From Verrucomicrobiota bacterium (GTDB lineage Bacteria > Verrucomicrobiota > Verrucomicrobiia > Chthoniobacterales > UBA10450): a stretch of DNA of 37,195 nt. The notes under the pieces were generated by a model. The model was given only the letters and a program-made list of their open reading frames with translations. It was not told the DNA's origin and searched no databases. Where the stretch lies: contig QHNQ01000027.1 in assembly GCA_003218135.1 (NCBI GenBank), positions 1 to 37,195 on the forward strand. Reading direction: 5' to 3'. The translations under genes were made by a program, and so were the position numbers. This document shows, one piece after another, positions 1 through 37,195 of this stretch; position 1 is the first letter of the stretch, and every line of letters begins with the position of its first letter.

Positions 1-563
1 ACATATCCGAGGATTTTCCCGTCGGGCGCGCGGACTGCAGCAACAATATCAGTGACTGGCCGTTCATCGGATAAGCGGGGATGAACAGACGAGATAATGG
101 CTTCTTCGGATGCAGCTGCTTGCTGGCGCCAGTATTGGGACGCAAAATCTTTGCCTATCACTCCTGGGGCAGTCGGGATCGATGCAACCAAGGCGCCATC
201 CGCACCAGCGAGAAACATGCCGTCAATATTCGGATGCGAATAGAAGGCGGAGTTAAGCCATTGCTGGCCGGCGGGCGCAGGGTCAGGCCCGCTGAGAATT
301 TTGGCGACCTCGGGAAGTGTCTGATAATAATTAATGATGGCACTACTGCGGCTGAGATCGTGGCCGACCAAATGGCTCACGAGCTGGACCAAAGTTTGTC
401 GGTCGCGCAAGATCCTCGATTCCAGGGTGTCGCGCAGAATCGTATAAGAAACAATTAGGGTCAGGATCGATGGGATCCAGCCCGCCAGAAGAATAGGAAA
501 AACAATCTTGAAACGATCGAGATGATGGCGCCTTCGTTTCGTTGTTGGATCTCCCAGCTGCAT
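1..563 (-). CDS. Membrane-anchored Cache-domain sensor protein, N-terminal part (partial)
   Basis: The reverse strand is open from an ATG at 563 to the window edge (about 187 codons, no stop), so the C-terminal output domain is missing. A basic N-terminus (KRRRHH) is followed by one transmembrane segment at about residues 20-42. Next comes a periplasmic-looking region with the features of a double-Cache ligand-binding domain: helical start (LVQLVSHLVGHDLS), then GMFLAGADGALVAS, IGKDFASQYW and DIVAAVRAPDGKILGY. Proteins with this architecture are histidine kinases, diguanylate cyclases or chemoreceptors that sense small molecules; which one cannot be decided here. The frame stays open upstream of the ATG to a TGA, so a GTG or TTG start up to about 50 bases earlier is possible. 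It is divergent from the glycosyltransferase at 832. Confidence 0.75.
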   Translation of the reverse strand, partial: MQLGDPTTKRRRHHLDRFKIVFPILLAGWIPSILTLIVSYTILRDTLESRILRDRQTLVQLVSHLVGHDLSRSSAIINYYQTLPEVAKILSGPDPAPAGQQWLNSAFYSHPNIDGMFLAGADGALVASIPTAPGVIGKDFASQYWRQQAAASEEAIISSVHPRLSDERPVTDIVAAVRAPDGKILGY

Positions 564-656
564 GCCTGCCTTTTTGCGAAAAAATTGGCGTACCACGGTC
601 AACCTGCTGGCCGTCTCAGGCAAGGGCGAATGTCATATTGAAGGAGGTTTAGGCCG

Positions 657-809
657 GTGCAAACCTTTCGACGGGCGCTACGCCCGCACGGGCGACGGAG
701 AGATTACCAACTAGTTGCTCGTCCAATTAAGAACATCGATAGGAGACCGCTGTGTATCAACACAATGCGAACCGGCCTTTCGTGGGTGAACATACGATTT
801 TTGGATTGA
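657..809 (+). CDS. Possible 50-codon small ORF with strong Shine-Dalgarno (unconfirmed)
   Basis: A GTG at 657 lies 9 bases after AAGGAGG (641-647), the best Shine-Dalgarno match in this intergenic region. The frame runs to a TGA at 807, giving an Arg-rich 50-residue peptide (start MQTFRRALRPHGRRRDYQ). It ends 22 bases before the glycosyltransferase start, so it could be a leader peptide. I recognise no family and the composition is unremarkable, so it may be chance. Confidence 0.2.
   Translation: MQTFRRALRPHGRRRDYQLVARPIKNIDRRPLCINTMRTGLSWVNIRFLD
672..694 (+). promoter_or_regulatory. Overlapping alternative GC hairpins upstream of the glycosyltransferase
   Basis: CGGGCG (672-677) can pair with CGCCCG (681-686) over a 3-base loop. 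The same CGCCCG overlaps a second pairing, GCCC (682-685) with GGGC (690-693). The two pairings exclude each other. No T-run follows, so it is not a standard terminator. Leader attenuation or a protein-binding site is possible, but nothing here proves function. Confidence 0.2.
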
Positions 810-831
810 CGCAACCGATGGAAACGTCATC

Positions 832-2382
832 ATGTCGCCCTTACTGCCTCAATCACTGGCGGCCATAGCAGATCCCATGGAAGGAAGCGTTGGACATATT
901 ATTTGGACGGTTTGCTACCTGAGCACGCTCATTGGCCTTTCAGCTTACGGCATACACCGCTATTTCATCATCTATCTGTACCTGAAAAATCGGAAGCGTC
1001 CGCCGGAGCCATCCCGTTATTTCGAACAACTGCCAAAGGTGACGATGCAGTTGCCGATCTTTAACGAGGTGTATGTCGCGGAGCGATTGATCCGTTCCGT
1101 GAGCGAACTGGATTATCCGCGGGAGCTTCTGCAAATCCAGGTGCTGGACGATTCAACCGACGAGACTCGCGAGATCACTGCCTCGTGCGCGGAGGAGTTG
1201 CGCCAGCGGGGCTTTAACGTCCAACTCATTCACCGGGTCGATCGCATCGGATTCAAGGCCGGCGCACTGGCTGTGGGACTCGACGCTGCAGAAGGCGAAT
1301 TCCTGGGTATCCTTGATGCTGATTTCGTCCCGCAGAGGGATTTGCTACAGCGCACCATCCATTTCTTCACTGATCCAAAAGTGGGAATGATCCAGACCCG
1401 CTGGGGTCATTTGAATCGCGGATATTCATTGCTGACTCGCATGCAGGCGATTTTTTTGGATGGGCATCTCTTGCTTGAGCAAACTGCGCGCAGCCGCAGC
1501 GGCCGGTTTTTCAATTTCAATGGTACCGCCGGTCTCTGGCGACGTTCTTGTATCGAACAAAGTGGCGGCTGGCAGGCTGACACATTGTGCGAAGACCTGG
1601 ACCTTAGCTATCGCGCCCAGCTTGCGGGCTGGAAATTTGTTTACCTTGCCGACGTAGTCACTCCGGCCGAGCTGCCGGTCGACATGAACGGCTTCAAATC
1701 CCAGCAGCATCGCTGGACCAAAGGTTCGATCCAAACCTGCAAAAAGTTGTTACCGACAATCTGGCGCAGCCGTCTGCCGTTTCCGATAAAGCTCGAAGCC
1801 ACCGGGCATTTAATGTCGAATTTCGCTTACCTGCTGCTTGCCTTTCTATGCGTCCTCTTGCATCCCTCGACCGGAGCGCCCGAGGGGGGCTGGCTCCGCA
1901 CGTTGCTGGTCGATATTCCGATCTTTCTTGCAGCATCGGTCTCGGTCGCGGTGTTTTATATTTGCGCTCAACGCGAGCTGCATCCACGGACATGGATGCG
2001 GGAGATCCTTTTTCTGCCATGTCTGCTTGCCTTGGGAATTGGTCTGTCACTGAATAATGCGCGAGCGGTGCTGGAGGCGCTGATCAATCACAAATCCGAT
2101 TTCACACGGACGCCGAAGTACGGGATTGAACGCAAATCGCAGCCGTGGCGTAGCTGCAAATATCGCCCGCTCAAATCAGCACTTCCCCTGGCGGAGTTGG
2201 CCTTCGCCATCTATTTCAGCTATTTTGTGGTGTTCGCCGTCGTACACGGCCAGTTCCTTTCGGTGCCGTTCCTGTTGATGTTCCAGGCTGGCTTCTTCTA
2301 CGTTTGTTTCTCCTCTCTCGGCAGTCACTGGTCAAAAATCAATTTCGATAGCTCACGCGCGACTGCCGCAATTCCTGCGTGA
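832..2382 (+). CDS. Processive family-2 glycosyltransferase (cellulose/mannan synthase-like)
   Basis: This 516-residue inner-membrane protein should polymerise a beta-linked polysaccharide from nucleotide sugars and may also export it. An N-terminal TM segment (about 22-50) precedes a cytosolic GT-A domain with the full processive set: DD at 106-107, DAD at 162-164, CEDLD at 253-257 and QQHRW (QxxRW) at 291-295. Several TM helices follow (about 325-345, 360-385, 390-410, 455-500). There is no PilZ domain, unlike BcsA, and the motif spacing is closer to CslA/glucomannan-synthase-like bacterial proteins. The start is ATG 832 with a weak upstream GGA; ATG 877 is an alternative. The stop overlaps the next gene (GTGA), so the transferase and the L,D-transpeptidase are probably translated together. 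The polymer made is not predictable. Confidence 0.88.
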   Translation: MSPLLPQSLAAIADPMEGSVGHIIWTVCYLSTLIGLSAYGIHRYFIIYLYLKNRKRPPEPSRYFEQLPKVTMQLPIFNEVYVAERLIRSVSELDYPRELLQIQVLDDSTDETREITASCAEELRQRGFNVQLIHRVDRIGFKAGALAVGLDAAEGEFLGILDADFVPQRDLLQRTIHFFTDPKVGMIQTRWGHLNRGYSLLTRMQAIFLDGHLLLEQTARSRSGRFFNFNGTAGLWRRSCIEQSGGWQADTLCEDLDLSYRAQLAGWKFVYLADVVTPAELPVDMNGFKSQQHRWTKGSIQTCKKLLPTIWRSRLPFPIKLEATGHLMSNFAYLLLAFLCVLLHPSTGAPEGGWLRTLLVDIPIFLAASVSVAVFYICAQRELHPRTWMREILFLPCLLALGIGLSLNNARAVLEALINHKSDFTRTPKYGIERKSQPWRSCKYRPLKSALPLAELAFAIYFSYFVVFAVVHGQFLSVPFLLMFQAGFFYVCFSSLGSHWSKINFDSSRATAAIPA

Positions 2383-3287
2383 CAAAATCGAGATTGTCGA
2401 GTAAAAGAGTGCGCATGCTTCGCGGCTTGGCATTGATTTTCAGTCTCATTTTGATTGCGCCCGTCTTCGCGATCACCCCGCTGGACACCTCCAGCGAGAT
2501 TATCATCAGTGTGCGCGACCAAAAGCTGATGCTTGTGCAAAACGGCGGAAAAGTGGTCACCTATCCGGTGTCCACCTCCATGTTTGGTCTCGGAGATTCC
2601 TGGGGACGAATGACAACGCCTCTTGGTTATTTCGCCGTCGAGGAGAAAATCGGTGACACTGCACCAGTCGGCGCCGTCTTCCACAATCGACGATTAACCG
2701 GCGAAGTTCTGCAGCCAAACGCTCCCGGTCGCGACCCGGTGATCACGCGTATTATCTGGTTGCGTGGACTGGAAGCTCAAAACGCGCATGCCTATCATCG
2801 CTGCATCTACATTCATGGTACACCTCAGGAAAAAACAATTGGTCAACCTGCCAGTTACGGCTGCATCCGAATGAAATCGAGCGACATTACCGCTCTTTAT
2901 GATCGAGTCCCCCCTGGCGCGCTCGTGCAGATTATTCCGGACCGGCTCCCGAAAACGGTACAAGCACTGCCGGTTCAATTGACTCAGACTCTCGTGGCTG
3001 CGACCGCAGCACCTCAGACTCAAGCGGATAATCAAAGTCGGCACCCGAAAGTAGCGAAAGCGCCACGGATACAGCCCACAAACAGCGGTATTGATGTGAG
3101 CGCACTGGCCGGACCACCTGATCATTTGACGCAGAACCAGCCACCAGCGCAGGATGCAACCGAGAGTCAAGATCAGAGGAGACCGGCGAAGAAAGGCCGC
3201 AGTCTGACTGTCGAGCAAATGCGAATGGCTGGAGCGCTAGCTGCCGAGCGGAAAAAGCTGAAGCTCGCATCGGGCAAGCGCTTGTAA
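2379..3287 (+). CDS. L,D-transpeptidase (YkuD/ErfK family)
   Basis: A secreted 302-residue enzyme expected to form 3-3 cross-links in peptidoglycan or attach proteins to it in the periplasm. A signal peptide spans roughly residues 13-31 (MLRGLALIFSLILIAPVFA). The YkuD domain covers about 40-187 and keeps the active site: His146 in IHGT and Cys162 in SYGCIRM (the usual SHGCIRM with Tyr in place of His). Residues 190-302 form a low-complexity Gln/Pro/Ala-rich tail ending in a basic segment, which may bind the wall. The start used is GTG 2379, overlapping the upstream stop. ATG 2415 is an alternative that leaves a tighter signal peptide. The partnership with the upstream polysaccharide synthase suggests envelope assembly (inference). 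Confidence 0.88.
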   Translation: MTKSRLSSKRVRMLRGLALIFSLILIAPVFAITPLDTSSEIIISVRDQKLMLVQNGGKVVTYPVSTSMFGLGDSWGRMTTPLGYFAVEEKIGDTAPVGAVFHNRRLTGEVLQPNAPGRDPVITRIIWLRGLEAQNAHAYHRCIYIHGTPQEKTIGQPASYGCIRMKSSDITALYDRVPPGALVQIIPDRLPKTVQALPVQLTQTLVAATAAPQTQADNQSRHPKVAKAPRIQPTNSGIDVSALAGPPDHLTQNQPPAQDATESQDQRRPAKKGRSLTVEQMRMAGALAAERKKLKLASGKRL

Positions 3288-3437
3288 CCTTCCGTCGCGG
3301 CCACACCACCAAGCCCACCAGCAGCGAAGGCTCTGAACAGGCCATCGTTGCCACGTGTGGATGCCAGCCGCGAATTGTTTGGGTTGACAATCGCAACTGT
3401 GCTCACGAGCGTTCGTTCCACAAAAGTTTGATTTGCA

Positions 3438-3683
3438 ATGGCCAATACGAGATCAGCCGCCAAACGCTCGCGCCAGACGTTAAAACGTACGCTTCGCAAT
3501 CGGAGTGTCCTAACGCGTTTACGTACTATGCACAAGGGAGTTCGTTCCGCGGAAGCTTCCGGGGATCAAATTCGTGCGCTAATCTCCGCAATCGATAAAG
3601 CTGCCAAGCGCGGAATCATTCACGAAAACGCAGCGAATCGTCGCAAGGCGCGACTCAACAAAGCGCTCGCCGCGGTGAAGTAG
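3438..3683 (+). CDS. rpsT: 30S ribosomal protein S20
   Basis: An 81-residue, strongly basic protein with the standard S20 layout: MANTRSAAKRSRQ at the start, a helical hairpin, then IDKAAKRGIIHENAANRRKARLNKAL. S20 binds 16S rRNA early in assembly of the small subunit. Length and both signature regions match the family. The Shine-Dalgarno is weak. A TTGACA box at 3384-3389 is the only promoter-like element nearby, with no good -10 at the right spacing. Hairpin-rich DNA follows (3688-3773). Confidence 0.96.
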   Translation: MANTRSAAKRSRQTLKRTLRNRSVLTRLRTMHKGVRSAEASGDQIRALISAIDKAAKRGIIHENAANRRKARLNKALAAVK

Positions 3684-3687
3684 TACG

Positions 3688-3773
3688 CTGTAACCGCCTC
3701 GCTGTGCGAGGCGCGGTGCTGGTGTGTTTGCGATGCATGCTCTTTGCGCGTCTCACCGAGACGCAGCTACAGT
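3688..3773. repeat. REP-like double-hairpin element after rpsT
   Basis: Two perfect hairpins lie in this intergenic stretch: CGCCTCG/CGAGGCG (3695-3713, loop CTGTG) and GCGTCTC/GAGACGC (3748-3764, loop ACC). The unit is bounded by CTGTA (3688-3692) and CTACAGT (3767-3773), which are nearly inverted. No T-run follows either stem, so it fits a palindromic intergenic repeat better than an intrinsic terminator, though it may still end rpsT transcripts. The CTACAGT edge recurs at 9529. Confidence 0.5.
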
Positions 3774-3816
3774 AAATGCCCTTTGCATATCGCATTGACC
3801 GGATAAATTCTGTGGA

Positions 3817-4407
3817 ATGATCCCTGCGCTTCTCCTCGTTACATCAGCGATTCTTTTTCGCATCCTGGTTGGCTTTTTTGGACCAATCGACGCCGTCGGC
3901 TGGATGAACTTCACGCCACTCGCTGCGATCGCGCTTTGCGGCGCGGCTTATTTCCCGACTCGCTACAAGCTGACTATTCCAATGGTTTCATTGCTCTTGT
4001 CGGATGTGGCTTTAAACGTCTTTCATTATCACGCGTCAATGGGGAGCCCATTTGTCATCTCGCATTACGTGGGATTTGCGCTCATTGGCTTGCTCGGCTG
4101 GTCGCTGCAAAACCGCGCTTCGTTGAAGACGCTGCTGCCGGCTTCAATTGCAGCGTCGCTGATCTTTTACTTTGTCACGAACTGCATCTCATGGCTGTAC
4201 GAGCCGAGTTATCCGAAGACGTTCGCTGGTTTCGTGCAGGCGCAAAGCATCGGGCTGCCCGTTTACAATGGCGCCACGCCTGCCTGGATGTTTTTGCGCA
4301 ATTCGCTTCTCGGTGATCTCCTTTTCACCGCGTTGTTCGTGGCGTGCATGAACTTCGGGCGAAAAACCAGCCGGCATGCTGGCGCTGCATTGCCTCGCGT
4401 CGCTTAG
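3817..4407 (+). CDS. DUF6580-type integral membrane protein
   Basis: A 196-residue polytopic protein with five to six hydrophobic segments. It has the family's recognisable pattern: NFTPLAAIALCGAAYF near the start, a PMVSLLLSDVALN helix, ISHYVGFALIGLLGW, then the ITN-like FVTNCISWL and YPKTFAGFVQA, ending with NSLLGDLLFTALF. The family has no established function; resemblance to substrate-binding subunits of small vitamin/metal transporters has been a guess only. The gene ends 5 bases before the preferred pdhA start, so it may be the first gene of the pdh transcription unit. Confidence 0.75.
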   Translation: MIPALLLVTSAILFRILVGFFGPIDAVGWMNFTPLAAIALCGAAYFPTRYKLTIPMVSLLLSDVALNVFHYHASMGSPFVISHYVGFALIGLLGWSLQNRASLKTLLPASIAASLIFYFVTNCISWLYEPSYPKTFAGFVQAQSIGLPVYNGATPAWMFLRNSLLGDLLFTALFVACMNFGRKTSRHAGAALPRVA

Positions 4408-4412
4408 ATTTC

Positions 4413-5390
4413 ATGCAGCCGGGAGAGCAGCGCGACGAAGTCGAAATGCTCTCGCTGATGCTGTTGATCCGGCGTTTCGAGGAACGCGCCAGCCAGCAGT
4501 ATCAAGCGCAGAAGATTGGCGGTTTCTGCCACCTTTACATCGGCCAGGAAGCAGTTGTGACCGGCGCTGTGGCGGCCGTTCGCGACGATGATTACATCAT
4601 TACCGCGTACCGCGATCACGCCCACGCTCTTGCACGGGGCACGAGTGCAAATGCATGCATGGCCGAACTGTTCGGTAAAGCAACGGGTTGCTCACGCGGA
4701 TTGGGTGGCTCGATGCATTTTTTCGACAAGCACCATCACATGTATGGTGGCCACGCGATTGTCGCCGCACATGTTCCGTTGGGAGTGGGACTGGCTTTTG
4801 CCATCAAGTACCGGGGCGAAGATCGCGTCACGCTCTGTTTCTTTGGTGATGGAGCAATTAATCAAGGTGCCTTCCATGAAGCGCTGAATCTGGCCGCGTT
4901 GTATAAATTGCCGATCGTTTTTATTTGCGAAAACAATCTTTTCGCCATGGGCACTTCCGTGAAGAGATCGACGTCACTGAAGCAAATTGTCGATCGCGCG
5001 GAAGGCTACGACATCCCCGGAGAAATTGTCGATGGAATGAACTTTCGCGAAGTGCGCGACAAGATTTCCGAGGTCGTCGATTCGATCCGTAAAGAGCCGC
5101 ATCCGGCATTCCTGGAAGCGCGTACCTATCGATATCGCGGGCACTCCATGTCAGATCCAGCAAGTTACCGAACCAAGGATGAGCTGGAGAAATATCGGTT
5201 GGACGATCCGATTACACGTTTGCGGGCACAGCTTACGCGCGAGGGAAAATTGACCAACGAACAATTCGATCAGCTCGACAAGCGCGCGAAAGAAACAGTC
5301 ATGGCCGCGGTGAAGTTCGCTGAGGAGAGCCCCGACCCGCCGCTCGAAAAACTTTACGATTATACCTATGCCGATGGAGCAAAGGCATGA
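4413..5390 (+). CDS. pdhA: Pyruvate dehydrogenase E1 component, alpha subunit
   Basis: The thiamine-diphosphate-binding half of the E1 heterotetramer, which decarboxylates pyruvate and passes the acetyl group to lipoylated E2. The TPP/Mg motif begins GDG at residues 145-147 and continues through AINQGAFHEALN to ENN. IGGFCHLYIGQEA is the usual N-terminal substrate-site region. RYRGHSMSDPASYRTKDE is the loop conserved in alpha subunits. I chose ATG 4413 (325 residues), just after the upstream stop. The frame opens earlier (4344) but that would overlap the DUF6580 gene and add non-conserved residues. The last codons overlap pdhB as ATGA, so the two subunits are translationally coupled. Confidence 0.94.
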   Translation: MQPGEQRDEVEMLSLMLLIRRFEERASQQYQAQKIGGFCHLYIGQEAVVTGAVAAVRDDDYIITAYRDHAHALARGTSANACMAELFGKATGCSRGLGGSMHFFDKHHHMYGGHAIVAAHVPLGVGLAFAIKYRGEDRVTLCFFGDGAINQGAFHEALNLAALYKLPIVFICENNLFAMGTSVKRSTSLKQIVDRAEGYDIPGEIVDGMNFREVRDKISEVVDSIRKEPHPAFLEARTYRYRGHSMSDPASYRTKDELEKYRLDDPITRLRAQLTREGKLTNEQFDQLDKRAKETVMAAVKFAEESPDPPLEKLYDYTYADGAKA

Positions 5391-6370
5391 GAGAGATCAC
5401 TTATCGTCAGGCGCTCAATGAAGCGCTCGCAGAAGAGCTCGAGCGTGATCCGAATGTATTTCTGATGGGCGAAGAGGTCGCCGAATACCAGGGTGCGTAC
5501 AAAGTTAGTTCAGGCTTGCTACAGCGGTTTGGTCCAAAACGCATCATCGATACTCCAATCAGCGAAAACGGATTCGCTGGGCTCGGGATCGGCGCGGCGA
5601 TGGTGGGCTTGCGGCCCATCATTGAGTTCATGACGTTCAGCTTCTCGCTGGTCGCATTCGATCAGGTGGTCAACAACGCGCCAAACATGTTCACGATGTC
5701 GGGCGGGCAATTTAATATCCCAATCACGTTTCGCGGACCGAACGGACCAGCGCACCAGCTCGGCGCTACGCATTCGCATGCAATGGAAAATTTTTACGCC
5801 AGCGTGCCCGGTCTGAAGGTTTGCACGCCGGCCACGCCACGTGACGCAAAAGGTTTACTGAAGACTGCCGTGCGGGACAACAATCCGGTGCTGGTTCTCG
5901 AAGCGGAATTGCTCTACAGCTCCAAGGGAATGGTCGAGCCGCCGGATGAAGAGCTGCTCATTCCGCTGGGGAAAGCGGAAGTGAAACGTGAAGGCAGCGA
6001 TGTCTCAGTCATTTGTTACGCGCAGACGGTTCCACTGGCGCTCAAGGTCGCGGAACAACTGGAGGAAGAAGATATCTCTGCGGAAATCGTCGATCTCCGT
6101 TCGATTAAACCACTCGACGAGAAAGCAATTTACGATTCAGTCGCGAAGACACACCGCGTCGTGATTGTCGAACAAGATCATCCGTTCTGCGGAGTCGGGG
6201 CTGAAGTTTGCTATCGCATTCAGAAGAACATCTTTGATGAGCTCGATGCTCCAATCATCCGCGTATCACAAGAAGATGTTCCGATGCCCTACAACGAGTG
6301 CCTTGAGCACGCCGTGCTGCCGAACGCGGAAAAACTTACCGCGGCCGTGAAGCAGGTTTGCTACGCGTGA
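5387..6370 (+). CDS. pdhB: Pyruvate dehydrogenase E1 component, beta subunit
   Basis: The 327-residue beta subunit pairs with PdhA to form the E1 active site. Conserved regions include MGEEVAEYQGAYKVS, DTPISENGFAGLGIGAAM with the catalytic-site Glu60, the HQLGATHSHAMENFYASVPG segment holding active-site histidines near 123-131, and the C-terminal transketolase domain with EQDHPFCGVGAE. Length is normal. It starts inside the pdhA stop (ATGA), and a 27-base gap separates it from the E2 gene. No E3 (lipoamide dehydrogenase) gene is present in this window. Confidence 0.95.
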   Translation: MREITYRQALNEALAEELERDPNVFLMGEEVAEYQGAYKVSSGLLQRFGPKRIIDTPISENGFAGLGIGAAMVGLRPIIEFMTFSFSLVAFDQVVNNAPNMFTMSGGQFNIPITFRGPNGPAHQLGATHSHAMENFYASVPGLKVCTPATPRDAKGLLKTAVRDNNPVLVLEAELLYSSKGMVEPPDEELLIPLGKAEVKREGSDVSVICYAQTVPLALKVAEQLEEEDISAEIVDLRSIKPLDEKAIYDSVAKTHRVVIVEQDHPFCGVGAEVCYRIQKNIFDELDAPIIRVSQEDVPMPYNECLEHAVLPNAEKLTAAVKQVCYA

Positions 6371-6397
6371 GAAAACTCATCACCGGTCACCTTAGTT

Positions 6398-7801
6398 ATG
6401 CCTGAAATTCAGATGCCCAAATTGAGCGACACGATGACCGAGGGGACTCTGGTCGCGTGGAAGAAAAAGAAAGGCGATCACGTTTCAGCCGGCGAAGTGC
6501 TCGCCGAGATCGAGACGGATAAGGCGACAATGGAATGGGAATCGCCTGAGGACGGGACGCTCACAGAAATTTACGTCGAAGAAGGCGGCAAGGTGAACGT
6601 CGGCGACAGAATCGCGTTCATCGATGGTGAAGGCGAGGAAGCGCCAAAGAAAGAAGAGAAGGACGAAAAAGAGAAAAAGCCCGAAGGCAAAGAAGAGGAA
6701 AAGGAAAAGGCCGAGGAAAAAAACAAGCCAAAACCCGAAGCCGAGAAGGAGGAAAAAGAGGAGAAAGCGAAGCCTGAGAAGGAGGAAGCAAAAAAGGCCC
6801 CGGAGAAAAAGGAAGAGAAACCAAAAAAGGAAGAAAAGGCAGAGGAGCCTAGAGCAGAAAAGAAAAATGAAACCGAAAGGCCGGCGCCGAAAATCGAGAA
6901 GCCCGAAGAAGCGCGCGTGAAAGCGTCGCCCGTTGCACGCCGGATCGCGGCTGAGCTCGGCGTTGATCTTTCCAACGTAAAAGGTACAGGCCCGGAAGGT
7001 CGTGTCACCGAAACCGACGTGCGCGCTGCCGCGAAATCCGTAGCCGTGCTCGCCGACCGTGGCGGCGCAAAAGCTGAATCGAAGCCTGCGCCTGCGATTA
7101 AGGCAGGCGAAAGCGCGCGTATTCAACTCTCTGGAATGCGCAAGATCATTGCGCAGCGCCTCGTGGAAAGCCTTGGTCCGGTACCGCATTTTTACTTAAC
7201 AATCGACATAGATGCAGGACCGCTCATGGAAGCGCGCGAGGAATTGAAGTCTGCGGGTGAAGGTGCTGACGCCGCGAAAATCACCGTGAACGATTTTGTT
7301 TTAAAAGCGGCGGTGCAAGCCGCAGTCAAAGTGCCGCGGGTGAACGCCTCCTTTGATGGCGACGCGATCGCGCAGTATGCGGATGTCGATCTTGGAATCG
7401 CCGTTGCGATCGAAGATGGGCTGCTGACGCCAGTGATTCGCGCAGCGCAAAATAAATCGCTGCGTGAGATTAGCGAGGTTGCAAAAGATCTGGCGCATCG
7501 CGCGCGTAACAAGCGGATGAAGCCGGAGGAGTTTCAAGGCGGTACCTTCACCGTCTCAAACCTTGGTGGGATGGGCATCGACAGTTTCTCGGCTGTGATT
7601 AACCCACCGCAAAGTTTCATTCTCGCCGTTGGCAAGATCACGAAAGTCCCTGTGATCGACGATTGTGACCAAATCGTAGTCGGCCATCGCATGTCGCTTA
7701 CGATGAGCTGCGACCATCGCGTCATCGATGGCGCGCTAGGCGCCGAATACCTAAAGGAATTACGACATCTGCTTGAAAATCCAGCGTTGCTGCTCGTCTA
7801 A
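6398..7801 (+). CDS. pdhC: Dihydrolipoamide acetyltransferase (E2 of pyruvate dehydrogenase)
   Basis: The 467-residue core of the complex, transferring acetyl from lipoate to CoA. It has one lipoyl domain (about 1-77, lipoyl Lys42 in IETDKATME), a linker (about 78-172), a peripheral-subunit-binding domain (173-212, ASPVARRIAAELGVDLSNVKGTG) and a catalytic domain (about 240-467) with DHRVIDG at 439-445 (catalytic His440, Asp444). The linker is odd: almost entirely Lys and Glu with few Pro/Ala, whereas E2 linkers are usually Ala/Pro-rich. The DNA there is a long purine-rich stretch. It is the last gene of the pdhABC unit and converges with the DUF1232 gene 11 bases away. Confidence 0.95.
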   Translation: MPEIQMPKLSDTMTEGTLVAWKKKKGDHVSAGEVLAEIETDKATMEWESPEDGTLTEIYVEEGGKVNVGDRIAFIDGEGEEAPKKEEKDEKEKKPEGKEEEKEKAEEKNKPKPEAEKEEKEEKAKPEKEEAKKAPEKKEEKPKKEEKAEEPRAEKKNETERPAPKIEKPEEARVKASPVARRIAAELGVDLSNVKGTGPEGRVTETDVRAAAKSVAVLADRGGAKAESKPAPAIKAGESARIQLSGMRKIIAQRLVESLGPVPHFYLTIDIDAGPLMEAREELKSAGEGADAAKITVNDFVLKAAVQAAVKVPRVNASFDGDAIAQYADVDLGIAVAIEDGLLTPVIRAAQNKSLREISEVAKDLAHRARNKRMKPEEFQGGTFTVSNLGGMGIDSFSAVINPPQSFILAVGKITKVPVIDDCDQIVVGHRMSLTMSCDHRVIDGALGAEYLKELRHLLENPALLLV

Positions 7802-7812
7802 AAAGAAAACTC

Positions 7813-8301
7813 TTAGAGAACAGTTCGCTCGCCCACTGTTTCCCACATCATGAACTCGTCCAGCGTTTGGCGAGTTCTATCGACCACGAACTCGATGACG
7901 GCTGCATCGTCTACGAAACCGAGAAACGGTGTCTTGTCCGGGATCAAATCGAATGGATCGATCAGATAATTGAGAGCGGCGACAATCCACAAGAGCGCGT
8001 CATTCGGAATCTGGCCGTATTCGCCGCGATGGTGCGCGTGAACCAAACGCAGCATGGTCTGAAGATAAGGCCAGCATTCCTTAAACGGCTCCCTCGGAAC
8101 CGCCGCCGCCTTTTTGGCTGCTTCGCTGAAAAGCGCTTGCAAACTTTCGCGATCATCCACGCACCCTTTTGCATCGGTAAGCGCTCTGGCAAACGCTTCG
8201 CTGCGCAGAGCAGGTTTTCGGTAAGGGACGTCCGGCTCCACATTTTTTGGAGCCGCGCGGGTCTTGATCTTGGTGCGAGATTTCTGTTTGGCCGTTTTCA
8301 T
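7813..8301 (-). CDS. DUF1232 (YkvA-like) small protein
   Basis: A 162-residue protein with a basic, Lys-rich N-terminus and a C-terminal DUF1232 signature, ALNYLIDPFDLIPDKTPFLG followed by FVDDAAVIEFV (about residues 107-140). The family is widespread in bacteria and has a hydrophobic hairpin thought to associate with membranes; no biochemical role is established. I prefer ATG 8301; the frame also permits a TTG at 8313. It lies 76 bases downstream of the methyltransferase gene on the same strand and may share its transcript. Confidence 0.78.
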   Translation of the reverse strand: MKTAKQKSRTKIKTRAAPKNVEPDVPYRKPALRSEAFARALTDAKGCVDDRESLQALFSEAAKKAAAVPREPFKECWPYLQTMLRLVHAHHRGEYGQIPNDALLWIVAALNYLIDPFDLIPDKTPFLGFVDDAAVIEFVVDRTRQTLDEFMMWETVGERTVL

Positions 8302-8377
8302 CTCAGCTATCAAAACACCGCGATGCGTTGATGAGAAGCCGATTCGGCGGGAAGTGCCAGGCCGTTATATCGAGAGC

Positions 8378-9403
8378 CTAAGGTCTTGTCGCGAGAATCA
8401 GTGGTGAAGGCCCGGGCGCTTCCAGCTTGCGCACTTTTCTGAACCCGGCGTCTTCGAGCCAGCTTTTGATTTCGTTGAAACTGAAGGTCTCGCCCTTATC
8501 GGTGTTCACCAGCATCTGCACGGCGAACATGAGCGAATGCGTCGGCTCCGTACGCTTGTCGTTCACGAGCCACTCAGCAACGGCGATGATCCCGCCCGGC
8601 TTCAGCGCACTGAAAGTTTTCTTCAGCAACTGACGGCTGCGTTCTTCACCTTCACTATGCAAAATGTGCCCGAGAGTAGCGATGTCGTAGCCGCTGCCAA
8701 ACTCTGCCTCCAATATGTCGCCCTCGATGTAATTGAACCGATCACTGACGCCGAACTTTTGTGTAATTCGTTTTGTCGTTGGAATCATTCCTGCCCAATC
8801 GACTGCGGTCACGTATACCCGCGGCGATTTTTCGGCGAGCGCGATACCCCAAATGCCTGAACCTGCGGCAAGATCAAGCACGCGAATTTCGTCCTTTGTT
8901 TTCACCAACTGCAAATGATCGCCGAGAGTTTGTGCAGGCGGATAGCTCATTGGGATGATGTTTTCCACCAACTGACTGAAAAATTCGGTGCCTTCTGTTT
9001 CCTGGTTCACCGCGACGGCCGGACGACCTTCGTGAACGATGTCGGATAATTGCACCCATCGTGAGATGAGCTGCGGCGCAATGGTTCCAAAAAACCCTGC
9101 ATGCGTAGCCGGCCTGTTGCTTAGAAGAAAGGCGGCGCTTTCCTGCGTGAGGGAATATCTCTCCTGCCTGTCTTTCTTCAGAAGACCCAGACCAACAAGC
9201 GCGTTCATTAGAATCCGCAGAGCGCGCGCCGATGCCCCGGTCTCTTCCGCAATCTGCTCTGATGTTTTTGCGCGGTTTTGCAATGAATCGAAAACCTTGT
9301 TGTTCACACCCGCGCTAATGATCAACGGCGGCGCGTAAGCAAAACCAATTTCCATCAGACGTTCCGGTGTGACCTTTTTCTTCGAGCGAGTTTTTTTTGG
9401 CAT
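8378..9403 (-). CDS. SAM-dependent O-methyltransferase (Methyltransf_2 type)
   Basis: A 341-residue enzyme with an N-terminal winged-helix dimerisation domain (about 12-95, including TSEQIAEETGASARALRILMNALVGLGLL) and a class I SAM fold. Motif I, VLDLAAGSGIWGIALA, lies at about 175-190. A later His in GHILHSEGEE occupies the position of the catalytic-base helix seen in plant-type and bacteriochlorophyll C-20-type methyltransferases. The product could be a methylated quinone, polyketide or pigment; no pathway genes are adjacent to indicate which. The basic N-terminal tail (PKKTRSKKK) is unusual. The start is ATG 9403, without a clear Shine-Dalgarno. It is divergent from dgt. Confidence 0.82.
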   Translation of the reverse strand: MPKKTRSKKKVTPERLMEIGFAYAPPLIISAGVNNKVFDSLQNRAKTSEQIAEETGASARALRILMNALVGLGLLKKDRQERYSLTQESAAFLLSNRPATHAGFFGTIAPQLISRWVQLSDIVHEGRPAVAVNQETEGTEFFSQLVENIIPMSYPPAQTLGDHLQLVKTKDEIRVLDLAAGSGIWGIALAEKSPRVYVTAVDWAGMIPTTKRITQKFGVSDRFNYIEGDILEAEFGSGYDIATLGHILHSEGEERSRQLLKKTFSALKPGGIIAVAEWLVNDKRTEPTHSLMFAVQMLVNTDKGETFSFNEIKSWLEDAGFRKVRKLEAPGPSPLILATRP

Positions 9404-9504
9404 ATTTGTGTAGGATTTGTTGGATCCTAAGATCGACAGGTAGCAAGCGCGCGAGCGCTGGCAAATTCACTTTATTGTGTCGAACCGGCCACAACACGGA
9501 GCGA

Positions 9505-9533
9505 TGTAGCCGAAGCTGTCGGCTTATCCTACA
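9505..9533. repeat. REP-like hairpin between the methyltransferase and dgt
   Basis: AGCCGA (9508-9513) and TCGGCT (9519-9524) form a hairpin with loop AGCTG. It is flanked by TGTAG (9505-9509) and CTACA (9529-9533), which are inverted copies. The right edge reads CTACAGT, as in the element after rpsT at 3767-3773. There is no T-run. It lies upstream of both divergent genes, so a terminator role is unlikely. Confidence 0.45.
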
Positions 9534-9542
9534 GTCCCACAG

Positions 9543-10688
9543 ATGGGAGAAAATTGGAAAACGCGCGAGCAAATGGAAATGGGAGAGCGCGCAATGCTGG
9601 CGCCGTTTGCTCAGAAATCTGCTGACTCGCGCGGCCGGAAATATCCGGAACCAAGTCATACCTATCGAACAGAATTCCAGCGCGACCGGGCGCGGATCAT
9701 TCATTCGCGCGCGTTTCGCCGGATGGAATACAAGACGCAGGTTTTTTTGAATGGCACAGGCGACCATTTGCGCACCCGCTTGACGCACTCCATCGAAGTA
9801 GCGTCCATCAGCCGCACGATTGCTCGCGCATTAGGCTTGAATGAAGATCTCGCGGAAGCCATCGCTCTCGCACACGATCTAGGTCATTCGCCCTTTGGGC
9901 ATTCTGGCGAGGAAATGTTGGCCGAATGTATGCGCGATCACGGCGGGTTCGATCACAACCGCCAGAGTTTGCGCGTGGTCGAGCTCTTGGAAACTCCGTA
10001 TCCGAATTTTCCGGGTCTGAATCTGACGTTCGAAGTGCGGGAGGGTTTGCGGAAACACGAGGTTTTCCATGAGTTTCCAGCGCCAGCAGGAGAAAAATAT
10101 CACTGCTCGTCGTTGGAGGCGCAGGTGGCGGACCTTGCCGATGAGATTACGTACTACAGCCACGACCTCGATGATGCACTCGATTTTGAAATCTTGAGCG
10201 CGGTGCAACTGAAACAAAACGAGATCTGGCGGAGGAGCCATCACGGAGTGCTCACGCGTTACGGAAGCGCGCGAGGGGCTGAGCTGCACAAGCTCATCAT
10301 TCGCGACATCATCGACAATGAAGTCAACGATTTGGTTACGGCCAGCGCGAAAGCGATCGCCGAGTCCGAGGTGCAAACCGCAGACGACGTCCGCCGGCAG
10401 CGCGCTCCGCTTATACGTTACAGCGATGAATTGGCTGGAGCCAATCGTGCGCTGCGGAAATTCTTGTACCAGAATGTGTATTATCATCCGCGCGTAGCCG
10501 AAGTGAATCGGCGGGCCTGCGAGATGCTGCGATGCGTTTTCGAGGCATACCTTGTCGATCCGGACAGGCTCGGCGATGGTGCGACGAGACGGATCGAGAA
10601 CCAGGGATTGCATCGCACCGTCTGCGATTACGTCGCAGGAATGACCGACCGCTATCTGATGGAAGAATACGAGAGAATTGCAGGGTAG
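9543..10688 (+). CDS. dgt: Deoxyguanosinetriphosphate triphosphohydrolase (HD-domain dNTPase)
   Basis: A 381-residue cytosolic enzyme that hydrolyses dNTPs to the deoxynucleoside and triphosphate, controlling dNTP pools. The HD metal site is complete: RTRLTHS (His82), AHDLGHSPFGH (His111-Asp112, His115, His120) and a later Asp in DEITYYSHDLDD. The N-terminal RGRKYPEP...YRTEFQRDRARIIHSRAFRRMEYKTQVF region and the GGFDHNRQSLR segment are standard for the dGTPase-like family. The start is ATG 9543; the conserved region begins near residue 18, so ATG 9594 cannot be excluded. A good intrinsic terminator follows at 10785. Confidence 0.93.
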   Translation: MGENWKTREQMEMGERAMLAPFAQKSADSRGRKYPEPSHTYRTEFQRDRARIIHSRAFRRMEYKTQVFLNGTGDHLRTRLTHSIEVASISRTIARALGLNEDLAEAIALAHDLGHSPFGHSGEEMLAECMRDHGGFDHNRQSLRVVELLETPYPNFPGLNLTFEVREGLRKHEVFHEFPAPAGEKYHCSSLEAQVADLADEITYYSHDLDDALDFEILSAVQLKQNEIWRRSHHGVLTRYGSARGAELHKLIIRDIIDNEVNDLVTASAKAIAESEVQTADDVRRQRAPLIRYSDELAGANRALRKFLYQNVYYHPRVAEVNRRACEMLRCVFEAYLVDPDRLGDGATRRIENQGLHRTVCDYVAGMTDRYLMEEYERIAG

Positions 10689-10784
10689 TGGAACCGCGCG
10701 CGCTGATCGCGAATCCAAAGCGCCGGCGCACTCAAAAACGCAAGCGACGAAGCTGCATGTGCAATCACGGTCACGTTTTGGACT

Positions 10785-10806
10785 GCGGCGCTGCTGCGCC
10801 GCTTTT
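10785..10806 (+). terminator. Intrinsic terminator or REP-like hairpin after dgt
   Basis: GCGGCG (10785-10790), loop CTGCTG, CGCCGC (10797-10802), then TTTT. The stem is perfect and the T-run is short but present on the plus strand. It lies between the convergent dgt and LON-domain genes, where a terminator is expected. The rest of 10689-10891 shows no gene that I can support. Confidence 0.6.
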
Positions 10807-10891
10807 ACTCGCTGGAACCTACTAAGGCTGCCGGTCGCCTTGAGGGTAAACAGTTCATTTGCAGATACGCGCTATAGGCGTGCGGTGTCTG

Positions 10892-11521
10892 CTACGCAGC
10901 CGCGTTGCCGATTTCGTCGCGCAAATATCTGATCAGGAAACGAAGCCGCTGATTGAGAGATCGTTCTTCGAGGACGCGTTGTCGCCGCAACGGATCGTTG
11001 ACAAATGTCGAGGCCATAAGGTCGGCCAGCATTTCCAAGTCGCGCAATTCGGCAAGATATCGACCTACTTTGCCCGGGAGCCGGCGGCCGTCCTGCTTGA
11101 GGCTGCTGTAAAGCTCAAGCACTTTTGCCCCGAGCGCTTCTGTCTCGACCGTCGTCGCATCGCGCGATTCGACAATGTCGATCCTGGCGATCGGAAATGG
11201 TGCTTCCTGCTCGAAACCTGCGAAGCGCACACGTTGCAAACCTTGCAGGATCAAATTCGATGTGCCGTCATCTCGTCCGACGCATGCCCGAATTAATCCG
11301 GCGGTAGCAACATGAAAGAAATCCTCCGGCGCATGCCACTCGGGACAACTCGGCTTGATGAGCGTCACACAAAAAATGCGATGCAGCTGAAGAGCGTGTT
11401 GGAGCATCTGCCGATAACGCGGCTCGAAAATGTAGAGCGGCAGTAATGCGTGCGGAAAAAGTACCGCGCCAGGCAGCGGCATTACTGGTAGTTGGTTGGG
11501 CAGAATTACGCGTGAAGACAT
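10892..11521 (-). CDS. LON-protease substrate-binding-domain protein (peptidase lacking)
   Basis: A 209-residue protein made of the N-terminal LON substrate-binding domain alone. It opens with LPVMPLPGAVLFPHALLPLYIFEPRYRQML, has the GTSNLILQGLQRVRF strand region, and ends in a helical segment (150-205). No AAA+ or Ser-Lys protease domain is present. Such stand-alone proteins are common and their client or partner is not settled. ATG 11521 has a good Shine-Dalgarno (GGAG, 7 bases upstream). It is downstream of aroD on the same strand, separated from it by a repeat-containing gap (11522-11628). Confidence 0.85.
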   Translation of the reverse strand: MSSRVILPNQLPVMPLPGAVLFPHALLPLYIFEPRYRQMLQHALQLHRIFCVTLIKPSCPEWHAPEDFFHVATAGLIRACVGRDDGTSNLILQGLQRVRFAGFEQEAPFPIARIDIVESRDATTVETEALGAKVLELYSSLKQDGRRLPGKVGRYLAELRDLEMLADLMASTFVNDPLRRQRVLEERSLNQRLRFLIRYLRDEIGNAAA

Positions 11522-11562
11522 GGAGCTGCTCCGTAAAGGATTATTCGCGCCGTCTCAATATA

Positions 11563-11632
11563 ATGACGAATGCCCAATGACGAAGGAATGTCGAATGACG
11601 AAACCGGGAATGGCGCATTGGTCATTTGTCAT
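11563..11632. repeat. Imperfect inverted repeat with internal AATGACGAA copies
   Basis: A 17-base arm at 11563-11579 (ATGACGAATGCCCAATG) pairs with 11616-11632 at 15 of 17 positions. Between and across the arms, AATGACGAA occurs at 11562, 11576 and 11594, with a variant AATGTCGAA at 11587. The right arm overlaps the last codons of aroD. It could form a long hairpin in the aroD transcript or be a miniature mobile/REP-type element. Confidence 0.55.
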
Positions 11633-12333
11633 GAACCCATCATTTTTCCGACTCCCAGCCTGCGAAGTTGTTCAAGCGAGAGCTGGCCTTCGATGTTCGT
11701 GCGTGTGCTGATCGACGCATAAACAAAGGCCGACCCAGCACGCGCCAGGAGGACGCGCGAAATCGCGCCAAGTTTGCCGATGCCCATCGCGCTGACGGGA
11801 ACGTCAAGATTCTTGTTTGTGATGAAGTCCAACAGACGCGCAAGTTGAACCGGAGTGTCAGTGCGCGTCGCAACCTTAAAAATATTCGCGCCATGCTTTT
11901 TGGCGGCGCGTGCTTTCGCCAGCAAAATCCGCACAGGCGGCGTCGATTTGAAATTGTGGAATGAAATGATGCGCCAGATTTTTTTCTGATCAGCCAACTC
12001 GAGCAGTGAGCGCAGGGAGAACGCCGAACGCAGTTCCACATCGATATAAGTGGCATAAGGCAAACCTCGACTCAGCAGATCGCGCCGTTCGCGCAGTGAC
12101 AATTTGTTCGAGCCTCCCTCGTGTGGATGTCGCGCCGTGACGATGAGAGGTGCACGCAACCTCGGCAATTTATTTTCCCATTTTCGTACATCGCACGCCA
12201 GAGAATCCAGCCGCACCTCGAATACACCGGGCCACCTACGCATTCGCATGGCGCAATTCAGATCCGCTCGCGATGCGATCACGCCGACGACACGCGAGCG
12301 CGAAAATCGCGTAGCCCGACTACGAGCGCTCAT
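11629..12333 (-). CDS. aroD: 3-Dehydroquinate dehydratase, type I
   Basis: A shikimate-pathway enzyme that converts 3-dehydroquinate to 3-dehydroshikimate through a Schiff base. At 234 residues it has the type I set: FEVRLD (Glu39, Arg41), ISFHNF with the general base His126, IFKVATRT with the Schiff-base Lys153, and SAMGIGKLGAISR with Arg193. The N-terminal 12 residues are Arg/Ser-rich and variable. It begins 2 bases after the riboflavin synthase stop and is almost certainly co-transcribed with it. The inverted repeat at 11563-11632 sits at its 3' end. Confidence 0.92.
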   Translation of the reverse strand: MSARSRATRFSRSRVVGVIASRADLNCAMRMRRWPGVFEVRLDSLACDVRKWENKLPRLRAPLIVTARHPHEGGSNKLSLRERRDLLSRGLPYATYIDVELRSAFSLRSLLELADQKKIWRIISFHNFKSTPPVRILLAKARAAKKHGANIFKVATRTDTPVQLARLLDFITNKNLDVPVSAMGIGKLGAISRVLLARAGSAFVYASISTRTNIEGQLSLEQLRRLGVGKMMGS

Positions 12334-12335
12334 TG

Positions 12336-12929
12336 TTACGACGCATGCCGAAGCATTCTCTCGACATATTTGGCGAGAATGTCGAACTCGAGATTCACTA
12401 AATCATCTGCCTCCGCACCGTCGAGGTTGGTGTGCTCTTTGGTATAGGGGATAATCCAGGCGACGAAACTCCCCGGAAGAACTTCAGCGGCCGTAAGGCT
12501 GATTCCGTTCACCGCAATCGACCCTTTTGGAGCGACATAACTGGCGAACTCAGCTGGAAGCGATATTTCCAATCGAAAATCCACATCCTTCTTGTCGAAG
12601 GCGAGGATCGGCGACGCGCAATCGATGTGGCCTTGCACGAAATGTCCGCCGAGGCGGCCATCGGCGCGCAAAGGGCGCTCCAGATTTATCTGATCGTTCC
12701 TGCGCAATTTTTTCAGATTCGTGCGAGCGATCGTTTCTTCGAGAAGATCGAACGTCAGATCGTTGCCCCGGCGCGAAGCTAACGTTAGACAACAGCCGTT
12801 GACGGCTATGCTATCGCCGGTCCTTGTTTGTTTCGCGATCTGCGGCGCGGCGATCTGTAATCGGGTGCTGCGATTGCCCGTGCGCACGGCGGCAACTGTG
12901 CCGACTTCTTCGATCAGACCGGTGAACAT
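12336..12929 (-). CDS. ribE: Riboflavin synthase, alpha chain
   Basis: The 197-residue enzyme dismutates two molecules of 6,7-dimethyl-8-ribityllumazine to riboflavin. Both lumazine-binding repeats are visible: repeat 1 from the canonical MFTGLIEEVGTV start through GDSIAVNGCCLT, and repeat 2 from GGHFVQGHID through GSIAVNGISLT. Length is normal. The start is fixed by the invariant MFTGLIE N-terminus at 12929; no clear Shine-Dalgarno precedes it. It is the first gene of the ribE-aroD pair. Other riboflavin genes are not nearby, and I see no FMN riboswitch upstream. Confidence 0.95.
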   Translation of the reverse strand: MFTGLIEEVGTVAAVRTGNRSTRLQIAAPQIAKQTRTGDSIAVNGCCLTLASRRGNDLTFDLLEETIARTNLKKLRRNDQINLERPLRADGRLGGHFVQGHIDCASPILAFDKKDVDFRLEISLPAEFASYVAPKGSIAVNGISLTAAEVLPGSFVAWIIPYTKEHTNLDGAEADDLVNLEFDILAKYVERMLRHAS

Positions 12930-12986
12930 GATGGTGAGAGCTAATTGCTAATTGCTGATAGCCAGCAAGTCGTTCACACTGGCGTC

Positions 12987-13223
12987 ATGTTCAAATTCGA
13001 AAAATTAGATGTGTGGCAAAAGGCCACCGATTTTACGGATGTTGTTTACTCAAAAACGAAATCGTTTCCATCTGACCAGCGCTTTGGGCTGACGAATCAG
13101 ATGCGGCGCGCAGCCGTTTCTGTTTCGTCGAACATCGCCGAAGGCAGCGCACGGATTTCGCACGGGCGGATTGAATCTGCCCAGCTCATGCAGATTCGAC
13201 GACGGATGAGTTGTTATGCCTAG
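12987..13223 (+). pseudogene. Truncated four-helix-bundle (S23/TIGR02436-type) protein gene, frameshifted
   Basis: From ATG 12987 the frame reads FKFEKLDVWQKATDF, then SFPSDQRFGLTNQMRRAAVS and SNIAEGSAR, the first two helices of the S23-type four-helix-bundle family (normally about 115-125 residues). After SAR the frame loses similarity. The expected continuation (R-T-D-F-A-R) appears in another frame near 13154-13170 and then meets a stop. A small indel has therefore broken the gene and the last two helices are gone. The family often occurs as isolated single genes. Just before it (12939-12961) GCTAATT is repeated in tandem. Confidence 0.7.
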
Positions 13224-13267
13224 ATTGTGCGATGATCAGGCCGGCTAGGGCTTGGGGCGGCGCGAAA

Positions 13268-16219
13268 ATGCACACTAAATCGAGAACGATCTTGCATCCG
13301 AACCCACAAATCAGCCCTGCACAAGCTCCGCGCCCAAGGCTGGGTGTCGCGATTTTTTGTGCGGTGCTGTTTTTATCCGGGACCGGTGCGCTCATATTCG
13401 AGACCTTGTGGTTGCGATTGAGCGGCCTGGCATTTGGCAATTCAGTTTGGGCTGCCGCGCTGATTCTCTCCAGTTTCATGACGGGCCTCGCCTTAGGGAA
13501 CGCACTGGCCGCGTCCTCGAAAATTCGGCGGTGGCGGCCGCTCCATCTTTACGCCGTTCTCGAAATGCTCGTCGCGTTTTTCGGGTGCGCGATTGTCTTT
13601 GTCCTGCCAGCGCTTGGCGACTGGTTGCGACCCCTCTGGCAAACACTCTGGAATTATCAGCCAGCTCTGCTTGGACTGCGGTTCATCGTGTCTTTCCTGA
13701 TCCTGCTTGTTCCTACGACAGTAATGGGTTTGACCTTGCCGGTGATAATCGAGGATCCAGGATTGAGCCAAACGAATTTTGGGCGCGCGATCGGTTTTCT
13801 GTACGGCGCGAATACGTTGGGCGCGGTGGCAGGTGCGTTGCTTGGCGAAGCGTACCTGATTGGAGCATTTGGACTTCGCGGCACGAGTCTGGCAGCGGGC
13901 GCATCCGTCTGTGCTGCCGCGGTCATCGCGGTGCTGATGGCGAGATTTGGAATGCGGCGATCCCGCGACTGCGGGACCGCTTTCAAAGGCGCCGACATGT
14001 CCGCGCACTCCAGACTCCCCTTGCGCTTCGATGCACGCTATCGGCCGCCGTTTACTCTGCTCGTCGTCAGCTTTGGGACAGGCTGCGTTCTGCTTGCACT
14101 TGAAGTGATTTGGTTCCGGTTCCTGCGGCTGTATGTAGCGTCTTCGACGACCGCATTCGCAGCCATGCTCGCGGTCGTGCTCGCAGGGATCGGCTTCGGT
14201 GCCATTGTGGCTGGCGCAATTCATCGCCGCTCCAGTCGGCTTCATTACCTGCTTCCCGTTCTGTTGCTGCTGTCAGCAGTCTTAGTGCTCGTGTCATATC
14301 TTTTGTTTCCTGGCGAATTGATTCCAGCGCCGACGGGCGTGTTTGATCTCAGATGGTGGCAGATTGCGCTGGTGGGTGTCGCGCTAATGTTTCCTGCAGC
14401 GTTGCTCTCGGGGATGCTCTTCCCATCGATTGTGGCTGAGGTTCAGGCGCGCGTGAGCGATCGCATGAACAGTACAGGAATCACAACGCTGTGTAATACG
14501 ACTGGAGCAGCTATCGGCCCGCTTCTCGCCAGTTTCGTCCTGTTGCCCGGAATTGGTTTTCAATCGAGCATCATCATTTGTGCTGCTGCCTACGCGTTGC
14601 TGAGCATTCTCGTAACTGAACGCGACTTGTTGAGGTTCGTCCGAAAGCTTGCGCCAGCGTCTTTAGCCGTCGTCGGCTTGTGGGCAGCAATCATTCTTAT
14701 TCTAATATTTTTTCCATATCGGCGCTCTGAAGCGCATTTCGAACACGCGAGTCGGGTTTATGAACGCGACAACCAGGGAGAAGTTGTGGGTCGGGTTGTA
14801 AAACGAATGGAGGGAACGGCCGACACTTGGCAATTGCTAAGGCGCGACCTTGTTGGTGAGCCGTACTATTACCGCCTCATCGCGAACGCCTTTTCTATGT
14901 CGGCCACAACGCCGCGGGCTCAACGCTATATGCGGTTGTTTGCTTATCTGCCACTGGCGTTTCGCCCTGAGTCAAACGACGTACTGCTGCTTTGCTATGG
15001 ATGCGGAGTAACAGCTGACGCGCTTTTGCATGGCCCGAATGTCAAGCGCATGGACATCGTGGACATTTCCAAGGAAGTATTCGCTTTCGCTGATTCTTAT
15101 TCGACAATCGATTATCACAATCCGCTTCGTGATCCGCGGGTGCACAAAGTCATCCAGGACGGCCGGTTCTTTCTTCAGGCTAGCCCGCGTCAGTACGACA
15201 TAATTTCGGGTGAACCCCCTCCGCCAAAGGTGGCCGGCTCAGTTAATCTCTATACTCAAGAATTCTTCAAGCTGATGAAAAATCGCCTGAAGGAAGGCGG
15301 AATCGCAACTTTTTGGCTGCCGATTAATCAGTTGAAGTTGGAAGAAGCAAAGGCCATCCTGCACGCGTTCCACAACGCGTTCTCCAACGCCTCAGTCTGG
15401 GCCAGCGCTGATCAAGAGTGGATCATGATGGGCGTGAAAGGGTCGGGGCGAAAAGTGAGCGAAGAGGAACTTCGGCAGCTCTGGAGCCACCCGGATTCGG
15501 GCGCGGATTTGAGGCGTGTCGGTATTGAGGTCCCGCAGCAACTGGGCGCACTGTTTTTAATGGATGGTGACGAGATCGACCGGATCACAAATGACGTCGC
15601 GCCGCTTACCGACAATTATCCGAAGCGATTAACGGACGCGGGCTGGGACGAGGAAGCGACGCAGCGCTTCGCTTTGAGCTACATGGAAACGCTTCCCGCG
15701 CTTCAGCATTTTGTTCACTCCCCGCTGATTACCACAATCTGGCCCGAGACCTTAAATAAATCGATGGAACCTTTCTTTGTGGTGCGCGAGTCGCGATATC
15801 TTTCCGACACCATTGGGAGCAACAAGCTGGCGGAGCTGGATCTTTACCTGCGCGATTCGCGTTTGCGAATACCTGTCTTGGAAGTCCTCGGGAGTGACGG
15901 TTTTCGGGTGTCGATTGCCGAGAGACTTGCCAGGGGCTCCGAGACCCCTCCGTTGGAGATCATGCACGATTTGATTGCGGGAGCGCTGGCGCAGCGGGAC
16001 ATTTCCGGCGCGATTCGCGTTTTGGAAAATCTGCGCGCTCGTGGCGCTTTTGTTCTGAACGACACGCTTCTGCTCACCTATCTTTACTGTCTAAACGGCA
16101 ACGTGGACAAAGCCGAAGCGCTGGCGGCGAACAATGCCCGATCAATTGAGAAAGACTCGTTTGTTAATTGGCTGTGGGAGAAATTGGAAACGGATTTTGG
16201 ATTTCACCCTCCCAATTAG
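13268..16219 (+). CDS. Polytopic membrane protein fused to a spermidine-synthase-like domain
   Basis: A protein of about 983 residues in three parts. Residues 20-480 hold about 12-14 TM helices of the type fused to spermidine-synthase domains (LSGTGALIFETLWLRLSG, GLTLPVI, GFLYGANTLGAVAGALLGE). Residues about 540-700 form a Rossmann domain (LLLCYGCG at 573-580, MDIVDIS, VIQDGRFFL, YTQEFFK). The remainder is a helical C-terminal region of unknown type. The spermidine-synthase glycine motif GGGDG is degenerate, and the catalytic D-S/T-D segment is replaced by SGEPPPP (647-653), so polyamine synthesis is unlikely. No decarboxylase partner is near. I chose ATG 13268; TTG 13211 and ATG 13232 are possible. 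Confidence 0.78.
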   Translation: MHTKSRTILHPNPQISPAQAPRPRLGVAIFCAVLFLSGTGALIFETLWLRLSGLAFGNSVWAAALILSSFMTGLALGNALAASSKIRRWRPLHLYAVLEMLVAFFGCAIVFVLPALGDWLRPLWQTLWNYQPALLGLRFIVSFLILLVPTTVMGLTLPVIIEDPGLSQTNFGRAIGFLYGANTLGAVAGALLGEAYLIGAFGLRGTSLAAGASVCAAAVIAVLMARFGMRRSRDCGTAFKGADMSAHSRLPLRFDARYRPPFTLLVVSFGTGCVLLALEVIWFRFLRLYVASSTTAFAAMLAVVLAGIGFGAIVAGAIHRRSSRLHYLLPVLLLLSAVLVLVSYLLFPGELIPAPTGVFDLRWWQIALVGVALMFPAALLSGMLFPSIVAEVQARVSDRMNSTGITTLCNTTGAAIGPLLASFVLLPGIGFQSSIIICAAAYALLSILVTERDLLRFVRKLAPASLAVVGLWAAIILILIFFPYRRSEAHFEHASRVYERDNQGEVVGRVVKRMEGTADTWQLLRRDLVGEPYYYRLIANAFSMSATTPRAQRYMRLFAYLPLAFRPESNDVLLLCYGCGVTADALLHGPNVKRMDIVDISKEVFAFADSYSTIDYHNPLRDPRVHKVIQDGRFFLQASPRQYDIISGEPPPPKVAGSVNLYTQEFFKLMKNRLKEGGIATFWLPINQLKLEEAKAILHAFHNAFSNASVWASADQEWIMMGVKGSGRKVSEEELRQLWSHPDSGADLRRVGIEVPQQLGALFLMDGDEIDRITNDVAPLTDNYPKRLTDAGWDEEATQRFALSYMETLPALQHFVHSPLITTIWPETLNKSMEPFFVVRESRYLSDTIGSNKLAELDLYLRDSRLRIPVLEVLGSDGFRVSIAERLARGSETPPLEIMHDLIAGALAQRDISGAIRVLENLRARGAFVLNDTLLLTYLYCLNGNVDKAEALAANNARSIEKDSFVNWLWEKLETDFGFHPPN

Positions 16220-16261
16220 CCACCAATGAGAGCTGACTTGCGAAGCTGATAATAAGAACGC

Positions 16262-16414
16262 TTGTCGATTTTCCATTCAGTCTGTCTTGCAGCCATCGCA
16301 TTCCTGCTCGGCATTAGTACCGGGTTCTTCGGCCGGCTCTTCGTGAACCGTTCAGATCGCTGCAAATCGACCGCGCCAGGAACATCGCGCGTTTGTGGCC
16401 TGCAAAAAAAATGA
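16262..16414 (+). CDS. Possible 50-codon single-TM small ORF (unconfirmed)
   Basis: Within the 360-base gap before the TonB receptor, a frame from TTG 16262 to TGA 16412 encodes a hydrophobic run (CLAAIAFLLGISTGFFGRLF) followed by a basic/polar tail. This looks like a one-pass membrane peptide. No Shine-Dalgarno is visible, the start is a poor TTG, and the stop lies in the A-tract of the first putative promoter. It may be a decayed remnant or chance. Confidence 0.2.
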   Translation: MSIFHSVCLAAIAFLLGISTGFFGRLFVNRSDRCKSTAPGTSRVCGLQKK

Positions 16415-16452
16415 AAAAAAAGCTTGTCAGGCCTTTTCTGCTCCAATAAACC
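16412..16452 (+). promoter_or_regulatory. Putative promoter P1 with upstream A-tract
   Basis: An eight-A tract and GC lead into TTGTCA (16424-16429), a 17-base spacer and TAAACC (16447-16452). The first 19 bases (16412-16430) are repeated exactly at 16509-16527. The A-tract sits where an UP element would bind the RNA polymerase alpha subunit. The -10 match is poor, so the call rests mainly on duplication and spacing. Confidence 0.4.
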
Positions 16453-16508
16453 GGGAGCCGCGAGGACAAATAGGCCTAATCCGCCGTTCAAAAAAACTTT
16501 GAAAAAAG

Positions 16509-16549
16509 TGAAAAAAAAGCTTGTCAGCGCGTTAGAAATTTAATAAGCC
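16509..16549 (+). promoter_or_regulatory. Putative promoter P2 for the TonB-dependent receptor
   Basis: The second copy of the 19-base A-tract/TTGTCA unit (16509-16527). TTGTCA (16521-16526) is again followed after 17 bases by TAAGCC (16544-16549); TAATAA at 16541-16546 is a shorter-spaced alternative -10. Transcription from here would give a leader of about 25-30 bases before the receptor ATG at 16583. The spacing and layout match P1 97 bases upstream. Confidence 0.45.
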
Positions 16550-16582
16550 TGCCGAAACCTAACCAAACCAATGGAGAAACTA

Positions 16583-19500
16583 ATGACACAAAACGCACTA
16601 AAAACGTTTAGATTCGTTCGTCTCGCCTTAATGGCGAGCGTCGGATTTCCCTTCATTCTGGCGTCCAACGCATTCGCGCAATTGCCGGCTCCGGCCGCGC
16701 AGACCGCGCCGGGTGGGCCAGCCCCCTCAGCTGAGGTCGAGCGCGTCGTTGTGACCGGTTCGAACATTCCCACGGCGGAAGAGACCGGTCCGAACCCCGT
16801 GGACACGTATCGGCCACAGGACATCGAGAAACTGGGCATCCGCAATGCCACTGACCTGACCACTTTTATACCGCAGGAGGCGGGCGGAACGATTAACCAG
16901 AACATTGCCAACGGCGGTGATGGCACGACGCAAATTAACCTGCGCGGCCTCTTGCCAAAGGAGACGCTGGTTCTGATCGACGGAAAGCGCTTCGCCCCCG
17001 CTGCATTGTTCGGCGGCTACAATATCGATCTGATTCCCTTCTCGATGATCGATCACCTCGACATTCTGAAGGATGGTGCCTCGGCGGTTTACGGAGCGGA
17101 TGCAGTGGCCGGCGTGGTAAACTTCTTCTTAATCCACAAATTCCGTGGTTTGGAAGTTGGCGGCAGCTATGGGAATACCAATTTGGGGGCCTCGAACGAG
17201 ATGGGCGAGTGGGAGGCATGGATCAAAGCAGGCACTGGCGACGATAAAACCGACATCGTAGTCATCGCCGACTTCTACGAGCGTCTCAACGGGGTTTTTA
17301 GCCGGGACCGCGACATTTCTGCGAATGCCTTCTTCATTCCCTTCGGAGGTAACGACGTCCGCAGCGGCAATTTCCCTGGCCGCGTGGGAGGCTTTCGCTT
17401 GGTGCCCAGCATGTTCTTTGGCCCGGGCGGTCTTCCGCTACCAGGCGTGAACACGCCGCTTCCACACTCGGCGCCGAATGCTGCCACTTCTCCGTTTTAT
17501 AAGAACCCGTTTGTCATTAATCCGAATGCGTATCCCGGCGCACCTGGTATAAACAACCCGAGGGTATTCATGCCGCAGTTCGGCACTGACTACAAAGGCG
17601 GCGGGAATTACTTCTTCTTTAACTTTGCCGCTTTCACACCGGCCCTGCCGCCGGCAGACCGGCAGAACTTCTATGGGTCGTTTACGCGCGATTTGTGCGA
17701 CAAATACCTGACGGTGTTTACGGATTTCAAAGTCTCGCGGTCGTTCTTTGATTCCTCTCTGGCAGCTGTGCCGTTTACGCCTGATCCGTTCAAGAAGCCG
17801 GGCTTAACCGTAAATTTCAGCCCTAGTGGGATCAGCGTGCCACTCATCAATCCTTGGAATCCGTTCACCGTGGCAAATGCGACGATTCCAAATTTCTTTC
17901 CAGACGGGTCTGGTCTCCCTGTGACTACCGGTGTTCGGTTCCGAGGCATCAATGACACCGGCCCACGGCACGAAAAGTTCACCTACAATGATTACCTTTT
18001 TGATATCGGCCTTAGAGGTGAGATGGGATGGATTGCCGACTATTTCAAGACTTGGAGTTGGGAGACTGGTTTCCGGTGGGCACGTGATGAAGGCTCGGAC
18101 CTGTCGGTTGGAGAAGTTAGCCAGCCCGGTTTGCGCGCGGCCTTACTGGACACAGACCCGGCAACAGCGTTTGATCCGTTCCTGAATATTACTGGCCATA
18201 ATACGAGAGCGGCCAGGTCCGCAGTGTATGTTAACCTGCATAACACCGCCACATTTGAACTGCCTTTGTACTATGCCACGATTAACGGCGACTTGTTCAA
18301 TCTTCCCGCGGGGCCGGTTGCGTTCGCGGTCGGCGGCGAATATCACGGTGAGCGGTGGGATCGCGAACCTGATTCGCTGAACATAACATTCCAGACGATC
18401 GGGTCCACCGACCGCCAAGGCGCAAAAGTCAACCGCGATGTCTGGTCGATCTACGAAGAAATTCGAGTACCATTCACAAGCCCGACATGGAACTTCCCCG
18501 GCTTCTACAGCTTCGAGGTTGACTTTGCCGAGCGCGAGGAATGGTACAGCCAGAACACTCAAGCAGTTCTGACACCATTTATTCCGCACACGAGCACCAG
18601 GTATAACACGCAGAGGCCGAAGGTATCTGTGCGCTGGCAGCCGATTGATCCCAAATACATTGGCGGAGTGACTTTGCGCGGAAGTTATACCGAAGCCTTT
18701 CACGCGCCAACGGTGCTGGAGCTTAATCCCGCAGGCTCGCAGAGCTTCCCTATCGTTTTTGATCCGTTTACTGTCACCAATCCTGCAGGGTTCAAAACTG
18801 AGCCACAGGTTGAGGAGCGGATTTCAGGAAACCCATTGTTGCATCCCGAAGTCGCCTATGAGTGGACTTACGGGATTGTTTACAGCCCGAAATGGATCAA
18901 GGGACTGACGCTGAGCGCCGATTGGTGGCATATTGACATGCGCGACATCGTATCAAGCCTCGGTGCGCAGTTCCTTATCGAGCAAAACAATCCCGCTTTT
19001 GTGCAGCGCGGTCCGCCGCCCCCTGGCGGTGTATTTGGTCCAGTCCTTCTGGTGATTGATAATAGCCAAAACCTTGCTGGCGCAGTTTTCGAGGGTCTGG
19101 ACTACGAAGCGATCTATATTATGGATTCCACCATATTCGGCCATGGGGATTGGGGAAGGATAACAACGACCGTCAACGGCACGTGGCTGTCCCGAGCTGA
19201 GTTACAACCGGACGCCTTTACCAAACGGTTTGGTATTGCGGGCCAGTTCGTTCCATCGTCATTTTCTCTGACCAGTTCGCTGCCATGGCATCGGGCTAAC
19301 TTCAGCATCTTCTACGACGGGCCGGCTGACACATGGCTGGGCGGTGTCGACGTCGGTGCGGTCGTTCACTGGATCGGGCAGTATGAGGACGACAATCTTA
19401 GTTTGACTGGGTCGTCCAAGTTTCAGGAGCCTAGAAGCGGTCCGAACGGTGGCGGTAATGAAAACCGTGCCCGGAAAGTGTCGGCTTGGACTACTCTCGA

Positions 19501-19816
19501 CTTGATCCTGAACTACACGTTTAGTCTGCCGCCGCCTGCACCGGCGGAAGTGCCCGGGTTTGCCAAGGACGGTGGCAAAAACGTGAGGAGCGGCAAAGAC
19601 GGCAAGGAGAAGAACGTCGTCCCAGTTTCGACCGCTGAGTACGGCTGCAGCAACTGGAGATGGTGGCTTAACAACGCCACAATCACCCTTGGTATGCAGA
19701 ACGTCCTCGATGAGGACCCACCATTTGTGGCCGGCAGCTTTGAGAATGGCTACGATGAGTCTCTAACCACTATTAAAGGGCGATTCTGGTACGTGGGATT
19801 AAAGAAGAGATTCTAA
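16583..19816 (+). CDS. TonB-dependent outer-membrane receptor
   Basis: A 1077-residue outer-membrane gated channel powered by TonB-ExbB-ExbD. A signal peptide covers 1-32 (cleavage after SNAFA). A TonB-box-like ERVVVTGS lies at 53-60, the plug domain at about 60-185 (INLRGLLPKETLVLIDGKR, DILKDGASAVYGADAVAGVVN), and a long beta-barrel ends in aromatic GLKKRF, the outer-membrane insertion signal. I chose ATG 16583 over 16571 because GGAG (16573-16576) stands 6 bases before it. A Gly/Lys-rich insert (about 990-1010) precedes the last strands. The family imports siderophores, vitamin B12 or oligosaccharides/peptides; the ligand cannot be named, and no SusD, FecR or sigma factor lies adjacent. Confidence 0.92.
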   Translation: MTQNALKTFRFVRLALMASVGFPFILASNAFAQLPAPAAQTAPGGPAPSAEVERVVVTGSNIPTAEETGPNPVDTYRPQDIEKLGIRNATDLTTFIPQEAGGTINQNIANGGDGTTQINLRGLLPKETLVLIDGKRFAPAALFGGYNIDLIPFSMIDHLDILKDGASAVYGADAVAGVVNFFLIHKFRGLEVGGSYGNTNLGASNEMGEWEAWIKAGTGDDKTDIVVIADFYERLNGVFSRDRDISANAFFIPFGGNDVRSGNFPGRVGGFRLVPSMFFGPGGLPLPGVNTPLPHSAPNAATSPFYKNPFVINPNAYPGAPGINNPRVFMPQFGTDYKGGGNYFFFNFAAFTPALPPADRQNFYGSFTRDLCDKYLTVFTDFKVSRSFFDSSLAAVPFTPDPFKKPGLTVNFSPSGISVPLINPWNPFTVANATIPNFFPDGSGLPVTTGVRFRGINDTGPRHEKFTYNDYLFDIGLRGEMGWIADYFKTWSWETGFRWARDEGSDLSVGEVSQPGLRAALLDTDPATAFDPFLNITGHNTRAARSAVYVNLHNTATFELPLYYATINGDLFNLPAGPVAFAVGGEYHGERWDREPDSLNITFQTIGSTDRQGAKVNRDVWSIYEEIRVPFTSPTWNFPGFYSFEVDFAEREEWYSQNTQAVLTPFIPHTSTRYNTQRPKVSVRWQPIDPKYIGGVTLRGSYTEAFHAPTVLELNPAGSQSFPIVFDPFTVTNPAGFKTEPQVEERISGNPLLHPEVAYEWTYGIVYSPKWIKGLTLSADWWHIDMRDIVSSLGAQFLIEQNNPAFVQRGPPPPGGVFGPVLLVIDNSQNLAGAVFEGLDYEAIYIMDSTIFGHGDWGRITTTVNGTWLSRAELQPDAFTKRFGIAGQFVPSSFSLTSSLPWHRANFSIFYDGPADTWLGGVDVGAVVHWIGQYEDDNLSLTGSSKFQEPRSGPNGGGNENRARKVSAWTTLDLILNYTFSLPPPAPAEVPGFAKDGGKNVRSGKDGKEKNVVPVSTAEYGCSNWRWWLNNATITLGMQNVLDEDPPFVAGSFENGYDESLTTIKGRFWYVGLKKRF

Positions 19817-19844
19817 AAGCACAGACCGGAATTTGATTCACAGC

Positions 19845-19875
19845 GGCCGGGCTCCTCGATGGGCCCGGCCGTTTT
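19845..19875 (+). terminator. Intrinsic terminator of the TonB receptor gene
   Basis: GGCCGGGC (19845-19852) pairs perfectly with GCCCGGCC (19863-19870) across a 10-base loop, followed by GTTTTG. It lies 28 bases after the receptor stop. The remainder of 19876-20063 holds no gene that I can support. Confidence 0.8.
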
Positions 19876-20063
19876 GCTTCTGTCTTGATTCCATCTCGAA
19901 CGGAGGTGGGACAGCTGCAGGTGTTGGTGCAAACGATGCCACGCCATTACAATTCCTGAAGCTGCCCGCGGGATTTTTGGGAGAACATTACAAAGATGGT
20001 TACCCTCAGGATTGAGCTATGGGCTTGTTGTTGTATGAATTATAACCACGCAGGGCCACACTC

Positions 20064-22277
20064 TTACTCGCCGGTGTCGCGCAGCGGAAGCGTCCTTCGG
20101 TAAAGATCCATATTCGATTCGAGTTTTTTTGCCAAGGCGTAGTCTCCCTGGCTGGTGGCCAACTGTGCACCGCGTTGCGCTGTTTCAGTTGCTTTGTCAA
20201 ATTGACCATCTTCCGCGTAAGCAGCAGCCAGCAGCCGGTAGATCCGCGGGTTTTTCTCTCCGGAGAGTTTTAGCGCGCGTTCGCCAAGAGCAACTGCTTT
20301 CGGCCCATTTCGAATTGCGTTGTCAGGAAATGTGGCGAATACCCACACGAGATTACAGTAGGCGTCTAGATTGTCCGGCCGCAGCGCCAGTGCTTCCTCC
20401 CATTGCTTTACTGCCTCATCGATTCGCCCCTGTTGCGATAATGCGATACCGAAGTCGTTGTGCGCCTCTGGGCTACCGGGACTGATTTGGAGTTCTTGTT
20501 GGAGATAAGCGATTGCTTGATCCAGCCGACCCTGCCGCAACAGGATCATTGCGATATTGTGATGGACATTGGGTCGATGCGGGTCCAGCTCAATGGCTTT
20601 CTGAAAATGGGCGAGAGCATCATCGAATTGTCCCTTTTGCTCGAGAGCAATGCCGAGGTTATTGTGCGCCTCCACGAATTCCGGCTGGATTTGCAATTCT
20701 CTCTGAAACTCAGCAATCGCCTCATCGATATGCCCATTATTCAGAAGTAGTGTGGCGAGGTTATAGTGCACCCGCGGGCGAACCTGGTGGGCCTCGAGAA
20801 TCTTTTGAAAGTGGATGCCTGCCTCTTCATTTTGTCCAGATAATGAAAGCGCAACACCAACCCGGCTATGGGCATCTACGCTGTCAGGCCGGATCTCTAC
20901 TGCCTTGCGTGCATGAAAGATTGCGTCGTCCAGACGGTTTTCCCGGAGGTCAAGATCGCAGAGGCTAATGTACGCAGTATCGTTCTGCGGATTCACCGCG
21001 AGCGCGTGCGTCCAAAGAGAGCGGCCATCGTGCCAGTACTTGGTTTGTTTCCAAGCGGAGCACATCAAAATCACGACCGCGGAAGCCATTGCTGCGCTGA
21101 GAATGATGCGTCGATGGCGCCACGAACATAATGTGTCGGCCAGGAACCAGGTCCCGAGAATATATGGACCAATCTGCGGCAGGTACGTGTAACGGTCCGC
21201 GTGAGACTGCTCGCCGACCTGAATGATCCCGCTCACCGGCACCAGCATCCCCAAAAACCAAAACCAGCCTGTGAAAAAAAAGGGATACTTGCGTCTATAC
21301 ATAACAGCGGCTGCGCTGATGACGGCGAGGAATAGCGCCGCCACTGACACTTGTACTATAGAAAGGGTGTGCCTTGGGTGCGGGTAAAACACGGACAATC
21401 CAGATGGCCATACGAGTTGTCGCAGATAGACGATTGTCGCGAGTAGGGCATTACCGACTCTCTCCATTAGCGACAAATGGCCGATTGGGTCGATAAAGTG
21501 GCGTTGAGCGAGAATAGTCGCCGCACAAGAAGCAAAAGAAAGAAGTAGCAGGGGAATTTTTTCCAACAAGATTGTTCGAATACTTGCGCGGGCTTGGGTT
21601 GTCCCCTGGTGTCGAAGCTTGTTTGGAGCAGCCGGCGGGAATCGCTTTAGGGGCCAATAATCCAACAGTAAGAAAAGGAATGGAACGGTCACCAACATCG
21701 GTTTGGACATTAGACCGAGCGCGAAAACCAGAAGCACAAGGAGGTACCATCCGAGCGCGAGCGTGTGGACGTATCGAACGTAAGCAGCCAGCGTGAGCAT
21801 GAAAAAGACGGCACTCAACACGTCCTTTCGCTCCGAGATCCATGCCACCGACTCCACATGCAACGGATGAATCGCGAAAAGCGCGGCGACAAAAGCGCTT
21901 CGCCACAATGTGCCCGTCATGCCGTGCAGCACGAGAAACAGGAGGATGACAGCAATCGTGTGCAAAAGAACGTTGGTAAAATGGTGCGCGCCTGGCTGTA
22001 GACCGTGCAGTTGGCAATCCAACATGTGCGAAATGGTCGTGAGCGGATGCCAGTTCCCACCTACGGTGTGGGTAAAGGCCCAAGACACGCTCTTTGACGA
22101 AAGGCCGGCAGCGACACTTGCGTTATCGTAAACGTAATTCGGATCATCGTACGTAACGAACTGGTACGCCGTGGTCTGGCCGAAAACTAACCACGTGATC
22201 ACCGCGAGAACGGCGCATATTCCGAAAATCCCCCTCCAGTTGGGAGTCGCTGCGCCCACAGAAATTTGTTTTGCCAT
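20064..22277 (-). CDS. TMTC-like membrane glycosyltransferase with TPR array (subfamily A, copy 1)
   Basis: A 737-residue protein with about 10-12 TM helices in its first 415 residues, then six TPRs and a cap. A GT-C-like acidic motif YDDP (Asp44-Asp45) follows the first TM helix, in the first periplasmic loop where GT-C enzymes carry a catalytic Asp. Other subfamily A marks are NWHPLTTISHMLDCQL, IHPLHVESVAWISERKDVLS and GLMSKPMLVTVPF...LDYWPL. The nearest known family I can name is TMTC, eukaryotic O-mannosyltransferases with a DUF1736 segment and C-terminal TPRs; a bacterial protein O-glycosyltransferase is inferred. The start is ATG 22277. It is divergent from the His-rich TPR gene. Confidence 0.78.
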   Translation of the reverse strand: MAKQISVGAATPNWRGIFGICAVLAVITWLVFGQTTAYQFVTYDDPNYVYDNASVAAGLSSKSVSWAFTHTVGGNWHPLTTISHMLDCQLHGLQPGAHHFTNVLLHTIAVILLFLVLHGMTGTLWRSAFVAALFAIHPLHVESVAWISERKDVLSAVFFMLTLAAYVRYVHTLALGWYLLVLLVFALGLMSKPMLVTVPFLFLLLDYWPLKRFPPAAPNKLRHQGTTQARASIRTILLEKIPLLLLSFASCAATILAQRHFIDPIGHLSLMERVGNALLATIVYLRQLVWPSGLSVFYPHPRHTLSIVQVSVAALFLAVISAAAVMYRRKYPFFFTGWFWFLGMLVPVSGIIQVGEQSHADRYTYLPQIGPYILGTWFLADTLCSWRHRRIILSAAMASAVVILMCSAWKQTKYWHDGRSLWTHALAVNPQNDTAYISLCDLDLRENRLDDAIFHARKAVEIRPDSVDAHSRVGVALSLSGQNEEAGIHFQKILEAHQVRPRVHYNLATLLLNNGHIDEAIAEFQRELQIQPEFVEAHNNLGIALEQKGQFDDALAHFQKAIELDPHRPNVHHNIAMILLRQGRLDQAIAYLQQELQISPGSPEAHNDFGIALSQQGRIDEAVKQWEEALALRPDNLDAYCNLVWVFATFPDNAIRNGPKAVALGERALKLSGEKNPRIYRLLAAAYAEDGQFDKATETAQRGAQLATSQGDYALAKKLESNMDLYRRTLPLRDTGE

Positions 22278-22449
22278 TCCTAGACCAACTGGACCATTTG
22301 TAGCCTACAGCGTTATCTCTATCAAATCGCTTGCAGGTGTTTGCCTCCGCGCATTAGCAAGAAATCACTTTCGTGTATGTTCGCTTTTACTAATGATCTC
22401 AGGATTGATTTTCGACGCAGTTTGAGGAAAACTTGGTTCCGCTAAAGGT

Positions 22450-24387
22450 ATGCAGCACGTTTCTGCATTCTCAACTCCACAAACCGTGCCGGCCGCGCCT
22501 GCTGCGGCAGCCGGGCGCAAAGCTACCTTATGGATTCTTGACAGCTGGCGCGATTTAATTCTCTACGTTTGTACGCCCCTCTTGCTGGTGCCGATCTTTA
22601 TCGCAGCACAGGGACTTTGGGCTGCCGAAGACATTTACCTTTTTGTCGCTGCGTTCGGCGCAATGGGGCATCACTTGCCAGGGATGATTCGCGCCTATGG
22701 CGATCGCGCGTTGTTTCAGCGTTTCCGATGGCGATTCATTTGCGCACCGATTTTCCTCGTGGTGGTTTGCGCAGCTTTTTCTCTGTGGGACTTGAAAGGC
22801 ATCGTGCTGGTCGCGTTTGTCTGGGGCGTCTGGCATGGAATGATGCAAACGTATGGTTTCTGTCGCATCTACGACGCAAAGGTCGGCTCCTTTGCTGAGT
22901 TAACGCGTCGCCTCGATTTCGCTGTGTGCGGGATCTGGTTTGCAACGGCTGTCCTTCTTTCGCCGCAGCGCATGACCGATACGCTGGAAAGCTATTATGC
23001 GGCGGGCGGGCCGTTTATTCCGCCAGCTCTGCTTCGCGCAGGGCAGCAGGGATTACTGGCGCTGGCAATTGCCATGGCAGGCGTATTTCTGGTGAATTTC
23101 GTCTGGATGTGGCTACAAGGGAGGCGACCAAGCCCGGTAAAGCTGGTGCTTCTTGTGACGAGCATTTCCTTCTGGTGGTACTGCAACAACATCGTCGCTA
23201 GCGTTCTCGTCGGCATCGCGTTATTCGAAGTATTCCACGATGTGCAGTACCTCTCGCTCGTCTGGATTTATAATCGCAAACGCGTCGAGAGCGATAACTC
23301 GATCGGTGGATTCATGCGGTTTGTGTTCCGGCGCAGTGGCGCCTTGGTAGGCGTTTATGTCGGTTTGGTGCTTGCCTATGGTGGGCTGAGTTTGTCCAAG
23401 TCGTATGTCGGCATCGAAGCGGTGAAGCGAATTCTCACTGGAGTGGTGACCGCCTCGGCACTGCTTCACTTTTATTATGACGGCTTCATCTGGAAAGTCC
23501 GCGAGAAATCCACGCGGCAATCTCTTGGCATCAGCGGAGGAACTGTTGATGCTTCAACCAACGGTTTTCTGCCGAGCTGGGCGTTGCACGCCGCGAAGTG
23601 GGTAGGGGTTTTTGCCATACCGCTTACGGCCCTTTGGTTCACCGAGGTGCATTCCGTGCAAGGTAAGCTTCAACGCCTTGGAGCAATTGTTGCTGATCTG
23701 CCGTCCAGTGTGCGGGCGCACGTAAATTACGCGACTGCTTTGCAAGAGGCTGGACGAGCCGATGAAGCGGTCAGCCACTTTACCGCAGCGCTACATTTGA
23801 ATCCCGGCTCATCAAAAACCCATGTCAATCTGGCTTCAATATTAATTGAGCAAGGAAAACTGAACGAGGCGCAAACCCATTTTGAACAAGCGCTGCGAAT
23901 TGAGCCTAACAATGCTGAGTATCACTCGGGCTATGCTTATCTTCTGGAGAAACTCGGCCATGACGACGAGGCGGCGGCGGAATGTGAAGCCTCCATTCGA
24001 TTAGCGCCCAAATCTGCGCAAGCGCATTACAGCTATGGCGCATTCTTGGAAAAGCACGGCAAAGTCGACGAAGCAATTGCGCACTACCGAGAGTCTCTGC
24101 GATTGGATCCGCGTCTGCTCGATTCGCATATTGATCTGGGAAGTTTGCTTTTCGACAAGGGCGATCTGGCAGAAGCAAAAAGCCATTTTCAAAGCGCGTC
24201 CAACATCGACCCAAAACTCGCGCAGCCACATAACTTTCTCGGTAAGGTCTTCATGGCCGAAGGCAACATGACTCAGGCGGTCATGGAATTCGAAGAGGCG
24301 TTGCGTCTCCATCCCGACTTTCCGGAGGCTGAGGAAAACCTGCGCATCGCCAAGCAGAGCGAAAACACGATCTCGCCTTCGCCCTAG
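22450..24387 (+). CDS. His-rich polytopic membrane domain fused to TPR array
   Basis: A 645-residue protein. Residues 25-390 contain about 8-9 TM helices and differ from the neighbouring TMTC-like proteins. Histidines stand at or near helix ends in motif-like settings: MGHHLPGMIRAYGD (His74-His75), VWHGMMQTYGFCRIYD (His129), FHDVQYLSLVW (His263, Asp264) and HFYYDGFIWKVRE (His340, Asp344). This layout resembles integral-membrane metal enzymes such as the Brp/Blh carotenoid-cleavage family, but I cannot confirm homology. Residues about 395-640 carry about six TPRs ending DFPEAEENLRIAK. The C-terminal cap shared by the neighbouring paralogs is absent. The start is ATG 22450. Confidence 0.65.
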   Translation: MQHVSAFSTPQTVPAAPAAAAGRKATLWILDSWRDLILYVCTPLLLVPIFIAAQGLWAAEDIYLFVAAFGAMGHHLPGMIRAYGDRALFQRFRWRFICAPIFLVVVCAAFSLWDLKGIVLVAFVWGVWHGMMQTYGFCRIYDAKVGSFAELTRRLDFAVCGIWFATAVLLSPQRMTDTLESYYAAGGPFIPPALLRAGQQGLLALAIAMAGVFLVNFVWMWLQGRRPSPVKLVLLVTSISFWWYCNNIVASVLVGIALFEVFHDVQYLSLVWIYNRKRVESDNSIGGFMRFVFRRSGALVGVYVGLVLAYGGLSLSKSYVGIEAVKRILTGVVTASALLHFYYDGFIWKVREKSTRQSLGISGGTVDASTNGFLPSWALHAAKWVGVFAIPLTALWFTEVHSVQGKLQRLGAIVADLPSSVRAHVNYATALQEAGRADEAVSHFTAALHLNPGSSKTHVNLASILIEQGKLNEAQTHFEQALRIEPNNAEYHSGYAYLLEKLGHDDEAAAECEASIRLAPKSAQAHYSYGAFLEKHGKVDEAIAHYRESLRLDPRLLDSHIDLGSLLFDKGDLAEAKSHFQSASNIDPKLAQPHNFLGKVFMAEGNMTQAVMEFEEALRLHPDFPEAEENLRIAKQSENTISPSP

Positions 24388-24463
24388 GCCTACAGCGGTA
24401 ACGTGGACACCACTAGACCGCGAATTTTTGTTTGCAGCATTCGTGTGCATTAGTGTTCAGTAA

Positions 24464-26641
24464 GTGGTTAGACTTTCTGAGCGCCGAGCCTGGCTTTGGG
24501 GCCTTCTTCTAATCGCGTTCGTTTTCATCGCGTACGCGCAGGTCTTCCATGCGGGATTCATTTGGGACGATGAATCGCATCTGACCCGGAATCCATGTAT
24601 CGTCGGCCCGCTCGGGCTGAAGGAAATCTGGACCAGCACGCAAGCAGTCTACTATCCGCTGGTGCTGACGACCTTCTGGGCGCTGCACAAGTTCGTCGGT
24701 TTAAATCCGTTGCCCTATCACATCCTGAACGTGTTGATGCACGCAGGATCGGCGGTATTGCTTTGGCGCGTCCTTCGACAGCTCGGCGTTCGTGGCGCCT
24801 GGCTAGGCGCGGCTCTGTGGGCGTTGCACCCCGTGATGGTGCAGTCAGTCGCTTGGGTGACCGAGCTGAAAAATACGCAGTCCTGCTTGTTTTATCTTCT
24901 GTCGAGCTATTGCTTCTTAAATTGGGAGAAGCAATCGCAGATAACACAGACGAGACGAGTAGAGGTCAGTTTGATGTTCGGTCTGTCGCTGCTCTGTTTC
25001 GTACTAGCGACGCTAAGCAAACCTTCCGTAGTCATGTTACCCTGCGTGCTTGCGCTCTGTGTCTGGTGGCGGCGACGGCGAATCCAATGGCGCGATGCCG
25101 TGGCTCTGGCTTCGTTCGTAGCTATTTCAGCGCTTGCAAGCGCCTGGACAATTTGGGAACAGAAATTTCATGCGCGTGCGGTTGGTCCAGATTGGGCGCA
25201 GAACTGGCCTGAGCGTTTAATTATCGCGGGACGGGCAATTTGGTTTTACCTCGCCAAACTGTTCTGGCCTCATCCACTCATTTTCATTTATCCGAGGTGG
25301 CAGCTTCAACCATCGCAATTTACAGCCTATCTGCCGCTACTGCTAGCATTAATGGGTTTGATCGCCTTGTGGTTCCTGCCGGGGAAAGCGGGGCGCGCTG
25401 TATTCTTTGCGGGTGCATACTACGTGATGTCATTGTTTCCGGTGCTTGGTTGTTTTAGTATTTATTTCTTTCGTTACTCCTTTGTAAGCGATCACTTCCA
25501 ATACCTCGCGAGCATGGGTCCGCTTGCGTTAGTCGCCGCTGCTGGCAGTGAAGGATTTAACCGGTTAGGGGTAGCTGAGTCGCTCGGGCGAGGTCTGGCA
25601 TTTCTGCGAGTGGGGCTTTGTACTGTCGTCTTACTTTTACTTGGGATTCTAACCTGGCAGCAAACTGCCGTTTACCATGATCTAATCACCTTGTACACGA
25701 CAACGCTGGCCCAAAATTCCGGTTGCTGGATGGCGCATTACAACCTGGGAATTGCCCTTCGCGATCGTGGCGAAACCGATCAAGCGATAACTCATTATCG
25801 GCAGGCGATCGTGCTACGGCCGGGCTATGCGGAAGCGCATTATAATCTTGGCCGGCTGCTGGCTGAGAAAGGTGAATTCAATGGTGCGGTCGATCACTAC
25901 GAAGTAGCGTTAGCGATCAATCCCGATGATCCGGAAGCGCACAACAATCTTGGCGCTACGTTTGTTCAACAAGGACGTATCGACGATGCGATTGGGCATT
26001 ACCAAAAGGCACTGGCGATCCAACCGGATTACGCCGAGGCGTCATGCAATTTGGCAGACGCGCTCCTTTCAAAAGCCGACATCGATGGTGCGATCATTCA
26101 TTACCTCACGTGTGTGGCCGCTTTGCCCAACCAGCCAGACGCTCAGTACAATCTTGCGAGCGCACTCCTTCGCAAAGGACGAATCGACGAAGCTATTGTA
26201 CACTACGAAAAGGTATTAGAGTTGCTTCCTGAGAATGCGAATGCCCGTGTAAATCTGGGTAGTGCCTTTCTCGCGAAACACCGACTTGGTGACGCCATTA
26301 CCGAATACAAGGAGGCGCTTCGCCTCGCACCGGAAAACGTTGCAGCGCAAAGTAACCTGGCATGGTTGCTGGCAACTTCGCCGGACCCGTCCATCAGGAA
26401 CGGGCCGGAAGCGGTTGTGCTGGCTGAACAGGCCCGGCGGTCATCTGATGGGAAGCCACTTATTCTGCGGATTCTAGCGGCTGCCTATGCCGAAGCTGAT
26501 CGTTTTTCGGAAGCTACAGACACAGCTCGTGAGGCGTTGCGAGCAGCAGATGACCAGGGAAACTCCGTACTAAGCGATCTTCTTCGAAAGGAAATCGTAC
26601 TTTACGAATCCGGTCATCCTTACCATAGGCAGTCGCCATAG
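24464..26641 (+). CDS. TMTC-like membrane glycosyltransferase with TPR array (subfamily B, copy 1)
   Basis: A 725-residue protein with N-terminal multi-TM domain, acidic motif GFIWDDE (Asp35-Asp36), LPYHILNVLMHAGSAVLLWRVLRQLG, WALHPVMVQSVAWVTELKNTQS and LATLSKPSVVMLPCVLAL. A later block, FFRYSFVSDHFQYLASMGPLAL, marks subfamily B and differs from the AHADRYTYLPQIG block of subfamily A. Seven TPRs run from about residue 422 to 650, the most of any paralog here, followed by the shared cap (AWLLATSPDPSIRNGPEAV to LYESGHPYHRQ). The start is GTG 24464 and no strong Shine-Dalgarno is seen. It converges with the next minus-strand gene. An O-glycosyltransferase role is inferred. Confidence 0.78.
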   Translation: MVRLSERRAWLWGLLLIAFVFIAYAQVFHAGFIWDDESHLTRNPCIVGPLGLKEIWTSTQAVYYPLVLTTFWALHKFVGLNPLPYHILNVLMHAGSAVLLWRVLRQLGVRGAWLGAALWALHPVMVQSVAWVTELKNTQSCLFYLLSSYCFLNWEKQSQITQTRRVEVSLMFGLSLLCFVLATLSKPSVVMLPCVLALCVWWRRRRIQWRDAVALASFVAISALASAWTIWEQKFHARAVGPDWAQNWPERLIIAGRAIWFYLAKLFWPHPLIFIYPRWQLQPSQFTAYLPLLLALMGLIALWFLPGKAGRAVFFAGAYYVMSLFPVLGCFSIYFFRYSFVSDHFQYLASMGPLALVAAAGSEGFNRLGVAESLGRGLAFLRVGLCTVVLLLLGILTWQQTAVYHDLITLYTTTLAQNSGCWMAHYNLGIALRDRGETDQAITHYRQAIVLRPGYAEAHYNLGRLLAEKGEFNGAVDHYEVALAINPDDPEAHNNLGATFVQQGRIDDAIGHYQKALAIQPDYAEASCNLADALLSKADIDGAIIHYLTCVAALPNQPDAQYNLASALLRKGRIDEAIVHYEKVLELLPENANARVNLGSAFLAKHRLGDAITEYKEALRLAPENVAAQSNLAWLLATSPDPSIRNGPEAVVLAEQARRSSDGKPLILRILAAAYAEADRFSEATDTAREALRAADDQGNSVLSDLLRKEIVLYESGHPYHRQSP

Positions 26642-26737
26642 ATTGCATTTTGGGTTATTTATGGAGAACGCCGGTTTAAAAGTGATTTATTGGAATCGTT
26701 TATGTGACCGACTACAACTTCCCCGGCGCTGGCAGTC

Positions 26738-28804
26738 CTAATCGCTGAGCGAATTTTCCCGAAGCGGCAAGCGGCTCCGGTACAGCACGAGGTCCTTCTC
26801 GAGACCGTTGGCCAGTTTGGTTTTACCTTGCATGGTAGCGATAACTGAGGCCTGCCGGGCCACGGCGACCGCCTCAGAGAATCGACCGTTCTCTGCGTAA
26901 GCAGCGGCGAGTGTCCGCAGGAAAGAGGGTTCTCTCCCACCTGAAAGCTGCACTGCTTCATTGGCAAAGCCGACCGCTTTGGCGCCGTCGCGAATTGCTG
27001 CGTCGGAAGAGGTTGCCAATAGCCAGGCAATGTTGTTACGCGAGTGGGGATCTTCCGGGGCTAACACCATTGCCTTCTCGTAATGAGCGATCGCTTCGGT
27101 GCGCAAACCCTGTCGTAAAAGAGCGTTACCCAGGCAGGTGTGGGCATCCGCGTCATTGGGTTGGATTTGCAGAGTCTTCTCCCAGTCCGCGATCGCTTCA
27201 TCAAGGCGACCGTTAGCAAAAAGAATGTTCCCGCGATTGTAATATGCTTCTGCGTAATTCGGTACCAACTTGATTGCTTCCTCATAGTGAACCATCGCCT
27301 CATCGGCTAGTCCTTTTAGGCCTAGAGCATCGGCGAGGTTCATTTGCACAAACGCTGAACCGACGTTGTAGTGTGGATCCAGCTTACGAGACCGAATCCT
27401 CGACGCCGCCTCGAAGTGCGAGATCGCTTTGTCCAGTTCACCGCGGTCGATGCATAGGTAACCGAGATTGTTATGCGCAAGATCGTTGTCAGATGTGACG
27501 GCAAGGGCATGGGTCCAAAGCGTTTCGCTGTTCCGCCAGTAGGACGTCTGAATCACTGCTGCCCAGCCGAGCGCCACGATTATTACTCCCACCGCAGCCA
27601 CAGCAAACCGTGCTCTGGACTTATGGACTGCTGTCACGTCAGCAACGAGCCAGACCGCAAGCATAAACAGCCCGATATACGGAAGGTAAGTGTAGCGATC
27701 GGCATGGCCTTGTTCGCCCACCTGAACAAGGCCGATCACTGGGACCAGCATACCGACATACCAAAACCAACCGGTAAAGAGGTAAGGTCGTTGCTTTCGT
27801 AAGACGATTGCCGCCAAAGTGATGGTCAACAGCAATGTCATCGCGCCGGCGCTCTGCCAAATGGTCAGGGTGTTATTTGGATGCGGATAGAAAATGGCGA
27901 GTCGTGTTGGCCACGCTGTTTTCCAGATGTAAATTATGTGACTCACAAGCGCATTTTGCACGCGCCAGAGAATGGGCAACGGTGGAATTGCGCCAGTAGC
28001 ACGTTTTTGTAACACAAATGTGATGCCACAAGCGGCCGCGGAAAGAACCAGCAAGGGAATCTTTTCCAGTAAAAGGCTCGTTATTGTGCGCTTCTCGTTA
28101 CCGGGACTTAAACTTTTGTCGTCCTCTACTGACGATCGTTTTTCAAAACGCTGAAGTGGCCAGTAATCCACAAGGAGAAGGATGAATGGGGCTGTTACTA
28201 GCATTGGCTTTGACATGAGCCCGGCGGCAAACAAAACAACGACCACTAAATAGTGCGTTATGGAGTGGGTGCGTGTATAACGAACGTACGCGCTCAACAT
28301 AAGTAAAAAGAAAACTGCGCTTAACACATCCTTTCGTTCGCTCACCCAGGCGACTGATTCGACGTGGAGCGGGTGAATCGCGAACAACGTTGCCACAATC
28401 GCACTCTTCCATACTGCGCTGGTCATTTGTCGTAACACGAAAAACAGCAGGAGCACTGCGATCGTATGTAGAAGAACGTTCGTCCCATGATGACCGCCGG
28501 CGTTTAAACCGTATAGCTGACAGTCCAACATATGCGAGATAGTGGTTAAGGGATGCCAGTTGCGTGCGTGTGGCGCAGTAACTGCAAGTGCGAGCCCCTG
28601 TATCGTTATCCCAGCTTTGATGACCGGCGCATTATAGACGTACAAATCGTCGTCGAAATTAACGAAGTCGTAGCGGATGGTTTGACCGAATACAGCCAAA
28701 CTGATTGCGACAAGAAACAGACAAATAATGAGAGTCGTTAGAGGACTGTAGAAACGTGTTGTCTTCCTGTCGGTGCGGTGGCTAAATTGACGCTTTTTAT
28801 TCAC
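26738..28804 (-). CDS. TMTC-like membrane glycosyltransferase with TPR array (subfamily A, copy 2)
   Basis: A 688-residue subfamily A paralog. A basic N-terminus leads to TM1, then FVNFDDD (Asp51-Asp53), NWHPLTTISHMLDCQLYGL, IHPLHVESVAWVSERKDVLS, GLMSKPMLVTAPF and the HADRYTYLPYIG block. About four regular TPRs follow. One repeat is a hybrid: HYNVGSAFVQ runs straight into MNLADALGLKG, so a helix B and part of the next repeat seem deleted in frame (about 27300-27375). It ends with the shared cap (LLATSSDAAIRDGAKAV to LYRSRLPLRE). The GTG start at 28804 overlaps the stop of the preceding gene by 8 bases, indicating translational coupling. Confidence 0.78.
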   Translation of the reverse strand: MNKKRQFSHRTDRKTTRFYSPLTTLIICLFLVAISLAVFGQTIRYDFVNFDDDLYVYNAPVIKAGITIQGLALAVTAPHARNWHPLTTISHMLDCQLYGLNAGGHHGTNVLLHTIAVLLLFFVLRQMTSAVWKSAIVATLFAIHPLHVESVAWVSERKDVLSAVFFLLMLSAYVRYTRTHSITHYLVVVVLFAAGLMSKPMLVTAPFILLLVDYWPLQRFEKRSSVEDDKSLSPGNEKRTITSLLLEKIPLLVLSAAACGITFVLQKRATGAIPPLPILWRVQNALVSHIIYIWKTAWPTRLAIFYPHPNNTLTIWQSAGAMTLLLTITLAAIVLRKQRPYLFTGWFWYVGMLVPVIGLVQVGEQGHADRYTYLPYIGLFMLAVWLVADVTAVHKSRARFAVAAVGVIIVALGWAAVIQTSYWRNSETLWTHALAVTSDNDLAHNNLGYLCIDRGELDKAISHFEAASRIRSRKLDPHYNVGSAFVQMNLADALGLKGLADEAMVHYEEAIKLVPNYAEAYYNRGNILFANGRLDEAIADWEKTLQIQPNDADAHTCLGNALLRQGLRTEAIAHYEKAMVLAPEDPHSRNNIAWLLATSSDAAIRDGAKAVGFANEAVQLSGGREPSFLRTLAAAYAENGRFSEAVAVARQASVIATMQGKTKLANGLEKDLVLYRSRLPLRENSLSD

Positions 28805-30716
28805 CGTTAGGCGACAAACCGCGAGTTGTTAAGCTCGGATCGCGCAGCGGTCTGCCAGCTTGATAAAGCGCGATGTTGTTCTGAAGTTCGCTGGCTAAAC
28901 CAGCGTTGCCCTGGCTGTTTGCTAACGCAGCGCCGCGCCGCGCCGTTTCAATTGCCGCGGAGAAACGCCCATTCTCAGCATAGGCGGCCGCCAATATATG
29001 AAAAATCATTGGGATCTGTCCGCCCGAGATTTGCACCGCTTTCTCCGCGAGTTCAACTGCTCGGCCCCCATCTCGAATTGATGCGTCGGGACAGGTGGCG
29101 AATACCCATGCAAGATTGCTCGCGGCATTTCCGTTTGCCGGCTCGATTGCCAGCGCTTCCTGCCACTGCTGAATTGCTTCTTTTACGTGGCCTTGCTGGA
29201 TGAGCGCCGTTCCAAGGATATTGCGTGTCTCTACGTTGTGAGGTTCTATTTCCAAGAATTTACGATAGTGGACCATCGCGTCCTCCAGCCGCCCCTTTTG
29301 AAGAAGGGCCTTTGCGAGGTTGTCATGAGCCGGGCCGTTTTCGGGTCGGAGATCGATAGCTGCTTGCAACCTGGAAATGGCCTCGTCGAGTTGGCCTTTT
29401 TGCAGGAAAATTATGCCGAGGTTGTTCTCCGCTACGTCGTTGTTTTTCGTGACAGCAAGCGCATGAGTAAACAGCGTCTCGCTATCACGCCAATAAGACG
29501 CTTGCATCCAGGCGCTCCAGCTTAACGCGCCAATTACGAATAGCGCGGCAGCGCTCAGAACCATGCGCCGGTGGCGCCACGATACAGACAAGTCGGCAAG
29601 GGCCCAAGACCCAGCAATGTAAAGCCCAATCTGTGGCAAATACGTGTAGCGATCGGCATGTCCCTGCCATCCTACTTGCACCAACCCGATTACCGGTACA
29701 AGCATCCCAAGATACCAGAACCAACCGGTGATGAAATATGGCGCCTTCCTTCGCAGAATAACCGCTGCGCTCGTAATGCTAATGAGAACGGCTAGGGCCA
29801 GAGCGATTTCCCATAGTGGCAGCCGGTTTTCAGGATGAGGATAGAATACCGCCAGGTTTACTGGCCAGAACATCTGCCGGACATAGATTACGTAGGTGAC
29901 TATGGCGTTGTTAATGCGTGCTAACATCGGCAGTTGTTCGGTCCAACCGATTGCGTGTCGTTGCGCCAGAAATGTGATCACACCTGAGACGGCGGAAAGT
30001 GCGATGAGTGGAATTTTCTCGGCGATGGGTGTTAAGAGCTGACGTCCGATGTCTGGTCGCTGAGGTTTGATTCTTCCGAGCGGCCAGTAGTCCAAAAGTA
30101 ACAGCACAAAGGGCAGCGTCACCAGCATCGGCTTGGACATCAGACCAAGCGCAAACACAAACGCTACTATCATGTAGCGCCCGTTCGATGGTGTCCGCGT
30201 GTAATGGACGTATGCGAGCAGCGTCAGCATAAAGAACAGACCGCTGAGCACATCCTTGCGCTCTGCTACCCAGGCAACCGACTCCACGTGCAAAGGGTGA
30301 ATGGCAAACAGTGCTGCCACAAACGCGCTCCGCCAGAGCGCGCCAGCCATTTGCTGGAGCACGACAAAGAGCAGGACCACTGCAATTGTATGAAGAAACA
30401 CATTGGTAAAATGATGTCCACCCGGCTTTAATCCATATAACTGGCAGTCCAACATGTGTGTTATCGTCGTCAACGGATGCCAATTCTCAGAATGAATGTG
30501 TGTGAACGCCCAGGCGATACCGGAGAGGTTAAGCCCACGGGTTATCGTGGTATTTTGGTAAACGTACCTCGGATCATCGTAGTTAACGAAGTCGTGGCGG
30601 AGCGTCTGGCCAAACACGATCCACGTAAAAACTACCAGAGAGACGCAGACACCCACAGTTACCAAAAGACGCGGTGTGTTAAGCCGAGCCATTGATTTAG
30701 ACTTAGTGCGGTGCAT
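28797..30716 (-). CDS. TMTC-like membrane glycosyltransferase with TPR array (subfamily A, copy 3)
   Basis: At 639 residues this is the shortest subfamily A paralog. It carries FVNYDDP (Asp47-Asp48), NWHPLTTITHMLDCQLYGL, IHPLHVESVAWVAERKDVLS, GLMSKPMLVTLPF...LDYWPL and HADRYTYLPQIGLY. Only three TPRs are present (about residues 440-545), then the shared cap (WVFATCPDASIRDGGRAV to LYQAGRPLRD). The start is ATG 30716; ATG at codon 9 is an alternative. It lies 32 bases after the GT39-type gene and overlaps the following paralog, so three minus-strand genes (32392 to 26738) probably form one operon. Confidence 0.78.
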   Translation of the reverse strand: MHRTKSKSMARLNTPRLLVTVGVCVSLVVFTWIVFGQTLRHDFVNYDDPRYVYQNTTITRGLNLSGIAWAFTHIHSENWHPLTTITHMLDCQLYGLKPGGHHFTNVFLHTIAVVLLFVVLQQMAGALWRSAFVAALFAIHPLHVESVAWVAERKDVLSGLFFMLTLLAYVHYTRTPSNGRYMIVAFVFALGLMSKPMLVTLPFVLLLLDYWPLGRIKPQRPDIGRQLLTPIAEKIPLIALSAVSGVITFLAQRHAIGWTEQLPMLARINNAIVTYVIYVRQMFWPVNLAVFYPHPENRLPLWEIALALAVLISITSAAVILRRKAPYFITGWFWYLGMLVPVIGLVQVGWQGHADRYTYLPQIGLYIAGSWALADLSVSWRHRRMVLSAAALFVIGALSWSAWMQASYWRDSETLFTHALAVTKNNDVAENNLGIIFLQKGQLDEAISRLQAAIDLRPENGPAHDNLAKALLQKGRLEDAMVHYRKFLEIEPHNVETRNILGTALIQQGHVKEAIQQWQEALAIEPANGNAASNLAWVFATCPDASIRDGGRAVELAEKAVQISGGQIPMIFHILAAAYAENGRFSAAIETARRGAALANSQGNAGLASELQNNIALYQAGRPLRDPSLTTRGLSPNGE

Positions 30717-30748
30717 GCGGAGCGCTGAAATGTCACGCCAACGGCTGC

Positions 30749-32392
30749 TTAAAGATTCCGTTTGTAAATCAAGATATGGTTCTTTAGGTTCTCGACTGGC
30801 GGCGGAACGTCTCCAAAGAAATAATCGACTTCTTTGGTAGTCATATTCACAAGACCGACTGGGCTGTAGTTTTGCGCGCCATATTCATTTGCCCAGTTGA
30901 ACATCAACCGATCAGAGTCAGGACGCCACAACCAGGAATTAAACATTACCACCGAGACCAGGAACTTTGGACGCGCGCTCTCGATCTCATGAATCATCTC
31001 CTCCTGCATTTGGCGCGCATATTTTTGCGGTTCCATCAGTTCATAAGTGTAAATATATCCCGTCGCGGAATGCCGCTGTGCATAAAAATAAATCTCCGGT
31101 TCTGATCCCAACACCGCGATTGTATCGTCCGGGTTTGTATGTTCTCGCAGATACTCTGCGATCTTAACGGCCGCAGCGAATGGATTAGTGGGATAAATCA
31201 TTCGGCAAGCCTCAACCGGAGAAACTCCAAAGAAGATTTGTTTTTCCCACAGAACTGGCAGGCTTAGCATCGCGCCAAGCAGAAAGAGCGGAAGAAATCT
31301 AACCACAATCGTTCGGCTTGTCAGAAGATCGGACAGTTTGCTAATTGCAAGGCCTACCAGGAGTGAGACCACCGGCAGAATCATAATGAAATAATGAGGC
31401 CGAAAATAAAGTCCCTGGCATACCGCTAAAGCCGAGAACACGAATAGAGCGAGCAAAAAAATTGCGGCGAAGCGGCTCCTTCTGTCCACCATCCCGAACA
31501 CAAGGCCCAGTCCAGCCAATGCCCACAACACCCAGCCAATGTCGAACGCTTCCGCAATCCTAAAGGCGAAGACGTGCATGGCGCGGGCTAAAGGCCATCT
31601 GCCGCTGTATATCGCACCCATAAGGATACCGCCATATTCCGAAGCGTACCTGATTGTCCAAAACCAAAACTTGTCGAGCACCCCTGCGTGCCAGAGAACG
31701 AGACATGTGATTCCAAAGGGAACAATTGCCGCGATCCCAAAGATCAAATTGCGCAGAACGATTTCTTTCAGGGCAAATCGACGGTGGATATCGTTCCAAA
31801 GCAGATAGAGTACTCCAAATGGGATAAATAGGAGCGCCGGCTGTTTCATCAACACACCAATGCCAAAGAGCGCCCCGCTCGCGAATATCCGCCCAATTGC
31901 GTGGTGCTCTGACTCGGAAAGCTTCAGGATCAGTAGCGTCCCACCCAGAACCGGCAGCATGACAAAATTCGTCGCGTGAGCAAACAAGCCAAGCACGGAC
32001 GGACTGGCTGAAAGAACGGCATAACTCATTGCAGCTGCAATCCCGGCAATCGAATTGATTAACCGTCGGCCGAGGAAGAAAATTAGCGCAATCGTCGCAG
32101 CATTAACGAGCAGCAAACCGAAGTGAATACCAAAGATTGTTTGGCCGAATATCGACATGATCAGCGCATAGGAGGCATAGGTTCCAGGAAACTTCATGCT
32201 GTAGGCGAGCGTGTATGGAGGGATCCCTTGCAGCATCAGTTGGCCGGCGTAAGCGTATTCGCCTTCGTCGCGCTCCAACGGAATGTCCAGAAGTCGAATC
32301 CGGATGGCAATCACGAGCCCGAAAACGATCGCGGCGAGGACACACCAGCCGAAACGCAGTGCTTTGCTCTGATTGTCGATTTTATGCGCCAC
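30749..32392 (-). CDS. GT39-type (PMT_2) membrane glycosyltransferase
   Basis: A 547-residue polytopic protein with a GT-C layout: TM1 (about 13-31), then LERDEGEYAYAGQLM, where Asp42-Glu43 match the acidic catalytic pair of GT39/ArnT-like enzymes that use polyprenyl-phosphate sugars. About ten more TM helices follow (PVLGGTLLILKL, GVLMKQPALLFIPFGVLYLLW, FRPHYFIMILPVVSLLVG). A soluble C-terminal domain (about 400-547) follows. No TPRs are present. I chose GTG 32392, preceded by GGAGA about 10 bases upstream. The frame stays open to 32665, but that would overlap the divergent gene and add non-conserved residues. It heads the operon with two TMTC-like paralogs, so it may supply or extend the same glycan. 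Confidence 0.82.
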   Translation of the reverse strand: MAHKIDNQSKALRFGWCVLAAIVFGLVIAIRIRLLDIPLERDEGEYAYAGQLMLQGIPPYTLAYSMKFPGTYASYALIMSIFGQTIFGIHFGLLLVNAATIALIFFLGRRLINSIAGIAAAMSYAVLSASPSVLGLFAHATNFVMLPVLGGTLLILKLSESEHHAIGRIFASGALFGIGVLMKQPALLFIPFGVLYLLWNDIHRRFALKEIVLRNLIFGIAAIVPFGITCLVLWHAGVLDKFWFWTIRYASEYGGILMGAIYSGRWPLARAMHVFAFRIAEAFDIGWVLWALAGLGLVFGMVDRRSRFAAIFLLALFVFSALAVCQGLYFRPHYFIMILPVVSLLVGLAISKLSDLLTSRTIVVRFLPLFLLGAMLSLPVLWEKQIFFGVSPVEACRMIYPTNPFAAAVKIAEYLREHTNPDDTIAVLGSEPEIYFYAQRHSATGYIYTYELMEPQKYARQMQEEMIHEIESARPKFLVSVVMFNSWLWRPDSDRLMFNWANEYGAQNYSPVGLVNMTTKEVDYFFGDVPPPVENLKNHILIYKRNL

Positions 32393-32480
32393 GAAAGCTG
32401 TTTCTCCGATGGAAAAGGACAGCTTGCAACTGAACGATTTCCGTTGCACTGCGTCTCCGCGAATCGCGTTCAATACAGCA

Positions 32481-34562
32481 ATGCTGCGCAATATTCCTAG
32501 ACTCATCACTTCCAAACGCGGTCGCGCCTGGTTCTTTGCCTTGGTTTTGGCAGCCCTGACGATTTTTGCGTATCGGCCCGCGTGGAATGGCGGCTTTATC
32601 TGGGACGATGACGTGTATATAACGAATAACGAATTGCTGACTGCGCCTGATGGTTTGCGGCGCATCTGGTTTTCGCTCGATTCGCCTTCGCAATATTTTC
32701 CGCTGGTCTACAGCACGTTTCGCATCGAGCACGCGCTGTGGGGACTGAATCCGACCGGTTATCATTGGGTCAACCTTCTGCTTCATGCGGCCAACGCGCT
32801 GCTGGTCTGGCGAGTGCTGGCGCGTTTGAACGTGCCGGGGGCATGGCTGGCCGGCGCAATCTTCGCCCTGCATCCAGTGCAAGTGGAATCGGTGGCCTGG
32901 ATTACGGAGCGCAAGAATGTTCTCATGGGGTTTTTCTTTCTGCTGACGCTCCTGGCATGGCTCGCATTTGTTGATGAACGGACGAAGCGGCCGTGGCCCT
33001 TTTACGTGCTAGCTCTCATTTTTTACATGCTGGCGCTTTCGGCCAAGGCAACAGCCTGTACCTTGCCAGCAGCGCTGTTCTTGATTTTGTGGTTACAAAA
33101 GAAGGCCATCAATTGGAGGAGGACTTTCGAGATTCTTCCTTTCCTCGTTCTCGGTCTCGCCATGGGTTTATTAGCCATGTGGTGGGAGCATTATCATCAG
33201 GGGACGAGCCGAGCGGCCATTCCGTTCTTAAGTCCAGTCGACCGGGTTCTCGTCGCGAGCCGGGCTGTTTGGTTTTATGTAAGTAAACTTATCTGGCCGT
33301 CGAATCTAACCTTCATTTATCCGAAATGGAACATCTCAGCGGCGCACCTGTTGGATTACGTCTGGTTAGTGGCCGCAGTTGCGGTCTGCACGGCGATCTA
33401 CTGGTTGAGGCGCTACACCGGACGCAGCGTCGAGGTCGCGGCGGCCTTCTTTGTTGCCACACTTAGCCCAGTACTTGGGTTCATCATGCTCTTCACATAC
33501 CGCTATACGTTTGTGGCGGATCACTACCAGTATTTGGCGTGTATCGGGCCGATCGCCCTTGCCTCGGCGGGGATAGTCAGTTTGGCCGACGCCCTTAAGC
33601 AGCAGCGTGCCTTTATTTGTAGCGCGGCGCTATTTGCAGTTGCGATGTTGGCGATCTTGACTTGGTGGCAAAGCTCAATGTTCGGCGATGTGGAAACGCT
33701 TTGGCGCACTACTCTTGCAAGAAACCCGGAGTGCTGGATGGCTGATACCAACCTCGGCATTGTGCTTCTCGAGAAAGGACAGGTAGATGATGCAATCGCT
33801 CATTACCAGCACGCATTGCAACTGCAGCCGAATTGGTGGGATGCCGAGTACAATCTGGGGACGGCGCTTTTAAGCAAAGGCGAAGTAGACGAGGCGATTG
33901 TGCATAGTGAGAAAGCGGTCACCATGCAACCAAACGATCCCGATGCTCAGGTCGCTTTAGGCAGCGCTCTTCTTGAGAAGAAACGGATCGACGAAGCGAT
34001 AATGCACTACCAAGAAGCGCTTGCAATGCGGCCTGATTACTTTCTGGCCCGGTACGGCCTCGGCCGTGCTCTGCTTGAGAAAGGGGAACTCGATACTGCA
34101 ATCCAGCATTTTCGCGCAGCCCTGTTGATCTGGCCTGAGCATGCAGATTGTCACACCGTCCTTGCTGTTGCTCTCGATGAAAAAGGGGAAACAGCAGAAG
34201 CTATTCAGCATTACGAGAAAGCCCTGGAGATTTCTCCAAAATCCATTCCTGCCCTGACGAACCTGGGTTGGCTAATTGCTACTTGTTCCAATGGATCATT
34301 GAGAAATGGTGCCAAGGCAGTTGAAATTGCACGGCGAGCTGATGAGCTATCCGGAGGCTCCAATCCGATCGTGCTGCGTACGTTGGCGGCGGCGTACGCG
34401 GAGGCTGGACAATTTGGACAAGCGATTGAAACCGCTGGTGCTGCAATACAGCTATCACAGCTGTCAGGTGATCACTCGTTATCTTTGGCGCTCGAGGAAC
34501 AATTGCGTCTTTATCGACTCGGCATTCCATACCGCGAAGCAGCAAAGTTGAAGGAACCATGA
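32481..34562 (+). CDS. TMTC-like membrane glycosyltransferase with TPR array (subfamily B, copy 2)
   Basis: About 693 residues. TM1 is followed by GFIWDDDVYITNNELL (Asp42-Asp44), YHWVNLLLHAANALLVWRVLARL, ALHPVQVESVAWITERKNVLMG, LALSAKATACTLPAALFLI and the subfamily B block YRYTFVADHYQYLACIGPIAL. Six TPRs start at CWMADTNLGIVLLEKG, followed by the shared cap (WLIATCSNGSLRNGAKAV to LYRLGIPYRE). I prefer ATG 32481, where hydrophobic similarity begins; the open frame from 32373 would overlap the divergent GT39 gene. Only 88 bases (32393-32480) separate the two divergent starts, so a shared regulatory region is likely. Function is inferred as for the other paralogs. Confidence 0.78.
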   Translation: MLRNIPRLITSKRGRAWFFALVLAALTIFAYRPAWNGGFIWDDDVYITNNELLTAPDGLRRIWFSLDSPSQYFPLVYSTFRIEHALWGLNPTGYHWVNLLLHAANALLVWRVLARLNVPGAWLAGAIFALHPVQVESVAWITERKNVLMGFFFLLTLLAWLAFVDERTKRPWPFYVLALIFYMLALSAKATACTLPAALFLILWLQKKAINWRRTFEILPFLVLGLAMGLLAMWWEHYHQGTSRAAIPFLSPVDRVLVASRAVWFYVSKLIWPSNLTFIYPKWNISAAHLLDYVWLVAAVAVCTAIYWLRRYTGRSVEVAAAFFVATLSPVLGFIMLFTYRYTFVADHYQYLACIGPIALASAGIVSLADALKQQRAFICSAALFAVAMLAILTWWQSSMFGDVETLWRTTLARNPECWMADTNLGIVLLEKGQVDDAIAHYQHALQLQPNWWDAEYNLGTALLSKGEVDEAIVHSEKAVTMQPNDPDAQVALGSALLEKKRIDEAIMHYQEALAMRPDYFLARYGLGRALLEKGELDTAIQHFRAALLIWPEHADCHTVLAVALDEKGETAEAIQHYEKALEISPKSIPALTNLGWLIATCSNGSLRNGAKAVEIARRADELSGGSNPIVLRTLAAAYAEAGQFGQAIETAGAAIQLSQLSGDHSLSLALEEQLRLYRLGIPYREAAKLKEP

Positions 34563-34649
34563 TTGACTTTGTTATAGACGAGCTCGGTGCTTCGGCGAGT
34601 AATCGGGTGTTTCTGTGACGCGCCAGGTTGGACGTGGCCACCGGAGTCG

Positions 34650-35918
34650 TCAAAGCTCGTTGCGCAAAATTTCAAAAACAGCTGTGCTGTCCAGTACCCC
34701 TTGCAGCGCGTCTGTTCCAGGTCCGCTGCCGAAGGCAACCACGTCTTCCACCGTGACCAGCGCTGATTTCGTGTAGAACGCTGCCGGCTCTGGCTGTTCG
34801 GTTTCCTGAGTGTCGCTTTTGTTTTGGTTTCCGGGGATTTTCGCCGGACCATAGGACTTGGTGCCATGAGGGCCGGTTGCCCACGTGATCCAGGGCTGGC
34901 CAGCTGAGTTAAAGCCCAGCAAGGCTATACCGCTATCTTTGCGAAAAGGAAACCCATTCAAGCTTAGTCCACCCATTGCCAAATCACCGCATACTATGAT
35001 CGTCGATTTTGGCCCACCATAGCTTCGTGCGATACCGACCGCGCGGTCCAGTTCAACTGTTTGGCTGAGGGTCCTTTCTCCGTTGTTTTCCTGTGCTGCT
35101 TTGCGCATTAGCCCTGCATCGACGACAAGAAAATAGCCGCCGGTGTTGTATTGAAGTAATTGGATTGCGCGCCGCACCATATCGGAAAGACTCGGCTGTT
35201 GATTTCTTTGTTCGAGCTGATTTGTGAAGGCCAGGTCTCCATCGTCGAAAACGCCGAACAGTTTCGGTCGACGCCACGCTGGAATTGTTTCCAATTCAGT
35301 TCGTGTTCGAACAATATCGAATCCGTTACCGCGGAGCTCCAACAACAGATCGCGATTATCTTGTCTGTCCCCCCCCTTCGTGATGGGAAGAAACTGCGCC
35401 GCGCCACCGCCCATTGCGATGTCGATGTTGCCCCGGTCTACAAACTCAGCTGCGATTTTGTCCACATCGCTGGGCTCAAGCGGGTGCGCGTAGAAAGCCG
35501 CGCTAGTCGGATCGGTAAGCTTTGTGTCCGTTACCAAACCGATGGCTCGTCCGTGTTCGCGCGCTAGTTCGACAATGTTCTTGATAGGTTTCCCATCTGC
35601 ATTGATCGCAAGATTGTGATTGGTCACTCGCTCGCCCGTCGCGATCGCAGTCGCAGCAGCTGCTTGATCGGGAGCAGCGAAATCCTTGGAATAATTCGTC
35701 ATTAAGGCTGCGTTTGGCATCGAGTCCAGATTCAAGCGCGTCTCGACTCCAGCGGCGTAGGCGCGCGTAGGCGCGAGCCGGGCAGGCGAAAGTCCTTCTC
35801 CGACAAACAAGATAATCCCGAAAGGCTTTCGGATTACCCAGTGCTGAAAATAAAGAACACCGACGCCTGCAAAAACGAGCAGACAAAAGAGCGCGAGCAA
35901 CTGATTGCGCCATTTCAC
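34650..35918 (-). CDS. Alkaline-phosphatase-fold protein, predicted catalytically inactive
   Basis: A 422-residue protein anchored by one N-terminal TM segment (about 6-24), with alkaline phosphatase similarity throughout: DQAAAATAIATGERV, IGLVTDTKLTDPTSAAFYAH, IDIAMGGGA, LSQTVELDRAVGIA, and TVEDVVAFGSGPGTDALQGV near the end. The active site is largely gone when aligned by eye to E. coli PhoA: Asp51 is Glu41, nucleophile Ser102 is Gln85, Glu322 is Asp267, Asp327 is Arg272, His331 is Gln276, His370 is Leu313 and His412 is Val388. Only Asp369 (Asp312) is clearly kept. A binding or scaffold role is inferred. The start is GTG 35918. A G8 run lies within the gene. It is divergent from gpmI. Confidence 0.85.
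   Translation of the reverse strand: MKWRNQLLALFCLLVFAGVGVLYFQHWVIRKPFGIILFVGEGLSPARLAPTRAYAAGVETRLNLDSMPNAALMTNYSKDFAAPDQAAAATAIATGERVTNHNLAINADGKPIKNIVELAREHGRAIGLVTDTKLTDPTSAAFYAHPLEPSDVDKIAAEFVDRGNIDIAMGGGAAQFLPITKGGDRQDNRDLLLELRGNGFDIVRTRTELETIPAWRRPKLFGVFDDGDLAFTNQLEQRNQQPSLSDMVRRAIQLLQYNTGGYFLVVDAGLMRKAAQENNGERTLSQTVELDRAVGIARSYGGPKSTIIVCGDLAMGGLSLNGFPFRKDSGIALLGFNSAGQPWITWATGPHGTKSYGPAKIPGNQNKSDTQETEQPEPAAFYTKSALVTVEDVVAFGSGPGTDALQGVLDSTAVFEILRNEL
35369..35376 (-). repeat. G8 homopolymer inside the alkaline-phosphatase-fold gene
   Basis: Eight C on the plus strand (G8 in the coding strand) encode the Lys-Gly-Gly-Asp region near residues 181-184. A one-base slip would frameshift the protein after about 43% of its length. 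Runs of this length are slippage-prone. Confidence 0.9.
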
Positions 35919-36003
35919 GAGGCCGATGTAGGCGCGCGTCTACTGGGTGTCAACGAAAGAACCGCTTGTGGGTCTTCTCGTTCACCGGCAAAGTGCGCGA
36001 CGT

Positions 36004-37195
36004 ATGGCTGGCCCGGTGATGCTCATTATTCGGGACGGGTGGGGCATCAATCCAGGCGGCAGGGAAAAGCGCGACGAGAACGGAGACGCCACGCTGCTCG
36101 CATCCACTCCCTTTCACGACAAGCTGTACGCGGATTATCCACGCTCTAGGTTGAGCGCCAGTGGGGCTGATGTTGGTCTGCCGGAGGGGCAAATGGGCAA
36201 CTCGGAGGTCGGCCATCTTAATCTCGGAGCGGGCCGAATTGTTTATCAAGACCTGACGCGAATTAACAACGCGATCAAAGAAGGCGAACTAACATGTAAC
36301 CGAGTATTGCAGGAGACCTTCGCCGCCGCGCGGGGTCATCGGCTTCACCTTTTAGGACTAGTTTCTGACGGCGGCGTGCACAGTCATTATTCGCACATGA
36401 TTGCGCTTGCGAATGCGGCGCGCGAAGCAGGGGTCACAGAGATCTTCGTCCATGCTTTCACAGATGGTCGAGACACTTCTCCGACTGGTGGCGCCGGTTT
36501 TTTAAAGACATGCGAAAAGGAGCTTGAGAAAAGCGGCGCCAAGATAATGACCGTGATTGGCCGCTATTTCGCTATGGATCGGGATCGGCGTTGGGACCGC
36601 ACGAAAAGAGCCTGGGACGCCATCGTTCTCGGTCGCGGTGAATTCTGCGAATCGTCGCCTTCCGCGGCGGTAGCGCGACAATATGAACTTGGCAAAACGG
36701 ACGAGTTCATGCCGCCGCTGATTTTCTCTCAATTCAATGACCAGCGGGTACGCGATAGCGATTCAGTTTTGTTTTTCAACTTCCGCGCCGATCGCGCGAG
36801 GCAACTGTCGCAAGCATTTCTGTTGAAAGATTTCGATGGTTTTGACCGCGAGGTGTGGCCGCAAGTGCACTTTGTCACGCTGACGCAATACGATGTTACT
36901 TATTCCTCGCCGTTTATTTTTGCACCGGAAGAGCTGGCCCATATTCTCGGCGAAATCGTTAGCGCGGCCGGCAAATCACAATTGCGCATCGCTGAGACGG
37001 AGAAATACGCGCACGTGACTTACTTTTTTAACGGCGGAATCGAGAAACCGTTCCCCGGTGAAGACCGCAAACTGGTTCCCTCGCCAAAGGTCGCTACGTA
37101 CGACTTGCAGCCCGAGATGAGCGCATTTGAGGTCACCGATGAAGTGCTTGCGCGCATGACGAACTACGATCTGATCATCCTGAACTTCGCGAATC
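36004..37195 (+). CDS. gpmI: 2,3-Bisphosphoglycerate-independent phosphoglycerate mutase (partial, 3' end off the window)
   Basis: A glycolytic/gluconeogenic enzyme interconverting 3- and 2-phosphoglycerate with two Mn ions. The frame is open from ATG 36004 to the window end (397 codons of an expected 510-550). N-terminal LIIRDGWG has the metal ligand Asp11, and GQMGNSEVGHLNLGAGR holds the serine nucleophile Ser67. Also present are SDGGVHSH, HAFTDGRDTSPTGGAG, GRYFAMDRDRRWDR, FFNFRADRARQLS and AETEKYAHVTYFFNGG, so it appears active. A GTG 36 bases upstream in frame is a less likely start. It belongs to the same superfamily as the divergent alkaline-phosphatase-fold gene 85 bases away. Confidence 0.95.
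   Translation, partial: MAGPVMLIIRDGWGINPGGREKRDENGDATLLASTPFHDKLYADYPRSRLSASGADVGLPEGQMGNSEVGHLNLGAGRIVYQDLTRINNAIKEGELTCNRVLQETFAAARGHRLHLLGLVSDGGVHSHYSHMIALANAAREAGVTEIFVHAFTDGRDTSPTGGAGFLKTCEKELEKSGAKIMTVIGRYFAMDRDRRWDRTKRAWDAIVLGRGEFCESSPSAAVARQYELGKTDEFMPPLIFSQFNDQRVRDSDSVLFFNFRADRARQLSQAFLLKDFDGFDREVWPQVHFVTLTQYDVTYSSPFIFAPEELAHILGEIVSAAGKSQLRIAETEKYAHVTYFFNGGIEKPFPGEDRKLVPSPKVATYDLQPEMSAFEVTDEVLARMTNYDLIILNFAN

Follow-up and report, generated by a model that had tools for sequence, protein, structure and literature searches.

Organization of the locus

Seven consecutive open genes, all encoding large polytopic membrane proteins as judged from their reading frames and hydropathy, occupy positions 20064-34562 of the window, by which we mean the whole 37,195-nucleotide stretch analyzed (G000:C190 of a 2.75 Mb draft genome that is 86.65% complete). 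The locus and its borders comprise the following features.

16571-19816, plus strand: TonB-dependent receptor (Plug, PF07715), left border of the locus
20064-22277, minus strand: g1, TMTC-like GT-C/TPR protein of clade A, 737 aa
22450-24387, plus strand: g2, polytopic membrane protein with a His-rich N domain (residues 1-397) and C-terminal TPRs, 645 aa
24464-26641, plus strand: g3, TMTC-like GT-C/TPR protein of clade B, 725 aa, GTG start
26738-28804, minus strand: g4, TMTC-like GT-C/TPR protein of clade A, 688 aa, GTG start
28797-30716, minus strand: g5, TMTC-like GT-C/TPR protein of clade A, 639 aa, with an AlphaFold model
30573-30578, minus strand: codons of g5 D47-D48, motif M1 (DD), in the loop after TM1
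30749-32392, minus strand: g6, PMT_2 (PF13231) GT-C-type transferase without TPRs, 547 aa
32481-34562, plus strand: g7, TMTC-like GT-C/TPR protein of clade B, 693 aa, ATG start at 32481
34650-35918, minus strand: alkaline phosphatase (PF00245), right border of the locus

The ORF listed for g6 extends to 32665, and the GTG at 32392 matches the start position of several homologs; the TTG start listed for g7 (32373) falls within this long g6 ORF, and the ATG at 32481 was taken instead. Genes g6, g5, and g4 run head to tail with g6 first, there being a gap of 32 bases between g6 and g5 and an overlap of 8 bases between g5 and g4, and g2 and g3 are spaced by 76 bases. The g6 and g7 genes are divergent and lie 88 bases apart, and g1 and g2 diverge as well. 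Judging from this spacing and orientation, there may be two short operons besides two singly transcribed genes, with g6 probably co-transcribed with g5 and g4.

The initial annotation had read the locus as a run of seven large polytopic membrane proteins, and this description holds, as all of the ORFs are open and each contains from 5 (g2) to 10 (g6) strong hydropathy segments. Also borne out were the common N-terminal membrane domain with C-terminal TPRs in five of the proteins (g1, g3, g4, g5, and g7) and a second TPR-membrane architecture, g2 having TPRs but not the GT-C domain of the other five. Given the best E-values of the TPR model in the window proteins, which range from 1.1e-21 (g5) to 7.7e-50 (g3), and the orthologs in related genomes, the array is real and not a chance finding, and it is conserved in part of the genus.

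Two clades of TMTC-like paralogs

The five TMTC-like proteins fall into clade A (g1, g4, and g5, all on the minus strand) and clade B (g3 and g7, both on the plus strand), and the earlier division into two subfamilies by motif and strand, with three minus-strand and two plus-strand copies, was reproduced. The strings ERKDVLS and HADRYTYLP are found in each of the clade A proteins, and their clade B equivalents are TELKNTQS and SDHFQYL in g3, and TERKNVLMG and ADHYQYL in g7. Among the window proteins, N-domain identity is 51-59% within A, 37% within B, and 24-27% between A and B. All five share a similar C-terminal stretch, and the A versus B identity of the TPR part (37-45%) is higher than that of the N domain, which would not be expected from client-driven divergence of the TPRs alone. 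As for an exchange of TPR ends between the two clades, a tree of the C-terminal ends was built from the 48 of the 66 A/B rows that fitted a pattern, a set that lacks the window's g1 and g7, and monophyly of B was not rejected (p-AU 0.37). As this tree neither shows nor excludes exchange, we make no claim of domain shuffling.

Our alignment of A/B rows comprised 66 ORFs, each 480 aa or longer and matching the N domain, with fragments excluded and the label A or B assigned by best BLAST hit. To these were added 27 other rows, from the 29 loci (L190-L218) of which 27 fitted the pattern, and eight PF08409-matching rows. In the resulting 101-row tree (a "quick" tree, like the others here, with SH-aLRT support only), the 22 B rows form one starred clade and the eight PF08409-matching rows another, and the rows labeled A by best match intermingle with the 27 other rows. 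Starred ortholog clades were obtained for g5 (13 rows), g4 (10), g3 (10), g7 (9 to 10), and g1 (2), the last of these clustering with a single further row (L065). The starred clades of g3, g4, g5, and g7 point to duplications that are older than the genomes compared. Between orthologs, the N domain (69-77% identity) and the TPR part (64-80%) are about equally conserved in seven comparisons, and the TPRs are thus under selection. Moreover, several related genomes retain g3, g4, g5, and g7 as separate orthologs, and these four therefore probably differ in function.

Relationship to the TMTC family and GT-C folds

The N domain is widespread, being present in 45 of the 58 genomes in our search of relatives and in 110 of 240 genomes across the phylum, with the own genome counted in both. 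The TMTC family model PF08409 (TMTC_DUF1736) found nothing in the own genome up to an E-value of 10, and in the phylum sample it was found in 10 of 240 genomes at E<=0.01 and in 5 of 240 over the curated cut-off. Eight PF08409-matching bacterial proteins were used for comparison, of which L182-L186 score over the cut-off (L182 being cut by a contig end) and L187-L189 below it. A profile of 93 A, B, and other N domains matched all eight, with E-values of 2.8e-30 to 1.5e-41 (Z=1e6), and hhalign aligned the two sets over 442 columns with a probability of 100%. On this strong evidence from profile comparison, the window domain and the TMTC-type bacterial proteins are homologous across the membrane domain, with A and B placed as a sister branch of TMTC, and not as TMTC proper.

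As regards the GT-C fold, the PMT_2 model (cut-off 26.1 bits) matched g1 (27.6 bits), g4 (28.5), and g5 (27.9) in the genome scan; on whole proteins, g1 (23.5 bits) and g5 (22.4) stayed below the cut-off and g4 was not listed. Neither g3 nor g7 had a PMT_2 match, as proteins or in the genome scan, and their GT-C assignment follows from their homology to A. Among the members of the N-domain set, 10 of 27 matched PMT_2 at E<=0.05 (best 8.8e-7). Against the PDB sequences, the N-domain profile found only PP2A B56 (best E 0.036), a match judged by eye to be due to chance. When the full-length g5 model was compared with the PDB by Foldseek, the best 50 of 227 matches (E<=0.001) were all helical-repeat proteins, mostly of the TPR type, with no GT-C structure among them. 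Because such proteins fill these matches, the membrane domains of g5 and of g2 (see below) are left unplaced by structure, and the GT-C fold of A and B rests on the profiles.

The likeness to TMTC that had been noted from the sequence thus stands in its layout, in its DD pair, and in its homology by way of the eight bacterial proteins. What did not stand was membership in TMTC proper, for which the PF08409 match and, as described next, the M4 Glu and M5 Asp are absent.

Conservation of the TMTC motifs

Seven TMTC motifs (here M1 to M7) are listed in PMC7801869, where the Glu of M4 and the Asp of M5 are modelled as metal ligands. Loss of the DD pair (M1) among homologs had been named in the initial annotation as an outcome that would count against it; the pair is in fact retained in 64 of 66 A/B rows (A, 42/44; B, 22/22), the other two being gaps. 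Because the 27 other and eight PF08409 rows were selected by requiring [DN]D and HP, the DD and HP in these 35 rows carry no information. The proline of M2 is likewise present in 64 of 66 A/B rows, with two gaps. For M3, the sequence is mostly ERKD in A and E[LR]KN in B, such that Asp is replaced by Asn in all 22 B rows. At M4, in EL3, there is a Lys in 91 of 93 rows and a Glu in none of the 92 readable A, B, and other rows, as against Lys-Glu in 8/8 of the PF08409-matching rows. At M5 (DW, in EL4), the Asp is found in 0 of 93 rows, with no Asp or Glu within two columns on either side and an invariant Tyr next to it, as against 7/8 of the PF08409-matching rows. In the M6 region, P341 is invariant (66/66 A/B rows), and M7 (ERxxY, in EL5) reads DR..Y in 44/44 A rows and DH..Y in 22/22 B rows. 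Further conservation in A/B was seen at H140 and P141 (64/66), K195 (64/66), and D355 and Y359 (66/66). With the M4 Glu and M5 Asp absent, the branch would differ from TMTC in its donor site or its use of metal. Taken with M7, these differences may mean that the donor chemistry differs, or that B is altered.

Predicted membrane topology

In the AlphaFold model of g5 (pLDDT 83.7, pTM 0.76), the helices can be read as 11 TM segments followed by the TPRs, and this is more than the 6 to 8 strong segments from the hydropathy scan of the five TMTC-like proteins. Loops were labeled as inside or outside by hand from this model, leaning on the TMTC topology, and Lys and Arg were denser in the loops labeled cytoplasmic in all five proteins (17/77 inside and 10/157 outside in g5). 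This distribution, mapped on the g5 model, would place DD and the TPRs in the periplasm, and the topology is accordingly predicted as 11 TM helices with both of these on the periplasmic side.

The g6 and g2 proteins

With 58.0 bits (E 1.8e-15) against a cut-off of 26.1 bits, g6 is by its sequence a clear PMT_2-type member of the GT-Cs that lacks TPRs. PF13231 was its only Pfam match, at E<=0.01 as well as at E<=0.001, and no NCBIfam model matched. The earlier label of GT39 was therefore not kept, as the PMT model PF02366, whose match we take to be the mark of GT39, was not found. The g6 profile returned a single ribosomal protein (E 0.32) from the PDB sequences, and hhalign of the N-domain set against this profile was weak (probability 12%).

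For the N domain of g2, no relative was recognized in Pfam, NCBIfam, or the PDB sequences: the best Pfam or NCBIfam match to g2 was no better than E 0.022, its profile found nothing among the PDB sequences at E<=10, and no GT-C profile matched it. In 40 g2 proteins, the residues H74, H75, H129, H263, H340, and H380 are invariant, as are the stretches GHHLPGMIRAYGD, WHG.MQTYGF.RIY, FEV.HDVQYL, and LHFYYDGFIWKVR (dots marking variable sites). Clear matches in the phylum sample number 3 of 288 genomes, own genome counted and all from one order, and a fourth, partial match spans 52 positions (G178, E 0.0046). The named proteins nearest to g2, reaching 93% identity in the N domain, are from MAGs of soil Verrucomicrobia, several of which are recorded as Candidatus Udaeobacter or Chthoniobacterales, and it is this similarity that places the window's genome in the Candidatus Udaeobacter / Chthoniobacterales group. 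Judging from these sequences, the domain is narrow in distribution and strongly constrained. The AlphaFold model of g2 has a pLDDT of 75.5, mostly lower in the membrane part, and helical-repeat proteins, mostly TPR, made up the best 50 of 484 Foldseek matches of the full-length protein in the PDB (E<=0.001). As a guess, g2 could be a metal- or heme-binding membrane enzyme.

Synteny and origin of the array

For the comparison of gene order, 37 stretches besides the window were picked, non-randomly, from the best earlier matches and from contigs of the own genome. A run of alkaline phosphatase, g7, g6, g5, g4, and g3 recurs in the loci of five relatives (L063, L068, L070, L071, and L072), among which L063 and L072 carry split copies and an extra A gene separates g4 from g3 in L070. 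The syntenic g5 is flanked by a g6 ORF of 390 aa or more in 10 of the 11 loci with sequence there, L061 having a fragment only, and g4 or pieces of it adjoin g5 in 12/12 syntenic loci. In four of these 12 (L063, L066, L067, and L072), g4 is split into at least two ORFs, by decay or by assembly error. Genes of clades A and B remain adjacent to one another in the syntenic loci, and B genes lacking an A neighbor occur within the visible stretches of L082, which lies on contig C84 of the own genome, and of L094, in G042. Absent from its place in L070, L071, and L074 is g2. Further syntenic loci are broken off at contig ends.

Six less similar loci (L173, L174, L177, L178, L179, and L181) consist of a TonB receptor, g2, and alkaline phosphatase, with no match to the window GT-C proteins between receptor and phosphatase. 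Preceding the receptor are o9543 (not reached in L178), o10892, o11629, and o12336, and the receptors themselves share 27-29% identity with that of the window. An A-like gene lies outside the segment, beside o9543, in L173, L174, and L177. In L175 and L180, the trio of receptor, g2, and phosphatase is interrupted by a single unassigned ORF, of 830 aa in the former and 464 aa in the latter. Other arrangements include g2 followed by g6 and g5 (L134 and L136), a split g2 followed by an A gene (L126), and g2 between o12336 and o13211 (L115). Within the genus, family matches number from 0 to 16 per genome, fragments counted, and arrays recur elsewhere in the phylum, two examples being G220:C2 and G180:C64, where four matches each lie at 311067-317712 and 13441-22091, respectively.

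The survey of synteny proposed at the outset thus shows a gene order kept in part of the genus, and the array is absent from the segment in less similar relatives. On the simplest reading of these gene orders, a collinear segment gained the array around g2, loss in the others being a less simple alternative. Most likely, it would have been added by duplications within the TonB receptor-g2-phosphatase segment, with the direction of change being deduced from the comparison.

Proposed function and alternatives

Starting from the homology, motif conservation, synteny, and orthology observed above, the reading we favor, at somewhat better than even confidence, is that the five proteins are inner-membrane GT-Cs of a bacterial sister branch of TMTC that use a lipid-linked sugar donor, with DD activating and the TPRs recruiting an acceptor that is likely a protein, and g6 adding sugar, in an array that arose by duplication and whose paralogs are distinct. 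Here, the N-terminal membrane domain would bind a sugar linked to polyprenyl phosphate, the periplasmic DD loop after TM1 would activate the acceptor, and Lys195 together with the Asp-Arg/His-Tyr motif of EL5 would lie at the phosphate, roles assigned by analogy with those in PMC7801869. Facing the periplasm as well, the superhelix of C-terminal TPRs would recruit the acceptor, for which a protein that is secreted or resides in the envelope is the likeliest candidate, and g6 would add its sugar in the periplasm too. Cadherin domains are O-mannosylated by TMTC1-4 (GT105) and, as the authors of PMC11292533 suggest, recruited by the TPRs of these enzymes; client selection by TPRs is proposed there for TMEM260 also. 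That A and B transfer a lipid-linked sugar appears likely, the catalysis and donor being deduced from homology. The acceptor could be a protein and the client set a separate one for each paralog, as the initial annotation had envisaged, and the sugar could be mannose. A GtrA/DPMS domain (PF04138), the sole type of donor synthase sought, was not found in the 87% complete genome.

PMT_2 also covers GT-Cs whose acceptors are not proteins, and with 24 PMT_2 matches in the own genome, a large share of its GT-Cs probably acts on glycans or lipids. The five could then be GT-Cs that, in the manner of ArnT-type enzymes, decorate lipids or glycans such as lipid A, O-antigen, or capsule, with the TPRs, a general interaction module, anchoring an envelope complex instead of choosing clients, and it fits that no acceptor protein was recognized beside the array. 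We regard this as unlikely yet well worth considering, given that proteins are the substrates of TMTC1-4 and TMEM260, the TPR-fused GT-Cs whose acceptors are known (PMC11292533), and that the TPRs of orthologs, conserved about as well as the N domains, are under selection. Part of the array, B above all, might instead be catalytically dead or altered and act as a TPR scaffold or regulator of an active A, as the His for the M7 Arg and the Asn for the M3 Asp in all B rows, and the side-by-side upkeep of A and B genes, would allow. Such a role seems very improbable, however, when DD and K195 are retained in 22/22 B rows and B genes occur without a visible A neighbor in L082 and L094.

The locus might also be a drifting hot spot of tandem duplication whose copies are redundant and form no special system. 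The variable number of family matches per genome, the broken copies in several relatives, the rearranged loci (L115, L126, L134, and L136), the one ortholog row of g1, and the arrays of such genes in other families of the phylum are all in keeping with this, but we hold it to be improbable in view of the starred ortholog clades of g3, g4, g5, and g7 (9 to 13 rows), the gene order kept in several congeners, and the intact reading frames of all seven window genes. A more elaborate version, to which we give only a slim chance, is a bacterial protein O-glycosylation system of the periplasm with a division of labor, in which the five enzymes, of two chemistries with Arg in A and His in B at the phosphate-contact site, would modify different envelope proteins chosen by their TPRs, g6 would supply a further sugar, and g2 would be a new metal-dependent, TPR-guided enzyme acting on the same clients.

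Comparison with known systems

Apart from PMC7801869, none of the titles listed by our literature search concerned bacterial TMTC-like arrays, and the listed papers were found to give no account of this array, its ortholog-stable paralogs, its setting, the motif differences of the sister branch, or the g2 domain, although we do not claim their absence from print. Candidatus Udaeobacter has been described as a globally abundant soil group (PMC7343977), mutation of TMTC3 is tied to cobblestone lissencephaly (PMC7801869), and PMC11292533 describes how TMTC enzymes engage their substrates as still an open matter. A bacterial array with several ortholog-stable paralogs would give small test cases for substrate engagement of the TMTC type, the missing metal-ligand residues raise the question of donor binding in the A/B branch, and g2 presents an unnamed and nearly invariant membrane domain.

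Among the PMT_2-type GT-Cs (PF13231), g6 is a clear member and g1, g4, and g5 pass the cut-off in the genome scan, but A and B differ in carrying TPRs, and g3 and g7 are unmatched. Caulobacter FlmG resembles the window proteins in having a TPR domain that binds the proteins to be O-glycosylated, in its case flagellins (PMC7591256), but it has a cytoplasmic GT-B domain and N-terminal TPRs, and no homology of the catalytic parts is claimed. TMEM260 (GT117) is, by its description in PMC11292533, a comparable GT-C and TPR O-mannosyltransferase. A further group is that of the prokaryotic TMTC homologs, of which full-length forms are reported in many prokaryotes, for instance AMJ42_05695 (PMC7801869). 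Our examples, L182-L189, have the same order of a GT-C-type domain and then TPRs and share the 442-column alignment with A, B, and the other rows, whereas their M4 KE (8/8), M5 Asp (7/8), and separate clade set them apart, as does their GR[AG][ED] at M3 (GN in 1/8) in place of ERKD or E[LR]KN. With human TMTC1-4 (GT105, PF08409), compared here through published features (PMC7801869) and not as aligned sequences, A and B have in common the DD after TM1, the EL2 motif, the EL3 Lys, the TM9 Pro, the [DE]RxxY-type EL5 motif (in A), the modelled 11 TM helices, and C-terminal TPRs on the side of DD. By the same comparison with published features, they differ from TMTC1-4 in being bacterial, in having no PF08409 match, M4 Glu, or M5 Asp, and, in B, by a His in place of the M7 Arg.

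GT-C content and additional TMTC-like copies

Throughout the 2.75 Mb draft genome that contains the window, 24 matches to the GT-C-type transferase profile PMT_2 were found at E ≤ 0.001, of which 20 exceed the cut-off (26.1 bits) and one more does so together with its neighbours. This is a GT-C-rich genome. TMTC-like copies outside the window include the following.

L081:7668-11729, tandem pair of additional A-like genes on contig C102 of the same genome
L067:1552-5595 and L063:9071-13352, TMTC-like copies that are split, from the relatives G006 and G024

Here, the C-terminal end of the tandem pair is unlike that of the array proteins, and the split copies reflect either decay or assembly error.

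The g2 domain and gene surroundings

22450-23640, +, membrane domain in g2, His-rich and unnamed
13211-16219, large spermine/spermidine synthase-domain protein, adjoining the TonB receptor
L095:9080-11873, second g2 copy, then an ORF of about 283 residues
L173:11754-13226, two ORFs (156 and 305 residues) separating g2 from alkaline phosphatase

The g2 domain is nearly invariant throughout the Chthoniobacterales records found, and contig C173 of the same genome carries a second copy with 61% identity over the protein. We also noticed g2 on two contigs titled as Acidobacteria gp4 and Bryobacteraceae (L120, L165); these are likely binning errors, though transfer may be involved.

In the large protein beside the TonB receptor, the synthase match is above its cut-off, and an MFS match is weak and under cut-off. 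Neither L173 ORF has a Pfam match, and the longer one is Pro-rich at its end and carries a signal-like segment. The L095 ORF gave no Pfam match at E ≤ 0.001; by eye, it resembles ORFs that follow g2 in L118 and L123, and it may be related to arginase-like proteins.
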